Positions 1-64,000 of a DNA stretch of 64,000 nt are shown here, one piece after another. The notes below the pieces were generated by a model. The model was not told where the DNA came from. It saw nothing but the letters and a program-made list of their open reading frames with translations, and did no database searches. Every line of letters begins with the position of its first letter. The stretch's first letter is position 1. The DNA comes from an uncultured Fodinibius sp. Lineage in GTDB: Bacteria > Bacteroidota > Rhodothermia > Balneolales > Balneolaceae. The position numbers and the translations under genes are program-made. The stretch lies in NCBI GenBank assembly GCA_913057775.1, contig CAJXOG010000001.1, forward strand, positions 124,001 to 188,000, read 5' to 3'.

Positions 1-1
1 T

Positions 2-229
2 ATGTATCACGATCAGGGACTAATTCCATTTAAAACACTTTCTTTTGGCGGTGGAGTTAATTTTACCGCCGGACTTCCGATCATTCGCACATCTCCGGAC
101 CATGGAACAGCTTTTGATATAGCCGGACAAAACAAGGCAAATCCGTCATCATTTATCGAAGCTCTTAAGCTTGCTTCAGAACTTATTGAACATCGAAACA
201 AACAGGTATCAAAGGATGAGCACCAATAA
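2..229 (+). CDS. pdxA: 4-hydroxythreonine-4-phosphate dehydrogenase PdxA, C-terminal fragment (cut by window edge)
   Basis: This is the last 75 codons of PdxA; the gene begins before the window. PdxA oxidises 4-phosphohydroxy-L-threonine with NAD in the DXP-dependent pyridoxal phosphate pathway and acts in the cytoplasm. The visible part carries the family's metal-binding motif YHDQG at the very start, followed by GVNFTAGLP and the [12 protein letters not shown] block typical of the C-terminal domain. The end overlaps the next gene by 14 bases, so the two are probably cotranscribed. The first codon shown is not the true start. Family assignment is secure from the motifs. Confidence 0.95.
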
Positions 230-1010
230 CACCGAACAGCATCCGGAATACTCCAAACTGGCTGATATTTATGATGCTGTTATGGAAGATGTTGATTATG
301 AGTTATGGGCAGATTTTATCGATGCTATCATGCTCGAGCACCATCCTGATCCTGTAGATATTCTGGAACTTGCCTGTGGTACGGGTTCTGTTTCGCTTTT
401 TTTGGATGAGTTGGAGTGCTATAACGTGATGGGGACTGACAAATCATTACAGATGATCCAAAAAGCCCGTGAGAAAAATAAAGCTATGCGTTGCAATGTC
501 GATTTTAAGGTTATGGATTTCTTGGATCTGCAGCTCGACCGCACTTTTGACGCTGCATTTAGTGTTTTTGACAGTATCAACTATCTTCAGAATGCCGATG
601 AAGTACTAAGATTTCTGAATGAGACAGCGTCATTCCTCAATCCCGGCGGTCTACTCATTTTTGATTTTACAACGCCCAAAAATTCCATACAGGCTATTGA
701 ATATCTAAATAACGAAGAGGGTTATACCGAGGATAACTACCGCTATTTTCGGAAAAGCAGTTACGATGCCGAAAACCAACTGCATGAAAACACCTTTCGA
801 ATAGAAAAACTTGCTGACGATCAGGAGACCGTCGTGCAGGAATTCAGCGAAGTTCATCAGCAAAGGATCTATACCCTGCAACAAATGCTTGATATTATCG
901 ATCAAACAACGTATAACATACGAGCAAAATATAGCGGTTTCGACTTTGAGGAAGCCGATGACCATAGTTTACGAATCACAATGGTATTACAATGTCCCAG
1001 CAATCAGTAA
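216..1010 (+). CDS. class I SAM-dependent methyltransferase
   Basis: A 264-residue cytoplasmic methyltransferase. The glycine-rich SAM-binding motif I ([14 protein letters not shown]) sits near residue 50. It is followed by the acidic end of strand 2 (GTDKSLQMI), [14 protein letters not shown] as the post-motif and [11 protein letters not shown] as motif III, the order of the Methyltransf_25 type. I chose the ATG at 216 rather than the upstream in-frame start at 171: 216 gives a 14-base overlap with pdxA instead of 59 and puts an AAAGG just before it. The gene overlaps the downstream FtsE-like ATPase by 19 bases. The substrate cannot be told from the sequence. Confidence 0.85.
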
Positions 1011-1675
1011 TTGAATTTTCGAACGTAACAGTATCTTACGATCACCAGCCGGTGCTCGACAACGTTAACTTTTCGCTTGATAACGGTGAATTCACCTATT
1101 TAATTGGTCAAACCGGAGCCGGTAAAAGTTCGTTTCTGCGACTCATTTATCGAGACTTGCTACCCGATTCCGGCAACGTTCGCGTAGCCGATCTGGATGT
1201 TACCTCTCTTCCCGATAAAAAGGTACCCTATCTCCGGCGCAGACTTGGTATCGTATTTCAAGATTTCCAACTTCTTCCTGACCGATCGGTATATGATAAT
1301 GTGGCCTTTTCGTTGCAAGTAACGGGAGAAAAGAAAAGCTATATCAAGCAGCGGGTGGTTGAAGTACTGGGGATGGTTGGATTAAGCCACAAACGAAAAA
1401 ATATGCCCAGTGACCTATCTGGGGGCGAAAAACAGCGTGTAGTCATTGCCCGAGCATTGGCCAATGAGCCGCGTATTATGCTGGCCGACGAACCCACGGG
1501 CAATCTTGACCCCGAAGCCTCAGCCTCCATTATGGAGCTCCTCAAACAGATCAATAACAGGGGTATGGCTGTACTGATGGTAACCCATGACTATGATACC
1601 GTTAAACAATATCCCTATCGGACATTAAAACTGGAAAGAGGAAAAATCAAAGAAATGGCAACTGAAAAACTATAA
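992..1675 (+). CDS. ftsE: FtsE-type ABC transporter ATP-binding protein
   Basis: A 227-residue ATPase with every ABC hallmark: Walker [10 protein letters not shown] near residue 41, Q-loop FQDFQLLPD, signature LSGGEKQR, Walker B IMLADEPT and the H-loop VTHDYD. Length and the [18 protein letters not shown] stretch are typical of FtsE, which with the membrane protein FtsX controls peptidoglycan hydrolases at the division septum. No ftsX lies next to it; in Bacteroidota the two are often apart, so that is not a sign of loss. The MacB/LolD ATPases are close relatives and remain an alternative. It overlaps the methyltransferase by 19 bases, so it is the last gene of the pdxA-MTase-ftsE run. Confidence 0.85.
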
Positions 1676-1769
1676 TATCGGCTTATATTTTCCTTTATAA
1701 CTGCCGGATTTTATCGATTATCATCGATTGCAAAATTCCATTGAACTGTTCATTGAATTCTGTTCTTCT

Positions 1770-2462
1770 ATGAAATCCTTTCAAGCTGCCATTCTCATAA
1801 GCACCATAATATTTCTTTCTGCTTATCCTGTATCAGCTCAAAGCGGTACCTATGCAACTCCATCCATACAACCCGGAGCTATATCTTTGCAAAGCAGTAC
1901 TGCGGTATACAATCCCTCCATTTCTAGATTGTGGTTACAATTCGGTTCGGGTGTTGTATTAGGTGCTGCCGGTGGACTTTTAGGAGGTGTCGGCGGATTT
2001 GCGGCAAACGGATTTAACGATGATTTCAATGCTATTGGTCCTGTGTTATTAGGAACTTCAATAGGATATTTAACAGGTGGTGCTCTCGGGATATATTTAG
2101 TTGCAAACTCAAGTTCCTACGATGCTTCTTTCGGCTATATAATTTTGGGTAATATTGTTGGTGCTGGAGTCGGGATCGGAGGAATCCTTTTGGCAGAGAA
2201 TACATTCAAAGGAGATGCTCCAAAAACATTAGATGTTGGACTTGCATTTTCTTCCGTAATTATTGGGGGAATAATCGCAAATAGCCTAACTATTAAAAAG
2301 AGATCCAATCAATCATCAGCACTTTTCAACATATCAGATAGTAATTCACAATTAGCTATACCATCAATAAAACTGACTAAAACGAACCATGTAAATTTTG
2401 ATAAAATGGAAATGCGGAATTCCTATTCTCCAACGATAAAACTGTTAAACATTTCTTTGTAA
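1770..2462 (+). CDS. exported glycine-rich protein of unknown function
   Basis: A 230-residue protein I do not recognise. The ATG at 1770 begins a clean signal peptide (MKSFQAAILISTIIFLSAYP ending in SAQ), so I prefer it to the TTG at 1728. After about 30 polar residues come glycine-rich hydrophobic stretches (near residues 55-80, 88-110, 120-145 and 155-180) with GAAGGLLGGVGG-like patterns, then a polar tail rich in Asn, Ser and Lys. Such stretches could be membrane hairpins or glycine-zipper helices. The gene is more AT-rich than its neighbours and stands alone between ftsE and queG. Confidence 0.6.
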   Translation: MKSFQAAILISTIIFLSAYPVSAQSGTYATPSIQPGAISLQSSTAVYNPSISRLWLQFGSGVVLGAAGGLLGGVGGFAANGFNDDFNAIGPVLLGTSIGYLTGGALGIYLVANSSSYDASFGYIILGNIVGAGVGIGGILLAENTFKGDAPKTLDVGLAFSSVIIGGIIANSLTIKKRSNQSSALFNISDSNSQLAIPSIKLTKTNHVNFDKMEMRNSYSPTIKLLNISL

Positions 2463-2509
2463 ATACGTTACCTTTCAACAACTTAACTGTACCAAACTTT
2501 TTTGATAAA

Positions 2510-3463
2510 ATGAATCTCCGCGAGCGGACACAAAAAGTACGGGAATATGCCCTTCGATTAGGTTTTAACGATTGCGGATTTGCCAAAGCCGGTCGGCTCG
2601 AAAAGGAAGAACGACGACTGCGAGAGTGGTTGAACCAAGATCGACACGGAACGATGGGTTGGATGGAAAATCATTTCGAGAAACGGGTTGATCCTACTAA
2701 GCTTGTTCCCGGATCTCGATCTATTGTCTCGGTTGTTGGAAGTTATTTTCATCCTGATCACGAACGTCAAATGCAACAGGATAATAAGCCAAAGATTGCC
2801 AAATATGCTCAAGGACGTGATTATCACAAAGTATATAAGAAGAAACTAAAAAAGCTTTTTGCTCAAACCAGAGAACTTTTGGGCGGACTCGAAGGACGTG
2901 TTTTCGTGGATTCCGCTCCGGTTTTAGACAAAGCCTGGGCGGTAAGGTCAGGACTCGGATGGATGGGTAAAAATTCGAATATTCTGAATAAGAATCTGGG
3001 TTCATTCTTTTTTATTGGTGAAATGATCGTGGACGCTGAATTTAACTATGATACGCCGGTAACCGACCACTGCGGCAGCTGTACTCGATGTATTGATGCT
3101 TGCCCTACCAACGCTATTTATGAACCTTACAGAGTAGATGCCACCAAGTGTATCTCTTATCTGACCATCGAACTGAAAGAAGAAATTCCAGAAGAACATC
3201 GAGATGATCTTGCCGGATGGATGTTTGGCTGTGATATCTGTCAGGATGTTTGCCCCTGGAACCGTGACGCCACATACGGCGAGATGGATGACCTGTTTCC
3301 CCGGGATAAAATATTAGATCATGACATCAATTACTGGGAAGAACTGGATATTCCCCAATACGATGCTCTTTTCGAGGGAAGTGCAATCAGACGGGCTAAA
3401 TTTGAGAAGTACAAAGATAACGTAGCCGCTGCAGCACAAAGTCTGCAACAAGATCAGTCATAG
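2510..3463 (+). CDS. queG: epoxyqueuosine reductase QueG
   Basis: A 317-residue iron-sulfur, cobalamin-dependent enzyme that reduces epoxyqueuosine to queuosine in tRNA, the last step of queuosine synthesis. The N-terminal reductase region contains GLGWMGKNSNIL. Two 4Fe-4S cysteine clusters follow: DHCGSCTRCIDACPTNAI near residue 187 and GCDICQDVCPWN near 243. Length fits the form without C-terminal HEAT repeats. The ATG at 2510 follows an AT-rich leader with no clear Shine-Dalgarno sequence. The stop lies two bases from the stop of the convergent sigma-factor gene. No other queuosine gene is in the window. Confidence 0.95.
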   Translation: MNLRERTQKVREYALRLGFNDCGFAKAGRLEKEERRLREWLNQDRHGTMGWMENHFEKRVDPTKLVPGSRSIVSVVGSYFHPDHERQMQQDNKPKIAKYAQGRDYHKVYKKKLKKLFAQTRELLGGLEGRVFVDSAPVLDKAWAVRSGLGWMGKNSNILNKNLGSFFFIGEMIVDAEFNYDTPVTDHCGSCTRCIDACPTNAIYEPYRVDATKCISYLTIELKEEIPEEHRDDLAGWMFGCDICQDVCPWNRDATYGEMDDLFPRDKILDHDINYWEELDIPQYDALFEGSAIRRAKFEKYKDNVAAAAQSLQQDQS

Positions 3464-3465
3464 CT

Positions 3466-4104
3466 TTAGAAGCGATGTCGCTTATCTTTGAGGGCTTTGT
3501 AAAGCAGTTCACGAGCTCTGAATATATGAGCCTTTACAGTACCAAGTGGCTTATCAAGGATATCTGATATTTCTTTATAGCTTTTCTCCTCCATATGCCG
3601 TAATTCAATCACTTTCCGATATTTTTTGGGAAGGTCATCAATAGCATTTTGTACAATCTCTTTACGCTGCTTTTTGATGATATCACGGTCGGTGCTGGCG
3701 GACTCATCTGGCAGCTGCATTTCCATCTCCCCATCCTTGGTTTTCATGGGCTTATCGATGGAGAGTGTTTTTAACTTTTTCTTACGCAAGTAATCAATAG
3801 TATTGTTAGTGGCAATACGATATAACCACGTTGAAAAAGCGTAATTGGTACTGTAGGTATTTAAATTATCAAATGCCTTAACAAACGCTTCTTGAACGAG
3901 GTCTTCGACCTGTTCGCGATCTTTTACCATCTTTAGGATATGGAAATAGAGGGCACGTTCATACTTGTCAACAAGCTTCTTGTAAGCTTTTTCATCTCCT
4001 CCCTTGGCTTTTTTGACAAGCACGTCGTCCTCAAGACTGCTTTCAGATGCATTTTCTCGAGGCGAATCAGATGTTTTTGAGTTCGAAGCGTTTGAATCAG
4101 ACAT
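3466..4104 (-). CDS. RNA polymerase sigma factor, ECF/sigma-70 family
   Basis: A 212-residue sigma factor. Residues 1-27 are a Ser/Asp-rich tail. Region 2 runs from about 30 to 105, with the core-binding helix EDLVQEAFVKAFDNL and the -10-reading part FSTWLYRIATNNTIDYLRKK. A charged linker follows, then region 4 at about 150-205 with YKEISDILDKPLGTVKAHIFRARELL as the helix-turn-helix. No anti-sigma factor gene is adjacent, so the input is unknown; a constitutive RpoE-like role is possible. It is convergent with queG. Upstream (4105-4250) I see no promoter that I can defend. Confidence 0.9.
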   Translation of the reverse strand: MSDSNASNSKTSDSPRENASESSLEDDVLVKKAKGGDEKAYKKLVDKYERALYFHILKMVKDREQVEDLVQEAFVKAFDNLNTYSTNYAFSTWLYRIATNNTIDYLRKKKLKTLSIDKPMKTKDGEMEMQLPDESASTDRDIIKKQRKEIVQNAIDDLPKKYRKVIELRHMEEKSYKEISDILDKPLGTVKAHIFRARELLYKALKDKRHRF

Positions 4105-4251
4105 TCCCAGTTATGACAGGAAAATAATTACTTAGTTTAATTTCGGTTCAAACTTAGTAAAAGTGTCGCTTTATTCCCACCTCAAATCATTTTTCGATTA
4201 TTACTACCTTTTAAAAGATTTGTAACCTTAGAGAGAAGAATTACTAAATGA

Positions 4252-4665
4252 ATCGGGATTGGCTTTAAATTTGGAAGTGGACTTGTTTATGGAACTGAAG
4301 TCGAAAGTATTGGTATTGAAATAGATGCTGTAGGGTTTAACTGGTGACTTAAGAGGCGCTTCCGATTTAAAATACTTTTCCCAAATTCGCCAAGTGGGGT
4401 TGATAGTACTATCTGAGGGCTCAATGAAAACGTGCATTATGCCTTATTTTCGCAGGCTAACGCAAAAGTTTATGGCTTGACCGGTTTAAACTATATAAGT
4501 CAGGAAATTTCAGGAGGAGGGTCGTCAATATCAGCTTCTGAAACCTGATTAAACCTTGGTGGTGCAGAGTTCGGTTTAGGCTATGCTACACTCTAAACAG
4601 AACTCAAATATGCCATTAGTGACTGGGATCAGTTAGACCTCTCAGCAGGTTTACGATTGAACTGT
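4252..4665 (+). pseudogene. decayed outer-membrane beta-barrel protein gene (four in-frame stops)
   Basis: Reading one plus-strand frame through this stretch gives a barrel-like protein: GFKFGSGLVYGTEVESIGIE, later NVHYALFSQANAKVYGLTGL, then LNLGGAEFGLGYATL and ELKYAISDWDQLDLSAGLRL. Alternating polar/hydrophobic strands, Gly turns and the closing strand fit a small OmpA/OMP_b-brl-like barrel. The frame is broken by TGA at 4345, 4414 and 4546 and TAA at 4594, with no frameshift. The N-terminal signal peptide is missing upstream, and the frame runs on without a natural end before the ppx gene. I call it a pseudogene; the family name is inference from pattern. Confidence 0.65.
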
Positions 4666-4721
4666 AATACAACCGGTAAATATTTATTTATCAAAGGCGT
4701 TTTTAAAAAGGAAGCACCTTT

Positions 4722-5636
4722 TTATTTAGTCCTATTTGCCAAGATAGTGCCATGCCGTATCCCACCCGTTGATGTTACCAGTTTTTCAAAATTGTACTTG
4801 GTCATAAATTCATCCAGTATAAGCAGTCCCGCAAAGAAAATATCACCCCTCCCCTTCATCACCGTCGGATATTTTTGTTCAATTTTCTTGGATGTATAGT
4901 CACGAAATCTTTCAATATAGTTTTTGAGTCTTTCTTTAGTAATAATATGTCCGGATAACAATTCGGAATCATAAAAGCTTAATTCCAAATCAATAAAGGC
5001 CAGCGAAGTGACCGTCCCGGCAACACCAGCCAGTGTTGTCTCATCGTTAATATTGAACTCATACTCCCCTAAAACCCTTTGTATTTCATTGCGGCATTTT
5101 TGTATTTGCAAATCTGTGGGCGGATTACTTTTCAGGAATCGCTCTGTAAAACGAACACATCCCATATTGTAAGAATAACGATCTTCTAATTCTTCCTCTC
5201 CATAAGCTATTTCAGTACTTCCCCCGCCTATATCAATAATCATTTGCTGGCCGCCAATATTATCCAACACGCTTTGCGCCCCCAAAAAAGTATACTCTGC
5301 CTCCTCAACACCACTTAATATCTGAACTTGCAGTCCCGTTTCCTGTTCAACCAAGTTAATAAAATCAGCTCTATTTTTGGCGTCCCGGACAGCACTGGTT
5401 GCAGTCACAAAAATATCACTAACCTCAGGATAGTTTATATTAACTATCTCCTGAAACTCCTTCAGTGATTCTAAAACTCGTTGCATAGCTTCTTTTGAAA
5501 GCTCCTCGCTGTCATCAACTCCGGCTCCCAAACGCGGAACTTGCTGTTGCTCCTCAAGAATATTCAAGTATTGACCATCTTTGGTAGCAATCAGCAAGAG
5601 TGTTGTATTTGTCCCAATATCTATAGAAGCGTTCAC
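4722..5636 (-). CDS. Ppx/GppA family phosphatase (exopolyphosphatase-like)
   Basis: A 304-residue member of the ASKHA-fold Ppx/GppA family, which hydrolyses polyphosphate or pppGpp. The N-terminal phosphate loop (ASIDIGTNTTLLLIA), the middle SAVRDAKNR and the second loop IIDIGGGSTEIAYG are the family signatures, and GVAGTVTSLA is the C-terminal adenosine-type motif. It is the short form without an HD domain. Two GTG starts exist. I chose 5636 because it makes a 4-base GTGA overlap with prmA and begins right at the first strand; GTG at 5669 would add 11 charged residues inside prmA. Which substrate it prefers is not visible. Confidence 0.9.
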   Translation of the reverse strand: MNASIDIGTNTTLLLIATKDGQYLNILEEQQQVPRLGAGVDDSEELSKEAMQRVLESLKEFQEIVNINYPEVSDIFVTATSAVRDAKNRADFINLVEQETGLQVQILSGVEEAEYTFLGAQSVLDNIGGQQMIIDIGGGSTEIAYGEEELEDRYSYNMGCVRFTERFLKSNPPTDLQIQKCRNEIQRVLGEYEFNINDETTLAGVAGTVTSLAFIDLELSFYDSELLSGHIITKERLKNYIERFRDYTSKKIEQKYPTVMKGRGDIFFAGLLILDEFMTKYNFEKLVTSTGGIRHGTILANRTK

Positions 5637-6475
5637 TGTGCTGTCTTTTTCGCTTGAATGGCGATCCACTCGTTTTCTTGAGGGATATTTACAACTTGAT
5701 ATGAATCTTCCAGAACAGATAAAATGGATGATTTATCCTTATTAAGCAGACCCGAAAGCACCATCGATCCTCCCTTTTTTAGGACCCCATCCAGATCGGG
5801 AAAAATATCAAGAATTGTATTCCGTTCAATATTTGCTAAAACAACATCTGCCTTGTTTTGTTTTGACAGTACTTCCGAAGAACCTTTTTCTACTTTTATA
5901 TGCTGATCTACCTCGTTAAGTAAAATATTCTCCTTGGTATTTGAGATACTCCACTCATCAATATCAAAGGCAAAAGCGTGGCTGGCTCCGAGCTTGATAG
6001 CTGCAATCGATAAAATTCCTGTCCCGGTCCCCGCATCAATTATAAAGTCGTTATCTACAATAATATCAGGTAGCAAAGTTAAAATTAGGCGCGTTGTCTC
6101 ATGATAGCCCGTGCCGAATGACATCTTTGGATCGATCTCGAGCAGGATTTTATCTTCAGGCACCGTTTCTTCAGACCAAGTGGGCTTAATAAAAAAATCG
6201 CCAATCGTTTGCGCCTTAATCGTCTCCTCCCACTGCTTATTCCAATTTTGGTCGGCTACTACTTCTTCGGATTCGATAAATCCATCACCGGGATAAGCAG
6301 CAAGCAATGTATCAATACGCTCTCGATCACTAATCCCAAAATGTTTTTTTAAGATATACGTAATAACCTGGTTATCACGTTGCTCAAATCCATCAAATCC
6401 CATATCAAAAAGCTCAGCAATCAAAGGCTCTTGATACTTCTCAGCAATTTGTATGACCAGTTTTAAATACTTCAT
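5633..6475 (-). CDS. prmA: ribosomal protein L11 methyltransferase PrmA
   Basis: A 280-residue cytoplasmic enzyme that trimethylates ribosomal protein L11 with SAM. The N-terminal substrate-recognition domain covers about residues 1-95. The linker has the family block EIDPKMSFGTGYHETTRL at 114-130, then SAM motif I (IDAGTGTGILSIAAIKLG) at 146-163 and the acidic FAFDIDEWS. The NPPY-like catalytic position reads VLANIERN, as is usual for PrmA (ANI). The stop overlaps the GTG start of the Ppx/GppA gene, so the pair is translationally coupled. A 22-base gap separates it from the M28 peptidase gene upstream. Confidence 0.93.
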   Translation of the reverse strand: MKYLKLVIQIAEKYQEPLIAELFDMGFDGFEQRDNQVITYILKKHFGISDRERIDTLLAAYPGDGFIESEEVVADQNWNKQWEETIKAQTIGDFFIKPTWSEETVPEDKILLEIDPKMSFGTGYHETTRLILTLLPDIIVDNDFIIDAGTGTGILSIAAIKLGASHAFAFDIDEWSISNTKENILLNEVDQHIKVEKGSSEVLSKQNKADVVLANIERNTILDIFPDLDGVLKKGGSMVLSGLLNKDKSSILSVLEDSYQVVNIPQENEWIAIQAKKTAQ

Positions 6476-6497
6476 TTTATGGAATTACCGTAAAAAT

Positions 6498-7484
6498 CTA
6501 ATCAGAAACACTTATTCGATTATAAATGAGCTCAAGCAAAGTTTTCCCTACTCCATCCAAGGTTTTTTTGCTGATTATGGATAAGTTATCATTATGAGTA
6601 TGCCAGTAAGGAGCAAATTGAGAATTGTTTGAGCTCGGATTATGGCGAATAATATCAATCGTTGGGATACCTAGAATACGATTAATTACGACATGATCAT
6701 CAGAAATTTTGCTCCCCATCTGTTGTATAAATAGCTCATCAAAACCTTCTTCATCAGCAATAGACCAAACTTCATTGACCAGTGCCGGGGCAAACTGCAT
6801 CGAATATCCCTCTTTCGGAAACTGGGCATTTTGACCCCCTACCATATCCAACAAAATACTAAATCGTGGTGAATATCCTTCAACAGGTGGATTCTTAGCC
6901 CAATGGCGCGATCCTAAAAAATATTTAGATAAGTCGCCCTCCTTGCCATAATCCTCACCGTCAAATAACACAATATCTACGCCAATAGGAGGCGGTTGTT
7001 CTTCGAAAAGTCGTGCAAATTCTAATAATATTCCTACGCCACTGCCACCGTCGTCGGCTCCGAGAATGGGTTTATCTTGATTGGCAGAATCTTTGTCGGC
7101 ACGTGGACGCGTATCCCAATGGGCGCAAAGCATGATTCGATCACTGCTTTGTGGGTTAAATGAAGCAATTATGTTAGAAAGCGCCAACGTATCACCATTA
7201 TATCCCTTGGCAGTAAAATCCTGAGAATATACGTATCGCGCCCCAGCGTATTGCTCTAATGTATTTAGAAAATATCTTTTAGCCTGTTGATGCCCTTTTG
7301 AGTTGGGGTTCCGTGGGCCAAAATCCAACTGGCGTTCTATAAAGTGATAGGCACTATCAGCATTAAATTCCGGGACTTCGCGTCCCTGCTCCTCAAAATT
7401 CAATCGATCCTTTTCTCCTTCACTGCACGATAAAAAGATGAATGCAGCTCCTAGAATAAATAGCAAAAAACGAAAATTAGTCAT
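6498..7484 (-). CDS. M28-family lipoprotein, glutaminyl-peptide cyclotransferase-like
   Basis: A 328-residue zinc hydrolase fold anchored by lipid. From the ATG at 7484 there is a hydrophobic signal ending in the lipobox IFLSC, so I reject the longer start at 7538, which would put 18 polar residues first. Metal and active-site blocks follow in M28/QC order: MLCAHWDTRPRAD, ILGADDGGSGVGILLE, VLFDGEDYG, LLDMVGG and WHTHNDNLSIIS. This set is typical of bacterial glutaminyl cyclases, which form N-terminal pyroglutamate, though aminopeptidase activity cannot be excluded. The start overlaps the end of the upstream SDR gene by 8 bases, so the two are coupled. Confidence 0.87.
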   Translation of the reverse strand: MTNFRFLLFILGAAFIFLSCSEGEKDRLNFEEQGREVPEFNADSAYHFIERQLDFGPRNPNSKGHQQAKRYFLNTLEQYAGARYVYSQDFTAKGYNGDTLALSNIIASFNPQSSDRIMLCAHWDTRPRADKDSANQDKPILGADDGGSGVGILLEFARLFEEQPPPIGVDIVLFDGEDYGKEGDLSKYFLGSRHWAKNPPVEGYSPRFSILLDMVGGQNAQFPKEGYSMQFAPALVNEVWSIADEEGFDELFIQQMGSKISDDHVVINRILGIPTIDIIRHNPSSNNSQFAPYWHTHNDNLSIISKKTLDGVGKTLLELIYNRISVSD

Positions 7485-8247
7485 TATCTCGATGAACCAT
7501 CGTTGATGATGATTGAGCAACGGGAAAAACGATCGCATCCATAATATTTACATGAGAGGGTCGATTAGCCATAAAATGGACAATTTCAGCGATATCTTCA
7601 CCTACTAACGGTTTTATATCATCATAGACTTCATCAGCCCGATCTTTATCTCCTTTGAAACGAACTTCGCTAAATTCTGTTTCCACCAAGCCCGGAGATA
7701 CCATGCTTACTCGTACGTTGGTGCCATGCAGATCTTTTTTAGTGGCCTCTGTAAATCCTTTAACAGCATGCTTGGTAGCACAATATACCGATCCTCCCGG
7801 ATAGCTTTCGTGTCCTGCAATAGACCCGATATTAATAATATGACCACTATCACGTTCTTTCATCTGTGGTGATATCAAGCGGGTCATATTTAAAACCCCT
7901 TTTATATTAGTATCAACCATGGTATCCCAGTCTTCATGATCGGCATCAAAAATAGCATCAATTCCTTTTGCAAGACCAGCGTTATTAACCAGAATATCAA
8001 TAGGCTCCGAGAAATTATTTAGAAACTGTTGGGCTGCTTCACGATCTCTAACATCAAACGAAGCCAAAGCAACTTCAATATTGTTATGCTTTTCCAACTC
8101 CTGTTTTAACTCTTCAAGACGATTTTTACGGCGTCCGTTTATCACGAGATTACTGCCCGAATCAGCGAATATTTTCGCTATAGCTTTTCCAATACCGGCC
8201 GTAGCTCCCGTGATAAACGTCCATTTGCCCTTAATCCGATTTTGCAT
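7477..8247 (-). CDS. short-chain dehydrogenase/reductase (YdfG-like)
   Basis: A 256-residue NAD(P)-dependent oxidoreductase. The Rossmann motif TGATAGIGKA is at residues 13-22, NNAG near 88, the catalytic Ser in INIGSIAGHESYPG near 140 and YCATK near 155. The run NINGRRKNRLEEL-like after strand 2 (an Arg pair) suggests NADP preference. Overall order and the tail HVNIMDAIVFPVAQ resemble the YdfG group, which oxidises serine and 3-hydroxy acids; that substrate call is inference. It lies 17 bases from gatA and overlaps the M28 gene. Confidence 0.9.
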   Translation of the reverse strand: MQNRIKGKWTFITGATAGIGKAIAKIFADSGSNLVINGRRKNRLEELKQELEKHNNIEVALASFDVRDREAAQQFLNNFSEPIDILVNNAGLAKGIDAIFDADHEDWDTMVDTNIKGVLNMTRLISPQMKERDSGHIINIGSIAGHESYPGGSVYCATKHAVKGFTEATKKDLHGTNVRVSMVSPGLVETEFSEVRFKGDKDRADEVYDDIKPLVGEDIAEIVHFMANRPSHVNIMDAIVFPVAQSSSTMVHRDND

Positions 8248-8264
8248 ATGACTGTAATTAAGAA

Positions 8265-9797
8265 TTAATCCAGCTGCTCAACCAGTTTGGCAGCATTTAA
8301 TAACTTACCTTCTTCGAAGGCATTAGCCATCAATTGCATACCATACGGCAGACCATTGGAATGCGTACCTGCCGGAACGTTAATGCCACAAATACCAGCC
8401 AGATTGGCCGAAGTGGTATAAATATCATTTAGATACATTTGCACCGGGTTATCTTGGTTAGAGCCCAAATCAAATGCTGTAGTTGGTGCTGTTGGTGATA
8501 CGATAACATCTACTTCCTCAAAGGCTTCGGTAAAATCCTGCTTAATCAGGCGGCGTACTTTCTGTGCTTTGGCGTAATATTCATCATAATAACCGGCACT
8601 AAGCACATAGGTACCCAGCATGATTCTACGCTTCACTTCAGGACCAAATCCCTCAGTACGGCTTTTCTTATATAACCTGATCAGCAAAGAATCCATCTCA
8701 TTAAGCTGATCAACCAATTCCTGCTTTTTTTCTCCTTCAGCTTTCTTAATATGCTCTTCTAAAGCCTCTTTCTCCTCTTTAAGATCTTTCTCTACATCTT
8801 CAATATCAGCACGATGCCCATAGCGAATACCGTCGTATCGTGCCAAATTACTCGAGGCTTCGGCAGTAGCCAAGATATAGTACGTGGCAATGCTGTATTT
8901 CATATGCGGCAGATGGATAGGAACCAGTTCGGCACCGGATTCTTCGAGTTCACTGAGCTTACTTTTAATACCTTTACGAATCTCATCGTCCAGTCCTTCC
9001 CCAAAATATTCTTCAGGAACCCCGATTTTGATATTCGAGTCCAAATTTTCAGTAAACTTTGTGTAGTTGGGTACCGTTCGGCTTGAAGAGGTATTATCAT
9101 TGGGATCGGGACCAGCAATAACTTCAAGAATACGTGCAGCTTCATCGACAGAATTCGTAAGCGGACCAATACAATCAAATGAAGAGGCAAAAGCAACTAA
9201 TCCATGACGTGAAACTCGTCCATAGGTAGGTTTTAATCCTACAACTCCGCAGTAAGAAGCCGGCTGACGTATTGATCCTCCTGTATCGGAGCCAAGTGAA
9301 GCGGTACAAAATTCGGCAGCAACTGCTGCTGCACTACCTCCTGAAGAACCACCGGGAACTTTGGAAGTATCAATAGGATTTTTTGCAGGGCCATAAATAG
9401 AGTTTTCCGTAGATGATCCCATGGCAAATTCATCCATATTCAAGCGTCCCAATAGAATAGCATCTTCATTTCGCAACCGTTTTATAACCGTTGCATCGTA
9501 AACACTTTCGAAATCGGAAAGTATATTCGAGGCACATGTTACTTGTTTGTCCTTCTCGCAGATGAGATCTTTAACACCAATAACCATGCCGGCCAATTTT
9601 CCAGCTGTCCCACTCTCAACACGTTGCTGTATCTCATCCGCTCTTCTAAGGGCTTCCTCCTTGTCGATGCTAACTACTGCATTAATTTCATCATTATTCT
9701 TTTCAATATTATCGATGTAAGACGCTACAATATCAGATAGTGAAACATCACCAGACTGGATTGATTGTTGAATCTGGTTGAAATTTGTAAAACTCAA
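8265..9797 (-). CDS. gatA: aspartyl/glutamyl-tRNA amidotransferase subunit A (GatA)
   Basis: A 510-residue amidase subunit that releases ammonia from glutamine so GatB can convert Glu-tRNA(Gln) or Asp-tRNA(Asn). The catalytic Lys is in GVKDLICE near residue 78, and the Ser-cisSer pair is in PGGSSGGSAAAVAAEF and GSDTGGSIRQPAS near 153-180. A Lys/Glu-rich coiled-coil-like insert of about 35 residues (near 335-370) sits between RYGHRADIEDV and LYKKSRTEGFG, where most GatA proteins have a short loop; this explains the extra length. The start is TTG at 9797, since no in-frame ATG is near, and the Shine-Dalgarno is weak. gatB and gatC are elsewhere. Confidence 0.95.
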   Translation of the reverse strand: MSFTNFNQIQQSIQSGDVSLSDIVASYIDNIEKNNDEINAVVSIDKEEALRRADEIQQRVESGTAGKLAGMVIGVKDLICEKDKQVTCASNILSDFESVYDATVIKRLRNEDAILLGRLNMDEFAMGSSTENSIYGPAKNPIDTSKVPGGSSGGSAAAVAAEFCTASLGSDTGGSIRQPASYCGVVGLKPTYGRVSRHGLVAFASSFDCIGPLTNSVDEAARILEVIAGPDPNDNTSSSRTVPNYTKFTENLDSNIKIGVPEEYFGEGLDDEIRKGIKSKLSELEESGAELVPIHLPHMKYSIATYYILATAEASSNLARYDGIRYGHRADIEDVEKDLKEEKEALEEHIKKAEGEKKQELVDQLNEMDSLLIRLYKKSRTEGFGPEVKRRIMLGTYVLSAGYYDEYYAKAQKVRRLIKQDFTEAFEEVDVIVSPTAPTTAFDLGSNQDNPVQMYLNDIYTTSANLAGICGINVPAGTHSNGLPYGMQLMANAFEEGKLLNAAKLVEQLD

Positions 9798-9817
9798 TGG
9801 ATTAGAAATGGATTTAA

Positions 9818-10042
9818 TTAATCTTGCTGCTTTTTTTGTGTCTTTTCTTCAGAGCTGGAATTAGAATCCATACCTTCTTCTTGACCCTCTTCCAGTTCTC
9901 TTTTTATTTCATTAGACGCTTTTTTGAATTCCTTCATCCCCTGTCCAAGCCCCCGGGCCAGTTCGGGAATTCGTTTGGCACCAAAGAAAAGAAGTATAGC
10001 CAGCCCGATAATCAAAATCTCCATTCCGCCGAAACTTCCCAT
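9818..10042 (-). CDS. tatA: Sec-independent protein translocase TatA/E
   Basis: A 74-residue protein of the twin-arginine translocase, which carries folded proteins across the inner membrane. It has the TatA layout: a short periplasmic start, one transmembrane helix ([20 protein letters not shown], about residues 7-26), the hinge with [16 protein letters not shown] as the amphipathic helix, and an acidic, Gln-rich tail. The stop is 20 bases before the gatA start, so they may share a transcript. No tatC is visible here. The ATG at 10042 starts opposite the plus-strand DUF2795 gene, leaving a 194-base divergent promoter region with no motif I can defend. Confidence 0.93.
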
Positions 10043-10236
10043 AATAATTTCCTTTGTTTTTAGTTTACAATTATAACTAAGAAGATAAGAATAATTTATT
10101 AGACCTTTGAGTCATAAAAAGGAAAAAAATAATTGCATTTTCGTTAAAAATTGACTTGAATTTAATGTGTCGAACCTTTTTATAGGTAGACAAGATTTTA
10201 CTTGAACTTTAAAATAACAAAACTGAAATAAATTTT

Positions 10237-10491
10237 ATGATTTGGACTGTTGAATTAGCAGCCGTTTTAGATGAGGCACCCTTCCCCGCAACGCGAGATG
10301 AGCTCATAGAGTGGGCCGAACGTAATGGGAGTCCTCAGCAGGTACTTGATAATTTATATGAACTCGAAGAAATTGAACAAGGAGAAGATGTAGTATATGA
10401 GGGCATAGAGGATATCTGGCCAGACTATATTGGAAAAGAGGATTTTTTCCACAATGAAGATGACGAAGGCTTCGATTACGACAATGTTTAA
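10237..10491 (+). CDS. DUF2795 domain small acidic protein
   Basis: An 84-residue acidic protein. Residues 5-48 (LAAVLDEAPFPATRDELIEW and ARNGSPQQVLDNLYEL-like) match the DUF2795 pattern, a small helical domain of unknown function that is widespread in Bacteria. The C-terminal third is strongly acidic (EDVVYEGIEDIWPDYIGKED and more Asp/Glu). It has its own strong intrinsic terminator 32 bases downstream, so it is probably a single-gene unit. Confidence 0.8.
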   Translation: MIWTVELAAVLDEAPFPATRDELIEWAERNGSPQQVLDNLYELEEIEQGEDVVYEGIEDIWPDYIGKEDFFHNEDDEGFDYDNV

Positions 10492-10522
10492 AAGAAGTTG
10501 ATCCGAAAAGAACTTATTTTTG

Positions 10523-10558
10523 CGGTTGCATGATTTCTTTCATGCAACCGTTTTTTTT
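10523..10558 (+). terminator. intrinsic terminator after the DUF2795 gene
   Basis: A perfect 10-base stem CGGTTGCATG / CATGCAACCG (10523-10532 and 10541-10550) with an 8-base loop is followed at once by eight T. This is a textbook Rho-independent terminator. It ends just 23 bases before the TTG start of the barrel gene, so that gene's promoter must lie between or overlap the terminator, or depend on readthrough. Confidence 0.92.
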
Positions 10559-10581
10559 GAATGTTATAAGCCCAAAATTTC

Positions 10582-13011
10582 TTGAAAGCATTTTTCTCGC
10601 GCGCTCTGATAGGGTCATTACTGCTCAGCGGTTTTTTACTGTTCTGTGTAGATAGAGGTATATCTCAGAATCTAGCCATTGAGAGCGACACTACCGATAA
10701 TGTTGTTCGCATTGTCCGTTTTGTCGGCAATGACAATATTAAAGACAATACACTTAAAACTTTAATCCGAACGCAGACTAACCGGGAGTTCTTAGGGATA
10801 CCACGATTCACGCCCTGGTATTTCATTTGGCAACTCACAAACAGTTGGGGAGAACCACCTTCGTATCTGAATCGTGCGACGGTAGCCAACGATATTGAAC
10901 GCATCAAGCAATATTACAAGACGGTTGGTTTTTTAGAGGCTTCGGTGGATACTAATATCGTTGAATTTAAGAAAAACAGAGTTGAAGTATCTTTTCTTAT
11001 TGACGAAGGTCCAGCCTTCACTGTCAAAACATTAGCCTATACCGGGCTGCCTGAATTTGAGGATCCTCAAAAGATAAACCGATTTTTACATCAAAGTCCT
11101 CTTACTGCCCGGCAGTTAAACGACTCAACATTTACTGTTAATGGGCGTTATTCCGAGAATAAGCTTAATGTAGAGCGCAACAGACTTATTAACTTTCTGA
11201 AAAACAATGGGTACGCAGCTGTTCAGCGCGATTCGGTAAACTTGCTGGTTAAAAGAGATACAACCAAACCCAACCAGCTTGATGCCCTCTTCACCATCAA
11301 TCCAGGAAAAAAATATCGATTTGGGGATCTCTATATCAGCCTTAGCGGTCCGGGCAATACCCTTCGGTACAATCAGCGTGATACCCTTCGACAATCCCCA
11401 TTTACAATCAATAACAGATCCATTTTTCTCGAAAAGGGAGAATCCGCACAAACCAAATTTGAGCTACTAACCAATCAGGTATTATTTAAGCCCGGCGATG
11501 TTTTTGACCAATCCCTTTATATACGTACTGTAAATGAGTTTCAGAATCTGGGAATGCTTAATATCCGTCAGTTTGGGCTTAGTGAAGACGGTTCACTCCC
11601 TGACTACTCCAAGGATGAAATCCCGGTCATGTTCTCACTGCAAACCCTCCCCAAACATTCGGTAAACTTAAACTTGTTTGGAATGAGACGATATGGGTTT
11701 GGATCAGGTGCCGGAGTCACCTACACTAACAATAATCTTTTTGGAAAAGCGGAAAACTTTCAAATTGGTGTTAACGGAAGCTTTGAATACGTCCGATCAG
11801 AAACCGTTCGGGATATTGCCAACGAGTCTGATACCACATCACAATCATTTGATGGGCGATTTTTTCAAAGTTTTGAAACTCGTGTAGAATATTCTTTACC
11901 TCGATTAATTTTCCCTTTTTCTTCACTTGACGATAATGTATTCTTTTCAAATGGACGTACCAGGTATTCGCTTTCCTTTACGCGCTCCGATCAGCTGCTT
12001 TTCGATATCAACTCTGATATCCGATTTAACCTTCGTTACGAGGTACAACATAATCAACGCTATTCCAGCTTTTTAGATCTTATCGAACTTGATCTTCTTG
12101 ATACCGATCCTTCACCGGAATTTCGTGAGGCACTCCGCAATCGTTTTGGGGAAGACTCTTTTCAGCTCCGACAAATTGAAGAAGATTTTCGTCCGCAGGT
12201 TTCATCAATTCTTAGATATACATTTCGTAGCCAAAGAACTGATTTGATTAAAAGGGACCGCGGTTATTTTAGCGAATATTCCATTGCTTCAGGGGGCAAC
12301 ATTCCCTACCTGACAGATCGCTTAGTTGTAACTCCGGACACACTGGAGGGAAATTTACCGGCCATTTTTCCCGGGAGTCAAAACAGTTTGGCATACAGTA
12401 GATTTGTAAAAGGAACAGCCGATTACCGTCGATATATTCCATTATCCAACAATACCGTTTTGGGATACCGAGGATTTTTGGGGTTAGCCCTTCCCTACGG
12501 TCAAAGCAATACTATTCCTTTAAATCAACGTTTTTATGCCGGTGGCGCTAACGACATTAGAGGATGGGATATTTACAGCTTGGGTCCAGGTGCTATCCCC
12601 TTAGATGATGTAACCATTAACGGAGGGCAAATAAAATTACTTTCACAAATGGAGATACGACAACAAATTATAGGAAATTTTTTATCTGCTGATTGGATTG
12701 CAGCCTGGTTTACTGATGCCGGTAATGTTTGGTATGGTCCTAGAACTAAGCTATTCTCTGGTGATCCATCAGATGAGGGGCAGGAACAGCAAATCTCTGA
12801 AAATAATAGAGAACAATTATTAGAATTGGGAAAGTTTCGTTTTGATAATTTCTACAATCAAATTGCCGTTGGTTCGGGTCTTGGATTACGGCTGGACTGG
12901 GAATACGTAGTCATTCGATTTGATTTTGCATTTCGAATCCACGATTTACAACAAGGATGGTTTGAAGATAAAACGCCCTATTTTACCTTTGGCATCGGTC
13001 ATTCTTTTTAG
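10582..13011 (+). CDS. BamA/TamA family outer-membrane protein
   Basis: An 809-residue Omp85-superfamily protein, which inserts or transports other proteins at the outer membrane. A signal peptide (about residues 1-29, ending GISQ) is followed by POTRA-like repeats (IVRFVGNDNIKDNTLKTLI; ERIKQYYKTVGFLEASVDT) over about 40-380, and then a C-terminal 16-strand-type barrel. RFYAGGANDIRGWDIYSLGP near 655 is the conserved lid-lock loop, and the chain ends in aromatic Phe, as barrels do. Few POTRA repeats suggest TamA-like rather than essential BamA; that is inference. The only available start is TTG at 10582 with no Shine-Dalgarno sequence. Confidence 0.87.
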   Translation: MKAFFSRALIGSLLLSGFLLFCVDRGISQNLAIESDTTDNVVRIVRFVGNDNIKDNTLKTLIRTQTNREFLGIPRFTPWYFIWQLTNSWGEPPSYLNRATVANDIERIKQYYKTVGFLEASVDTNIVEFKKNRVEVSFLIDEGPAFTVKTLAYTGLPEFEDPQKINRFLHQSPLTARQLNDSTFTVNGRYSENKLNVERNRLINFLKNNGYAAVQRDSVNLLVKRDTTKPNQLDALFTINPGKKYRFGDLYISLSGPGNTLRYNQRDTLRQSPFTINNRSIFLEKGESAQTKFELLTNQVLFKPGDVFDQSLYIRTVNEFQNLGMLNIRQFGLSEDGSLPDYSKDEIPVMFSLQTLPKHSVNLNLFGMRRYGFGSGAGVTYTNNNLFGKAENFQIGVNGSFEYVRSETVRDIANESDTTSQSFDGRFFQSFETRVEYSLPRLIFPFSSLDDNVFFSNGRTRYSLSFTRSDQLLFDINSDIRFNLRYEVQHNQRYSSFLDLIELDLLDTDPSPEFREALRNRFGEDSFQLRQIEEDFRPQVSSILRYTFRSQRTDLIKRDRGYFSEYSIASGGNIPYLTDRLVVTPDTLEGNLPAIFPGSQNSLAYSRFVKGTADYRRYIPLSNNTVLGYRGFLGLALPYGQSNTIPLNQRFYAGGANDIRGWDIYSLGPGAIPLDDVTINGGQIKLLSQMEIRQQIIGNFLSADWIAAWFTDAGNVWYGPRTKLFSGDPSDEGQEQQISENNREQLLELGKFRFDNFYNQIAVGSGLGLRLDWEYVVIRFDFAFRIHDLQQGWFEDKTPYFTFGIGHSF

Positions 13012-13085
13012 CAATATCAATTGTTACCATCCATTTAGCTTAGTAGATTATGGATCGACTAACCCTATAAACAAATTCATAAGGC

Positions 13086-13628
13086 ATGTTTGGTTCCAAG
13101 CAATTCAACAATATGAAAAACAAGAGTGATCTGATCTTCCAATCTCGTTTTCTAAAAAACCTGACTGTGCTTGAGCGATCAGAGTTTTTGCAGTATTGTC
13201 ACCGCAGGCAATACAAAGAGAACGAATATATTTACTACCAGGGTGATCCCGGTACCGGTATGTACTTTGTTGAGGATGGTAAAGTAGAGCTTATTGTTGA
13301 ACCTGAACCGGGCACCCAGGATGAAGAAACACATAGCTACGTTATTGAATCTCCGGAAAGCTTTGGAGCCCTTTCGATTGGCTATGAGTTACGGCGAATT
13401 TCAAGTGCCAAATGTCTTACCGATTGTACCCTGCTCGGATTCTTCAAACCGGATTTTGAAACGCTCAAAAAACGACATCCCACCATAGCCGTCAAATTTA
13501 TGGAAACACTTGCAATGATTGCTATGAAACAGCTTGAGATCACGACTAAAGAACTCAAAAAGGCAAGTTCGGCCGAACTTGCCTTCTCGCTGCAGTTCAA
13601 GACGTATATGGAACCTGAACAAGAATAA
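13086..13628 (+). CDS. cyclic nucleotide-binding domain protein without DNA-binding domain
   Basis: A 180-residue protein with one cNMP-binding beta-roll (about residues 20-145). It has the YKENEYIYYQGDPGTGMYFV start of the Crp/Fnr fold and ESFGALSIGYELRRISSAK at the phosphate-binding cassette, where a canonical cassette reads GExALL..RxA. The RR-SSAK version is close, but the conserved Glu is absent, so ligand binding is uncertain. After the roll comes only a long helix (FMETLAMIAMKQLEITTKEL), with no HTH. The ATG at 13086 has AAGG almost touching it; ATG at 13113 is an alternative. A 26-base perfect palindrome lies within its last codons. Confidence 0.8.
   Translation: MFGSKQFNNMKNKSDLIFQSRFLKNLTVLERSEFLQYCHRRQYKENEYIYYQGDPGTGMYFVEDGKVELIVEPEPGTQDEETHSYVIESPESFGALSIGYELRRISSAKCLTDCTLLGFFKPDFETLKKRHPTIAVKFMETLAMIAMKQLEITTKELKKASSAELAFSLQFKTYMEPEQE
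13560..13585. repeat. 26-base perfect palindrome inside a coding sequence
   Basis: The 13-base arm AAGGCAAGTTCGG (13560-13572) is followed directly by its exact reverse complement (13573-13585). On the minus strand it is followed by TTTTTGAG, which makes it look like a terminator for antisense transcription. It encodes Lys-Ala-Ser-Ser-Ala-Glu-Leu-Ala-Phe on the plus strand. Confidence 0.8.
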
Positions 13629-13660
13629 AATTAATTTTTGGATTACTTTAGTGGTATAAA

Positions 13661-15070
13661 ATGGCTATAAAAAAAGGTGATGACGTAGAGCTTACCATTG
13701 ACTCGGCGGCTTATAAGGGCAAAGGGATTGGTAAGATTGATGGATTAGCAATTTTTGTACCCAACACTGCTCCGGGTGATCGGGTAAAAGCTCGTATTAT
13801 CAAAAAGAAAAAAAGTTACCGGGAGGCCAAACTTCTTGAGGTTATTGAACCAGGTCCCAACCGTATTGAACCCAAATGTCAGCATGCTAAAAACTGTGGA
13901 GGATGCAACTGGCAACATGTATCCTATGAAAAACAACTGAAATTTAAGCGCGATCAGGTTGAAGACCATATGCACCGCATTGGTGGTTTAAATGATATTG
14001 AAGTAAACACCACAATTGGTTGTGATAAAGAGTTTTACTATCGCAACAAGATGGAATATTCGATGGGTCATAAACGGTGGTTAAGTCAAGAAGAAATTAA
14101 CCGCGATGAGTTTGTAAGTGATCGCTGTTTTGCAGCAGGATTACATGCCCCGGGACGGTTTGACAAGATCCTGAACCTCAACGAATGTCATCTGCAAGAT
14201 CCCATATCTTTCAAGATTCTTGATTTTGTCCGTTCTTGGTGTGTTGAACACGGTATTGATCCATATAATAGAATTGATCACGAAGGGTTTATGCGGAATC
14301 TGGTTATTCGAAAGGCTCATTATACGGATGACCTGATGGTAAATGTGGTTACCTACAAAGATGATCAGGATGTGATGGAAGCTCTTAACCATGCCCTGCG
14401 GGATGAATTTCCGGAAATTACCACAATAATTAACAATGTAAATGATACCCGTTCTCCCACAGCTGAAGGACGCTATGAGAAAATCCTTTATGGTCCGGGC
14501 TATATCACTGACCACATCGGTCCCTACCATTTCACTATTGATGCCAATGCTTTTTTCCAAACAAATACAGCCCAGGCCGAACAGCTTTACGAAGTTGCCA
14601 AATCATTCGCTGACCTCAGTAAAGATGACATCTTATACGATCTTTACTGCGGTGTTGGAACACTTAGCCTTTTTCTAAGTGAGTACTGTAAGTATGTTAT
14701 AGGCATTGAATTAGAAGAAGTAACTATTAATAATGCCAAGAAAAATGCCCGAGAGAATCAGGTTTCTAATGTTTCTTTTATTGAAGGTGATATGAAAGAT
14801 GTATTTACTCAGGAAGTTATGGACGAATATGGTGAACCCGATTGCCTAATTACCGATCCCCCACGGGCTGGTATGCACCCCGATGTCGTTGAACGCCTAA
14901 AAGAATTGAAAGTCCCCAAACTGGTGTACGTAAGCTGTAATAGCTCAACAATGGCCCGAGATTTAAAAGAGCTCAATAAAGTGTACGATATCCAAGAGGT
15001 ACAACCAGTCGACATGTTTCCCCAGACCTATCATATCGAAACCGTTGCTAAGCTTCGTTTGAAGGATTAA
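13661..15070 (+). CDS. rlmD: 23S rRNA (uracil-5-)-methyltransferase RlmD/RumA family
   Basis: A 469-residue RNA m5U methyltransferase. A TRAM RNA-binding domain covers about residues 1-60. A 4Fe-4S cysteine set (CQHAKNCGGCNW near 72, with a later Cys in NECHLQD) is the RumA signature. The methyltransferase core has FFQTNTAQAEQLYEVA near 300, motif I DLYCGVGTLSLFL, DPPRAGMHPDV near 399 and YVSCNSSTMARDL with the catalytic Cys near 425. The iron-sulfur cluster and TRAM domain favour RlmD/RlmCD over TrmA; which uridine is modified is not visible. It starts 32 bases after the cNMP gene and is convergent with the S10 peptidase gene. Confidence 0.9.
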   Translation: MAIKKGDDVELTIDSAAYKGKGIGKIDGLAIFVPNTAPGDRVKARIIKKKKSYREAKLLEVIEPGPNRIEPKCQHAKNCGGCNWQHVSYEKQLKFKRDQVEDHMHRIGGLNDIEVNTTIGCDKEFYYRNKMEYSMGHKRWLSQEEINRDEFVSDRCFAAGLHAPGRFDKILNLNECHLQDPISFKILDFVRSWCVEHGIDPYNRIDHEGFMRNLVIRKAHYTDDLMVNVVTYKDDQDVMEALNHALRDEFPEITTIINNVNDTRSPTAEGRYEKILYGPGYITDHIGPYHFTIDANAFFQTNTAQAEQLYEVAKSFADLSKDDILYDLYCGVGTLSLFLSEYCKYVIGIELEEVTINNAKKNARENQVSNVSFIEGDMKDVFTQEVMDEYGEPDCLITDPPRAGMHPDVVERLKELKVPKLVYVSCNSSTMARDLKELNKVYDIQEVQPVDMFPQTYHIETVAKLRLKD

Positions 15071-15092
15071 TCAAGAATTAAATAACCTCGTA

Positions 15093-16601
15093 TTAATACT
15101 TGGCGGGAGTCCCCTTTTCCGGAATAGACTCACGGATAAACTCTCGGATATCTTCATTAGAAGTACTTAAATCTTCTTTTCGCAAATACATCATGTGTCC
15201 GCTGCGATACCCTTTAAAGGAGATACGGTCTTGTAGCTTACCACTGGGGTCCATATTCCAAATGGTATACTTGGCATCAAAATATGGTGTGCCTCCATCA
15301 TAATAACCCGACTGCACCAAAACATTGAGATAGGGATTCTCAGCCATGGCTGATCGCAAATTTTCTCCGGTATTGTTAGGATCACGCTCCCAAGGATGTA
15401 CGGGACCAAACATCCAGTACTGCAGATCCGTCTTATATCCCAAGCTGTTGCGCAAATAATCGTTTATGGCAGGCGTGAAAGCGTGATTCCAGGCTGTTAG
15501 TGCCGGATCATAATCATATCTGTTACCGGCATTCTCGCTATCTTGTCCCCTATACCGAGAATCTAAACGACCTACGGTAAGCTCTTTCTCATCTCGCAGT
15601 AACTCTTTCCAAAAAAACGGAGTGGACATGCGCAGGTTACGATCTAAAATTTTTTCCTCATCAATCCCGGAATAATAGGATACTTCCTTTGCTATATGCT
15701 GTTTTAAAGAATCGGTTAACGTTCCGCCCCGTGTAAGCGCCGGGATATACGTATCGACGGTATAATTTTCAACTTCCGGTAGTATCTCGTTCAAATCCTG
15801 CTGCTGCAGTTTATCCGGCAAGGCATTGTGATACCAAGCCGTTGCTGTAAAATATGGCAAGGTTAGCGCATCATCTACTGGACCATCGCGGTCAATACCT
15901 AAACCCGTGGGTGAAACCAAAATAACCCCATTTAGGAACATCCACTGCGAGGATTGCAGCTCATTAGCCAATCCGGAAACACGCGTGGTGCCATAACTTT
16001 CACCAATTAAAAATTTGGGTGACTTCCACCGATCATTTCTTGAGATAAAGGTATCAATCCAGTCCGCCAAATATCCAATATCTGCATTTACTCCAAAAAA
16101 CTTTTCCCGATCAACTTCTTCATCCAAGATGCGTGAAAAGCCTGTATTTACAGGGTTCACATATAAAATATCGGCTACATCCAGTATAGAATGCGGATTA
16201 TTCTCTACCCCATAAGGCTGTACGGGAAATCCCTCATCACTTATTTTCACCTTCTTGGGACCTGTATATCCAATATGCATCCAAACCGAAGCGGAACCCG
16301 GGCCACCATTAAAGGAAATGACAAGGGGACGTCGTTCGTCATCATCTACATCCGTTCGTTGGTAATAGGTATAAAAAAGCGTGGCAATTGGCTTGCCATC
16401 ATCATTCCACACCGGCTGATTTCCTACAGTAGCTGTGTAACGAACATTTTGTCCGTTTATCGTCTGCTCGTGCTGTGTAGTGATGGTTGTATCAGCGGGA
16501 GCTTTCACTGATTGACCTGCTGCAGAGCTGGCTATCCCTATAAATATGAAAATGAGTATCAGTATTGAACAATAGCAATCTATATTATTGATGCGTTGCA
16601 T
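15093..16601 (-). CDS. secreted S10-family serine carboxypeptidase
   Basis: A 502-residue exported peptidase of the S10 clan, which removes C-terminal residues at acid to neutral pH. The ATG at 16601 starts a signal peptide (about 1-30, ending SAAGQ); the longer TTG start at 16655 would bury it. Family motifs: oxyanion block SFNGGPGSASVWMHIG near 90-105, catalytic Ser202 in GESYGTTRVSG, and YRSGHMMYLR near the C-terminus carrying the catalytic His, with DGGTPYFDAKYTIWNM around the catalytic Asp. It is divergent from the CrtI-type gene across 175 bases. Confidence 0.9.
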   Translation of the reverse strand: MQRINNIDCYCSILILIFIFIGIASSAAGQSVKAPADTTITTQHEQTINGQNVRYTATVGNQPVWNDDGKPIATLFYTYYQRTDVDDDERRPLVISFNGGPGSASVWMHIGYTGPKKVKISDEGFPVQPYGVENNPHSILDVADILYVNPVNTGFSRILDEEVDREKFFGVNADIGYLADWIDTFISRNDRWKSPKFLIGESYGTTRVSGLANELQSSQWMFLNGVILVSPTGLGIDRDGPVDDALTLPYFTATAWYHNALPDKLQQQDLNEILPEVENYTVDTYIPALTRGGTLTDSLKQHIAKEVSYYSGIDEEKILDRNLRMSTPFFWKELLRDEKELTVGRLDSRYRGQDSENAGNRYDYDPALTAWNHAFTPAINDYLRNSLGYKTDLQYWMFGPVHPWERDPNNTGENLRSAMAENPYLNVLVQSGYYDGGTPYFDAKYTIWNMDPSGKLQDRISFKGYRSGHMMYLRKEDLSTSNEDIREFIRESIPEKGTPAKY

Positions 16602-16776
16602 ATCAGAATATTTTAGTACAGGTTTAAATTCATCAGTCCATAAAATAGTTTTCAAATGTACAGTTACAAATAATCATCAGAATTAAAACGTGAAAGGTTG
16701 TTAAAACACGAATGGGGCTATAAAGAATTAAAATCTATAGTTACAATTGCTCTTAGAATTCTTATAATCAAGAGAT

Positions 16777-18252
16777 ATGGATATTAAAATCATTGGCGCT
16801 GGCCTCGGTGGACTTGCAGCCTCTTGCCTGTTGGCTCATAAAGGTCATGATGTAACAATCTTAGAAAAAAACAGTTCACCGGGCGGGAAAATCAACGAAA
16901 TCTCCATCGATGGCTACCGCTTCGATACCGGCCCCTCTTTGTTAACTATGCCATTTATCCTCGAAAAGCTGTTTGAGTATTGTGATACAAAAATAAGTGA
17001 TTACCTCGATATTCAGTCGGTAGATCCGATTTGTCGGTATTTTTATCCTAATGGCATACAGTTCGACTGCTATCAGGATACATGCTTGAATACCGCTCAA
17101 ATTCAAGAGTTCGCCCCTAATGATGTGCAGGCATATAAACAATTTATATCATACGCAGAGCAGCTTTTCGAACGCACAAAAGATGCCTTTCTCTATAATC
17201 CCTTGTACGGACTTTCGGATTTGGGTAATCTTGACTTTACAGATTTCTTTAAAATTGACGCATTCCAGACCGTATCCGGTCGTATAGATAAACAATTCGA
17301 ATCGAAAGAATTACAGCAGTTTTTTAAGCGGTTTACTACTTATAATGGCTCTTCGCCTTATCGGGCCCCGGCCACCCTTAATGTAATTCCATACGTAGAG
17401 CTTTCCCTTGGCGGATATTATCTCGATGGAGGCATGTACTCACTTATTAAAGCCCTTACGTCACTTGCAGAAAGCAAGGGGGTGAACATCCAATATGATA
17501 CCGAGATAAAACAGATTAATACAGTTGATGATACAATAAAAGGAGTTACAGATGGTGATGGAAATATTCACTCTGCTGATATCGTAGTTTCCAATTCAGA
17601 TGCTTCTGAAACCTATCTTAGTCTCGTAAATAAAGAAGATATTTCCCTACTAAAACGAAAAAAAGTTGCCAATGTAGAACCTTCTTGCTCCGGTTTTGTA
17701 CTTATGCTGGGAGTTGAGAAATCGTATAATGCCCTAACCCATCACAACATTTTCTTTTCGGAGGATTATAAGCAGGAGTTCAAGCAGATTTTTGAAGATA
17801 AGGTGATGCCCGAAGATCCCACTATCTACATCGCCAATACATCCCACACAAATCCACAAGATGCGCCTGAAGACAGTTCTAACCTATTTATTCTGGTAAA
17901 TGCTCCCTACCTGAGCGATAATATTGATTGGGAGAAGGAAGAAAAGCGGTATAAAAAACAGATCATTCGGAAGCTCCAAGAACATGGATTAACTGATCTG
18001 AGCGATCATATCAAATACTCAAATACCATTACTCCCAAAGATTTTTATCAAAAATATCGAAGCAACAAAGGTAGCATTTACGGGACTTCATCAAACAGTA
18101 AGCTGGCTGCTTTTATGCGCCCCAAAAACAAAAGTCGCTCGGTAAAGGGATTATATCTGGTTGGTGGAAGCACGCATCCCGGCGGTGGAATACCACTGGT
18201 CACGCTTTCGGCTTTTCATGCTGTAGAACTGATTAACCGATTTGAAGAGTAG
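16777..18252 (+). CDS. CrtI-type carotenoid desaturase / FAD-dependent oxidoreductase
   Basis: A 491-residue FAD enzyme of the phytoene desaturase family, which introduces double bonds into carotenoid backbones at the membrane. The dinucleotide motif IIGAGLGGLAAS is at 5-16, the second motif ILEKNSSPGGKINE at 28-41, RFDTGPSLLTMP near 48 and the C-terminal family motif LVGGSTHPGGGIPLV near 465. Whether it is CrtI or CrtD (later 3,4-desaturase) cannot be told. No phytoene synthase, crtB or lycopene cyclase gene is near, so it stands apart from any carotenoid cluster. It ends two bases from the convergent phosphoesterase gene. Confidence 0.85.
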   Translation: MDIKIIGAGLGGLAASCLLAHKGHDVTILEKNSSPGGKINEISIDGYRFDTGPSLLTMPFILEKLFEYCDTKISDYLDIQSVDPICRYFYPNGIQFDCYQDTCLNTAQIQEFAPNDVQAYKQFISYAEQLFERTKDAFLYNPLYGLSDLGNLDFTDFFKIDAFQTVSGRIDKQFESKELQQFFKRFTTYNGSSPYRAPATLNVIPYVELSLGGYYLDGGMYSLIKALTSLAESKGVNIQYDTEIKQINTVDDTIKGVTDGDGNIHSADIVVSNSDASETYLSLVNKEDISLLKRKKVANVEPSCSGFVLMLGVEKSYNALTHHNIFFSEDYKQEFKQIFEDKVMPEDPTIYIANTSHTNPQDAPEDSSNLFILVNAPYLSDNIDWEKEEKRYKKQIIRKLQEHGLTDLSDHIKYSNTITPKDFYQKYRSNKGSIYGTSSNSKLAAFMRPKNKSRSVKGLYLVGGSTHPGGGIPLVTLSAFHAVELINRFEE

Positions 18253-18254
18253 AG

Positions 18255-18761
18255 CTACCCTTCTCCCTTTTGACCAAGATTAATGACTTCAACATCCTGA
18301 ATGTTTCCATTGTCAATATTAAAACGAACGCAGGTTCGATATACCTGAAAACCATATCGTCCGGCAGCCCCGGGATTAATGAAAAGCATTCTGTCTTTTT
18401 CCTGATCACGACCAATCTTTAGGATATGTGAATGGCCACAGATAAAAACATCGGGGGGATTTTTCTCCATCTCTTCTCGAATTGGAATGCAATAGCGTCC
18501 TAATGTACCTCCAATATGGGTCATCCAAAAATTAATGCCCTCGCGCGAAAACCGTTGATGCAGAGGGTACTCATGTCGAATATCCTGTCCATCGATATTG
18601 CCATATACACCGGTTAGTGGAGCTATATCGCTCAGGGTATCAGCGATCTCAATAGTTCCAAAGTCACCCGCGTGCCAAATTTCATCACGATCTTCAAAAT
18701 ACTCCAACACCTGCGGATCGAGATACGAATGGGTGTCCGAAATTAATCCAACTTTGATCAT
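18255..18761 (-). CDS. YfcE/MJ0936-type metallophosphoesterase
   Basis: A 168-residue calcineurin-fold phosphodiesterase. Metal-binding motifs are in order: ISDTHSY (residues 7-13), HAGDFG near 31, VYGNIDGQD near 53, THIGG near 81 and CGHSHI near 107. The NxD in place of the usual GNCD/GNHD Asn-His pair is the YfcE/MJ0936 form. These enzymes hydrolyse model phosphodiesters; the natural substrate is generally not known. It is convergent with the desaturase gene, and its start lies 106 bases from the divergent GT2 gene. Confidence 0.9.
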   Translation of the reverse strand: MIKVGLISDTHSYLDPQVLEYFEDRDEIWHAGDFGTIEIADTLSDIAPLTGVYGNIDGQDIRHEYPLHQRFSREGINFWMTHIGGTLGRYCIPIREEMEKNPPDVFICGHSHILKIGRDQEKDRMLFINPGAAGRYGFQVYRTCVRFNIDNGNIQDVEVINLGQKGEG

Positions 18762-18867
18762 AGTTGATTCTTTATCATCTTCAGCTCCGTGATAACGTTT
18801 TTCCTGCCTTTTTATGATTACAGGAAAACATTAAGAAAAACAATTTCTTGATCATTAAAAATCAAAT

Positions 18868-19893
18868 ATGCCCTTTTTTAGCATCATTATTGTTTCCTGG
18901 AATGCGTTGCATCATCTTAAAACGTATTTCCCAAGCGTTGCTGCCACTGACTATCCCCATTATGAAATTATTTTAGCTGATAATGCCTCTACTGATGGAT
19001 CTAAGCAATGGATTAGAGAAAATTACCCTGATGTTAAAATTGCCGAATTCGACAATAATTATGGGTATTGCGGTGGAAATAACAGAGCTGTACCCCATGC
19101 CAATGGAGACATCCTCATTTTTCTGAATAACGATGTTCGAGTAAAGCCGAATTGGCTTAAAGGGATTGCCACCTGTTTTCAAAAAGATAACAAGATTGCC
19201 GCGGTACAACCTAAAATGCTTTGGGAGGAAGACCCATCCTATTTCGAGTACGCCGGGGCTGCCGGTGGATTTTTAGATAAGTTTGGATATCCGCTTTGCC
19301 GCGGACGCATTTTTGATACGCTTGAAAAAGATCAGGGGCAATACGATTATGAGTCAGATATCTTCTGGGCCAGCGGAGCTGCTTTGGCTGTTCGCAAGGA
19401 GCTGTTTGAAAAGGTTGGTCCATTCGATGAGGATTTTGAATTTCATATGGAGGAAATCGATCTATGCTGGCGTCTCTGGAATATGGGATACCACGTTCGA
19501 TACTGCCCTGAAAGTATCGTTTATCACCTGGGAGGCGGGTCTCTGCCCATGGACTCCCCACGTAAACTCTACTACAATTATCGCAATAACCTCAGGATGA
19601 TATGGAAAAACAGTAGTGCCGGTTCTATTGCCTGGCAATTTATCGGGCGGTATCTGCTCGATATTGCATCCGCATTAAAAACACTTACAGACGGAGATAC
19701 GAAATCATTCAAAGCTATCTGCCGTGCTCACTACGATTTCTGGAAAGGATTCCATAATACCTATCAGAAGCGTCACCTTTTGCAACAGCAACGCAAAGTA
19801 GAAGACAATCCGCCGGCGATGCTTAATAAAGCAATTGTGTGGGAATACTTTATTAAAGGGAAACAAAAATTCAGCGAAATATTTAGCCAGTAA
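18868..19893 (+). CDS. family 2 glycosyltransferase (rhamnosyltransferase-like)
   Basis: A 341-residue GT-A fold enzyme that moves a sugar from a nucleotide donor to an acceptor, probably for a surface glycan. The start FSIIIVSWNALHHLKTYFPS, EIILADNASTDGSKQWI near 30, NNYGYCGGNNRA near 65 and the metal-binding ILIFLNNDVRVKPNWL near 91 are typical of the WbbL/rhamnosyl group. DEDFEFHMEEIDLCWRL near 190 carries the catalytic-base ED. A C-terminal hydrophobic patch (about 250-270) may touch the membrane. The stop overlaps the start of the HEAGH membrane protein gene by one base (TAATG), so they form an operon. Confidence 0.9.
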   Translation: MPFFSIIIVSWNALHHLKTYFPSVAATDYPHYEIILADNASTDGSKQWIRENYPDVKIAEFDNNYGYCGGNNRAVPHANGDILIFLNNDVRVKPNWLKGIATCFQKDNKIAAVQPKMLWEEDPSYFEYAGAAGGFLDKFGYPLCRGRIFDTLEKDQGQYDYESDIFWASGAALAVRKELFEKVGPFDEDFEFHMEEIDLCWRLWNMGYHVRYCPESIVYHLGGGSLPMDSPRKLYYNYRNNLRMIWKNSSAGSIAWQFIGRYLLDIASALKTLTDGDTKSFKAICRAHYDFWKGFHNTYQKRHLLQQQRKVEDNPPAMLNKAIVWEYFIKGKQKFSEIFSQ

Positions 19894-20504
19894 TGAATTC
19901 TGACCAAATAAAAGAACAAACTATTGCTTTTTTAAAAAAATGGTGGGCTTCCCTTTTGATGCTGCCATTTATGTTCTATTCCCTCCATCAAATTTATTGG
20001 GCACTTAACTATAATATTTTCTTTGCAGTAAATTATAGTTATCCCTTTCCGCTCGATATTGTCTACCTGTTTGTTGATACCTTTTTGCTGATCGTCCACG
20101 AAGCCGGCCACACTTTCTTTGGGCTGCTTGGCTTTCGTTTTTTGACTATTCTCGGTGGATCCCTTCTTCAAATCCTTCTGCCTCTTTTAATTCTCGGTTT
20201 CTGTTGGATCAATCGAAAATATATTGGGCTGCAATTTTCTTACCTACTTCTTGGTTTTAGCTGGCTGGATGTCGCTACTTATGCCGCTGACGGAAGTGCC
20301 CGGCAACTACCTCTTATTGGCGGACTAGGAAAAGAATCGCATGACTGGTACAATTTGCTGTTCCGCATGGATGCACTCGAATACGATTTTACAATTGGTA
20401 TCGCTTTTATTGTAATTGGCATTTTATGTTACATTATGGCTCTTTATATCCCACTTTTTTATCAAAAACATGAGCGGGTAGATCTCGAATTATCATTGGA
20501 TTGA
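19893..20504 (+). CDS. integral membrane protein with HEAGH motif, possible metalloprotease
   Basis: A 203-residue protein with five or so hydrophobic helices (about 18-40, 52-80, 83-103, 108-127 and 163-190). HEAGH at residues 69-73 lies within the second helix, next to GLLGFRFLTILGGSL. HExxH inside a membrane helix is the zinc motif of M50-type (site-2-like) proteases, but the second metal ligand motif (such as NxxPxxxLDG) is not obvious; a weak candidate is LLGFSWLDVATYAADG near 125. So the protease call is inference. It is coupled to the GT2 gene by a 1-base overlap. Confidence 0.65.
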   Translation: MNSDQIKEQTIAFLKKWWASLLMLPFMFYSLHQIYWALNYNIFFAVNYSYPFPLDIVYLFVDTFLLIVHEAGHTFFGLLGFRFLTILGGSLLQILLPLLILGFCWINRKYIGLQFSYLLLGFSWLDVATYAADGSARQLPLIGGLGKESHDWYNLLFRMDALEYDFTIGIAFIVIGILCYIMALYIPLFYQKHERVDLELSLD

Positions 20505-20596
20505 ACTGATCAAACATCTCATATCTATAAACGCTTATATAATTTTTTCTGTTTAAACTTTGAATTTGATCCGGGAATTATAGCATTGATTGAGAA

Positions 20597-21523
20597 ATGA
20601 TTAATCGGGCACAACTCTGGATAGTATTCTTTACAACTTTTATGCTGTTTCATGCTATTGGCTGCAGCTCCAGTCAGAAGCAAACAGAGGCCGAATACGC
20701 CAAGGAAGTAAACGACTGGCACCAAGTCCGCATTGATAACTTGTTAGGACCTGAAGACTGGCTAAAGCTTGCAGGTTTATATGAGCTGGAAGAAGGGCAA
20801 CATAGTTTTGGCTCCGACTCAACGAACGATCTTGTATTTCCTCCCAAAGCTGCTCCTTCAATTGGTACTATCATCAAGGAAGACACATCTATTACCGTAC
20901 AGGTAGATGACGAGGTCCTTGTCACACACGAGCAGGATACCGTCTCCAAAGTCACGATGATTCCCGGCAATGCCCGATCGGGTACTGTATTAAAACACGG
21001 GTCGTTGATTTGGTATCTCCTTGACCGCAGAGGAGATTACTACATTCGTCTTGTGGATGAGCAACATCCCAACCTTGCTTCTTTTGATGGTATTGAGCGT
21101 TTTCCCATTGATTCCAAATGGAAAATAAAAGCGGAGTTCAAGCCATTCGAAAGCCCCAAGCCGATTACCGTCCCGGATGTCTTAAATGAGGGCATGCCGG
21201 ATACCCTTTACGGTATGCTTGAATTTGCTATTGACGGCGAAGAGTACAGCCTGGCACCGCTTAATCACCCCGAAAAAGACGATAAGTTTTTCATTATTTT
21301 TGGAGACAAAACCAATGGTGAATCAACTTACGGGGGAGGACGGTATATCTACATTCCAACACCCAATGAAAACAATATTACCTATATCGACTTCAATAAA
21401 GCATACAATCCGCCCTGTGTATTCACCGATTTTGCCACCTGCCCATTGCCGCCATCTCAAAACAAACTGGACATAGCCATCCCAGCCGGAGAGAAAATGT
21501 TTGAAGAAGCTCAAACCTATTGA
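20597..21523 (+). CDS. DUF1684 lipoprotein
   Basis: A 308-residue exported lipoprotein: the signal peptide ends in the lipobox HAIGC near residue 23. The body matches DUF1684: LGPEDWLKLAGLYELEEGQH near 55, GTVLKHGSLIWYLLDRRGDY near 135, FPIDSKWKIKAEF, and the strongly conserved close DFNKAYNPPCVFTDFATCPL followed by PAGEK. The conserved Asn-Pro-Pro-Cys and later Cys suggest a metal or thiol site, but no function is established. The next gene begins two bases after its stop. Confidence 0.87.
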   Translation: MINRAQLWIVFFTTFMLFHAIGCSSSQKQTEAEYAKEVNDWHQVRIDNLLGPEDWLKLAGLYELEEGQHSFGSDSTNDLVFPPKAAPSIGTIIKEDTSITVQVDDEVLVTHEQDTVSKVTMIPGNARSGTVLKHGSLIWYLLDRRGDYYIRLVDEQHPNLASFDGIERFPIDSKWKIKAEFKPFESPKPITVPDVLNEGMPDTLYGMLEFAIDGEEYSLAPLNHPEKDDKFFIIFGDKTNGESTYGGGRYIYIPTPNENNITYIDFNKAYNPPCVFTDFATCPLPPSQNKLDIAIPAGEKMFEEAQTY

Positions 21524-21524
21524 T

Positions 21525-22289
21525 ATGTCAAGATCGGAAAAACGATTTTCCAAACAAGCGGATTTGTACGCAAAATACCGTCCCAATTATCCCGATAAAC
21601 TATATGAGTTTATTTTAAAGCATCTAAATCAACAAAGAATAGCTTGGGACTGTGCCACGGGATCAGGTCAGGTAGCCGGTTATTTAGCCAATCATTTTGA
21701 TCAGGTTTTTGCCAACGATATCAGTGAAGAGCAACTCAGCTATGCCCCTAAAAAGCCCAATATCACCTATTTGAATACACCGGCCGAACATTCCGGATTA
21801 CCCAACAACTCTTTCGATTTGATTACTATTGCACAGGCTATTCACTGGCTCGACTTCGATCGGTTTTATGATGAAGTACGCAGAACTGCTCGCAAAAACG
21901 CCTTGTTGGCAGTAATTGGGTATGGTATGGTTCGTATTGATGAGCAAAGCAATACTATTATCGACGAACTCTATAAAACAGCGTTCAGCAAATATTTTAA
22001 CGAAAATCAAAGATATTTAGACAATCGCTATCAGAATATCCCCTTTCCCTTTGATGAAATCCCCTCACCTGCTTTTGAAAACCGCTACACATGGTCATTA
22101 GATCAGCTTGAGGGATATTTCAATTCGTGGTCGGCCATTCAGCGTATTAAATCAGAAAAGGGATATAACCCGGCTGACAAAACAGTCAATGAGCTTAAAA
22201 GGGTTCTTTCAAATCCAAATAAATTTGAGATAACCTTTCCGATTTTTATACGGTTGGGAAAGATAGGCCAATCCAAGAATAAGCATTAA
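21525..22289 (+). CDS. class I SAM-dependent methyltransferase (Methyltransf_11 type)
   Basis: A 254-residue methyltransferase. It opens with [20 protein letters not shown], as trans-aconitate/UbiE-like relatives do. SAM motif I is [18 protein letters not shown] near 42-58, [13 protein letters not shown] is the acidic strand, and [20 protein letters not shown] near 98 is the typical QAxHWxD block. I use ATG at 21525, one base after the DUF1684 stop, rather than the TTG at 21501 inside it. The 3' end overlaps nfo on the other strand by four bases. The substrate is unknown. Confidence 0.85.
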
Positions 22290-23128
22290 TCGACTAAGTT
22301 ATATAGCAGTTCAATCTCCTCTGGCCAGCGCTCAGTATTCGGTGTTTCAAGAATCATAGGAATATCATCAAATCTCTCATCATTCATCAACAGCTCAAAA
22401 CCCTTGAGCCCAATATGGCCTTCTCCAATATTATCGTGGCGGTCTACGCGGCTGCCGAGTTCTTTTTGGGAGTCATTAAGATGAATGCCCTTCAGATATT
22501 CAAATCCAACCGTTTCTTCAAACTCTTTGCACATAGCCTTAAATCCGTCCTCAGTAGATAAATCATAGCCGGCTGCAAATGCATGACAGGTATCGATACA
22601 CACTCCTATCCTACTTTTATCGTCAACGCCCTCAATAATTCGAGCCAGATATTCAAATTTATATCCAACGCTGGTACCCTGCCCAGCCGTATTTTCAATT
22701 ACAGCCGTTACGCCCTCGCTCTTATCCAAAGCCCAGTTCAGTGATTCGGCATTTCTCAGCAGGCATTCTTCCACACTCATTTTATTCAGGTGATTACCCG
22801 GGTGAAAATTGAGAAGTTTAATACCTAACTGCTCGCAGCGTTGTATTTCATCGAGAAAAGCTTTGCGTGATTTTTCAAGCTGTTTTTGTTCCGCATGACC
22901 AAGGTTAATAAGATAGCTGTCATGTGGCATCACCTGATCCATTGAAAACCCAAACTCTTCGCACCTGGTCTTGAAACCATCAATATTTTCTTTGGTAAGC
23001 GGAGGACCTTCCCACCTGCGCTGATTCTTTGTAAATAAGGCAAAGGCCTTGGCTCCTATCTCATTAGCTCGTTTAGGGACATTTTCAACACCGCCCGCGG
23101 CGCTTACATGGGCTCCGATGTATTTCAT
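22286..23128 (-). CDS. nfo: endonuclease IV (deoxyribonuclease IV, Nfo)
   Basis: A 280-residue AP endonuclease of the TIM-barrel family that cuts 5' of abasic sites during base-excision repair. Signature blocks: [19 protein letters not shown] at 3-21, [17 protein letters not shown] near 145, [16 protein letters not shown] near 175, [20 protein letters not shown] near 216 and PMILETPN near 259. These supply the His, Glu and Asp ligands of the three-zinc centre. Length matches the E. coli enzyme. The gap upstream (23129-23249) contains GGGATTATCCCC at 23217, discussed with the site family. Confidence 0.95.
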
Positions 23129-23249
23129 TGAATCTATTAATTATTGATAATGCTATTTAAAAGAATAGGAAATAATCTAAAAAGGAAGGCAAATTCAAAT
23201 AAAGAACATAACCTCAGGGATTATCCCCGATGATATGATATTGATACCT

Positions 23250-23669
23250 TTACTTCCAAGCACCCAAAATGAGTCCCATTACTGTAAAAGTAACCGTCCA
23301 ATAACCGCCATTAATAAAAATGTACTTCCAGGATTTTTGCTCATACAAGCTATTAACCGCCAAAGCAAAAAATACCCAGCCGAATCCTGCCAAAAAACCA
23401 TAAAAGGCTCCCATTTTCGCATTCATCATCTCAGTTGCTTCTGGCGATCCCGTTAGAAACACCGCAAGGTTAAACGCCATGATCAACTCAAAGAAAAAAG
23501 CAAAGCCAAATATCTTTAGCATATTTCCCTGCTGAATTTGCTCTTCTGTTAATCCCACTGCATTCATCCACGTTTTACCAAAAAGTGGTCCATACCAAAG
23601 CCATCCCACTAAAAAAGTAGAAAGTGTAGCTACCAATACTGCAAAAATATTAATGCTTGAAATATCCAT
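23250..23669 (-). CDS. DUF1761 integral membrane protein
   Basis: A 139-residue protein with four hydrophobic helices (about 9-27, 45-70, 82-105 and 115-137). The N-terminal block FLVGWLWYGPLFGKTWMNAV is the DUF1761 signature. Function unknown. ATG at 23669 has GGGG nearby and replaces a TTG start at 23717. The upstream region holds a TGTAG...CTACA inverted repeat (23792-23810). Confidence 0.8.
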   Translation of the reverse strand: MDISSINIFAVLVATLSTFLVGWLWYGPLFGKTWMNAVGLTEEQIQQGNMLKIFGFAFFFELIMAFNLAVFLTGSPEATEMMNAKMGAFYGFLAGFGWVFFALAVNSLYEQKSWKYIFINGGYWTVTFTVMGLILGAWK

Positions 23670-23791
23670 AATTGTATCCCCATTAGTTTTAATTATTGGA
23701 TAATTGAAATTAAACAAAACCCCATATCAATTATAATTAATTTTAATAAGATACTAAGCATCAATGGATTAAAATATTTTTCTACTAATTA

Positions 23792-23810
23792 TGTAGGGAT
23801 TTATACTACA
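23792..23810. promoter_or_regulatory. TGTAG-N9-CTACA inverted repeat
   Basis: TGTAGGGATTTATACTACA has perfect 5-base arms. It lies midway between the divergent DUF1761 gene and the plus-strand polymer-forming protein gene, so it could serve either. It shares TGTAGGGAT with the site upstream of the histidine kinase gene. Operator role is inference. Confidence 0.35.
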
Positions 23811-23917
23811 TTGTTTTCCATCAATTGGGTACAACCGCAAAGGGAAATACGCTACGGCAGTTGCCCTGTAAAAATGGGTATTTATTTGAAAATGGCTTTT
23901 CATAAATCCCGACTATC

Positions 23918-25036
23918 ATGTATTTGAAAATCATCTTTTGGGCGACGCTCTTTCTCTGGTTACCAAACATACTTTCTGCCCAACCATCGACCTATAAATT
24001 GGGTACTACCGTACGAATTGATTCCGGCGATACCCTCTCCCAAAACGTTCTTTCTGCTGCTCAAGTCCTTGAAATTTATGGCCACTTAGAAAACGACTTA
24101 TTTGCAGCTGCAAGAAATATTACTATTGAAGGTGCTATAACTGATGATCTCATCATTGCTGCAGAAACGATCACCTTGAATGGTACAGTTCGAGATATGA
24201 CCCTTGCAGCAGGTGACTCTATTACAATTAGCGGAAAACTTCAGGGCGACCTTTTTATTGTTGGGAATAAAATCAAAATAACTCCAGATGCCATGATTAG
24301 GGGAAATGTTGTTATTGTAGGTAATGAAATTCTGATTGAAAACGGTCTCATGGAAGGTTGGGTTCGTATTTATGGTAATGATGTTACACTTGGTGGCACG
24401 GTTCAACGTTATGTAGAACTCTATGTTAATGAGATTGCTTTTGCCGAAGATTACAACCCTCTCGGGGCTACTACCCTTATCACTCACCATCAGATTGATA
24501 CTAAAACTTTACCAAATGCCCCTGAAAACCTCACAATTATTGTAGAAAGACAAGATGGATGGGGAATATTGCTCCTATTTCGCCTGTGGGCTTCCGTATC
24601 AGTATTGATCATTGGATTCTTGCTTTTGTTGATTTTTCCGAAGACATCAGTCGATCTATACCGATTTTCAAAAGAACGCTATCTAAAAAATACAGGCATT
24701 GGATTACTTCTGTTTTTGGCAATTCCAATTATAAGCATACTTCTATTAGTGCTCTTTTTTACTATTCCTTTGGTTTTTCTAATCTGGATGTTATACGCCA
24801 AAGCATTACTATTAAGCTACCTCCTTGTGGCGCTTCTCTTAGGCTCTACACTGATTCGATATTTCAAAACCGAGTCATTTACAGACCATTATTGGGGCCT
24901 CGCATTAGGAATGGTAATTATCTTTTTGCTTACGATTATTCCCTATGCAGGCCCAATCATTAATGTACTTCTCATTTTCTTAGGCCTTGGTTCTTTGCTG
25001 CGATATTTCTGGAAAATGAGGGGCAATACCATTTAA
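23918..25036 (+). CDS. exported/membrane protein with bactofilin-like repeat domain
   Basis: A 372-residue protein. A signal peptide (1-21, ending LSAQ) is followed by about 160 residues of short beta repeats (AAQVLEIYGHLENDLFAAA, ITIEGAITDDLIIAAE, ITLNGTVRDMTLAAGD, ITISGKLQGDLFIVGN), the right-handed helix pattern of polymer-forming cytoskeletal/bactofilin-like proteins. Four hydrophobic helices then fill about 210-360. The combination suggests a surface- or periplasm-facing beta solenoid anchored in the inner membrane; function unknown. It stands alone. Confidence 0.75.
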   Translation: MYLKIIFWATLFLWLPNILSAQPSTYKLGTTVRIDSGDTLSQNVLSAAQVLEIYGHLENDLFAAARNITIEGAITDDLIIAAETITLNGTVRDMTLAAGDSITISGKLQGDLFIVGNKIKITPDAMIRGNVVIVGNEILIENGLMEGWVRIYGNDVTLGGTVQRYVELYVNEIAFAEDYNPLGATTLITHHQIDTKTLPNAPENLTIIVERQDGWGILLLFRLWASVSVLIIGFLLLLIFPKTSVDLYRFSKERYLKNTGIGLLLFLAIPIISILLLVLFFTIPLVFLIWMLYAKALLLSYLLVALLLGSTLIRYFKTESFTDHYWGLALGMVIIFLLTIIPYAGPIINVLLIFLGLGSLLRYFWKMRGNTI

Positions 25037-25477
25037 TCCTTTTGAAGGGACAACCCATGGAAATTATTATTGAAGGGATTCGATAAATTCTTAAATTTTA
25101 TCATTCGTTTCCCGAATACAGTTTTTTTGTTCCCCTACATTAGGAGTTCTGGTTTTTTAGCGACAAACTTGGAATTGATACCGCTCCTTCGAAGCCAAGA
25201 AAAAAATGACAAGATACTTCATTTCCTGTAGTGCAAATTTTTACATGCAATGCAAGGATCAACCTACAGACATACGTCTTGTGCTATATTATATTGGTAA
25301 TAGACTAAAGCGAGAGAGCTTGACATTTTGAAATTGCACAGCCTTATGAATGCTACGGCATAATATTAAGGTAAGTCCAAAATAATGACCGGAGACTTCT
25401 TCTGGAACTGGCCTAAATCAGGCATTTCAAGTTGTGTGCAACGGTCTAATATTTATCGGTATATCAATACTGATAAT
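25037..25477. other. intergenic stretch, no gene seen
   Basis: No reading frame of plausible composition lies here on either strand. It contains TTCCCCTACATTAGG at about 25129-25143, a lone relative of the TGTAGGG sites, and AT-rich sequence leading into the TPP-like element. I could not identify a promoter with confidence. Confidence 0.6.
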
Positions 25478-25578
25478 AAAGCCAGCAGTTGAGGGTGCTT
25501 TGATGAATCAAAGCTGAGAACAAACCTCCAATACTTACTTCAGGTGATGCTGAAATAAGGAAACTGCTGGCTTTTTTT
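25478..25578 (+). promoter_or_regulatory. TPP-riboswitch-like element with P1 stem doubling as terminator; no gene downstream
   Basis: The RNA folds as the thiamine pyrophosphate aptamer. Long P1 is AAAGCCAGCAGTT (25478-25490) with AACTGCTGGCTTT (25562-25574); P2 is GAGG/CCTC (25491-25494, 25525-25528); P3 is GCTTTGA/TCAAAGC (25497-25503, 25508-25514); then comes the invariant CTGAGA (25514-25519). The 3' part from 25532 aligns without gaps to the E. coli thiM aptamer from memory, with P4 CTTA/TAAG and P5 TTCAG/CTGAA around GTGATG. The J4/5 GAT and the pyrophosphate-side GCG are changed (ACT and AAA). Seven T follow P1. Downstream on this strand is only antisense of the ATPase gene. Confidence 0.6.
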
Positions 25579-28255
25579 ATTGATCGATAAATTCCAATTC
25601 CGGTCCATAAGCTTTCCACAGTTGTCCCACCAAAAGTGGAATGCTACTCATAACAAAAATCACGATCCATCCAGTTACCGTAGGAGGCGTAATTTTTAGA
25701 ACATTACTGAAGATCGGTACGTAAACCGCTATAAATAGCAACCCGGTACATAGCAGCAGTGCTCCCCAAACATAGTTATTGGTCGTTATTGTATTACCCC
25801 AAAGACTGGAATCACTGCTTCGCATGTTAAACACATGCCATAACTGGGCAAAAGCAAGTGTTAAAAAAGAAAGGGTTACCGCTTTATCCGCAGTTAAAAA
25901 CAGATATTCCATCCCAATAAAGAGTGACCCTAACACTGACAACGTTATAATAAACGCATAACCAGCGATCCCTATCCATTCACTGCTGCCCAAAATAGGC
26001 TGTTCGGGGTTGCGCGGCGACTTTCGCATAATCCCTTCTTCTCCCTCACCGACACCCAATGCCAAGGCCGGAAAAACATCAGTAACTAAATTTAGAAAGA
26101 GAATCTGTAATGGCAGAATTGGCAAGGCTGTTCCAATAATGGTCGCCATAGCAACCACCATCACTTCGCTTACATTGCACGACATCAGATAATAAATAAA
26201 GCGACGTATGTTATTAAAAATGACACGCCCCTGTTCTATTGCACTCACAATAGTCGAAAAAGCATCATCAGTAAGCACCATATCCGAGGCCTCTTGCGCC
26301 ACCTGGGTACCCCGCTGCCCCATAGCAATACCAATGTCAGCCTTTTTAAGAGCAGGAGCATCATTTACGCCATCCCCCGTCATCGCCACAATTTGCCCCT
26401 TCTTTTGAAACAGCTCGATAAGATCCAATTTTTGATTGGGACTCACGCGTGAAAAGACTGAGGTACGATAGATCCGATCCCCCTCGCTGCTATCAATATC
26501 CAGCTCGGAAATATCCGGCAGATCCCGACCGTGGATTGCTTCCCGTTTATCTAAATCAATTCCTACTGCCTCTGCAATTGATTCAGCTGTAGCTTTTTGA
26601 TCACCTGTTATCATCACCACCCGTATACCTGCCTGTTGACATCGCAAAATTGCAGGTTTTACATCACTGCGAGGCGGATCGCTCAGTGCAACAAAGCCCA
26701 ATAGTGTTAATTCCTCATAGGGATTATCCTTGGTTGTTTCCGCTGTTTTAACCGCCAATGCCAGCATGCGCAGGCCTTCTTGCCCCAATTTCAGGTTCAG
26801 TTCATCCCATTGTTTACGATCGTTTTCATGTAATGGTTGCTCTTTTCCATCAACCATAACTGTGTTACAAGCACCCAAAACAGCTTCCGGTGCCCCTTTC
26901 ACACATACCCGATACGCTCCATCCTTCTGTTCATTCCAGGTAGCCATCATTTTTACATCCGCATCAAAAGCTTCCTCCCGTACTTCCGGATATTCAGATG
27001 AGATTTCTTCAATATCTATTTCTGCTTTTTTAGCGGCTTCAAGCAAGGCAATCTCTAATGGATCACCCGTTCCTCCCTTTTCTTGATGATGCAGCGATGC
27101 GTTATTACAAAGAACCCCTACTTCCAGAGCCAGCCTCAAATCAGTGTACTCCATTAGTGCTTGTTCTGATAAGGGTATGTCCCGATCTCCTGACAGATAG
27201 ATACTGGTGGCCGTCATTTTGTTTTCTGTCAATGTTCCGGTTTTATCAGTACAGATAACACCAGTAGCTCCTAACGTTTCTACAGATGAGAGTCGGTTGA
27301 CCAAAGCATTTTTCTTTGCCATCAGCCGAATTCCTTTAGCCAGAGCTATAGTGGCAACAATTGGCAACCCCTCAGGAATGGCCGCTACCGCCAGCGCAAT
27401 ACCCGTTTCAACCATCAAATACAACTCTTTGCCCGCCCAAATACCTGATCCTACAACAAAGGCAGCAATAAGTAGGGTTACAGCAATTAAACGATAGCCA
27501 AGCCTATCGAGCCGTTCTTCGAGCGGTGTTTGCTCTTGTTCCGCTTCCTCAACAAGCGATGAAATTGCTCCCAGTTCGGTATCTAATCCGGTTGTTATTA
27601 CAACTGCCTCACCAGATCCGCGCGTTATTGCCGTTCCTTTATATAGCATACTACTCCGCTCAGCCAATACGGTGTCATCGGCAACCGCCTCAGTCTGCTT
27701 TGTAACCGGTAAACTTTCTCCCGTCAGCGCTGATTCATCAGCCTGGAGCTTGGATTGTTGAAGGATGCGCAAATCAGCAGTGATAATATCACCGCCCTCA
27801 ATAATAACTACATCTCCCGGTACCAATGCTTCAGCATCAATTTCTTTAGTTTCGCCCGCCCTGCGGACCCTCGTCCTCACTTTTCCCAGCTTAAAAAGCG
27901 CTTCCATGGAACGAACGGCACGCAGCTCGGTAAAAAATCCAATTCCGGTATTAATGACTATAACAGCAATAATAGCCCAACCATCCACATATTCACCTAG
28001 CCAAAATGCAAACAGTGCTGCAGCGGCCAAAAGTACGATAATAATACTCTTAAGCTGATCGATAAGGATCTCTACAACACTCCGCTTTTTGTGCCTGCGA
28101 AGTTGGTTGGGGCCATATTTTTGTTGACGCTTTTCCACCTCTTCAGGTGAAAGCCCATGTTCTGTATCAACCTCTAAGGTTCCAAGAACACCGTTGATAT
28201 CCAGTGCCCAGGGGTGTTTTTCAAAGAAAGGATTGGTTTCTGCTGATCGGTCCAT
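25577..28255 (-). CDS. P-type cation ATPase, P2A (calcium/SERCA-like) type
   Basis: An 892-residue ion pump. The N-terminal cation-ATPase domain has KYGPNQL near 50. The actuator motif DESALTGESLPVTKQ is near 170-185. The M4 ion-binding motif is AAIPEGLPIVATIALAKG near 285, the phosphorylated Asp is in CTDKTGTLTENKM near 336, nucleotide domain KGAPEAVL near 480, VVMITGDQKATAESIA near 570 and the hinge TGDGVNDAPALKKADIGIAMG near 655. Ten helices are implied. PEGLP marks P2 calcium- or sodium-type pumps; the ion is not proven. It starts 43 bases after the CheB-like gene, so they are likely cotranscribed. Confidence 0.92.
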   Translation of the reverse strand: MDRSAETNPFFEKHPWALDINGVLGTLEVDTEHGLSPEEVEKRQQKYGPNQLRRHKKRSVVEILIDQLKSIIIVLLAAAALFAFWLGEYVDGWAIIAVIVINTGIGFFTELRAVRSMEALFKLGKVRTRVRRAGETKEIDAEALVPGDVVIIEGGDIITADLRILQQSKLQADESALTGESLPVTKQTEAVADDTVLAERSSMLYKGTAITRGSGEAVVITTGLDTELGAISSLVEEAEQEQTPLEERLDRLGYRLIAVTLLIAAFVVGSGIWAGKELYLMVETGIALAVAAIPEGLPIVATIALAKGIRLMAKKNALVNRLSSVETLGATGVICTDKTGTLTENKMTATSIYLSGDRDIPLSEQALMEYTDLRLALEVGVLCNNASLHHQEKGGTGDPLEIALLEAAKKAEIDIEEISSEYPEVREEAFDADVKMMATWNEQKDGAYRVCVKGAPEAVLGACNTVMVDGKEQPLHENDRKQWDELNLKLGQEGLRMLALAVKTAETTKDNPYEELTLLGFVALSDPPRSDVKPAILRCQQAGIRVVMITGDQKATAESIAEAVGIDLDKREAIHGRDLPDISELDIDSSEGDRIYRTSVFSRVSPNQKLDLIELFQKKGQIVAMTGDGVNDAPALKKADIGIAMGQRGTQVAQEASDMVLTDDAFSTIVSAIEQGRVIFNNIRRFIYYLMSCNVSEVMVVAMATIIGTALPILPLQILFLNLVTDVFPALALGVGEGEEGIMRKSPRNPEQPILGSSEWIGIAGYAFIITLSVLGSLFIGMEYLFLTADKAVTLSFLTLAFAQLWHVFNMRSSDSSLWGNTITTNNYVWGALLLCTGLLFIAVYVPIFSNVLKITPPTVTGWIVIFVMSSIPLLVGQLWKAYGPELEFIDQ

Positions 28256-28298
28256 AGATGAATAGAGTCATATTCTGCATGAAGTATCTATGGACAAT

Positions 28299-29435
28299 CT
28301 AAAATAAAAAATTGGTATTTATTACTTCTTTTTCCTGGTTATTATAATAATCTCTACCAATAAATAATGAGTGCTTAGTTATTTGCTGCGCAATATTTTG
28401 CGGGGTACAATATGTTTTGGTTAGTCCTTGCGAAATCGCCGATAATGGCAAGTCAGGAGCAATAGAAGATCGGGGATCCTGAACAATAATCTGGCCAGAA
28501 TGTTTTTTAATTTCTTTAGCGCCACCCAATCCATCACATCCACAACCGCTAAGTAACACTCCGAGAGTCTTATTCCCATATATTTTGGCTGCAGATCTAA
28601 ATAATACATCTATTGAGGGTCGCATACTATTTTCGCGAGGGCCGCGATGTACTGAAGCCACTATATCTGAAAACGACTGAGAAATTTCACATTGATACCC
28701 GCCGGGAGCAATATACGCGGTTCCAGCCTCCAGTTTTTCTCCGTTCTTCACCTCTCGGACAGGTATTTTGCAAAAAGCATCCAAGCAGGTAGCTAAATAT
28801 TCGGTGTACGTCCGCGGCAAATGCTGTACCACTACCAAAGGTATTGCCAAGTCTTTTGGCAAGTAACTCAGAATTGAAAATAACGCTTGCACTCCTCCCG
28901 TACATCCGCCCATCACTACAATTTCAATGGATTGCTGATCTTTTACTCCCGTTCTAAAATCCTCGAAACTTTTCTGAGGCTGAGTCAACGATTCAAGCAT
29001 GAGCTTATCCAGATTCTTAGGCTGTCTCATCTCATAAATAGCCGTAATTAAAGGCTCTAATCTTTTCTTTAAATGTCGCTCTGCAAATAAAATTAGATTC
29101 TTTGATTCCGGTTTAGTAATAAAATCAATAGCTCCCAGTCGTAGAGCCGTTATCGCTGCTTTTGCTCCTTCTTGGTTGCGTGGACTTATTACAACTATCG
29201 GCAAATTGTTGAAGGTAGACCGTATTTTCTGCAAAATATCCAATCCTTCTCCCTCGATATTTTCGAGACTCAACAAAATAATATCAGGTGATGTGTTGCG
29301 AATAACTGTTTCTACCGTATCAAATTCATCAATTAACCAAAAAACGCGGAACTCTTCTCGCTGTTGCAGAATAGTCGTTATCGCCCTTCTGACAAGAATA
29401 TTTTCGTCAATAATCAAAACCTTTATGGCATCCAT
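28299..29435 (-). CDS. CheB-like protein with degenerate receiver and Cys in place of catalytic Ser
   Basis: A 378-residue protein with a receiver domain (about 1-125) and a CheB methylesterase domain (about 168-355). The receiver keeps the acidic pair (IIDEN) and Lys108 (FITKPE), but the phospho-acceptor position reads Ser56 (DIILLSLEN), not Asp. In the esterase, the GASTGG motif is GGCTGG, so the nucleophile position is Cys178; His205 (VVQHLP) and Asp301 (GCGCDGLGG) are present. CheB normally removes methyl groups from chemoreceptors, but no che gene is near. ATG at 29435 fits the receiver start; ATG at 29474 would add 13 residues. Confidence 0.85.
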   Translation of the reverse strand: MDAIKVLIIDENILVRRAITTILQQREEFRVFWLIDEFDTVETVIRNTSPDIILLSLENIEGEGLDILQKIRSTFNNLPIVVISPRNQEGAKAAITALRLGAIDFITKPESKNLILFAERHLKKRLEPLITAIYEMRQPKNLDKLMLESLTQPQKSFEDFRTGVKDQQSIEIVVMGGCTGGVQALFSILSYLPKDLAIPLVVVQHLPRTYTEYLATCLDAFCKIPVREVKNGEKLEAGTAYIAPGGYQCEISQSFSDIVASVHRGPRENSMRPSIDVLFRSAAKIYGNKTLGVLLSGCGCDGLGGAKEIKKHSGQIIVQDPRSSIAPDLPLSAISQGLTKTYCTPQNIAQQITKHSLFIGRDYYNNQEKEVINTNFLF

Positions 29436-29568
29436 GGTGAATAAATTTTTGGGGCAGTCAAATTGGAATTCCATGAAAATGATTATATATAAATATTTGC
29501 CAATTAAATGTACGTGCTACGATATTATAGATGTAAGAATTTCCACTACGCTATAACTCCGAAAATTC

Positions 29569-32500
29569 CTACTCTTCAATAATGATTCTTAACTGATGGG
29601 TTCCCGCCTTATCTGGAATCAAACATCTAACCGCATCGTTTTTTACGACAACAGAAGAACCGTTTAACGATGCAGTTATGGTTCCTTTGGATAATTTATC
29701 GGGATTCAGTATCTCGATGTGCAACGCAATATCACGCCCTCTATTTCTAATCCAACATTCGTACTTTTTCCATGAAGAAATGATAGTAGGCCTAACCTGA
29801 ACCTTGTTACCATCAACAACGGTTATGCCCAAAAGAGATTCCAGAACCACACGATACATCCATCCCGCCGAGCCGGTGTACCAAGTCCAGCCCCCCATTC
29901 CCACCAGAGGATTCTCCCCATAGATATCAGCTACAACCGCATAAGGCTCAACCTGATAGCGTTCTACATCTATACTATTTAAAGCATGATTAACAGGTAA
30001 AAGCATCTTCATATACGAAATAGCTTTTTCCATTTTCCCGGCTTCTGCAAACGCTTTAACCAACCATAATGCAGCATGTGTATATTGACCACCATTTTCG
30101 CGAACTCCAGGAATATATCCTTTGATATAACCGGGATTTTTCTCGGTTATATCAAAGGCAGGGGTAAGCAACTTAATAATTCCATCTTGCTTTGATACCA
30201 GATACCGTTCTGCTGCAAGCAGTGCTTTTTCCATTTTAGAAGGCGTTCCGGCTCCAGAAATTGCCGACCAAGCCTGCGCAATAGCATCTATACGACACTC
30301 ATCGTTTTGAGATGATCCCAGCGGGGTACCATCATCATAATAAGCCCGCCGATACCATTCACCATCCCATCCCTCATTATTGAGATGCTTTTTTAACTCT
30401 TTTTTATATTTACGGTATTGGTCAAGTCGGTTCCTGTCATCAAATTTTTTAACGATCGGAATAAAATCATCCAAAATAGTATAGAGAAAAAATCCCAGCC
30501 AGATACTTTCTCCTTTGCCATCAACACCCACTTTATTCATCCCATCATTCCAGTCTCCTCCGCCTATTAATGGCAATCCATTTGCACCCTTGGTCAGCGA
30601 GCGATCGATAGCCCTGCAACAGTGTTCATATAATGATGCCTGTCGATGAGATACCTCCGGCTGTAAGTAGGCCTCATGCTCTCCTTCATACAGTTGGCGT
30701 GCTTCTAAAAAAGCAACCTGCTCATCTAAAATAGCAGTGTCACCGGTGTTATTGATGTAAAAAGCGGTTGTATAAGGCAGCCAAAGCAGATCATCTGTAA
30801 TAAGCGATCGAATGCCCCTATCGGTTGGAGGATGCCACCAATGCAGTACGTCCCCCTCCTCAAACTGATGAGCAGCATGCAACAAAATTTGCTTACGGGT
30901 AAGTTCTGGATCCAAATAACAGGCCGCCGTAGCATCCTGTAGCTGATCACGAAATCCGAATGCCCCACCCGCCTGATAGAATCCAGTTCGCCCCCACATT
31001 CGGCAGGCTATATTCTGATATTGCAACCAACCATTCATTAAAATATTTAATTCCGGTTCTGGTGTCTTAACGCTGACACCATCCAGTTTTTGTCGCCAGA
31101 ATGTTTTAACATCACCAAGTGACTGCTTAATGACGTCAGGATCCTGATACTTATTGATTAACTTTCGCCCCTCCTCTTGATGTTGTACTTCCCCCAGGTA
31201 GAAATAGATTTCGGCTGATTCACCTGATTTCAATTCTAATGAAAACTGGTGTCCGGCACAGGATTCAAACTTCATCCCAAAACGTCCATTTAAGGTAGTA
31301 CCATCCTTTACTGCTTTTGGGCTTTGTAGATTCCGATTACGTCCAATAAACGATTGACGATCGGAGGAATATGAAACTGAATGGATATTTTTATTTACTA
31401 CAAAACCTGAAAAAGCAATCCGTCCCGCAAACTCATTGTTGTAATAATTGCGTGCAAAGATGGCTTGCATCTCTTCATCAACTGAAGTTAGGATCTGTCG
31501 CGTTGCATCCTCCCTGAACACCCCCAATACCCAATCGGTATATCCAAACAACGTTAACTTTTTGTCCATCAAACCTTCATTAGACAGCCTGAGCTTCTTG
31601 AATTTTATGGGATCATCTTTATCAACCCACGTACTTACTTCCTGCTCTATATTCATGGTCGTACTTCTGTAGGTAGAATATCCGTGTCCGTGTCTTATTT
31701 CATATTCAGCACTACCCGGTATCGGTTGCGGCATGGGGGACCAAAATAGCTTTTCATCCTCATCACGTATATATATAGCCTCTCCAGATGGATCCAATAC
31801 CGTATCATTCGACCACGGCGTAAGTTTATTCTCCCTGCTATTTTTACTCCAGCTGTATGAGGATCCTTTATCAGTCGTCAAAAAGCCAAAGTTTGGATTT
31901 GCTATAACATTAATCCACGGAGCCGGAGGAAAGAGTAACTTTCGGGTATCCGGATCGGTGCGGAGTGTAATAACATATTCATGGCCGTTGGCAGAAAATC
32001 CACCATATCCGTTATAAAACAGTAAATCATCCCCAACATTTTCGGCTTCGTTTTTAGCATGGACATATTCCACTGCCTTATATGTTGCCCCCTTATTATC
32101 AGCAATTTCTACTTGCTCCTGCTCTTTCAGCTGTGCAAGGTTGGGCAGTTTTCCGGTAAGAACCACGTGGGCTACCGAATTGATAAGGATATTATCTTCC
32201 CGGTTTAACTCATCACTGCGGAGGATAAAAACTCCTCCCTTTTCTCGCTGGGTATGACGCTCGGTAGTCTGCTGTAACTGCTGCTGAATTAATTCCTGGA
32301 GTTCGTTTACATACGAGGGTGGATGATTATTCATAAAAACCAAATCAACCTTTAAGCCACGTTGACGCCAAAAATGATGCGCTTTGAGCAGTAGCGTAAC
32401 TTCCCGCATATATTTTTTTTCATCAATGTGGTACACCAAGATGGGGACATCCCCTGATATTCCATGAGCCCAAAGTCCAGATTGTATTTTCCGATTTTGG

Positions 32501-35500
32501 GTTAACGTATTTTCATCAGCACGCAAAGCTTCACAGTTATACACAAGATAACTTGTGAGGTGTTGAATATACTGAGCTTGCTCACCGCTTAGTCCCACAT
32601 GCTCCAGTTCTACATTGCCGTAGATAGAAGCCAGTTCAAAAACTCGATCCGTAGCATAAGGATTGTCATATCGGTCGCCCATAGCCACCGCCTCATCACG
32701 ATTGGTGACTCTTCCAAGTCCAAACGTGATATTCTTTTTTTTACCCGGATTGAGGGTTACAACTCTTCGAATGCTAACAATAGGATCTTTTACATTCCCA
32801 ACCCTACCACTAAGTCGTGCTCCTTTGTCCATTGCCCTAGGGGCCTGCATTGATCGGTTGCGCCCGATAAAATGCTCACGATCTGTTTCAATCTGCAGCT
32901 CTTGTGCATAACTGTCAGCATCCTCACTTGCAATAGTATGCACAAGCCAAATGGGATCTTCATCATCTGAACGGGGACGTCGTTTTGCCAATATTGAGTG
33001 ATGTTCCTGCAGGTATTCGGTTTGAACAAATAAGTTTGAAAATGCCGGATGAGCCCGGTCAGCCTGCTGGGTATTTAAAACGACTTCGGCATAACTGGTA
33101 ATCTCAATCTTCCGCTGACGTTCGGAATAATTTGTCAAAGTTATTTTTCGCAGCTCTATATTATCTTCCGGCGAAACGCAGATCTCCATAAATGTTTCAA
33201 TCCAATCGTCTACGCGAGCAATCTGTACTTTCCCGGTATGGAACCATGAATCATAACGATCAGCCTTTCGCTTAACCGGTTGATGACCGGCTGACCAGTA
33301 ATTACCACTTTCCAAATCCCGGATATAGAAAAACATGCCATAATGATCGGTCACCACATCTGATCGCCATCGGCTAAGCATGAGATCATCAGCATAGGAA
33401 TAGCCGGTCCCTGAATGTGTAATCAACGTCGAATATTCTCCGTTTGAAAGGATATGTGTTCGAGGGGGTGTATCGTCTAAATCTTCTATGCTGGCATGAT
33501 CCACTACATTTTTCGTCCGTTCTTCTTCGGCCGGCTCAAGTTCTATATCGATGGGACGCGGTTCTTTAATGGGAATTCCTCTTGGAATGCGCTCTTGTAA
33601 AAGCAATTCACAGGATCGAACCAAGGGATGATCATGGAATAGTTGTTGTATCCGGTTGTTCTCCAGTACATTCAGCAGAGCTAATAAACTCATGCCTTGG
33701 TGATGTGCCATATACATTTTTACGACAGCGCTGTTACTGGCATCCTCTTTAGCCAAGTTCCGGGGCGTGTAGTCCACAGCTTCATAAAATCCACTTGCCC
33801 CATAAGCACCCTCATCACGCAATTCCTGCAAATTACTTAGCGCATGCCTTGAATCCACCATCAACGCCAGCATACCGGCATAAGGTGCCACCACATAATC
33901 TTCGGCCAGTCCTCGGCGTAAACCCAATCCTGGCACACCAAATGCTCGATATTGATAATGTAGTTCCAAATTTCGCACGTTATATCCACTTTCAGAAAAA
34001 CCCCAGGGCTTGTTCCGCAGCGATCCATAATTTCGTTGCCAAAGAACCACATTTTCGTAGGTGTTACTAAGAAGTGTATTATCAAATTGGGACATAAACA
34101 GCAATGGCATAAGGTATTCGAACATAGTGCCACCCCAGGAAAGTAGAATTTCATTGCGTTCGATGCTTGTTAGTCGGCGGCTTAACCGAAACCAGTGCTC
34201 TGGCGGCACTTCGCCCTTCGCTATCGCAATAAACGATGCCAGCCGAGCCTCGCTGGCTAAGAGATCATAATAGCTGTTATCCAGATGGGCTCGATCCACA
34301 TTATAGCCAATGCTAAATAGCTCACGATCGGGTTCGTAAACAAGCGAAAAATCCATTTCCTGAACCATATGGCGACAAATTGAGCTTAACTGGCCTGCCC
34401 TTGCAATAAGATCACTGTATGCAGTATCACTAAACTTTTCTTTGTCATCTGAGGCTCTGTTACTGGTACCCTTTAGTTCCTCTATTTCATCCAGTTGACC
34501 CTGAATCTGAATCAACGGACGTTGAAGCCAGTCACTCCACTCATGACTTTGTTGATCTTCCAACGAATACTCTAAAATACCTGTAGAAAGTTCCTCTAAT
34601 TTTTCTGCATCCTCCCGCAATTTCAACAAAATATCTTTCCATTTTTTGAGGGACTCCGGTGAAATTTTGGGAATTTTGTTCCTAATCTGCTTAGCAATTG
34701 TATTTACTTCCCCTACGAATTTTTTGTAATTAGCACTCTTTTTATACTCGGCAAACAGATCCTCCAAAACCTGAATAGTATCCTGCAAACCAGCCCAAAA
34801 CGCCGGATTGGGACAAGGTTGTTTATCCAGTTGATTCAATGCCTGTTCAATAACCAGCAGTGAGGCTGCCAAATTTCCTGAATCAACGGTGGATACATAG
34901 TTTGGATTTAATACAGCACCTAACTTCGTGCTGTACCAGTTATAGAAATGACCACGGTACCGCTCGAGTTTACTCATCGAAGAAAGCATGTTATCCAGCT
35001 GTGTTACCATTTCGGTCAGGGAGAGATATCCCATCTCAAAAGCCGAATATACAGCCGTCAGTGCCAAACCCATATTGGTAGGTGATGTGCGCCCTACAGC
35101 CCCGATATACGGTTCTTCCTGAACATTATCAGGGGGAAGCCAAGAATGTTCTTCATTAACATGCTGCTCAAAGAAATGCCAAGTTCTGCGTGCATATTGG
35201 CGCAACTCTTGATACTGTTTGTGTGATAACCCTCGTTTTTCACTTTTAAGCGAACGTCCCAAAAAGTAGGTTCCATAAGGTGCCAGTAACCATCCTAAAC
35301 AAATGGGAACAGCAATAAATAAAACGGTAGTACTAAAAATACTTACCAGTACTAAACAAAGTCCGCTCCAAACAATATTGGGCGTCATCTTTTGCCAATA
35401 ATCCCAGAATGATCCATTAGCATGCTGTTTTTCAACTTGGGTAGCTGTGGTCCATTCCAATAAATCTTTTTTAGATACAAACAGCCGATAAAGTGTTCTA

Positions 35501-38187
35501 TAGATAGCATCTAAAGAGATAAAAGCCTGGTGTGGAAGGTTCAAAAAGCTCGTCACGGCTTGTATGGTATTCATTTTAATATCCACACGAATTTTATCCA
35601 GATACAGGCGCCACCCTACCCGCTGTGGACGTTGAAAAATATCGGTAGAGAAACTGGAGTAGATGGGAAATGCCACAATACCAAATACGGCGGCCGTCCA
35701 TATCAGGGCCGAGCCGGGCAGAAAAATCCATCCGGCCAACAAGAACAATAACAGTGCCGCGGGATTTATGGATCGGCGCAGATTATCAAATATTTTCCAC
35801 TTTGAGATACTGTTAATGGGATTATGCTCTTTCTCAGTATCTCCTTTAGGCACCCTATTAAATAACCAAAACAAAATCTGCCAATCACCCCGAATCCACC
35901 GGTGGAGCCGTTTTGAAAAACTCAAATAGGTTGTGGGATAATCATCAAAAAGTTCTATGTCCGTCAGTAAGGCCGCCCGCAGGTATGTGCTCTCCAACAA
36001 GTCATGCGATAATATTTGGTTCTCTGGAAAGCGATTTCCGAGCACTGATTCAAAAGAATCCAAGTCGTAAAGTCCTTTGCCGGTAAAAACTCCTTCCCCA
36101 AAAAGATCCTGGTAGATATCGGAGACGGCGGTAGTATAGGGATCAAGGCCAACGTTGCCAGAATAGATTTTGGCAAACATGGTTTTATTAGCCGACTTGG
36201 GCGGGATGGATATACGCGGCTGAAATATCCCGTATCCTTTCGTTACAATGTTTTTATCGGTATCAATCTCTGCTCGATTAAGCGGATGGGCAGCGGTACC
36301 GATAAGCATTTTAGCACTTCCCGGGGGCAGTTTGGTATCGGCATCGAGCGTTATCACAAATTTAATCGGAAGTTTTTGAGCGGATGCTAAAAAATCTCCC
36401 GACATTTCTATGAAACTCGTTTGTGCCTCCCTATTTTTCAGCAGTTGGTTAAATTCCTCGATTTTTCCTCGTTTTCGCTCCCATCCCATCCATTTCTGCT
36501 CGGCATTATTCCATAGTCGTTTTCGATGGAAAAACAGAAACTTGTCACCATACTTGGATTGGTACTGCGCATTCAGTCGATTGATTTGCTTGCGGGCAGC
36601 TTCCAAAATGGCTTCATCTCCTTCTTTGGTTTCAGTCTCGGCATCAAGAAAATCTGAGATGATGGCAAACTGCAGCGATTTGTTGGCATTCGCCAGAGCA
36701 CGGATTTCAAGTAGTTCAAATTGTGCTTCCACATCGGCAGGTGAAGACAACATGGTTGGCACAATTACAACAGTTCGGTACTCATCGGGAATAGCCCCAT
36801 CAAATTCGAGTTTGGGTAAAATGCGGGGTGGAATTAGAAAAGAAAGCAATCGATTGGTGGAAACGATAGATAAATCAAGAGCCGGCAGCCAGGATATAAT
36901 TAGCGTGAGGATAATCATCCAACTTTCGCGAGCTAATAAATTAGCAACAAGCCCAATTATGGCAATAAGGATGACAAAATGAATCCCAATAAAGAAAAAG
37001 TAGATTGCCCGATACTCTTTTGCCAATTGTCGCAAGCGTTCATCAAGTGGCTTTTGGTACGAGAGCTTTTGATGCAGGCCAGCATAGCCTTCATCAATTA
37101 GATAGTAGCCAATATGCATTTTTTTACTGCGCCGATTTGTACCGTTCTGGGCAGCGCTTTCGGCCATCATCAATGCCTGTTCAGCTACCTCCTGCTCGCT
37201 ATATGATGAATGAGCACTATGCTTCTCCACTATTTTGCGGTAGCGGTCGCGCGTGCTAAAATCCATACGCGAATACATATCAGCTGGATCAAGTCGCAGA
37301 ATTCGATCAACAACCGAACAGCTCTCTACAAAAAGTGACCAGTCAGTTTCCGAAACTTCTCGCAGCGACGATATTGCATTTTGGATACTTAAATGCAGCC
37401 GCGATGTTTGTTGCATTCGATCTCGGAGCTGTTCCTCCAAATTGGTTTCCCAGCGCGAGAGTTTATAATTGAACCAACGACGTTCATTTTCGGTAAACAT
37501 ACCCCGCGACTGCAGGCGCTGAGCTAAAATTACCAAATAACGTATTGAGTCGTTCTTCTGGTCAACAATTTCGGACAGTTTTCGAAGCAAAAATCCGGGT
37601 TCTTCGATGTTACCCAATATTTTATTACTTAGCAGCGCATCAATATCATCCTGAATCTTCCGATCTCTGAGAAGCTTTTTACTTCGTTGGGCCAACCGTA
37701 CAATAAGGGCTAACCGATTCATTAGCGGCACCGACCACATCTCTGCCAAATTTAAAATATCTACTTCCTGATAGGCCCGAATGGCAATAGTAGTATTCTC
37801 TCGGTCGATGGTGTTATCGCTGATCGATGCCAGCAGCTGTATAATCTCATAAGTTCTCGGATATCCCTTAAACTCGCCTTGCGTTAGCCGCGGCAACTTT
37901 TCATAATATGATTTGGGCAAATCTGCCTGCAGCTGTACAATCTGCTCTTGGATAATATAAAAGTTGTCAATAAGCCATTCGCCCGCCGAACTTAACTCCC
38001 GATTTAGCTTGGCTGCCCGGGCTAAAACAGCATAGGTTTCGTTGAGGGTCTTTTTTGCCGATACCAAAATTTCATCGATAGATTGCAATGGTCTGGCATC
38101 AAGCGTAATCTGTTGCAATTCAGCGAGTTGGCGTATCTCCTCTTCCAGATATTGTTTATTAAAATGGACTTGTGTTTCTGTAGCCAT
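29569..38187 (-). CDS. ndvB: cyclic beta-1,2-glucan synthase (NdvB/ChvB/Cgs type)
   Basis: A 2872-residue membrane enzyme. Order of parts: helical N-terminus; membrane helices near 395-450; GT84 glycosyltransferase with the metal-binding FVITLDADTKLPPG near 614 and HDLLESTYLRAAL; further helices about 785-1010; glucoamylase-like domain around 1300-1500 (YQYRAFGVPGLGLRRGLAED near 1425); then two GH94 phosphorylase-type regions from about 1580 and 2090, with the Asp of LIGGGDWNDGMNKVG near 2542. In Rhizobium and Brucella this protein primes, elongates, trims and cyclises periplasmic beta-1,2-glucan for osmotic adaptation. Length matches. No ABC exporter (ndvA) is adjacent. Confidence 0.93.
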   Translation of the reverse strand: MATETQVHFNKQYLEEEIRQLAELQQITLDARPLQSIDEILVSAKKTLNETYAVLARAAKLNRELSSAGEWLIDNFYIIQEQIVQLQADLPKSYYEKLPRLTQGEFKGYPRTYEIIQLLASISDNTIDRENTTIAIRAYQEVDILNLAEMWSVPLMNRLALIVRLAQRSKKLLRDRKIQDDIDALLSNKILGNIEEPGFLLRKLSEIVDQKNDSIRYLVILAQRLQSRGMFTENERRWFNYKLSRWETNLEEQLRDRMQQTSRLHLSIQNAISSLREVSETDWSLFVESCSVVDRILRLDPADMYSRMDFSTRDRYRKIVEKHSAHSSYSEQEVAEQALMMAESAAQNGTNRRSKKMHIGYYLIDEGYAGLHQKLSYQKPLDERLRQLAKEYRAIYFFFIGIHFVILIAIIGLVANLLARESWMIILTLIISWLPALDLSIVSTNRLLSFLIPPRILPKLEFDGAIPDEYRTVVIVPTMLSSPADVEAQFELLEIRALANANKSLQFAIISDFLDAETETKEGDEAILEAARKQINRLNAQYQSKYGDKFLFFHRKRLWNNAEQKWMGWERKRGKIEEFNQLLKNREAQTSFIEMSGDFLASAQKLPIKFVITLDADTKLPPGSAKMLIGTAAHPLNRAEIDTDKNIVTKGYGIFQPRISIPPKSANKTMFAKIYSGNVGLDPYTTAVSDIYQDLFGEGVFTGKGLYDLDSFESVLGNRFPENQILSHDLLESTYLRAALLTDIELFDDYPTTYLSFSKRLHRWIRGDWQILFWLFNRVPKGDTEKEHNPINSISKWKIFDNLRRSINPAALLLFLLAGWIFLPGSALIWTAAVFGIVAFPIYSSFSTDIFQRPQRVGWRLYLDKIRVDIKMNTIQAVTSFLNLPHQAFISLDAIYRTLYRLFVSKKDLLEWTTATQVEKQHANGSFWDYWQKMTPNIVWSGLCLVLVSIFSTTVLFIAVPICLGWLLAPYGTYFLGRSLKSEKRGLSHKQYQELRQYARRTWHFFEQHVNEEHSWLPPDNVQEEPYIGAVGRTSPTNMGLALTAVYSAFEMGYLSLTEMVTQLDNMLSSMSKLERYRGHFYNWYSTKLGAVLNPNYVSTVDSGNLAASLLVIEQALNQLDKQPCPNPAFWAGLQDTIQVLEDLFAEYKKSANYKKFVGEVNTIAKQIRNKIPKISPESLKKWKDILLKLREDAEKLEELSTGILEYSLEDQQSHEWSDWLQRPLIQIQGQLDEIEELKGTSNRASDDKEKFSDTAYSDLIARAGQLSSICRHMVQEMDFSLVYEPDRELFSIGYNVDRAHLDNSYYDLLASEARLASFIAIAKGEVPPEHWFRLSRRLTSIERNEILLSWGGTMFEYLMPLLFMSQFDNTLLSNTYENVVLWQRNYGSLRNKPWGFSESGYNVRNLELHYQYRAFGVPGLGLRRGLAEDYVVAPYAGMLALMVDSRHALSNLQELRDEGAYGASGFYEAVDYTPRNLAKEDASNSAVVKMYMAHHQGMSLLALLNVLENNRIQQLFHDHPLVRSCELLLQERIPRGIPIKEPRPIDIELEPAEEERTKNVVDHASIEDLDDTPPRTHILSNGEYSTLITHSGTGYSYADDLMLSRWRSDVVTDHYGMFFYIRDLESGNYWSAGHQPVKRKADRYDSWFHTGKVQIARVDDWIETFMEICVSPEDNIELRKITLTNYSERQRKIEITSYAEVVLNTQQADRAHPAFSNLFVQTEYLQEHHSILAKRRPRSDDEDPIWLVHTIASEDADSYAQELQIETDREHFIGRNRSMQAPRAMDKGARLSGRVGNVKDPIVSIRRVVTLNPGKKKNITFGLGRVTNRDEAVAMGDRYDNPYATDRVFELASIYGNVELEHVGLSGEQAQYIQHLTSYLVYNCEALRADENTLTQNRKIQSGLWAHGISGDVPILVYHIDEKKYMREVTLLLKAHHFWRQRGLKVDLVFMNNHPPSYVNELQELIQQQLQQTTERHTQREKGGVFILRSDELNREDNILINSVAHVVLTGKLPNLAQLKEQEQVEIADNKGATYKAVEYVHAKNEAENVGDDLLFYNGYGGFSANGHEYVITLRTDPDTRKLLFPPAPWINVIANPNFGFLTTDKGSSYSWSKNSRENKLTPWSNDTVLDPSGEAIYIRDEDEKLFWSPMPQPIPGSAEYEIRHGHGYSTYRSTTMNIEQEVSTWVDKDDPIKFKKLRLSNEGLMDKKLTLFGYTDWVLGVFREDATRQILTSVDEEMQAIFARNYYNNEFAGRIAFSGFVVNKNIHSVSYSSDRQSFIGRNRNLQSPKAVKDGTTLNGRFGMKFESCAGHQFSLELKSGESAEIYFYLGEVQHQEEGRKLINKYQDPDVIKQSLGDVKTFWRQKLDGVSVKTPEPELNILMNGWLQYQNIACRMWGRTGFYQAGGAFGFRDQLQDATAACYLDPELTRKQILLHAAHQFEEGDVLHWWHPPTDRGIRSLITDDLLWLPYTTAFYINNTGDTAILDEQVAFLEARQLYEGEHEAYLQPEVSHRQASLYEHCCRAIDRSLTKGANGLPLIGGGDWNDGMNKVGVDGKGESIWLGFFLYTILDDFIPIVKKFDDRNRLDQYRKYKKELKKHLNNEGWDGEWYRRAYYDDGTPLGSSQNDECRIDAIAQAWSAISGAGTPSKMEKALLAAERYLVSKQDGIIKLLTPAFDITEKNPGYIKGYIPGVRENGGQYTHAALWLVKAFAEAGKMEKAISYMKMLLPVNHALNSIDVERYQVEPYAVVADIYGENPLVGMGGWTWYTGSAGWMYRVVLESLLGITVVDGNKVQVRPTIISSWKKYECWIRNRGRDIALHIEILNPDKLSKGTITASLNGSSVVVKNDAVRCLIPDKAGTHQLRIIIEE

Positions 38188-38279
38188 AACCGGGCAATAT
38201 TAATCCGGACATTCCAACACAAAATACGTGTATTCTTAGCCGCACTTTTGATGATTTCTGTCCCTTTTGATATTTCTGT

Positions 38280-38606
38280 TTATCTGATGTCGATGATACT
38301 TTTCTCACCATCACGACGAACTACCATCATCCCGGTAAGCCAACCATTTTCTTCTTCGTTTACGTAAATCTCTTGTGGATTTGAGATAAGATGATCCAAT
38401 TTATCGATCTGTATTTCCAAAATATCACTTTTGGGATCGTAAGTAATTCCTTTCAGAGGCGTCCAATTAATCTCGTGCTGTGCTCCCATATCCTCCGAAA
38501 GTACTTGAATCTCAATATATTCCGGCTGTTCATCTTTTAAGTATTTTAATGAGAATGTATCAAAGTACTTTTGCCACTGACGCTTGCTAATTTTTTTGGA
38601 TTCCAT
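38280..38606 (-). CDS. DUF5335 family protein
   Basis: A 108-residue soluble protein: W-x-x-YFDTFSLKYL near 11, EIQVLSEDMGAQHEINWTPL near 32, GITYDPKSDILEIQIDKLDH near 53 and LISNPQEIYVNEEENGW near 73. This pattern is DUF5335, a small family of unknown function that I associate with stress islands carrying Hsp20 and cation ATPases. It lies 92 bases upstream of the glucan synthase gene in the same direction, after a terminator that closes off the second ATPase. Confidence 0.75.
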   Translation of the reverse strand: MESKKISKRQWQKYFDTFSLKYLKDEQPEYIEIQVLSEDMGAQHEINWTPLKGITYDPKSDILEIQIDKLDHLISNPQEIYVNEEENGWLTGMMVVRRDGEKSIIDIR

Positions 38607-38652
38607 GACGGCCCTCTGTACATATTTAGTTCAATGAATTACAGATATGTAT

Positions 38653-38699
38653 AAAAAAACGACAATGACTTACCACAGGTAATGCCCCACTTCATTGTC
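38653..38699 (-). terminator. intrinsic terminator after the second P-type ATPase gene
   Basis: On the minus strand GACAATGA (38699-38692) pairs with TCATTGTC (38668-38661); a smaller hairpin TTACC/GGTAA sits in the loop, and a run of seven T follows (38659-38653). It lies 27 bases past the ATPase stop and isolates that gene from the DUF5335-glucan synthase unit. Confidence 0.8.
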
Positions 38700-38725
38700 A
38701 GTTTTCGCCCTACAAAGGTCAACCA

Positions 38726-41443
38726 TCAGCCGATAAAATGCTTGCGCCAGTGGTTCACTATTTTGTCGAGTTCACCGCCCAATATGACTAAAGAACCAAC
38801 TGCAAATATCATGATCCATTGGTCGATTGTAAGTGGAACAGTTCTAAAAATCATTTGCATAAAATCAACGTAGAGCAGCGAAATATGCGCTAATAACGCC
38901 ATGAACAGACTAATAAATAAAAACTTATTTGAGAAGAAATTAATCTTAAACAGACTCCGGTCCAGTGACCGACAATTTAGAACATGGAAAAACTGGAAAA
39001 CAACCATTTGGGTCATTGCCACTGTACGAGCCATATCCAAATCATTGGTCTGCTCCATCGTCCGCCAAAACATGTACAGCGTTCCAGCAGCTAAGACAAT
39101 GCCTACGCCCCCCAGTCGCTCTATCAGCCTGCCAGTTAGAATACCTTCGCCAGATGCACGTGGTTTGCGTTTTAGGATGCCGGGTTCGCTAGGTTCAAAG
39201 GCAAGTGCAATATCCTGTAACCCATTAGTTACCAGGTTAATCCATAGAATTTGTACGGCAATGAAAGGCAATGGCCAGTTCATAAGAATGGCAATAAAAA
39301 TGACGATCAATTCGCCAACAGCCGTTGATAACAAGAAAAATGTTACTTTGCGAATGTTTGAAAATACAATGCGTCCCTCTTCAATAGCTGCCGTAATAGT
39401 AGCAAAATTATCATCAGAAAGTACCATATCTGAGGCTTCTCTTGCTACATCAGTCCCTCCTTTCCCCATCGCCACACCAAGATGGGCTGCTCGCAACGCT
39501 GGAGCATCGTTAACGCCATCGCCTGTAACAGCTACTACATGTTCCAGGGCTTTCAAGCGCTCTACAATACGGAATTTGTGCTCTGGCGTAACACGAGCAA
39601 ATATATTAATATTCATCAGCTTTAAATCCAGTTCTTCATCTGAAAGCAGATCCAAAGCCTTACCTTCCAATGCACCCTGTTCGTCTGAATCAATCCCCAG
39701 CTGACGTCCGATGGCCACGGCGGTATCTATATGATCACCGGTAATCATTACCACCCTGATCCCAGCCTTATGAGAGGTTTCTATGGCTTCTTTCACTTCC
39801 TGACGAATAGGGTCCTCCATCCCCTGTAAGCCAGCTAATATAAATTGATCATTACTAAAAGAATCCTCAAAAAACATATCAGAGCTGCTTTCTTGATAAG
39901 CCATCGCCAACACACGCAATCCCTGCGCGGCCATTTCTCTGGCTGCTAATCGTATATTGGATCGATCAATCGGTACAATTTGACCGTTTACCAACTGCTT
40001 CGAACATTTATCCAGTACTTTTTCCGGAGCTCCCTTGATAAAAATGAACCGCTCATCCCCACTTTTGTTTAAGGTGGCCATAAATTGCCTTTCGGGTTCA
40101 AAAGGAAAAATATCAACCTCTTGCATCGATAATCGAATATCAGAAAGGCGCAGTCCTCCTTTATAAGCCGATACATGAAGCGCAATTTCTGTAGGATCGC
40201 CCTGAGGCTCACCGGACTCAAGCGTACTTACATCAGCTTCATTCGCCAAGGTACCGGTTATCAATGTTTTATAAAGACCGCTTTCTCGATTTATTGAAAT
40301 CGGTTTATCGTTTTCAAGTATCGTTCCCATAAGCTGATATCCTGTTTCGGCGGTGGTAAAAACTTTATTATCAGCCCAAATTTGTCGCACTGTCATTTGA
40401 TTTTTAGTAAGCGTCCCAGTTTTATCGGAACCAATAACAGTAGTACTGCCCAGCGTCTCCACAGCGGGGAGCGACCGAATAATCGCATTTCTATTTGCCA
40501 TCCTGCTTACACCAATAGCCAACGTCACCGTAAGAACGACGGGCAATCCCTCTGGAATAGCTGATACGGCCATAGCCACAACCGTGATAAATATCTCATT
40601 AGGACTCATTTCATTAATAATCCCAATAACAGCAATAAGTACCGAAAAGCCGATAATGAGATAACCTATGTAGTGCCCAAGCTCGTCCACTTTTTCTTGC
40701 AGAGGAGTCTTGACATTTCCAATATTTTGAACGGAAGTGGCAATTTTACCCAGCTCTGTTGCACTCCCTGTACGAACGACTACGGCCTTAGCTCGACCTT
40801 TCGCCACAATAGTACCAGCAAAAACCATGTTTTTTTGATCAGCCGGCAACAGTGAATCCTCTACTAAACGATCACTGGTTTTTCGAATAACTGCTGACTC
40901 TCCTGTAAGCGCTGACTCATCCACTTCTAACCCTTTGGCGGATACCAGTCGCATGTCGGCCGAAATGCGTCCGCCGGAACTCAATAAAACGATATCCCCG
41001 GGGACTAAGGCACTGCTCGCAATTTCCAGCTCCCGTCCCTCGCGTATGACATGAGCTCTTGGAGCACTTAATTTAGCAAGTGCTTGAATGGCACTCTGGG
41101 CCTTTATTTCTTGAATATATCCAATTATCGCATTGAGCAATACGACCGCCATAATCACGGATGAATCAAGGTAATCCTGTAAAATAAGGGTCACAAAGGC
41201 AGCTGCTAATAAAATATAAATGAGCGGATCTTTAAACTGATGAAGTGCAATCTGCCACCGGGTTAATCCTTCTTCAGCTTCAATTTTATTGGGCCCCCAA
41301 TATGCCAGACGCTCGTTTGCTTCCGCCTGATCCAATCCTCGGTGCTGCGATGTATCAAGGTTCTCACAAACAACTTCAGCTGCCAAGTTATACCATGGAT
41401 CTGTTACACCTCGAGACTCTTCTATTCCAGTGCCCTCATACAT
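38726..41443 (-). CDS. P-type cation ATPase, P2 type (second copy class)
   Basis: A 905-residue ion pump: cation-ATPase N-terminus with YWGPNKIEAEE near 50, actuator DESALTGESAVIRKT near 173, M4 SAIPEGLPVVLTVTLAIG near 292, phosphorylated Asp in GSDKTGTLTKNQM near 340, nucleotide domain KGAPEKVLDKC near 475, VVMITGDHIDTAVAIG near 565 and VTGDGVNDAPALRAAHLGVA near 640. It is of the same P2 class as the pump at 25.6-28.3 kb but clearly diverged, so not a recent duplicate. GAGGG lies six bases before the ATG. A terminator follows. Confidence 0.92.
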   Translation of the reverse strand: MYEGTGIEESRGVTDPWYNLAAEVVCENLDTSQHRGLDQAEANERLAYWGPNKIEAEEGLTRWQIALHQFKDPLIYILLAAAFVTLILQDYLDSSVIMAVVLLNAIIGYIQEIKAQSAIQALAKLSAPRAHVIREGRELEIASSALVPGDIVLLSSGGRISADMRLVSAKGLEVDESALTGESAVIRKTSDRLVEDSLLPADQKNMVFAGTIVAKGRAKAVVVRTGSATELGKIATSVQNIGNVKTPLQEKVDELGHYIGYLIIGFSVLIAVIGIINEMSPNEIFITVVAMAVSAIPEGLPVVLTVTLAIGVSRMANRNAIIRSLPAVETLGSTTVIGSDKTGTLTKNQMTVRQIWADNKVFTTAETGYQLMGTILENDKPISINRESGLYKTLITGTLANEADVSTLESGEPQGDPTEIALHVSAYKGGLRLSDIRLSMQEVDIFPFEPERQFMATLNKSGDERFIFIKGAPEKVLDKCSKQLVNGQIVPIDRSNIRLAAREMAAQGLRVLAMAYQESSSDMFFEDSFSNDQFILAGLQGMEDPIRQEVKEAIETSHKAGIRVVMITGDHIDTAVAIGRQLGIDSDEQGALEGKALDLLSDEELDLKLMNINIFARVTPEHKFRIVERLKALEHVVAVTGDGVNDAPALRAAHLGVAMGKGGTDVAREASDMVLSDDNFATITAAIEEGRIVFSNIRKVTFFLLSTAVGELIVIFIAILMNWPLPFIAVQILWINLVTNGLQDIALAFEPSEPGILKRKPRASGEGILTGRLIERLGGVGIVLAAGTLYMFWRTMEQTNDLDMARTVAMTQMVVFQFFHVLNCRSLDRSLFKINFFSNKFLFISLFMALLAHISLLYVDFMQMIFRTVPLTIDQWIMIFAVGSLVILGGELDKIVNHWRKHFIG

Positions 41444-41587
41444 TATGTACCCTCGATATTTTTTGTATTCTTAGTTGCAGTATTATTACTGCTACTCTCT
41501 TTATTTATTATTCTACCAAGATTTAAAGAATAGCATCTACATAAACACTTTAACAATAATACCAGACACTTTTAGCAATATATTTAT

Positions 41588-41627
41588 AAAAACAATAAAA
41601 AGGGCCACGCTTTATAACGCAGCCCTT
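41588..41627 (-). terminator. intrinsic terminator after hsp20
   Basis: On the minus strand AAGGGCTGCG (41627-41618) pairs with CGTGGCCCTT (41609-41600), with two G-T pairs and an 8-base loop, followed by TTTATTGTTTTT. It lies 26 bases past the hsp20 stop. Confidence 0.82.
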
Positions 41628-41653
41628 AAAATTAAACTATTAAAAGAATGTGA

Positions 41654-42106
41654 CTATTCAATGGGTACTTCTTTTCGTTTGCTTTTTTCAACTTTTGGAA
41701 CCGTCACTCTTAAAATGCCCTCTTTAAAAGTAGCTTTGACTTTATCCTCTAAAATTGAAGTCGGTAGAATTATTGAACGTTTAAAAGCTCCAAATGAGCG
41801 CTCACTCCGTAAATATCCCGGACGCTCTTCTTTATGACCTTTTTTTCGCTCTCCTTCAATAGATAACACATTATCCTGGCAGTTAATCTGTATGTCCTTC
41901 TTGCTAAGCCCGGGTAACTCAACTTCGACAATATATTCTCCATCTGTTTCAAACATATCTGTGGTTGGTGTCCAGCTGGTCATTCCGGTCTCAGAATCAT
42001 CCAATCTCCAATTAAAGGGAATAAGTTCATTAAAAATGCGATCCATTTCTCTTCTTAAATTGCTTACCGGGGCAGTCGAGGGCTGATATCTGGTTAGTTG
42101 TTTCAT
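41654..42106 (-). CDS. Hsp20/alpha-crystallin small heat-shock protein
   Basis: A 150-residue chaperone that holds unfolding proteins in solution without ATP. The alpha-crystallin domain covers about 42-140: PTTDMFETDGEYIVEVELPG, LSKKDIQINCQDNVLSIEGE, RSFGAFKRSIILP and the closing FKEGILRVTVPK. The C-terminal I-x-I/V-type tail is weak (KEVPIE). The N-terminus (about 1-40) carries the amphipathic LRREMDRIFNELIPF. A strong Shine-Dalgarno AAAGGAG sits 7 bases before the ATG, unusual for this genome and suggesting high expression. The upstream gap has a TGTAGGG-type site (42248-42264). Confidence 0.95.
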   Translation of the reverse strand: MKQLTRYQPSTAPVSNLRREMDRIFNELIPFNWRLDDSETGMTSWTPTTDMFETDGEYIVEVELPGLSKKDIQINCQDNVLSIEGERKKGHKEERPGYLRSERSFGAFKRSIILPTSILEDKVKATFKEGILRVTVPKVEKSKRKEVPIE

Positions 42107-42247
42107 AATAACTCCTTTCCTTCCTTTTATGATTTATGTTGATGTCTTATGGGAAAAATCCCAATTAGATTGAACATAAACCATGTAAGGCAGTAGATGT
42201 GCAATAGGTTCTATAGTAGAGTTGTAAGCGTAAAAGAAATTTAACGA

Positions 42248-42264
42248 TAGGTGAACTCCCTACA
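42248..42264. promoter_or_regulatory. TAGG-N9-CCTACA-type site upstream of hsp20
   Basis: TAGGTGAACTCCCTACA; on the minus strand it reads TGTAGGGAGTTCACCTA, an imperfect inverted repeat related to the sites upstream of the histidine kinase and DUF1761 genes. It lies 142 bases upstream of the hsp20 start. Role as a regulator site is inference. Confidence 0.3.
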
Positions 42265-42333
42265 TAACGATTGAATAAATATTGCCGTTTTGGCACGGGC
42301 AAGTAGTGTACCAGGAATTTCTGCTGCTGTATG

Positions 42334-43005
42334 CTAATAAATTCCGGAATGCTCGTTCTCAACCCATTTAACAGCATGAACCATTAATTCAGTAGCATTC
42401 TCCAAGTTAAGTTTTGTTTTTATCCGGGCACGATATGATTCTACTGTTTTAACTGAGAGATGAAGTTTTTCGGCAATATCGCGGGTACTGTTGCCTTTGC
42501 CGGTTAACTCAAAAACTTCCAATTCGCGATCACTTAGTTTCTCAATGGGTGATTCCATCACCTCCTTTTGACCGCGTGCCATTCCCAACAGTAACCGTTC
42601 GCTTACCTCTTCACTCACATAGATACCCCCATTAAACACCTTTCTGACGGCCTTAAGTAACACTTCACTGGCTTCGAGCTTCATCACATACCCTTTTGCT
42701 CCGGCTCGGATAACACGCTCGGCATAAAGCGATTCATCATGCCGTGAGACTACCAGTATTTTTTGGTCCTCTTTCTGGGATATTATATGCTTTACCAATT
42801 CTAGGCCGCCCATTCCCGGTAGAGATATATCAACAATAATTAGATCGGGATTGAGATCATCCAGCCGTTGAATAAGTTCTTCACCGCGGTCAAGTTGATC
42901 AATTACCTCATATGCAGGATCAGAATCAAGGGTAAGAGCAAGTCCCTTACGCATTAAAGGATGATCATCAACTAAAACAATACTTTTCTTAAATTTGGTA
43001 GACAT
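42334..43005 (-). CDS. NarL/FixJ family response regulator
   Basis: A 223-residue two-component output protein. The receiver (about 8-125) has the acidic pair VDDHP, phospho-acceptor Asp59 in LIIVDISLPGMGG, the Thr/Ser switch SRHDES near 88 and Lys in GYVMKLE near 110. The C-terminal LuxR-type HTH (about 152-215) reads LSDRELEVFELTGKGNSTRD and IAEKLHLSVKTVESYRARI. It starts 17 bases after the histidine kinase stop, so they form a kinase-regulator operon. Likely targets are the TGTAGGG or palindromic sites nearby; that link is inference. Confidence 0.93.
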   Translation of the reverse strand: MSTKFKKSIVLVDDHPLMRKGLALTLDSDPAYEVIDQLDRGEELIQRLDDLNPDLIIVDISLPGMGGLELVKHIISQKEDQKILVVSRHDESLYAERVIRAGAKGYVMKLEASEVLLKAVRKVFNGGIYVSEEVSERLLLGMARGQKEVMESPIEKLSDRELEVFELTGKGNSTRDIAEKLHLSVKTVESYRARIKTKLNLENATELMVHAVKWVENEHSGIY

Positions 43006-43022
43006 GGGAGTTCACCGGTTTT

Positions 43023-44435
43023 CTAATTGTTATATGGAATCGTACACACCACTTTTGTTTCTTGATTATCAGTTTCGAAAATTTCGATACGTCCCGATAA
43101 AATATTGGCACGATATCGCATAATATTTATACCCATTCCCGTTTTCTTTTGCTTTTTCTGTGACTTAGAAAAGCCAATACCGTCATCCTTTACCGAAAGC
43201 TTTAATGACCCGTTTTCAGTTTTTAGATCAAGTGTTATATTACTTGCTTTGCCATGCTTTACAGCATTACTAATTGATTCCTGAGCTATTCTATATAAAT
43301 GCATGCCCTGCATATTATTATGAAGGCTTATACTCTCCTCATTATTTACTGAACAATTTATATCGAAAAGCTTTTCCACCTGTCGTGACAACTGTTTTAA
43401 AGCGGTATCAAGCCCCTCTTCTCGAAAATCAACATGAACTAGTCCATGTGCTAACGCTTTCGCATATTCATCAGCTTCTTTTATCAAGTCAGAAATTTCC
43501 TGCACTTCATCCGAACCAGGAATACCTTTAGACTCTAATTTTAGAGCCAAATTCTTACTTATTAATTGAATACCCGTCAACATTTGTCCCAGGCCATCAT
43601 GGAGATCTTGCCCTAAGTTTCTGCGTTCCTCTTCAGAAATACGTAGAATTTCCTGTTCCAAACGACGTCGTTCACTAATATCATTCACCACTACTGTAAA
43701 AATTCGGCTTCCCTCCCAGTCAACTTCACTAACCGACAATTCCAACGGAAATATTGACTCATCTTTACGCCGCCCTACCAATTCCCGGCGGTATCCAAAA
43801 ATATGCTTTTCACCTGTTTCGGGATTCAGTTTCTTATAACTATTATCTGCATTACTTGTTTGGAAATTTTTATAAAAAATGTCGGGTATTAACCTGTTTA
43901 TATTTTTACCAGTGATTTCTTGTTCGCTGTATCCAAATATGCGAGAAGCAGACTGGTTAAAATCCAGAATACGTCCCTCAATGTTAGTAGTAATTATTCC
44001 ATCTACTGTTGTCTCCAAAATGGTCTGCGCACGTGCCTTATTTTCTTCCAATTCTTTCTCAACCTTCTTCAATTTTCCAATATCATGTGCTGATGCAATA
44101 ATTGCTTGTGGATTCCCCTCATCATCCATCAGCGGCTTGGCATGCACATCAATCCATATAATCTCCCTTTCTTTAGTAATACTTTTCCACTGCCCCTGCA
44201 CCTCCTCACCTGCTGTCAACTTTTGAAAATGTTGGTGATATTGTTCCTCCGCTACAAAGGGATATATCTTACTTAACGGTTCATTAATCATCTCTTCTCT
44301 AGAATACCCAAATATCTGTTCACAAGCACTATTCCAATAGGTTACGATTCCGTTTAAATCCGTAGTGATTATACCATGATTTATGTGCTCCAGAATCTGG
44401 CGTTGATCGGGTATATATTCTAACTGGTTATGCAT
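43023..44435 (-). CDS. PAS-PAS sensor histidine kinase, NarX/HisKA_3 type
   Basis: A 470-residue kinase with no transmembrane helix, so it senses in the cytoplasm. Two PAS domains cover about 10-120 and 132-255 (FGYSREEM and FGYSEQEITGKNINRLIP are PAS helices). The dimerisation helix with phospho-acceptor His279 is EEERRNLGQDLHDGLGQML, typical of HisKA_3, and the ATPase domain follows with VKDDGIGF and MGINIMRYRA. PAS pockets lack obvious haem His, so the ligand is unknown. ATG at 44435 has GGAG eight bases before it and is preferred to GTG at 44438. Confidence 0.92.
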   Translation of the reverse strand: MHNQLEYIPDQRQILEHINHGIITTDLNGIVTYWNSACEQIFGYSREEMINEPLSKIYPFVAEEQYHQHFQKLTAGEEVQGQWKSITKEREIIWIDVHAKPLMDDEGNPQAIIASAHDIGKLKKVEKELEENKARAQTILETTVDGIITTNIEGRILDFNQSASRIFGYSEQEITGKNINRLIPDIFYKNFQTSNADNSYKKLNPETGEKHIFGYRRELVGRRKDESIFPLELSVSEVDWEGSRIFTVVVNDISERRRLEQEILRISEEERRNLGQDLHDGLGQMLTGIQLISKNLALKLESKGIPGSDEVQEISDLIKEADEYAKALAHGLVHVDFREEGLDTALKQLSRQVEKLFDINCSVNNEESISLHNNMQGMHLYRIAQESISNAVKHGKASNITLDLKTENGSLKLSVKDDGIGFSKSQKKQKKTGMGINIMRYRANILSGRIEIFETDNQETKVVCTIPYNN

Positions 44436-44476
44436 CACTACTACTCCGTTTTTAAGGAAAATACTCCTTATTCAAA

Positions 44477-44505
44477 CAAAAATAACTATTTCATTAATGA
44501 AATAG
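44477..44505 (-). promoter_or_regulatory. promoter with 20-base perfect palindrome over the -33 region of the kinase operon
   Basis: On the minus strand TATTTTTG (44484-44477) matches the Bacteroidota -7 box TAnnTTTG. One base upstream is the exact palindrome CTATTTCATTAATGAAATAG (44505-44486), which occupies the place of the -33 TTG; no TTG is found there. This suggests a promoter that needs or is blocked by a dimeric regulator. The predicted leader is about 35 bases. Confidence 0.55.
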
Positions 44506-44879
44506 ATAGATTTAAACTAAAAATCTAAATAACTAAAACAGCATTTATTACTATACAAACCATTTAAACCAAGAAGAATAATTAAACTTCCCCTACAATT
44601 TGTAGGGATATTCCCCACATAAAATATAGAAACCATTAACCAAACTTCATCATAAAACCCTTACAGGGTATTACCTATATGATATAATCTTGAGATTTGC
44701 TATAAAAGCGTTGCAGGCTCTTTAGACTTAATAACTCAGTTAATTCTCTAATACTGCTGGGCATCATTCCCAAGGCTTTTCACTTTTTTGAAGAAACCGG
44801 CCAGCTGTGAAAAGTAGCAAATATAATCAGCATGTGGCTAAAAAATATATTCCTACTAAACAAAGAAAAATAACGATAT
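44506..44879. other. intergenic stretch upstream of the kinase operon
   Basis: No gene seen. Apart from the CCCTACA-ATT-TGTAGGG repeat listed separately, it holds AT-rich sequence without a reading frame I trust. Confidence 0.6.
44591..44619. promoter_or_regulatory. CCCTACA-ATT-TGTAGGG inverted repeat plus third half-site
   Basis: CCCTACA (44591-44597) and TGTAGGG (44601-44607) form a perfect 7-3-7 inverted repeat; TTCCCCACA (44611-44619) adds a third half-site, so GGGATATTCCCC is a second, overlapping palindrome. It lies about 160 bases upstream of the kinase start and is the densest of the TGTAGGG sites. Regulator site by inference. Confidence 0.45.
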
Positions 44880-44911
44880 AAAAAAGGGAGATGAGTGTTA
44901 TCTCATCTCCC
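44880..44911 (-). terminator. intrinsic terminator
   Basis: On the minus strand GGGAGATGAG (44911-44902) pairs with CTCATCTCCC (44895-44886) around a 6-base loop, and is followed by TTTTTTATA. It lies about 150 bases past the stop of the 45064-45864 gene and may also end a small RNA from that gap. Confidence 0.8.
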
Positions 44912-45040
44912 CAAGCGCACTACTTCAAAGCATCTCCCTAAAACTCTGAAGTAAATAACTCCCTCTAAACCTCCAATAAAAAAGACAGTTGTTTGCAGTA
45001 TAGATCTCAAATTTCCCGGAAACAAATTTCATTTGTAGTT
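44912..45040 (-). ncRNA. candidate small RNA or long 3' UTR ahead of the terminator
   Basis: On the minus strand this gap contains a 9-base hairpin ACTTCAGAG / CTTTGAAGT (about 44950-44920) and a repeated GGGAGATG, one copy in that loop and one in the terminator stem. No reading frame is convincing. It could be a processed 3' UTR of the unknown 266-residue gene or an independent small RNA; no promoter is identified. Confidence 0.25.
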
Positions 45041-45063
45041 ATTTAAACTACTTTTGCGTGGGA

Positions 45064-45864
45064 TTAACCATTATCAAATTGCTTTAGTTTATATAACCAT
45101 TTATTTGTCCACTCGTAATCCAAAGCCTGAAGCAAATCTTTTTGTAAGCTTTTTTTCATGATACTATTTACCGCCGGATGTTTCTCTTTTATCCACCGCT
45201 CCATCATCTGCCTTCCCTTGTTAGGATTTTCAGCAACCAAAACAGACCAGCATCGAGCGACCTCTTCATGTAACACCTCATAATCCTGATCCCAATCTAT
45301 ATCCTCTACAAACGTAGCCGTAGCCCACTCCAGCAATTCCAGCGCTTCAAGTATAGCTTCCTGATCTTTCAAAAGTTCAGGAGAACAAACAGCGACCAGA
45401 CAGGCACGCTGTTCCAAAGGAGTTCCGGTTTTCCAGTCATCCACATAATTAATTAGCTTATGAAACTTATAATGACCAATATATTGCAGTGCTTTAACCA
45501 CTGCTTTTTGAATGATGGGTCTGGGATCATTGGCCTTTATTCGAAGCTGATCAAGTAATCCCTGATCGTAATATTTTGACATGTATACCCCATAGCCTAA
45601 CACTCCACAATACGTTAAAAAAGCCTCTGCTGATCCTTCTGGCGCCTCAACAGGCTCTATGCGAACAAAGTTTTTAAAGTCCATCAAAGTACCAACCCGG
45701 GAAAATGTCGCTGCCAACTCAACATTTATTTTATTTCCCGATACAAAGGCATTTTCGATAAGAAATGCCGGCCATTGTTTGGGCGATATATTAATTAATA
45801 CCTTCTTATAGTTCACTATCTCATTCAATTGACCTCCCCTTATTAGGTTTACAGCTTGTAGCAT
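45064..45864 (-). CDS. unknown soluble protein, probably helical/HEAT-like
   Basis: A 266-residue protein I do not recognise. No signal peptide or membrane helix. Residues about 105-250 look like helical pairs (DPRPIIQKAVVKALQYIGHY, LEQRACLVAVCSPELLKDQE, ILEALELLEWATATFVEDID, VLHEEVARCWSVLVAENPNK) in the manner of HEAT/ARM repeats, which bind other proteins. The start has AGGAGG 12 bases upstream, one of the best Shine-Dalgarno sequences in the window. It is divergent from deoC and lies upstream of the kinase operon in the same direction, separated by a terminator. Confidence 0.6.
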   Translation of the reverse strand: MLQAVNLIRGGQLNEIVNYKKVLINISPKQWPAFLIENAFVSGNKINVELAATFSRVGTLMDFKNFVRIEPVEAPEGSAEAFLTYCGVLGYGVYMSKYYDQGLLDQLRIKANDPRPIIQKAVVKALQYIGHYKFHKLINYVDDWKTGTPLEQRACLVAVCSPELLKDQEAILEALELLEWATATFVEDIDWDQDYEVLHEEVARCWSVLVAENPNKGRQMMERWIKEKHPAVNSIMKKSLQKDLLQALDYEWTNKWLYKLKQFDNG

Positions 45865-45890
45865 ACGTAAATCTAACCTCCTATGGTATA

Positions 45891-45905
45891 AGGGAAAATC
45901 CTACA
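45891..45905. promoter_or_regulatory. possible TGTAGG-type site upstream of the unknown HEAT-like gene
   Basis: AGGGAAAATCCTACA; on the minus strand TGTAGGATTTTCCCT, with the same 5-base spacing between G and C runs as GGGATATTCCCC upstream of the kinase. It lies 27 bases before the ATG. Weak evidence alone. Confidence 0.25.
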
Positions 45906-46055
45906 ACCTGTACAGCTCCAAAAATTCACTACCTTGATTAATTAGTCGTTATATTTTGGGGGAATTACATTCTATTCTTACCTTCAAAAGGATGTTAAAG
46001 TACATTTTAATACAGCGCTTGACGCTTTTCAGTATTAACAAAGAACAATTCTATT

Positions 46056-46955
46056 TTGAAGATTTCTGAAATTACAAAAACGGTACCCATCGACGAAGTA
46101 GGTGTTGAAGAACGAGTGGCACGGCTCAACTCCAGAAGTATCAAAAAAGAATCTAAGGTACAAGCCCTAAAACTGGCTCTCAGCATGATCGACCTTACCA
46201 CCCTGGAGGGTATGGATACACCGGGAAAGGTTATTCAGCTCTGTCAAAAGGCTAAGGAGCCCCATGTTGCGCTTCCGGATCTACCTACCGTAGCCGCTGT
46301 TTGTGTGTATCCCAATATGGTACCTGTAGCAAAAAAAGCACTGCGCGGCACTGATATCAATATTGCCAGTGTAGCTACGGCTTTTCCCAGCGGAATGAGT
46401 ACCTTAGACGCCAAACTTGAAGAAACGCAACAAGTCGTCGAAGATGGTGCTGATGAGGTTGATATGGTGATATCTCGCGGTGAATTTCTGAAGGGTAATT
46501 ACAGCTATGTTTATGATGAGATTGTCGCTGTAAAAGAGGCTTGCGGTGATGCTCATCTCAAAGTGATTTTAGAGACTGGAGAGCTGCAAACCTACGAAAA
46601 CGTACGAAAAGCAAGCGACCTGGCCATGCATGCCGGAGCCGATTTTATTAAAACATCCACCGGAAAAGTAAAACCTGCCGCTACACAACCAGTGACATTA
46701 GTGATGCTGGAAGCGATCCGCGACTACTTTTATGATACCGGACGCAAGGTGGGAATGAAACCGGCGGGTGGCATCCGCAAAGCAAAACAAGCCATTCAGT
46801 ATTTAGTGCTCGTTAAGGAAACCTTGGGTGCCGATTGGTTGACGCCCGAATATTTTCGTTTTGGCGCGAGTTCACTCACCAATGACCTTTTGATGCAGAT
46901 TGTAAAACAGCAAACCGGTGTCTACCAGGGTGTTGAATACTTTTCCAATGATTAA
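46056..46955 (+). CDS. deoC: deoxyribose-phosphate aldolase
   Basis: A 299-residue class I aldolase that splits 2-deoxyribose-5-phosphate into acetaldehyde and glyceraldehyde-3-phosphate in deoxynucleoside catabolism. Blocks: MIDLTTLEGMDTPGKVIQLC near 47, AAVCVYPNMVPVAKKAL near 80, EVDMVISRGEFLKG near 138, LKVILETGEL near 168 and the Schiff-base Lys in GADFIKTSTGK near 205, with GMKPAGGIRK near 234. It is the longer DeoC type (about 300, against 220-260). The only credible start is TTG at 46056. It begins a run with two ALDH-family genes, which would oxidise the acetaldehyde. Confidence 0.95.
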   Translation: MKISEITKTVPIDEVGVEERVARLNSRSIKKESKVQALKLALSMIDLTTLEGMDTPGKVIQLCQKAKEPHVALPDLPTVAAVCVYPNMVPVAKKALRGTDINIASVATAFPSGMSTLDAKLEETQQVVEDGADEVDMVISRGEFLKGNYSYVYDEIVAVKEACGDAHLKVILETGELQTYENVRKASDLAMHAGADFIKTSTGKVKPAATQPVTLVMLEAIRDYFYDTGRKVGMKPAGGIRKAKQAIQYLVLVKETLGADWLTPEYFRFGASSLTNDLLMQIVKQQTGVYQGVEYFSND

Positions 46956-47029
46956 ATAAAATCGTCATCTGATGCTTAGATGTGCTGATATTCGAATATG
47001 ATTAATTAACTCTTATAGATTTTATCGCT

Positions 47030-48550
47030 ATGTCTGAAGATTCAAAACAAGCTGAAGCCGTTGAAGAAAAACCGTATAAACCTACATCTCCAAGTTCAAA
47101 GCTAAATTTTGACGGTTTTTGGGAATATGATGATGCTCCCCAAAGTGCAGATCATGTGGAATATAAAGACCAGTATGATCTTTTTATTGATGGGGAGTTC
47201 GTTGCTCCCGAAAAAGGCCGTTATTTTGATTCGCTTAATCCAGCAACAGAAGAAAAGCTCACTTCTTTTGCCGAAGCTACCCAGCAGGATATTGACAAGG
47301 CGGTACAAGCAGCACGCAAGGCTTTCAATAAAAGCTGGTCTACGTTGGAAGCAAAAGAACGCGGCAAATATATATTCCGAATAGCTCGACTTATTCAAGA
47401 ACGTGCTCGTGAATTTGCCATACTCGAAAGTATGGATGGGGGCAAACCGATCCGGGAATCACGCGATGTCGATGTTCCACTTGCTGCTGCTCATTTCTTT
47501 TACTACGCCGGATGGGCTGACAAGCTTGATTATGCTTTTCCCGGTAAAAAAGCAGAACCATTGGGTGTGGCCGGACAGATTATCCCATGGAACTTTCCTT
47601 TGCTGATGTTGGCTTGGAAAATTGCCCCTGCCCTTGCAACGGGCAATACTGTTGTTCTTAAGCCGGCAGAAACGACTTCCCTTACAGCACTGAAATTTGC
47701 AGAGTTATGTAAGGATGCCGGTTTACCCGATGGCGTGGTTAATATTGTAACCGGTGCCGGACAAACGGGCTCTGCGATTGTCAATCATGACGATATCGAC
47801 AAAATTGCTTTTACCGGATCTACCGAAGTCGGAAAAATTATTAAAAAGTCGTTGGCAGGAACGGACAAACGCTATACGCTTGAACTTGGCGGGAAGGGGC
47901 CCAACATTATTTTTGAGGATGCTCCTCTTGATCAGGCCGTTGAAGGCGTAATAAACGCCATCTTCTTCAATCAGGGACATGTGTGCTGTGCCGGTTCGCG
48001 CCTGTTCGTGCAAGAAGGCGTTGCCGATACGGTAATCCAAAAACTTCGCGACCGTATGGAAACACTGATCGTTGGTGATCCCCTGGATAAAAACACGGAT
48101 GTAGGAGCAATTAACTCCGAGCAGCAGTACAACAAAATTAATGAGTATCTCGAAATTGGCGTTAACGAAGGTGCTGAAATGTATCAAAGCTCCTGCCAAA
48201 TCCCCGAAACAGGTTATTTCTGCCGCCCTACCCTCTTTACCAATGTTGGACAATCGAATCGCATTGTACAGGAAGAAATTTTTGGGCCGGTATTAACCAT
48301 ACAAACATTCCGCACAGCCGAAGAGGGAATTAAGAAGGCAAACAACACGCCCTATGGATTAGCCGGTGGGGTTTGGACCGACAAGGGATCTAAGATTTTT
48401 AAAACCGGCAGTGAAATTCGTAACGGCGTGGTTTGGTCAAATACCTTTAATAAATTTGATCCGACGTCACCCTTTGGCGGCTATAAGGAAAGCGGTGAAG
48501 GCCGTGAAGGCGGGCTACAAGGATTGTATCCTTATGTGAAATTACAGTAG
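47030..48550 (+). CDS. aldehyde dehydrogenase, catalytic (ALDH16-like N-terminal half)
   Basis: A 506-residue NAD(P)-dependent ALDH. FYYAGWADKLDY near 155, GVAGQIIPWNFPLLMLAWKI near 178, NAD-site FTGSTEVGKIIKK near 261, Glu285 in LELGGKGPN and the nucleophile Cys319 in FNQGHVCCAGSRLF are all present; NTPYGLAGGVWT and SPFGGYKESGEGREG close the fold. The GH-x-CC form resembles the ALDH16 group. It lies 74 bases after deoC and 55 before the half-length ALDH. The probable substrate is acetaldehyde or another short aldehyde from DeoC; that is inference from context. Confidence 0.92.
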   Translation: MSEDSKQAEAVEEKPYKPTSPSSKLNFDGFWEYDDAPQSADHVEYKDQYDLFIDGEFVAPEKGRYFDSLNPATEEKLTSFAEATQQDIDKAVQAARKAFNKSWSTLEAKERGKYIFRIARLIQERAREFAILESMDGGKPIRESRDVDVPLAAAHFFYYAGWADKLDYAFPGKKAEPLGVAGQIIPWNFPLLMLAWKIAPALATGNTVVLKPAETTSLTALKFAELCKDAGLPDGVVNIVTGAGQTGSAIVNHDDIDKIAFTGSTEVGKIIKKSLAGTDKRYTLELGGKGPNIIFEDAPLDQAVEGVINAIFFNQGHVCCAGSRLFVQEGVADTVIQKLRDRMETLIVGDPLDKNTDVGAINSEQQYNKINEYLEIGVNEGAEMYQSSCQIPETGYFCRPTLFTNVGQSNRIVQEEIFGPVLTIQTFRTAEEGIKKANNTPYGLAGGVWTDKGSKIFKTGSEIRNGVVWSNTFNKFDPTSPFGGYKESGEGREGGLQGLYPYVKLQ

Positions 48551-48605
48551 TCAAACAGATTTCTCACTTGTGTTTAAAATGACAATGATTTTAAAATAGA
48601 ATACT

Positions 48606-49475
48606 ATGTCAGACAGAATTGAAGTTTTGAAAACCTATAAAACATATGTCGGTGGAAATTTCCCACGAACAGAATCCGGACGGTATTACAAGGTATACGA
48701 CGGCGATGACAATATTTTAGCCAACGCCTGCCAATGTTCTCGGAAAGATCTGAGAGATGCTGTGGTAGCAGCACGAAATGCCCAGAAGGGCTGGAATAAC
48801 CGAAGCGCATATAACCGCGGACAAATTTTATATCGCATTGCCGAGATGCTTGAAACGCGGAAAGCACAATTTGTTGAAGAGCTTGAAACGATTGGTTACA
48901 AAACAAAAAAGGCGAAGGCTGAAGTTGAGGCCTCTATCGATCGGCTCATCTACTATGCAGGATGGTCTGATAAATATCAGCAGGTTTTTGGGACTATAAA
49001 TCCGGTTTCAAGTTCTCACTTTAATTTTTCTATGCCCGAACCGATGGGCGTCGTTAATGTGTGGGCACCTGAAGAGCGGCCTCTATTAGGCTTGGTGTCC
49101 GTAATGGCCCCAGTTATTGTAGGTGGCAATACCTGTGTTATTTTGGCATCCGAAAAGTATCCGTTAAGCGCTATCAGCTTTGCCGAAGTGCTTAATTCCT
49201 CGGACGTCCCCGGTGGGGTGGTCAATATTTTGACTGGGTTCAAAAATGAACTTTTAGAACATATGACCACACATAAAGATGTGAATGCTTTCTTTTATAC
49301 CGATCCAGATATTGAACAGGGAAAAAGGAAACAAATTGATGAAAATGCCACTTTAAATCTCAAGCGGGTCCGACGTAAACCCGTTGAGGATTGGCTATCA
49401 GAAGAAGCGCAATCCCCCTATTACATCACTGATTTCCAAGAAACGAAAACAACCTGGCACCCTGTTGGCCTTTAA
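48606..49475 (+). CDS. half-length ALDH-family protein lacking catalytic residues (pseudoenzyme)
   Basis: A 289-residue ALDH homologue. It has the N-terminal part of the fold: YVGGNFPRTESGRYYKVYDG, YRIAEMLETRKAQFVEEL, LIYYAGWSDKYQQVFG near 115, MGVVNVWAPEERPLLGLVSV near 150 and FAEVLNSSDVPGGVVNILTG near 198. Where the Glu and Cys motifs should follow, it turns instead into a short basic/acidic tail. It is not a broken gene: the frame is clean and closes with a natural stop. With the upstream ALDH the pair adds to about 795 residues, the length of one-chain ALDH16 proteins, whose second ALDH domain also lacks Cys. Confidence 0.85.
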   Translation: MSDRIEVLKTYKTYVGGNFPRTESGRYYKVYDGDDNILANACQCSRKDLRDAVVAARNAQKGWNNRSAYNRGQILYRIAEMLETRKAQFVEELETIGYKTKKAKAEVEASIDRLIYYAGWSDKYQQVFGTINPVSSSHFNFSMPEPMGVVNVWAPEERPLLGLVSVMAPVIVGGNTCVILASEKYPLSAISFAEVLNSSDVPGGVVNILTGFKNELLEHMTTHKDVNAFFYTDPDIEQGKRKQIDENATLNLKRVRRKPVEDWLSEEAQSPYYITDFQETKTTWHPVGL

Positions 49476-49479
49476 TTTC

Positions 49480-50073
49480 ATGAAGCATTTTTCTCGCTAC
49501 ATTTCATTCTCTTTTGTCCTCCTGTTAGTTATTGGAGTCATCAGCTGTAAAACAACGGAACAAACAACTCCGGGCCAGGAAGATCCTACCGAAACTGACC
49601 TTGATGAGCCATTTTCTGAATTTATAGCAGTGCTTGATGAAACCCGGAGTAGCTTAAGTGATGTATATTTATCCCAAAAACAGGATATTCCCGATATTTA
49701 TCTGAAAGCTGACTCAGCCGGAAAGCAGATCAACCGAAATCCATATGATGGCTATCGAATACAGATTCTTTCCACGCGCAATGTTGAACAGGCCGATTCG
49801 GTTGCCAATTCATTTAGAATGTGGTCCGACTCCACCATTGCCGGTTATCAAGCAGATGCATATGTATCATTCCGACAACCGCATTTCAAAGTGCATGTAG
49901 GTGATTTTCAAAAGAGAGAACAAGCCAATAAGTTCTCCCGCCTGATTAAAAAACGGTATCCGGATGCATGGGTGGTGCATGACAGAATTGAACCCTCTGA
50001 TGTGCCTGCCGATACGGCTTCATTCTCGTTTATTGAAAAAGATACAACTGCTACTCAAGAAGACGATTTTTGA
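49480..50073 (+). CDS. SPOR-domain lipoprotein
   Basis: A 197-residue exported lipoprotein. From ATG at 49480 the signal ends in the lipobox GVISC near residue 22; the longer start at 49384 is rejected because it would lie inside the ALDH-like gene. A Pro/Glu/Asp-rich linker follows. About 105-180 is a SPOR domain (YRIQILSTRNVEQADSVANS; FKVHVGDFQKREQANKFSRL), which binds denuded glycan strands of peptidoglycan, mostly at the septum. It starts four bases after the ALDH-like gene and so is in the deoC operon by position. Confidence 0.87.
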   Translation: MKHFSRYISFSFVLLLVIGVISCKTTEQTTPGQEDPTETDLDEPFSEFIAVLDETRSSLSDVYLSQKQDIPDIYLKADSAGKQINRNPYDGYRIQILSTRNVEQADSVANSFRMWSDSTIAGYQADAYVSFRQPHFKVHVGDFQKREQANKFSRLIKKRYPDAWVVHDRIEPSDVPADTASFSFIEKDTTATQEDDF

Positions 50074-50275
50074 CCTGCACATTGATTCTATCCTGAAGAC
50101 AAGTTAGTGATACTCTCCTTTTCTTAATTTTAAGAGGGTATCCCGAGATTTCTATACCAGTCTTACTCCCTACCTTATCATATCTATTCACGGCTGGTCA
50201 CAGCATAAGGCGTGAAACAGAACCTTTCTCTATTCGTAATAAAGACGCTATTTATAATAATAATTTATTCATATT

Positions 50276-51461
50276 ATGAGAAAGCTTACTCTACCAATCA
50301 TTGCACTGCTTTGCGTATTGCCTTCTCTTTTAATGGGACAGGTTGTTGAGAAAGAATATAAACAACTTCTCAAATCAGCAAAGAAATCAAACTCTGATGC
50401 TCTGGTGGTACTTGAAGACGGTGAAAAAGCCGTAGAATACTACTCCGATTCTGATAGCCAAAAAAATTCAATCGATGTCAATAACCAAATCAGTTGTGGG
50501 TTTGGCTTATGCCAAGTTGCTTTCTGATGGTATGATTGATTCGCTAAATACTCCTGTAGCCCATTATTATCCAGAATGGCAGCAGGGACAAAAAAAGAAT
50601 ATTACAATACGACATCTCTTAAATCATACTTCTGGCCTTCAAAATATTAAGATTGCCACGAAAGAAGTGAATCCCGCACCTGATAAAATTCAACTGGGAT
50701 TAAGTGCTTCGGTAGTAACGAAACCGGGAACAGAATACAGCTATAATAACAAGGCTGTCAATATATTGTCGGGTATTGTCAATAAAGTCACCGGCAAACC
50801 TATCGATAATTATTTACGTGATGCCTTATTCAATAAAATGGACATCAGTGATTACCACTGGGGTACCGACCAAAAAGGAAATCATGGGGCCATGGCGGGA
50901 TTGCAAATTCATGGTTATGATCTGGCGAAACTTGGTCAACTTGTATTGCAAAGAGGCTCATGGAATGGCGAACAACTCATTGATAAAAAGTGGATTGATG
51001 CGATGTTAAATAAGACTCCACCTAATACCAAAACTTACGGATTGCTTTGGTGGCGCATCCCCGAACACACAAATTTTGTAGTTGGTGAAGAACAAATAAA
51101 CAATATGAGAGAAGCCGATGTGCCATTAAAATACATAAGCAAAATAGATTCCATCAAAGGAGAATATGACAGCCAAGGCAGCGTAGTAGATGCTATAATG
51201 AGTCAATTTGATAACAGAAAACAACTGGCCCAATTCCGAAAAGCCACATTGGGACAAAGTGTAGCACCCTATGGTAAATCAATAAACGGACCAATTATTG
51301 GCTATAAGGCATCCGGGGACGGAGGACAATATTTAGTAGTTTATCCCGAAGAAAATGTAATAGCTGTTCGGATGGTACAAAAGAATAATGGCTACAATCA
51401 ACAGACGGATTTCTTCGGAAATTTCCCCAAGATGGTCTATACATTAACCAATGATAGCTAA
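50276..51461 (+). pseudogene. serine hydrolase (beta-lactamase/DUF-type esterase) with frameshift at an A7 run
   Basis: Two overlapping frames make one protein. Frame one (50276-50527) supplies a signal peptide (MRKLTLPIIALLCVLPSLLM) and a domain start; frame two (from 50475 to 51461) supplies the catalytic part, with SITKS as the SxxK nucleophile, YSYNN as the YxN-like motif and a closing ASGDGGQYLVV (xGG block). The switch is at seven A (50460-50466): with six A it would read SQKIQSMSITKSVVGL in one frame, which is the natural family sequence. So it is a one-base insertion, a sequencing error, or slippage control. Confidence 0.8.
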
Positions 51462-51472
51462 TTCATTCAGCG

Positions 51473-52567
51473 TCAGACATTAAAGCGGAAAAGCATTACA
51501 TCTCCATCCTGGACGATGTAATCTTTTCCCTCCTGACGCATTTCCCCCGCATTTTTAACCGCCTTTTCCGAACCGAGCTCTTTATAGGTCTCGTAGCTAA
51601 CGGTTTCAGCACGGATAAATCCGTGTTCAAAATCACTGTGAATTACGCCTGCCGCTTCGGGCGCTTTGGCTCCTTTTCGCACGGTCCAGGCTCGTGTTTC
51701 TTTTGGGCCTGTCGTAAAATAGGTAATCAGTCCCAGTTCTTTATAAGCTGCACGAATCAAACGCTCCAATCCTGCACTCTCTACCCCGAGTTCTTCCAAA
51801 AACATATGCCGCTCCTCTTCATCAAGTTCGGCGATTTCTTCCTCAATTTTAGCACAAAAGGTAACAACCTCATCATCAAACCTGGCGGCAATCTCTTTGA
51901 CCTGCTCTACCCATTCGTTTCCAGTATCAAGATCTTCTTCCGAAACATTGCAAGCGTAAAGTACCGGTTTCTCAGAAAGCAGAAATAACTCCTTGTACGC
52001 TTTGCGCTCTTCATTATCTGCATCGAAAGTACGGGCGGCATTGCCAACTTCAAGATGTTCTTTCAGGCGTTCTACAATTTCTAATTTCTCCAGCGTTTCT
52101 TTTTCACCGCTTTTGGCTTCTTTTTTTAGCTTCTCATAACGCTTCTCTACCGTTTCCAAATCTTTCAATATGAGCTCATCCTCGATAATATGAATATCAC
52201 GTTTGGGGTTTACATCCCCTTCTACATGAACCACGTTTTCATCATCAAAACAGCGAACCACATGTACAATTAAATCCACTTCGCGTATGTGAGACAGAAA
52301 AGCATTCCCTTTCCCCTTTCCTTCTGATGCTCCCTTCACCAGTCCGGCGATATCAACAAATTCCACACTTGTGGGTATTTTTTCTTCTGATCCCACAATA
52401 TTATATAACGTATCAAGTCGTTCATCGGGAACGGGCACTACGCCTATATTGGGATCAATAGTACAAAAAGGAAAGTTCGCCGCATCGGCACCTGCATCAC
52501 TTAAAGCATTAAATAAAGTAGACTTCCCTACATTAGGAAGTCCTACAATTCCACATCGTAAACTCAT
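51473..52567 (-). CDS. ychF: redox-regulated ATPase YchF (OLA1 family)
   Basis: A 364-residue Obg-related P-loop protein that prefers ATP to GTP and associates with the ribosome. G1 is GIVGLPNVGKSTLFNAL at 6-22, G3 DIAGLVKGASEGKG near 68, and the NKxD position is changed to YACNVSEEDL, typical of YchF. A helical hairpin spans about 130-200 and a TGS domain fills the C-terminus (TYFTTGPKETRAWTVRKGAK; IVQDGDVMLFRFNV). Length and order are standard. It stands on the minus strand next to the convergent serine hydrolase. Confidence 0.95.
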   Translation of the reverse strand: MSLRCGIVGLPNVGKSTLFNALSDAGADAANFPFCTIDPNIGVVPVPDERLDTLYNIVGSEEKIPTSVEFVDIAGLVKGASEGKGKGNAFLSHIREVDLIVHVVRCFDDENVVHVEGDVNPKRDIHIIEDELILKDLETVEKRYEKLKKEAKSGEKETLEKLEIVERLKEHLEVGNAARTFDADNEERKAYKELFLLSEKPVLYACNVSEEDLDTGNEWVEQVKEIAARFDDEVVTFCAKIEEEIAELDEEERHMFLEELGVESAGLERLIRAAYKELGLITYFTTGPKETRAWTVRKGAKAPEAAGVIHSDFEHGFIRAETVSYETYKELGSEKAVKNAGEMRQEGKDYIVQDGDVMLFRFNV

Positions 52568-52612
52568 GTATTACAATAAATTAAAAATATTAATCAATTA
52601 GTTTATAAAAGG

Positions 52613-53278
52613 TCAGTCAATTGCTGTTTGTTGCAGAAACTCTTCTTCGGGCAACTTCACAGCCGTTAATTTTCCGTATCCCACTCTGTCAAAAACACAG
52701 CCAGTATCTATTCCAATCATATTCTCTTTTTGAATAGGTTTAGGTCTAGGGGTATGTCCAAATACTACAGTCTTTTCCCAAGGGGTTTCAAAAGCATTTA
52801 GATGGGAGCGTTCCCACAAAAATTCCTGTACTTCATTTTCATCTTCTATACTATCTGCAATCGTCCTCGCGGGTGAAAGTCCGGCATGCACAAAAAAGTA
52901 GTTTTCGGTATCGTAATATAGACGGGTATTCTCGTAAAACTCTTTATGGCTGTCAGGCAGTTTCATTTCGCGCCCTTCTGACTCATATGACTCGATAGTA
53001 GCCCTTCCTCCATTCATAAACCACAAGTCTTTTTTATTGTGGTGTAGAGCATCCAACAGCATCTGTTCATGATTGCCCCGCAAAAAAACACAGTCGACCC
53101 TTTCTCTAAATTCCAACAGATAATCAACAACCTGTTTAGAGCCCGGCCCCCGATCGATATAATCTCCAACAAAAACGAACTGCCGATCGTAGAAAGGCTC
53201 CAATTTTTCCAGGAGTGCTTTCATAGAATGGAAACAACCATGGATATCACCAATCGCTATATATTTCGACTCACTCAC
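52613..53278 (-). CDS. PPP-family metallophosphatase (ApaH/PrpA-like)
   Basis: A 221-residue phosphoesterase with the PPP signature: GDIHGCFHSMKALL near 8, VGDYIDRGPGSKQVV near 37, LRGNHEQMLL near 67 and FVHAGLSP near 125, plus VFGHTPR near 167. Both diadenosine tetraphosphatases and Ser/Thr phosphatases share these motifs; length (221) fits the PrpA-like protein phosphatases better. The GTG start at 53278 has AAGGA nine bases upstream. It begins 12 bases after the nusB stop, so they are cotranscribed. Confidence 0.9.
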   Translation of the reverse strand: MSESKYIAIGDIHGCFHSMKALLEKLEPFYDRQFVFVGDYIDRGPGSKQVVDYLLEFRERVDCVFLRGNHEQMLLDALHHNKKDLWFMNGGRATIESYESEGREMKLPDSHKEFYENTRLYYDTENYFFVHAGLSPARTIADSIEDENEVQEFLWERSHLNAFETPWEKTVVFGHTPRPKPIQKENMIGIDTGCVFDRVGYGKLTAVKLPEEEFLQQTAID

Positions 53279-53290
53279 GATAGTATATCC

Positions 53291-53755
53291 TTATGATTTA
53301 AAGGAGGATTCAATAAGTCCACGTCCCTTTTTATTGATACGGCCATCATTATTGAGTTTTTCAAGCGCAGAATCTAAAATACCGTTGATAAAATTACCTG
53401 ACTTCTTAGTGGAATATTTCTTAGCAATCTCAATAGCCTCATTAATTGATACCTTGATCGGAATCTGCTCATAATATAAAAACTCAGCAATAGCTATGCG
53501 CAGCAGCAATCGATCGATAGCATTAAGCCGACCCAATCGCCAGTTATTTAGGTGCGCCTGGATAATTTCATCTATCTCATCTTGGTTATTCACAATTTTA
53601 AGAAACAGCCGTTCGGCAAATTTAAAGATCTCTGTATCATTCGATAGCCTCGGTTTTATCACCAACTTGATAATATCCTCCCATTTTCCTTTTCCAATCT
53701 CATTGGCATAAAGGGCCTGTAAAACTGCTTCTCGTGCTTCTCTGCGTTGAGCCAT
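53291..53755 (-). CDS. nusB: transcription antitermination factor NusB
   Basis: A 154-residue all-helical RNA-binding protein that with NusE (S10) binds boxA and keeps rRNA transcription going. It starts with the Arg-rich RREAREAVLQALYANEIG at about 3-20; LNNWRLGRLNAIDRLLLRIA near 68 and INEAIEIAKKYSTKKSGNFI near 108, with NGILDSAL, are the conserved helices. It lies 79 bases downstream of tRNA-Val with a terminator between. Confidence 0.93.
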   Translation of the reverse strand: MAQRREAREAVLQALYANEIGKGKWEDIIKLVIKPRLSNDTEIFKFAERLFLKIVNNQDEIDEIIQAHLNNWRLGRLNAIDRLLLRIAIAEFLYYEQIPIKVSINEAIEIAKKYSTKKSGNFINGILDSALEKLNNDGRINKKGRGLIESSFKS

Positions 53756-53784
53756 TTCTTTTTATTACCGTTTTAATCCGTCAA

Positions 53785-53824
53785 AATGAAAAAGCCTGTC
53801 ATACCCTTTTGGGCAACAGGCTTT
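53785..53824 (-). terminator. intrinsic terminator between tRNA-Val and nusB
   Basis: On the minus strand AAAGCCTGT (53824-53816) pairs with ACAGGCTTT (53799-53791); CCC/GGG pair inside. It is followed by TTTCATTTT. It ends the tRNA transcript. Confidence 0.75.
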
Positions 53825-53833
53825 AGCTGTATG

Positions 53834-53908
53834 TGGGTGCTACTGGATTCGAACCAGTGACCTCTACCGTGTCGGGGTAGCGCTCTAAACCAACTGAGCT
53901 AAGCACCC
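53834..53908 (-). tRNA. tRNA-Val (anticodon GAC)
   Basis: The minus strand gives a full cloverleaf: acceptor GGGTGCT/AGCACCC (7 pairs), D arm GCTC...GAGC, anticodon stem CTACC/GGTAG with loop CCGACAC, T arm ACTGG-TTCGAAT-CCAGT, and discriminator A; CCA is not encoded. Loop positions 34-36 read GAC (Val). Position 33 is C, where nearly all tRNAs have U; I checked the bases on the plus strand (GTGTCGGGG). An intrinsic terminator follows. Confidence 0.92.
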
Positions 53909-54092
53909 AAAATTAATGGGCATTACATCAATTCAAGAGCGCTAAATATACACATCTTTTACCTTTGATGACAACCTTGTTTCACCATTAATATTAGATC
54001 TAATTTTTAATGAAAGAGTTAACAAATTTATAACTCGCACAGCCATATACATTTTGTTTTATTGAACTTGGGATTCTAATACTAATAATTAT

Positions 54093-55019
54093 ATGATTAT
54101 GAAATTGCCAGCAATATTTCTTCGTATTACTCTTTCCTTAGTATTTGCTCTTCTATCCGGATGTCAAATGGGCGATTCCTCCCACATGAGTAAATCTCAA
54201 CAACGACAGATCCAATCGACCTTTAAGTCAATACAGAATTCTCATAAAACCCTGATTGATGCATACGAACAGGATTCTGCTTCGATGCCAGAAGAAATGA
54301 AAACGCTCTACTTACAGATGCAAAAGATGCATCGACAAATGACTAAAAATCACAATCACATGATGTCTGGCTACAAGAAAAAAGGAATGGGTATGCAACA
54401 GGATAACAAACAAATGAAAAAGCGCCGTCAGATGCGTAGGCGAATACAAAATAGAATGAGTCGGGAGTGGTACAGCCAACTGCAGAGCATGCATAATCAA
54501 ATGGCCCGCCAACATGAGCAAATGAATCGCCCCCAAAAAGCAAAGCAGCATCGAAAAATGGGTGAAGGCTACGGTAAGATGAAAAGCATGGTTCCCCGAA
54601 ACAATTCATCTTCGGAGGAGCCTGTCAATGAAAATGCAGATCCTGCCCTCTTAAACGGAGCTAACCTCTATACTCAAAACTGTGCCTCTTGCCATGGTAG
54701 CAATGCACAAGGAATCGGCAATGCGTTTCCTCCGCTTGTTAATTCAAAATGGATAACGGGTGAAAAGTCAGTTCCTATTCGAATAGTCATGGATGGATTG
54801 AGTGGCGAGATTCAAGTTAGTGGAACATCCTACAATGGAACAATGCCTTCTTTTAAAGCCCGACTCAGCATGGCAGAAATAGCGGCTATAATTAATTATC
54901 TGCGTGATAAAAGTGATGGAGATCATCCCCAAATAACCCAAGATGATGTAGTCGAAATATCCAATTCTTACCAAAATCGCAATCAGCCTTGGAGTCCGGA
55001 AGAACTATCAGGTAGATAA
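54093..55019 (+). CDS. Met/His-rich lipoprotein with C-terminal cytochrome c domain
   Basis: A 308-residue exported lipoprotein: signal with lipobox LLSGC (Cys24). Residues about 35-180 are helical and very rich in Met, His, Gln, Lys and Arg (for example MHRQMTKNHNHMMSGYK and SMHNQMARQHEQMN), with repeated Met-x-x-His/Met spacing that resembles copper-binding helices such as in DUF305 or CueO-like segments. A class I cytochrome c follows, with the haem motif CASCH (197-201) and GTMPSFKARLSMAEIAAI, where a Met serves as sixth ligand. So it may pass electrons and bind copper in the periplasm. It is divergent in layout from the efflux operon. Confidence 0.85.
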   Translation: MIMKLPAIFLRITLSLVFALLSGCQMGDSSHMSKSQQRQIQSTFKSIQNSHKTLIDAYEQDSASMPEEMKTLYLQMQKMHRQMTKNHNHMMSGYKKKGMGMQQDNKQMKKRRQMRRRIQNRMSREWYSQLQSMHNQMARQHEQMNRPQKAKQHRKMGEGYGKMKSMVPRNNSSSEEPVNENADPALLNGANLYTQNCASCHGSNAQGIGNAFPPLVNSKWITGEKSVPIRIVMDGLSGEIQVSGTSYNGTMPSFKARLSMAEIAAIINYLRDKSDGDHPQITQDDVVEISNSYQNRNQPWSPEELSGR

Positions 55020-55141
55020 TAATTCTTTCAATGAATCACCTGTAAAAAAGGGAAGTCACACCTATCACGGTACAAATCTCATTAGATCAAAGTAGGTGAT
55101 TACACTACTGTGCTTTAGGTTATGAGTTAAAACTCATTGTA

Positions 55142-56620
55142 TTAATTTTTGTTATTTATTTGAATATCAGATTTATTCCATCCACCACCCAATGCACGAT
55201 AAAGATCAACGCCAGCAGTTAATTGTTGTAGCTTATTATTGATATTGGATAATTGAGCTGACAAATAATTCTGCTGGGCTGTTAACACTTCGGTGTAATT
55301 CGCTTCACCGTATTGCAATAGCTCCCGAGAATACTCAACAGCATTTTGCAACGCTTCCAGTTGTTTTCTACTCAGATTTCTTTTTTCTTCTGCATTATTA
55401 TACGAACTCAACGCATTAGACACTTCACTGCTGGCATTAATGATTGTGCTACGAAGTTCTAATTTGGCCTGTTCTTGTCGGGCTTTACTTCGTTTTAACT
55501 GAGCTTTGTTTTGTCCCCTGTTAAAAATTGGCTGGGTAATACCGGCAATCAGGTTGTAGAATACCGAACCCGGCTGAAATAGATCATCCGTTTGCAGGCT
55601 TTGATACCCGCCTTCGGCTGTTAACCTAAGCGAAGGATAAAATTGTGCTCGGGCATTGTTTGTCAATTCAAATGCACTGCGAAATGAATGCTCAGCGGCA
55701 ATAATATCGGGACGATTTCTCAGCAATTGCGCCGGAACTCCGGTCGCAAGTGAATCTATAGGAGACTGCTCTTCCAAGCTGTTCCGTTTAATACTGCCGG
55801 GCGCACGACCAAGCAAAATGCTAAGTGCATGCTCTTGTTCTGAAATCTGTTGGCGTAATTCCGGGATCGTCACTTCAGCCGCATAACGATTGGCAATACT
55901 TTGCTGTAGCGATACGCCCGTTACCAATCCACTTTCTTTTAAACTTCTGATTGCTTCGACATCCTGTCTACGATTTTTGACCGTTTCTTTTGTTATTTCC
56001 AGCTGCTTATCAAGAGCTAACAATCGATAGTAGGAATTTGCCACTTGAGCTATGAGCCGTGTTTGCACCGCACGACGAGTAGCTTCTGCCCGTAATAAAG
56101 CTGCAAAACTTGCTTGTTTAGCACTTGTTAGTTTTCCCCAAACATCAAGCTCCCAGCTTGAACTCATCGAAACTGAATAACGCTCACTGGCTGGAATAGA
56201 TCCGACTCCTGCCCCTCCAAAGCTGCTCGCATTATCGGATTGTTCATTGTACGAGGCATTTGCTCCCAATGACAACGTTGGCAACATACTCATACGCCCC
56301 TGAAAAAAGTCAGCTTCCGCAACACGAATTTGCTCGATGGCACTCCGAAGCTGCAGGTTTTTTTTCAGCGCTTCCTGTATAAGGTCACGCAATTGCGGAT
56401 CCTTGAACACCTCTTCCCACGGCATATCGGCCAGCGTTGTGCTGTCCATCTTTACCTGCTCAAAGGGATACAACTCTTCGGTCTGCATTTCGGGCTGCTC
56501 ATACGATTTTGTGGCGATACATGACGACAGTGAAACCGTAATTACCAGCGAAGTTATCAATATTGAGAAATAACGAGAACACATATAGTTAGATAAATAA
56601 TTTTTCATTGCGTTAATCAC
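55142..56620 (-). CDS. TolC-type outer-membrane efflux lipoprotein (NodT/OprM family)
   Basis: A 492-residue outer-membrane channel subunit. A signal with lipobox SLSSC (near residue 34) is followed by two OEP repeats (about 60-260 and 275-480), with the helices NLQLRSAIEQIRVAEADFFQ and RAEATRRAVQTRLIAQVANS, plus LNN-x-LR-like RNRPDIIAAEHSFRSAFE. GTG at 56620 overlaps the RND stop by four bases (GTGA); ATG at 56608 is an alternative and would shorten the n-region. It is the last gene of the marR-MFP-RND-OMF operon. Confidence 0.9.
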   Translation of the reverse strand: MINAMKNYLSNYMCSRYFSILITSLVITVSLSSCIATKSYEQPEMQTEELYPFEQVKMDSTTLADMPWEEVFKDPQLRDLIQEALKKNLQLRSAIEQIRVAEADFFQGRMSMLPTLSLGANASYNEQSDNASSFGGAGVGSIPASERYSVSMSSSWELDVWGKLTSAKQASFAALLRAEATRRAVQTRLIAQVANSYYRLLALDKQLEITKETVKNRRQDVEAIRSLKESGLVTGVSLQQSIANRYAAEVTIPELRQQISEQEHALSILLGRAPGSIKRNSLEEQSPIDSLATGVPAQLLRNRPDIIAAEHSFRSAFELTNNARAQFYPSLRLTAEGGYQSLQTDDLFQPGSVFYNLIAGITQPIFNRGQNKAQLKRSKARQEQAKLELRSTIINASSEVSNALSSYNNAEEKRNLSRKQLEALQNAVEYSRELLQYGEANYTEVLTAQQNYLSAQLSNINNKLQQLTAGVDLYRALGGGWNKSDIQINNKN

Positions 56621-59600
56621 GGATTCAGAATTTCTTTTCTTCGTTTTTGAACAACTTCGGGCGGACCTGAAATCTTCTCCTGAAGCTTCTGAAATATGAT
56701 AAATAGTACCGGTATCACCAGCAATCCGATAAAGGTTCCAATAAACATTCCACCCGCCGTACCAATACCAATAGATTGATTAGCATTAGCGTTAATTCCA
56801 GTTGCCAGTGCCAATGGTAGTAACCCGGCAATAAAAGCAAAAGAAGTCATCAGGATTGGACGAAGGCGGGCTTCGGCCCCGTCAATAGCAGCCTTTACAA
56901 TGCTCATGCCTTCTTCTCTACGCCGCTGGAGCCCAAACTCTACCACCAAAATGGCGTTCTTAGCTAAGAGTCCCATCAACATAATAGCCGATATTTGCAG
57001 ATAGATATTATTGGCAACACCAAAGATATTGGCAAAAATAAATGATCCCATAAGACCAATAGGTAGCGGCAGAATTACGGCCCACGGAACTAAATAACTT
57101 TCATATTGGGCACTCAGCAAGAAGTAGACAAACAGAAGACAAAGCGCAAAAATTACGATTTCTTGACCGCTGGACTGACTTTCTTCCCTCGTCAGTCCGG
57201 AATAGGCATATGAATAGTCACCAGATATTTCTTCCTCAAAAATTTCTTCAATCGCCTGGATAGCATCACCGGAACTGTAGCCCGGATTTGTAGCACCGGT
57301 CACCTCCACAGAATTAAAGAGATTAAATCGCGATATGTTTTGGGGACCATATACGCGTTCGAGATCTACAAAAGAGCTCAGTGGCGCCATCTGTCCATTT
57401 TGATTTCGCACTGAAATCTGCTGTAAACTTTCTTCTGAACCCCGAGCTTCGGCGTCTGCCTGTACATAAACGCGATAAAGTTTACCAAAACGAGTAAAAT
57501 TGGAAACGTACAATCCACCGTAGTATGACTGCATAACATTCATGATTGACTGTACCGAAAAGCCGGCACGCTGGGCCTTTGGCACATCTACATTTACCAT
57601 GTATTGTGGATAATCAGTCTGGAAATAGGAATTCGCATATTGTATCTCAGGACGTTGAAATAGCTTTTGCTGGACTTTTTTGCTCACTTGATCCAACTGT
57701 TCTAGTGTACCACTCGCTCGATCCTGAATATTTACCGTGAAGCCGCTGGTATTTCCAAAACCCGATATTACCGGCGGTGCAAAAAAGGATATATTAGCCT
57801 CACTTAAACCCGAGGTTTTTTCTCTTAACAAGTTGATTGCTGCGTTAACATCCATATCTCGATCATCCCAATGCTTTAGTTTGCCAACAATAAATCCATA
57901 CTGACTTCCGGATCCACTAAGAAGTCCAAATCCAGAAATTGCCAGACGCGAATCAATAACTTCTGTATCCGCCATAATCTGATCGATCTCAGCCATTACA
58001 TCTTTGGTTCGATCCAGTGAAGCCGACGGCGGCAGACTTACATTTGCAAAGAATGTCCCCTGATCTTCATCCGGAACAAAACCGGTAGGTGTTGTTTGAA
58101 ACAAGAAGCCAAAAATTCCGATAGCGACAATAACAACCGCAACAGCCGCCCAGGCATTGCGTGTAAAAAAGCCAAGTACTTTCCGATACCGATATTTTCC
58201 TACATCAAAGACGGTGTTAAAAGCGATTGCAAAGCGATCAACAAAAGACTTGCTTTCACCGATCTGTTTTTGCTCGGGTTTAAGCACCAAAGCACACAAT
58301 GCCGGACTTAATGTCAGGGCGTTAACGGCAGATATAATAATGGCCGTTGCCAGGGTAATACCAAACTGTTGGAAGAATACTCCTGTAGATCCCGTTATGA
58401 ACGTTACGGGAACAAATATCGCTGCCATTACCAACGTAATAGAGACAATGGCGCCGGCAATTTCGTCCATCCCCTCTATAGCAGCCTCCATTCCCGACTC
58501 GGCCCCCTCCTCGAGTTTAGCGTGGATAATTTCCACCACAATGATGGCGTCATCCACCACAATACCAATTGCCAACACCAGCGCAAATAGCGTTAATAAA
58601 TTGACACTGTATCCAAATAGATTGAGGAAGAAAAAGGTACCGATAATGGAGACGGGTACAGCAATGGCTGGAATTAAGGTTGATCGCCAATCCTGCAAGA
58701 ATACAAATACCACAATAAATACAAGGATAAAGGCCTCTAAAAAGGTCACAAAAAGCTTGTCAATCGATGCCGTAAGAAAGCTGTTTGCATCAAAAACGGT
58801 AGTATATTCGATATCGTCCGGGAAATTCTCTGATGCTGCTTCAATTTCGGCCTTTACATTTTCGACCACTTCCTGGGCATTGGCGCCTGCTGTTTTAGAT
58901 ACAAACATCCCCACACTGGGTCCGCCGTTGGCGGTACTGTGGACGCTGTAATTTTGTGATCCCAACTCCACATCAGCAACATCTTTGAGGCGCAGCATCT
59001 CCCCGTTTTCTGATCCCTCACGAATAATAATATTCTCGTACTCAGGCGCCGTAGAAAGACGTCCCTTGTACTTCATCGTGTACTGGAAGGCCTGTCCGCT
59101 ATTTTCTCCGATAGTTCCGGGAGCCGCTACAAAACTTTGATCATTTAATGCGGCAATGACATCCGAAGGCACTAAATTATAGGATGTCATTTTATCCGGC
59201 TTCATCCAGATACGCATTGAATAGGTATTGGCTCCAAATGCATCTGCAGTTCCTACTCCATTTACGCGTTGCAGGCGGGGAATCAAATTAATTCGGGCAT
59301 AGTTTTCTAAAAAGGTACCGTCATGAGTCCCATCCGGACTATACATTGTGAAGATTAGCAGACGACTCGTCTGCTCTTTCTGCGTAGTTACACCCGTTTG
59401 AGTAACCTCCTGCGGCAGCAAATTGCTAGCCTGCGAAACACGGTTCTGCACATTTACCGCCGCAATATCAGGATCCGTACCAAGCTCAAAATAAACCTGT
59501 ATTTGAGCACGCCCGTTATTACTGGCCGTAGAACTCATATAGGTCATCCCCTCTACCCCGTTAATCTGCTCCTCGAGCGGAGCAACAACACTGTTTAAGA

Positions 59601-59769
59601 CTGTTTCGGCATTTGCACCGGGATAGGTTGCCGATACCTGGATAGTTGGCGGGGCAATCTCGGGATACAGGGAAACTGGCAGCGCATTATAGCCGAGGTA
59701 TCCTAAAATGACAAGAATAATAGAAATAACCGTTGATAGTACCGGTCGCTGTATAAATCGTTTAATCAT
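56617..59769 (-). CDS. RND multidrug efflux transporter permease (AcrB/HAE1 family)
   Basis: A 1050-residue proton-driven inner-membrane pump that takes up drugs or other hydrophobic compounds from the periplasm. It begins FIQRPVLSTVISIILVILGY, with the proton-relay Asp pair in IGIVVDDAIIVVE near 405, large periplasmic domains (about 30-330 and 555-860) and twelve helices. GPQNISRFNLFNSVEVTG near 790 and SYAYSGLTREESQSSGQEI near 840 are HAE1-type. Length (1050) matches AcrB. It lies 44 bases after the adaptor gene in one operon. Confidence 0.95.
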   Translation of the reverse strand: MIKRFIQRPVLSTVISIILVILGYLGYNALPVSLYPEIAPPTIQVSATYPGANAETVLNSVVAPLEEQINGVEGMTYMSSTASNNGRAQIQVYFELGTDPDIAAVNVQNRVSQASNLLPQEVTQTGVTTQKEQTSRLLIFTMYSPDGTHDGTFLENYARINLIPRLQRVNGVGTADAFGANTYSMRIWMKPDKMTSYNLVPSDVIAALNDQSFVAAPGTIGENSGQAFQYTMKYKGRLSTAPEYENIIIREGSENGEMLRLKDVADVELGSQNYSVHSTANGGPSVGMFVSKTAGANAQEVVENVKAEIEAASENFPDDIEYTTVFDANSFLTASIDKLFVTFLEAFILVFIVVFVFLQDWRSTLIPAIAVPVSIIGTFFFLNLFGYSVNLLTLFALVLAIGIVVDDAIIVVEIIHAKLEEGAESGMEAAIEGMDEIAGAIVSITLVMAAIFVPVTFITGSTGVFFQQFGITLATAIIISAVNALTLSPALCALVLKPEQKQIGESKSFVDRFAIAFNTVFDVGKYRYRKVLGFFTRNAWAAVAVVIVAIGIFGFLFQTTPTGFVPDEDQGTFFANVSLPPSASLDRTKDVMAEIDQIMADTEVIDSRLAISGFGLLSGSGSQYGFIVGKLKHWDDRDMDVNAAINLLREKTSGLSEANISFFAPPVISGFGNTSGFTVNIQDRASGTLEQLDQVSKKVQQKLFQRPEIQYANSYFQTDYPQYMVNVDVPKAQRAGFSVQSIMNVMQSYYGGLYVSNFTRFGKLYRVYVQADAEARGSEESLQQISVRNQNGQMAPLSSFVDLERVYGPQNISRFNLFNSVEVTGATNPGYSSGDAIQAIEEIFEEEISGDYSYAYSGLTREESQSSGQEIVIFALCLLFVYFLLSAQYESYLVPWAVILPLPIGLMGSFIFANIFGVANNIYLQISAIMLMGLLAKNAILVVEFGLQRRREEGMSIVKAAIDGAEARLRPILMTSFAFIAGLLPLALATGINANANQSIGIGTAGGMFIGTFIGLLVIPVLFIIFQKLQEKISGPPEVVQKRRKEILNP

Positions 59770-59813
59770 TATATCTGAATTCTAAACTAACAAAACTTTA
59801 ATTTGGCAGGGTA

Positions 59814-61001
59814 TTACTCGGAAGTTGTCAGAGACTGAAATAAACTGTCTGCATCAACAGGTTTTGGCTGGATTTTCGTACCGTCATCCAATTGACCAAT
59901 TCCCGAGCTAACAATGCGCTCTCCTTTAGAAAGCCCCTCGTTCACAACAAATAACTGTTTAGTATCAACAGGTAATAAGGATACTTCCCGACTTTCAACC
60001 GTATTATTATCCGTCACAACGTATGCAAATCGTTTATTTTGAATTTCGTAAGTGGCTTTTTTGGGGATTACAATAGCTGCCTCTTGGTTAAAAGGTATTT
60101 GCACATTGCCCGATCCACCACTTCGTAGAATTTCTTGGGGATTTGGGAACGTTGCACGAAAAGAAGCCGACCCGGTTTCTCTGTCTATCAATCCACTGGC
60201 CAGTTTAAGCTTTCCCTGATGCTCATATTTCGTATTATCTGCAAGCAACAGATTCACCTCGGGCATTTCTGCTACCTGTTGCTGGATCGTTTTATTTCCA
60301 CCATCACTGGAAACCGTCTGCGCCATCTCCAGCAGCTCTCGCTCACTCATAGAAAAATAAGCGTAGACTTCAGAAATATCAGAAACAACCGTCATTGGTT
60401 GAGCTATAGAGCTATTCACCAAACTTCCGATCCGATACGGTATGGTTCCAATAATTCCGGTAACAGGACTTTTGACCATGGTATATCCCAGATTTACCCG
60501 GGCATTTTTTAGTCGAGATTCAGCCTGGGCCAAAGCCGCCTGGTTCGACTCCAATTCATTCTTAGCTGATTGAAGTTGATACTGACTTACAATCTCTTTG
60601 TCTACCAGACTTTGCAGGCGCTCTACTTCATCCTCGGCTGTACTAACTCGGGCTTTTGCCGCCTGAATGTCAGCCTTTGCCGACCGTACCTCCTGTTGAT
60701 ACTCCTCATTATTAAGCGTAAACAGTACTTGGTCTTTGGACACCCAATCGCCTTCATCAACATGCATCTCTACAATATAACCCGGCACGCGGGGACGAAT
60801 TTCCACCGTTTGTTTCCCTTCCAGCGTAGCCGGATAAGTACTTGTCAACTCAATACTTCGGGGCTGAAGATCTAAAACAGGAAATTGCTGCACCTGCTGC
60901 TGCCCTTGCTGTCGGTTCGCATCCCCGCAAGAAAATAAAAAGAGCGGTATTAATGATATGACAAATAAATAGGTGATTCCCGAACTGTACGACTTGTTCA
61001 T
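59814..61001 (-). CDS. RND efflux periplasmic adaptor (AcrA/MexA family lipoprotein)
   Basis: A 395-residue membrane-fusion protein: lipobox LFLFSC near residue 25, lipoyl halves (IRPRVPGYIVEMHVDEGDWV near 68 and SPVTGIIGTIPYRIGSLVNS near 178), a coiled-coil hairpin between (about 100-165), a beta-barrel domain near 215-310 and the membrane-proximal domain ending VSSGIGQLDDGTKIQPKPVD. It joins the RND pump to the outer-membrane channel. Standard length. It starts 54 bases after the marR stop. Confidence 0.93.
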   Translation of the reverse strand: MNKSYSSGITYLFVISLIPLFLFSCGDANRQQGQQQVQQFPVLDLQPRSIELTSTYPATLEGKQTVEIRPRVPGYIVEMHVDEGDWVSKDQVLFTLNNEEYQQEVRSAKADIQAAKARVSTAEDEVERLQSLVDKEIVSQYQLQSAKNELESNQAALAQAESRLKNARVNLGYTMVKSPVTGIIGTIPYRIGSLVNSSIAQPMTVVSDISEVYAYFSMSERELLEMAQTVSSDGGNKTIQQQVAEMPEVNLLLADNTKYEHQGKLKLASGLIDRETGSASFRATFPNPQEILRSGGSGNVQIPFNQEAAIVIPKKATYEIQNKRFAYVVTDNNTVESREVSLLPVDTKQLFVVNEGLSKGERIVSSGIGQLDDGTKIQPKPVDADSLFQSLTTSE

Positions 61002-61055
61002 GTTACTTTTACTAATTCTGATTAATTATTACTGTCCTTTAATTGATAACGTCAA

Positions 61056-61502
61056 CTATTGGTCACTTAAAAATTTATGCATTTTTGCCAACGCATCTTC
61101 AAATTCTTCAGTTTCGATATTTTCAATTTCCCCGTTAATTTCTTTATCGAGCTGTTGATCTGCGGCTCGTGCCTTTGCCAAAACTTTCATTCCCTGCTTC
61201 GTGATTAATAGCAACTTTCTTCGTTTATCGGCATCATCCTTTACTCGTGTTACAAAGTGGTTTTTTTCCAACCCATCGATATGACGAAGTACTGCTGACT
61301 TATCTCTATCTACAATTTCAGCCAGTTCTTGAAGTATAAGTCCATCCTCATTATCCAAAATATTGAGAATAAAAAACTGTTCTATCGTTAAATTAATTCC
61401 CTCTTCCTGAAATCGCTTTTTTAAGCTTCGAATAATTTCCTTGACCACGTATGCCATTCTGCAGCCAGTCGTTTCACAGTACAATTTTTGATCTAAGCCC
61501 AT
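61056..61502 (-). CDS. MarR family transcriptional regulator
   Basis: A 148-residue winged-helix dimeric repressor. The DNA-binding part is about 40-110: LTIEQFFILNILDNEDGLIL, QELAEIVDRDKSAVLRHIDG (recognition helix) and LEKNHFVTRVKDDADKRRKL (wing, with the conserved D-x-R). Helices at both ends form the dimer. Being the first gene of the efflux operon, it probably represses that operon; a perfect 19-base inverted repeat lies 46 bases upstream of its start. Confidence 0.93.
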   Translation of the reverse strand: MGLDQKLYCETTGCRMAYVVKEIIRSLKKRFQEEGINLTIEQFFILNILDNEDGLILQELAEIVDRDKSAVLRHIDGLEKNHFVTRVKDDADKRRKLLLITKQGMKVLAKARAADQQLDKEINGEIENIETEEFEDALAKMHKFLSDQ

Positions 61503-61547
61503 CGGTTAAAATCTATTTAAAATAAGATTGGCCAAGATAACGATAAT

Positions 61548-61566
61548 TAGTTGATGTGATCAACTA
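61548..61566. promoter_or_regulatory. MarR-type operator (8-3-8 perfect inverted repeat)
   Basis: TAGTTGAT-GTG-ATCAACTA has exact arms and the TTGAT...ATCAA core common to MarR-family sites. On the minus strand its TTG and a TATCTTGG 21 bases later (61534-61527) could be the -33 and -7 boxes of the marR promoter, so a bound dimer would block it. A second repeat TTGTAA-N7-TTACAA (61572-61590) lies just upstream. Confidence 0.65.
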
Positions 61567-61635
61567 GTAGTTTGTAAAAACTTCTTACAATATATTAGAT
61601 GAACATTATCTGTGTTTCTTTTTACGGTTTTTAAC

Positions 61636-61662
61636 ACAAAAGGCCCGGTTAGTTCCGGGCCT
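61636..61662 (-). terminator. intrinsic terminator after galT
   Basis: On the minus strand AGGCCCGG (61662-61655) pairs with CCGGGCCT (61648-61641) around 6 bases, followed by TTTTGTG. It is 29 bases past the galT stop. Confidence 0.85.
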
Positions 61663-61690
61663 CCGAAAGCATAAATATATTTAGTAAACA

Positions 61691-62734
61691 CTATTGCTCT
61701 TTGTAATGGATATCCGACAAATCTTTGATGAGTTCAGCGCTGGCCTCAGGGGTTATATCGCGCTGAGGGGTTCCGAGCATTTCATATCCTACCCGAAATT
61801 TTTTGACCGTTGCTGAACGGAGTAACGGCGGATAAAAATGCATGTGAAAATGCCATTCCGGATGTTCTTTTCCATCGGTTGGTGCAGGATGAAATCCCGC
61901 CGAATATGGAAAAGAGACTTCAAAAATATTGTCGTATTTCACCGTAATCTGTTTCACAATATCCGCCAAACCATCTTTCTCGGCTTCAGTCATATCAGTA
62001 AAACGTGCAAAGGGCCGGCGGCTAATCAATAACGTTTCAAACGGCCAAAAGGCCCAATATGGCACTACAACCACAAAATGATCGTTGGATACCACAATTC
62101 GTTCATCCTGTTCCAATTCCAAATCCAGATAATCGGATAGCAATGTATTCCGATGTTTCTGGTAATAGTCGGTTTGTCGAGTCAGCTCCTTGGCCGGTTC
62201 ATCAGGAATAGTATTCTGCGCCCAGATCTGTCCGTGCGGATGCGGGTTGCTGCATCCCATAATTTCCCCTTTATTCTCGAAAATCTGTACATAGTTGATA
62301 TAATCTCGATTGCCTAGCTGCGTATATTCATTCACCCAGAGATCCACTACATCACGGATTTGTGAAAGCTCCATCTCGGGCAGCGTTAAATCGTGTCGGG
62401 GCGAAAAGCAAATTACCCTACAAATGCCCTTTTCTCCCTTGGCCACCAGCAGGTCGTCAGTATTGACCTCTTCAGATGGTACCTCAGGCTTCAAAGCACT
62501 AAAATCATTGGTAAATACAAAGGTCGATTCATACTCAGGATTGCTGGCATCTCCTGCACGATCATTGCCGGGACACAGATAACATTCGGGATCATATTCG
62601 GGTTTTTCATCGCCCGGCGTTTCCTCTTCTTGTCCCTGCCACGGACGTTTGGCCCGGTGTGGAGATACCTGCACCCATTCTCCGGTTAATGGATTCCAGC
62701 GGCGATGCGAATGATTATCAAGGTCAAGTGACAT
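61691..62734 (-). CDS. galT: galactose-1-phosphate uridylyltransferase
   Basis: A 347-residue HIT-superfamily enzyme: UDP-glucose + galactose-1-phosphate gives UDP-galactose + glucose-1-phosphate (Leloir pathway). [20 protein letters not shown] at 11-30, zinc-site CYLCPGN near 51, [10 protein letters not shown] near 72, [13 protein letters not shown] near 108 and the active HPH in [13 protein letters not shown] near 160, with [15 protein letters not shown] near 298. All canonical. It starts 25 bases after galK and ends at a terminator, so galK-galT is one operon. Confidence 0.95.
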
Positions 62735-62759
62735 AGACTTACTTTTTCTAATATGTTAA

Positions 62760-63941
62760 TTACGACGAAGTTACCTTCTGGCTGGATATCAAATGCGTGC
62801 CGGAGGATACCTTTGTTTGATATACTCTTATCTGGTTGTCCATCTGCTGCTGATATTTTTCTTTGACCTGCTTGGTAAAGGACTCAACATGGTCTTCCTG
62901 AACTACATTGATGGTACAACCGCCAAATCCCCCGCCCATCATGCGGGCGCCGAATACCCCTTTCAGATCACGGGCAATATCAACCAACACATCAAGCTCC
63001 TCGCAGCTTACCTCATATTCATGACGAAGGCCGGCATGCGACTGGTACATACGTTGCCCAAATGAATCCATTGCTCCCTGTCGTAAATCATTACAAGCCT
63101 GAATGACTCGTTTATTTTCTTCAACCACATATTTACATCGCTTGAAGATGGTCGGATCCATATCTTTTTCATGCTGAAAAAGTAGTGACAGTTCCACATC
63201 CCGAAGGCTCTCAATTTCGGAATCCCATTGCTGTAAAATTTCTACGCCCTGCTCGCATTGCTGCCGGCGCACGTTATATTCCGATGAAGCCAGCTCACGA
63301 CGCACCTGCGTATCACAGAGTACAATTTGTATGTCATCCCGGTTGAAAGGAAAATATTCATAATTGAGGCTGCGGCAATCCAGCTTCAACGCATATCCCT
63401 CCTTGCCATTTAAACTGGCAAATTGATCCATGATTCCACACTGTACGCCCACAAATTCGTTTTCTGCTTTCTGGGCAATCTTCGCCATTTCCACGGGCGG
63501 AATATCCCAGCCATTTAGCTCGACCAACCCAAAAAGTACGCCACCTTCTAACGCCGCCGACGACGACATCCCTGCCCCAATAGGCACATTGCCGCCAAAT
63601 ACACAATCAAATCCGTTAACCTCATAGCCTTGCTTCCGGAGCTGATCGACTATCCCTAATAAATAGTTGGGCCACCCTTGATCGCTTTTTTGAAGATCTC
63701 CGGTAATTTCCGTTTCAAACGATTCATTTTTATCCACTGCATAAAACCGACAAGTGTTCGTTTCGTTGGGATGTATCGCCAGTATAATACTTTTATCGAC
63801 CGCAGCGGGAAGCACAAATCCATCGTTATAATCGGTATGTTCGCCAATCAGATTTACCCGCCCCGGTGATTTGATCAGCTTATAACGGTCGCCAAAATGA
63901 TGTTGAAACTCTTCTTCAATCTGTTGAATCCATCGCTCCAT
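62760..63941 (-). CDS. galK: galactokinase
   Basis: A 393-residue GHMP kinase that phosphorylates alpha-D-galactose at C1. The galactose signature SPGRVNLIGEHTDYNDGFVL is near 24-43, the ATP loop GGNVPIGAGMSSSAALEGGV near 115, CGIMDQFASLNGKEGYAL near 160 and the third GHMP motif GARMMGGGFGGCTINVV near 332. Full length; the window ends 59 bases upstream of its ATG, where I see no clear promoter. Confidence 0.95.
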   Translation of the reverse strand: MERWIQQIEEEFQHHFGDRYKLIKSPGRVNLIGEHTDYNDGFVLPAAVDKSIILAIHPNETNTCRFYAVDKNESFETEITGDLQKSDQGWPNYLLGIVDQLRKQGYEVNGFDCVFGGNVPIGAGMSSSAALEGGVLFGLVELNGWDIPPVEMAKIAQKAENEFVGVQCGIMDQFASLNGKEGYALKLDCRSLNYEYFPFNRDDIQIVLCDTQVRRELASSEYNVRRQQCEQGVEILQQWDSEIESLRDVELSLLFQHEKDMDPTIFKRCKYVVEENKRVIQACNDLRQGAMDSFGQRMYQSHAGLRHEYEVSCEELDVLVDIARDLKGVFGARMMGGGFGGCTINVVQEDHVESFTKQVKEKYQQQMDNQIRVYQTKVSSGTHLISSQKVTSS

Positions 63942-64000
63942 TAATCAAAATTTAAAACGTTAATATTCATCTTACCAGAAAACAGCGTATAACACAGCGA

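Follow-up and report, generated by a model that had tools for sequence, protein, structure and literature searches.

The TPP-class aptamer module at positions 25478–25577 (+ strand) of the window, that is, of the whole 64,000-nt stretch analysed here, is best read as the 3′-terminal part of a small RNA, free-standing and with two domains, whose TPP-aptamer tail would survive in the window copy mainly as a terminator; judging from sequence comparison, we give this reading a probability of about 0.78. TPP riboswitches are the commonest riboswitches. A riboswitch is nearly always taken to be the leader of the gene under its control, and few examples are known inside separate small RNAs (EutX/Rli55). 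Balneolaceae have a well-supported, uncatalogued structured RNA, of which more than 40% of the examined copies are TPP-tailed with no gene to control.

RF00059 aligns to 25481–25578 (+) over model positions 1–105 with 52.4 bits (E = 1.3e-9; cmscan of 401 nt). This is just below the curated gathering score of 54.3, and the module is for that reason missing from the default Rfam scan of the window, which lists a tRNA only; other thiamine-related Rfam families gave no match in the module scan. The minimum free energy of the module is −38.2 kcal/mol (z = −5.1, with none of 200 shuffles as good), and the fold consists of exactly P1 (13 bp), P2, P3, P4, and P5. The 5′ arm of P1 (25478–25490) pairs with 25562–25574, and seven Ts (25572–25578) stand directly 3′ of the helix, the extended P1 being the predicted terminator stem and the T run its tail. 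CUGAGA is present, and UGAGA at 25515–25519, the J3/2 T-loop that binds the pyrimidine (U39–A43; residue roles and thiM numbering as in PMC3764141), is intact. GGGUG, GGAA, U59, A80, G72, and most of L5 are kept as well. In the P4/P5 hairpin (25534–25559), G60-A61-U62 is replaced by ACU and G76-C77-G78 by AAA, i.e., G60, C77, and G78 correspond to A25537, A25554, and A25555, and the internal loop is closed up. The sequence-only reading had described these features (P1–P3, the invariant CTGAGA, a thiM-like P4/P5 half, 13 pairs running into seven Ts, and the changes of GAT in J4/5 to ACT and of GCG to AAA), and they hold against the alignment, the fold, and the thiM numbering. A search of 12 genomes of the genus (Fodinibius) at the DNA level found orthologues in six others at 68–86% identity, with the similarity running well upstream of the aptamer; this conservation puts the module beyond chance. 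Judged by sequence and fold, the module is homologous to the TPP aptamer; it is not to be filed as a TPP riboswitch, since the pocket residues, the cis gene, and the cut-off all fail. The scan for sigma-70 promoters and simple terminators was uninformative because loops were allowed only up to 8 nt.

The aptamer makes up just the 3′ third of a conserved RNA of larger size, whose start lies approximately 180 nt upstream; the predicted noncoding RNA has two domains and spans ~280 nt (25300–25577, +) from a promoter-like block to the terminator, with conservation in homologues. To call the aptamer an orphan, as had been done from the letters, is misleading, since it is joined to a partner domain, one that also occurs on its own. 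The common order in 15 genus copies is repeated TACA motifs with a TATATT box, a leader, a 5′ domain of ~115 nt, a hairpin, and the TPP aptamer. In the window (all features on the + strand), direct repeats, TGTAG..TTACA and CCTACA, ~21–36 nt apart, occupy 25227–25272, a block conserved in the 15 genus copies and probably a regulator-binding region. The conserved TATATT block contributes the probable −10 region, TATATTATATT (25285–25295), and would place the transcription start near 25297–25300. Direct CYTACA repeats ~21 bp apart precede the promoter both here (25227–25272) and in other TPP-tailed copies, and suggest a dedicated regulator of the tailed copies. The leader of the 15 genus copies carries TTGACATA.TGA, and several genus copies have GAGAGAG in their 5′ leader (25310–25318 in the window).

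The 5′ domain (25333–25447) matches model R1 with 94.9 bits, a score to be read knowing that R1 was built from 15 sequences, the window among them. Its four helices meet with hardly any unpaired linker. P-A (5′ arm 25334–25340, partner 25435–25441) is paired in 95% of cells and shows two-sided changes at 6/7 pairs; P-B (25341–25372), with a UACG tetraloop of the UNCG type, at 7/8; P-C (25373–25398) at 6/6; and P-D (25399–25434) at 7/7 family-wide, the window copy of P-D pairing poorly. The loop of P-C, ACCG (25388–25391), is the 5′ half of a pseudoknot, and CGGT (25442–25445), immediately 3′ of P-A, is its 3′ half; the CCG/CGG pairs are nearly invariant, and the two inner pairs that do vary show six two-sided changes. 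The linker hairpin ATCGGTAT/ATACTGAT (25455–25474), seen in the fold, is also found in genus copies.

Minimum free energy folding of the window RNA alone did not recover the four-way junction. Comparison of homologues shows the 5′ domain to be a four-way junction with a pseudoknot, and an RNA family new to Rfam. In a plain MAFFT alignment of 15 sequences, the same sequences that were inspected to choose the structure, two-sided changes occur at 26/32 pairs, and none of 500 shuffles reaches any measure. The alignment of 64 copies, which is fitted to the covariance model and so biased towards it, has two-sided changes at 29/32 pairs, with 438 cells vs. 152 ± 12 in shuffles (0/500). When the partner is slid by 1–3 columns, pairing in the 64 copies falls from 87% to ~31–43%. 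It had been proposed that a sub-threshold RF00059 score with no conserved pairing in relatives would speak against the element: the score is indeed below threshold (52.4 against 54.3), but pairing is clearly conserved. Rfam scans of the 5′ domain from the window, 11 genus loci, and 19 other loci returned TPP and weak chance matches only. Identity with 6S RNA is rejected, as the RF00013 covariance model has no match in the 12 genus genomes. A search of open-access literature found no report of the 5′ domain, of a free-standing TPP example, or of riboswitches in Balneolaceae.

Covariance-model searches yield ~80 copies of the 5′ domain in 50/92 Balneolaceae genomes. Model R1 finds the domain in 43/92 family genomes, and model R2 in 50/128 genomes of the order, all 50 within the family; no copy lies outside the family among the 394 phylum genomes sampled, ~300 of them non-family. 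The domain is present in 11/12 genomes of the own genus and is patchy elsewhere in the family. The RNA is not essential, because the twelfth genus genome (G005) lacks it. In several genomes there are two or three copies, and these lie between a few hundred bases and a few kilobases from each other. Tandem or near-tandem copies are seen at three each in L109 and L136 and at two each in L125, L142, L115, L111, and L129, where every copy has an upstream region to itself and, in most cases, a U run or terminator-like hairpin as well. Outside the genus, a DNA pattern scan of named genomes gave mostly chance matches. Plasmid and phage collections gave no blastn match; at that sensitivity a mobile-element origin is rejected, and at some loci the conserved neighbours speak for vertical inheritance instead.

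A TPP aptamer lies within ~100 nt 3′ of the domain in 27 of the 64 copies examined (26 found by script, with the false pick L129 dropped, and L115:5794, identified by eye). Another 28 are of a short, TPP-free kind, in which two or three DnaA-box-like repeats, TGTGGA(A/T)AA, are followed by a TTGACA promoter, the domain, and U6 or more; the remaining nine are intermediates. The DnaA-box-like repeats occur in none of the 27 tailed copies and in 0.9% of random stretches. Repeats of this type, TGTGGATAA/TGTGGAAAA, stand just 5′ of TTGACA in L112, L113, L118, L120, L121, L123, L125, L126, L128, L129, and L131–L144. In a tree of the 5′ domain (115 columns, hence of low resolution), the short kind forms essentially one group. 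As the domain also exists alone, with its own promoter and U tract, it would be the working (effector) part of the RNA.

The tails differ in how they end. P1, of 11–14 bp, is the stem before the U run in the window and most other genus copies; outside those copies no U run adjoins P1, and a distinct terminator-like hairpin may come after it. In L072, L074, L115, L116, and L117, a purine-rich stretch of the AAGAGAGAG type lies 3′ of the TPP module, before the separate terminator-like hairpin. A different variant is L070 (G010:C5:156224), a sub-threshold TPP match of 52.2 bits that has no 5′ domain and has a separate terminator 3′.

The window RNA and its homologues look like free-standing small RNAs, judging from gene order. 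The downstream gene is on the opposite strand in 45/61 copies (p = 3e-4, a rough value as the copies are related), so most copies cannot be leaders; cis control of the downstream gene is rejected for most copies on orientation, the gene being co-oriented in 16/61. In the window, as had been noted, no + strand gene follows the module, and next comes the convergent P-type ATPase gene on the − strand, whose stop codon (25577–25579) overlaps the T run. This overlap, together with the good fold of the reverse strand of the module (−42.1 kcal/mol), is what one would see if the module did no more than terminate transcription from both sides between two converging genes. However, the reverse-strand tail, UUUAUUAU, is weak, a conserved four-way junction and a promoter-like block lie upstream, and homologues adjoin many different genes, so that we regard this explanation as very unlikely; a shared-terminator role may coexist with the small RNA.

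On the other side, the upstream gene (23918–25036 in the window) is co-oriented in 40/57 copies, which would suit a 3′-UTR element of that gene rather than an independent RNA. Such an origin is highly improbable, given that the upstream gene is divergent in 17/57 copies, that promoter-like blocks are conserved between the gene and the RNA, and that the 28 short copies begin right at the TTGACA promoter. The window gene at 23918–25036 encodes a membrane protein (23918–25033), part of which is a FapA/bactofilin-like beta-solenoid (PF03961; a weak match of 19.7 bits, below the cut-off). Three kinds of neighbour recur across genera, namely FapA/bactofilin-like, RND-exporter-like (a name taken from the sequence rather than from a profile search), and P-type ATPase genes, and this conservation points to vertical descent at that locus. 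The window RNA is flanked by the first and the last of these, and the second copy in the genome adjoins the RND exporter.

Counted by eye, the residues G60, C77, and G78 of the pyrophosphate pocket are kept in 20 of the 27 TPP tails. All three are lost in the window, G011, G006, and G001; G78 is changed to A in G007 and in one G025 copy; and L124 is too changed to read. In the tree, the four full-loss copies form one clade, with G007 as its sister. In these four, the 3 × 3 internal loop of P4/P5 has shrunk to one mismatch or given way to a continuous helix, the hairpin is kept paired by two-sided changes, e.g., A-U to G-C, and UGAGA, GGGUG, and GGAA are all kept; the replacement bases vary from species to species. 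The window genome has two further TPP matches above the cut-off, C5:57074 and C1:524594. The latter (62.9 bits) is the second copy of the two-domain RNA, with an intact pocket, so that one genome holds both an intact-pocket and a pocket-lost copy; the former lies directly 5′ of a TonB-receptor-like gene (read from sequence), an ordinary cis position. The sequence-only reading had left the choice between a relic, a free-standing small RNA, and an aptamer of changed specificity: the small RNA gains from the promoter-like block, the 5′ domain, the mostly convergent genes, and the ~80 copies, while a relic or a changed specificity would concern the window clade only, since most relatives keep the pocket.

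A thiD/thiE operon behind a TPP riboswitch is found in seven other genus genomes and is absent from the four pocket-lost genomes; G010 has no such operon, yet its pocket is kept. ThiC is absent in all six genomes tested, the window genome included, and in the latter there is no ThiC, ThiD, or clear ThiE match, which makes it an apparent thiamine auxotroph. This genome still keeps the intact TPP riboswitch before the TonB-receptor-like gene (C5:57074). Thiamine pyrophosphokinase is present in 12/12 genus genomes; with it, and with no riboswitch-linked operon, ThiC, ThiD, or clear ThiE, thiamine itself is probably the imported form. The link between loss of the pocket and loss of thiamine synthesis, seen in one clade, is only suggestive.

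With the pyrophosphate contacts gone, TPP binding in the known way is unlikely in the window clade, where control by TPP has probably been lost or altered. For the window copy, we favour a retained terminator and structural tail that has lost TPP control. The simplest form of this explanation is a pure relic, i.e., a decayed TPP aptamer that is now only the intrinsic terminator of the RNA; it accords with the loss of pocket residues in a single clade that has a half-way sister (G78→A in G007), with the strong stem and U7, and with the reduced thiamine synthesis in the same genomes. The single-stranded UGAGA, GGGUG, and ACC, irrelevant to termination, nevertheless survive in G001 at 75% overall identity, and we rate the pure relic at slightly below even odds.

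The retained residues would also fit a changed specificity, with the module of the window clade binding a ligand with an aminopyrimidine ring (thiamine, HMP, or a relative) and no pyrophosphate, and acting on termination or stability. UGAGA, GGGUG, and GGAA are kept in all four clade copies while G60, C77, and G78 change; the window copy also keeps U59, A80, G72, and most of L5; P4/P5 is maintained by two-sided changes; and the clade is without the riboswitch-linked thiD/thiE operon, with thiamine probably the imported form. Retention can, however, be explained equally by a structural need of the terminator, the same replacement pocket is seen in no second clade, and the replaced bases differ among the four species. 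Moreover, known TPP aptamers bind orders of magnitude more weakly once the phosphate tail loses negative charge (PMC7824784). We consider a changed specificity unlikely.

According to the favoured explanation, the two-domain RNA would be transcribed from its own promoter, and the TPP module would be a 3′ tail that ends or stabilises it. In copies with an intact pocket, TPP would lock the aptamer and favour termination or protection of the 3′ end, so that the level of the RNA, or its form, would depend on TPP. With its 11–14 bp, P1 probably forms with or without the ligand, and ligand-dependent switching of so long a helix is difficult to envisage, a point against this explanation. TPP could nonetheless make the junction close faster just as transcription ends, an effect that AdoCbl has on EutX (PMC5821096), or protect the 3′ end. 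In the window clade, the module would be kept mainly as a terminator and a folded 3′ tail. A bolder version, in which the four-way-junction effector and the TPP aptamer make up a new trans-acting class of TPP-controlled small RNAs throughout the family, with the window clade re-tuned to a non-pyrophosphate ligand, e.g., thiamine, after the loss of thiamine synthesis, seems to us quite unlikely. The copies with and without the aptamer, and those with the pocket intact, half-lost, and lost, form natural series that illustrate a possible stepwise path from an aptamer to a plain terminator or to another ligand.

Among known systems, 6S RNA (RF00013) is likewise a free-standing RNA of similar size, but it is a bubbled rod, whereas the RNA described here has a four-way junction with a pseudoknot and a patchy distribution. 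The TPP riboswitch (RF00059, THI element) shares P1–P5, the UGAGA T-loop, and alignment over the whole model, and the full set of pyrophosphate residues is present in 20/27 tailed copies; the differences are that no thiamine gene lies downstream here, a new 5′ domain is fused to the aptamer, P1 is the terminator stem, and the window copy lacks G60, C77, and G78 and scores below the gathering cut-off. The HMP-PP riboswitch (thiS motif; PMC6478431) resembles the present case in having a thiamine-related aptamer within the stem of an intrinsic terminator; its aptamer is small and unrelated, however, stands before thiS-type genes, and on binding its ligand keeps transcription from terminating, whereas here a full TPP-class aptamer has no such gene downstream. 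In EutX/Rli55, an AdoCbl aptamer is part of a separately promoted noncoding RNA, the end of the aptamer is a ligand-stabilised terminator, and no cis gene is needed (PMC5821096). Sequence and synteny are consistent with a similar arrangement here, an aptamer in a predicted separately promoted RNA with no cis gene; the ligand class is different, and the EutV-binding site is 3′ of the aptamer, whereas here the partner domain is 5′ of it.

Follow-up and report, generated by a model that had tools for sequence, protein, structure and literature searches.

What does a CheB-type protein do once cysteine occupies its nucleophile position, its receiver lacks the phospho-acceptor aspartate and its gene lies away from any chemotaxis locus? 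This question is raised by a 64,000-nucleotide stretch of DNA from an uncultured Fodinibius sp., referred to below as the window. The first-pass annotation of this DNA had described such a gene, here called Cys-CheB, and had left two fates open for its product, an enzyme working through an acyl intermediate or a binding scaffold. The gene, its two domains and the codons of its key residues are located as follows:

28299-29435, minus strand: Cys-CheB gene, 378 amino acids plus stop (translation, ORF list and Pfam)
29091-29420, minus strand: degenerate receiver domain, residues 6-115 (Pfam PF00072, 2e-15)
29268-29270, minus strand: codon of Ser56, where CheB has its phospho-acceptor Asp (alignment to 1a2o)
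28380-28919, minus strand: CheB methylesterase-type catalytic domain, residues 173-352 (Pfam PF01339, 2.7e-53)
28902-28904, minus strand: codon TGT of Cys178, the nucleophile position (alignment to 1a2o)
28821-28823, minus strand: codon of His205, the triad base (alignment to 1a2o and relatives)
28533-28535, minus strand: codon of Asp301, the third triad residue (alignment to 1a2o and relatives)

The start was set at 29435, in agreement with the homologues; an alternative ORF start at 29474 gives 391 amino acids, with 13 extra residues that are absent from homologues. Residue equivalences were taken from an alignment with Salmonella CheB (1a2o), whose numbering was counted off that alignment. 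Cys178 corresponds to Ser164 and Thr179 to Thr165, His205 and Asp301 match His190 and Asp286, meaning that both triad partners are kept, Cys298 stands in place of Met283, and Ser56 falls on the phosphorylated Asp56. The alignment confirmed what had been read from the letters alone, namely a GGCTGG motif with Cys178, retention of His205 and Asp301, and Ser56 instead of the receiver Asp. In the receiver, D10/E11 are present and K108 is kept beside S56, and further Cys residues are found at 298 and 300, close to the active site. Compared with NCBIfam PRK00742 (CheB), the protein scored 267.4 bits and thus stayed below the curated 293 bits. The four closest orthologues (74, 74, 59, and 56% identity) all combine GGCTGG with a non-Asp residue in the receiver. 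A sequencing or assembly error was ruled out by GGCTGG in these four orthologues, which come from other genomes, and by low dN/dS.

An AlphaFold2 model of the window protein, built from a 56-sequence alignment, reached a mean pLDDT of 88.8 and a pTM of 0.86. The model aligned over its whole length with CheB 6ymz_D (Z 41.9, 1.9 A, 322 residues) and matched CheB 1a2o_A equally in kind (Z 40.0, 2.6 A, 325 residues); the predicted fold of the catalytic domain also matches 3sft and 1chd. As modelled, the protein has the whole CheB architecture, with changes in the active site and in the receiver. It shares with CheB (1a2o, 6ymz) a REC domain followed by CheB_methylest, the full-length fold, the catalytic His and Asp, and a nucleophile loop containing GG, but differs in having Cys for Ser, in missing the phospho-acceptor Asp and in the loss of Met283; across the Cys-CheB clade described below, the second acid of the Mg pair is mostly lost, too. 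CheB domains are likewise used outside classical chemotaxis operons in CheB-CheR-PAS fusions, for example in L172 (1083-9194, minus strand), where a relative (genome G052) encodes a 2704-aa CheB-CheR-multi-PAS-GAF-histidine kinase fusion known from Pfam domains alone. Unlike the window protein, these fusions have no receiver in front and are joined to CheR and kinase domains. The same G052 frame had been considered as a CheB-synthase fusion that would directly prove a partnership, and was rejected on account of these domains.

We searched the window protein in 128 genomes of the order and aligned 73 CheB-like rows, which comprise the best loci and chosen further places. Trees were built with the two trait columns, i.e., nucleophile and receiver Asp, removed, and the careful tree held 39 clade rows and 11 outgroup rows. 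Among the 73 rows, 39 form one clade with support 100/100, apart from the 34 canonical CheBs of order-mates, all of which have Ser together with Asp. Within the clade, the nucleophile is Cys in 34 rows, Ser in four (L008, L010, L012, and L016) and Gly in one (L027). The receiver Asp is absent from 31 clade rows, which have Ser, Gly, Glu or Asn at this site and Cys at the nucleophile without exception; the eight rows that keep the Asp, among them L007, L009, and L011, divide into four with Ser, three with Cys and one with Gly. His205 and Asp301 are kept in all 38 relatives as well as in the query, down to about 30% identity. This comparison shows a clade of CheBs with a Cys at the presumed nucleophile and, judging by its residues, a phosphate-blind receiver. 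The first-pass annotation had asked whether Cys and Ser56 are conserved in a clade of non-chemotaxis CheBs and had stated that phosphate could not act on this receiver as a normal switch; these rows bear out the conservation of Cys and of the missing Asp, and they support the statement on the receiver. The Gly row, L051/L027 (codon GGT), is a synthase-linked member that has probably decayed or turned non-catalytic.

A wider scan with search patterns that did not contain the nucleophile kept 80 loci, one genome per species, of at least 344 confirmed relatives outside the group. Ser and Asp occur together in 79 of these 80 kept loci, and the exception, L093, has Cys and Gly. L093 derives from a Balneolaceae MAG (SLPZ01000174.1), and the sequence of L093 includes the L029 locus of G055:C31 without a single difference, an identity that puts the family of the window with Balneolaceae. 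A different residue at the nucleophile in a broad alignment had been named earlier as an outcome that would speak against the assignment; instead, all 79 canonical CheBs from elsewhere have Ser in this column, as do all 113 canonical rows compared when the 34 order-mates are included. Among 394 genomes of the phylum, a DNA pattern for the Cys motif, which catches only 25 of the 39 known clade rows, had matches in nine, each belonging to family f1, and Cys-CheB is likely restricted to this family as far as such sequence patterns can tell. In the partial texts available from the literature on CheB with a Cys nucleophile, on Balneolaceae and on non-chemotaxis or glucan-synthase links, we found no such protein.

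The clade also deviates from canonical CheB around the triad. Thr165 is present in 34/34 canonical order-mates versus 11/38 clade relatives, and Met283 in 34/34 versus 0/38. Cys298 of the window protein recurs in only four of the 38 relatives. Of the 38 relatives, three have D or E at position 11, the second acid of the receiver Mg pair, and 35 retain Lys108. In the linker helix, all clade rows (39/39) share Arg125, a residue that varies in canonical CheB. Replacement of Met283 throughout the clade means that the substrate has probably changed. Taken together, the rebuilt pocket and linker (Thr165, Met283, position 11, and Arg125) suggest that both substrate and mode of control would differ from those of canonical CheB.

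The codons at the nucleophile position left a trail. In canonical CheB the Ser codon is TCN in all 34 order-mates and in the 79 others (113/113), and the Cys codon of the clade is TGT or TGC in 33/33 relatives and TGT in the window, whereas the four clade Ser rows all use AGT. The step from TCN to AGY takes two changes, and Cys TGY is one step away from either; AGT in all four rows is what would be expected if Ser returned from Cys. These rows sit at two places on the tree, with L008 and L010 nested beside the Cys row L007 (99/96). The simplest reading would be an exchange of Ser for Cys at the base of the clade, followed by two returns to Ser; two gains of Cys are equally cheap by parsimony, at four changes. 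Thr could also have linked the two kinds of Ser codon, and no Thr was seen at the nucleophile among the 39 clade rows. Pairwise dN/dS over the whole gene (Nei-Gojobori) ranged from 0.05 to 0.20 in 12/12 pairs, and in most pairs it was lower in the catalytic domain than in the linker, with synonymous sites near saturation in several pairs.

This pattern bears on whether the protein is an enzyme at all. Alternatively, the protein might have lost catalysis and persist because it binds the synthase or other neighbours as a scaffold, with the Cys in a structural role. The receiver is degenerate throughout, one copy has Gly in place of the nucleophile, and Thr165 and Met283, both invariant in canonical CheB, are mostly or entirely gone from the clade relatives; the losses of Met283 and, in many rows, of Thr165 could mean lost catalysis. 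However, a scaffold has no need for a Cys-to-Ser exchange in two lineages, nor for a nucleophile column that is Cys or Ser in 38/39 rows next to an invariant His and Asp. Exchanges confined to two residues that can both act as nucleophile, next to an unvarying His and Asp, argue for catalysis, one decayed copy aside, and the invariant His and Asp together with low dN/dS make an active Cys enzyme likelier than a scaffold, which we consider unlikely. Of the two fates left open by the first-pass annotation, the enzyme is therefore favoured by the long-kept Cys, the invariant His and Asp and the replacement of Cys only by Ser in two lineages. On these comparisons Cys-CheB probably is an enzyme, a statement that we make with some confidence.

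Which protein this enzyme would act on is best approached from the genes around it. The earlier description placed the gene between a glucan synthase and a P-type ATPase, and we confirmed this order, with all three genes on the same strand:

29569-38187, minus strand: cyclic glucan synthase, upstream neighbour (Pfam; 8rf9 matched over residues 48-2822)
25577-28255, minus strand: Ca-type P-type ATPase, downstream, 43 bases past the CheB stop codon
38280-38606, minus strand: DUF5335 protein, directly upstream of the synthase (Pfam; in 10/21 neighbourhoods)

By the extent of its match, the window synthase is a full-length homologue of a known cyclic glucan synthase. Further upstream, on the minus strand (38726-44438), the window carries a second P-type ATPase, an Hsp20, a NarL-type response regulator and a PAS histidine kinase, a set of genes that looks like a stress-response island. 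Apart from a nested branch discussed below, 28 clade rows could be compared, and the synthase lies directly upstream on the same strand in 24 of them, two with an 88- or 114-codon frame in between and some with synthases cut by contig ends. In the other four, the synthase is one gene apart (L183) or 12 kb away on the same strand (L036/L197), or the neighbourhood is cut by contig ends (L198, L202). The next downstream gene in the 28 rows encodes Usp in 13, a P-type ATPase in 11 and neither in four, one of which is at a contig end. In L036 and L040, CheB is followed by Usp and then by ATPase, an arrangement that points to synthase, CheB, Usp, and ATPase as a possible ancestral operon.

The two genes also occur together across genomes. 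We read 83 genomes by hand, all of them at least 90% complete and no more than 5% contaminated; 23 have both genes (including G025 with a decayed CheB copy), four have the synthase alone (G050, G077, G092, and G108), none has Cys-CheB alone and 56 have neither (Fisher p 1e-16, not corrected for shared ancestry). The four good genomes with the synthase alone indicate that the synthase is independent of Cys-CheB. In the host genus, both genes are present in 11 of 12 genomes and neither in G013. L192 (G092), from another family of the order, has a cyclic glucan synthase with 57% identity and no CheB beside it. In the part of the structural account of Agrobacterium Cgs available to us, all soluble domains are cytoplasmic, no CheB-type partner is mentioned and the word 'chemotaxis' appears zero times in the main text (PMC10901819). 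Gene order, co-occurrence and the cytoplasmic location of all soluble Cgs parts in that account make the synthase our candidate target, although we put this forward tentatively and at somewhat less than an even chance.

The genes on the other side have to be considered as well. An active Cys enzyme might instead act on the downstream Usp or Ca-type P-type ATPase, with the synthase being merely a co-regulated stress gene. One or the other is the immediate downstream gene on the same strand in 24/28 rows, and the gap on this side, at 26-184 bases (22 of the 24 rows measured), is usually shorter than that on the synthase side (21-478 bases). Yet the downstream gene alternates between Usp and ATPase and is neither of the two in four rows, whereas the upstream synthase is constant, and we regard a downstream target as improbable. 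Cys178 could also work as a thiol redox switch that senses oxidants and turns over no substrate, a reading that fits the stress genes around it (Usp, Hsp20) and the additional Cys298 and Cys300 near the active site of the window protein. The scarcity of Cys298 among the relatives argues against it, as does the fact that a sensor would not need an invariant His and Asp, making a redox switch highly improbable.

The genome content leaves little room for chemotaxis. The host genome, of 3.1 Mb and with a listed completeness of 100%, gave a single match to PF01339, in the Cys-CheB gene itself, and CheW, CheR, MCP (MCPsignal), and CheD were not found in searches that matched control genomes. Hence, the bacterium appears to be without a chemotaxis system, and its genome, without any CheR, CheW or receptors found and with the gene adjoining a glucan synthase, differs from the setting of 1a2o and 6ymz. 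The original claim of a position outside any chemotaxis locus stands, and a che gene set elsewhere that would use Cys-CheB as its sole CheB was rejected as a candidate on the same searches. CheW is present in 41/128 genomes of the order and absent from 11 of the 23 genomes read by hand that have both Cys-CheB and synthase; relatives with CheW carry a canonical CheB near it, separate from Cys-CheB, e.g., L084 in G014 and L089 in G019. Despite the full-length CheB fold, the idea of a chemotaxis CheB of the usual kind whose substitution does no harm is contradicted by this genome content and by the separate canonical CheBs and can practically be dismissed.

Since no CheR was found in the genome, removal of CheR-made methyl esters by Cys-CheB is very unlikely. 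Deamidation of glutamine is the other known reaction of CheB (methylesterase / protein-glutamine glutaminase). The molecule title of 6ymz also names glutamine deamidation (glutaminase) activity. With CheR-made esters very unlikely, glutamine deamidation would be the simplest remaining chemistry for Cys-CheB.

In nature, hydrolase triads seldom change their nucleophile. Engineered swaps between Ser and Cys are typically harmful in the part of a triad survey available to us (PMC9825947), and a Ser-to-Cys exchange often kills engineered Ser hydrolases according to the accessible text of a second study (PMC6642262). According to the same portion of the survey, nearly every Ser triad uses the N-epsilon of His; three exceptions have the disfavoured N-delta geometry, among them CheB, which is insensitive to DFP. 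For Cys triads both geometries are described there, and outside peptidases those of the N-delta type are seen only in transferases (PMC9825947). From the N-delta triad of CheB and the tolerance of Cys for both geometries, we infer that CheB may be a favourable scaffold for a move from Ser to Cys. A transferase reaction through a thioester is a further possibility.

A nested branch of eleven rows within the clade (100/99), all with Cys and with Gly at the receiver site, occupies a different place on the chromosome. Seven of its eight neighbourhoods longer than 10 kb adjoin nuo (complex I) genes, with L056 and L058 left out of the count. These are L176-L182, which correspond to the CheB rows L031, L052-L055, L057, and L059, and here CheB is usually divergent from the first nuo gene; in L177, NADH dehydrogenase genes of the chain 3, 20 kDa and 49 kDa types were confirmed by Pfam. 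The L093 neighbourhood has no nuo genes, and neither does L203, a short contig. Four genomes (G025, G041, G044, and G049) contain both kinds of Cys-CheB, and the nested branch therefore looks like the result of duplication and relocation. The position of this branch beside complex I genes means that the target need not be the synthase.

For catalysis, the amide or ester bond attacked, co-transcription and target alike, we infer the following course of events. A CheB-family hydrolase would have left chemotaxis in the ancestors of a Balneolaceae group, exchanged its Ser nucleophile for Cys and lost the phosphate switch of its receiver, and would now serve the operon for cyclic beta-1,2-glucan synthesis. 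With His205 and Asp301 as activating residues, Cys178 would attack the amide or ester of a glutamyl side chain in some cytoplasmic partner and form a thioester acyl-enzyme, from which water would then release glutamate. The dead receiver would no longer be a phospho-switch but a lid, either fixed or responsive to a partner. The glucan synthase would be the most likely partner, with the Usp or P-type ATPase, encoded in the same operon, in second place. That Cys-CheB is a phosphate-independent Cys hydrolase, i.e., an esterase or deamidase, serving the glucan-synthase operon is a reading to which we give an even chance. Three points go beyond the first-pass annotation: the loss of Met283, the codon trail, and the proposed operon with the cyclic glucan synthase.

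CheB is an unusual starting point for such a change, as the histidine of its Ser triad already has an orientation more favourable to Cys than to Ser. For studies of a change of nucleophile and of the loss of a phosphate switch, a series is at hand in closely related proteins that differ in having Ser or Cys and in having or lacking the receiver Asp. A wider picture is possible but doubtful: this CheB branch may be a dedicated phosphate-independent Cys deamidase/esterase whose post-translational action regulates a large enzyme of the membrane on its cytoplasmic face. The main lineages would act in this way on the synthase, and the nested, paralogous branch perhaps on complex I. The nucleophile may have started as Ser (TCN), become Cys (TGY) and reverted to Ser (AGT) in two lineages, which would be a Ser-Cys-Ser cycle of natural origin in an N-delta triad. 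If the target is the glucan synthase, this would be protein-modifying control of cyclic beta-1,2-glucan synthesis, of a kind not seen in the available part of the Cgs structure paper (PMC10901819). The conserved place beside a cyclic-glucan enzyme suggests that, in these bacteria, CheB chemistry may have been given a new job.
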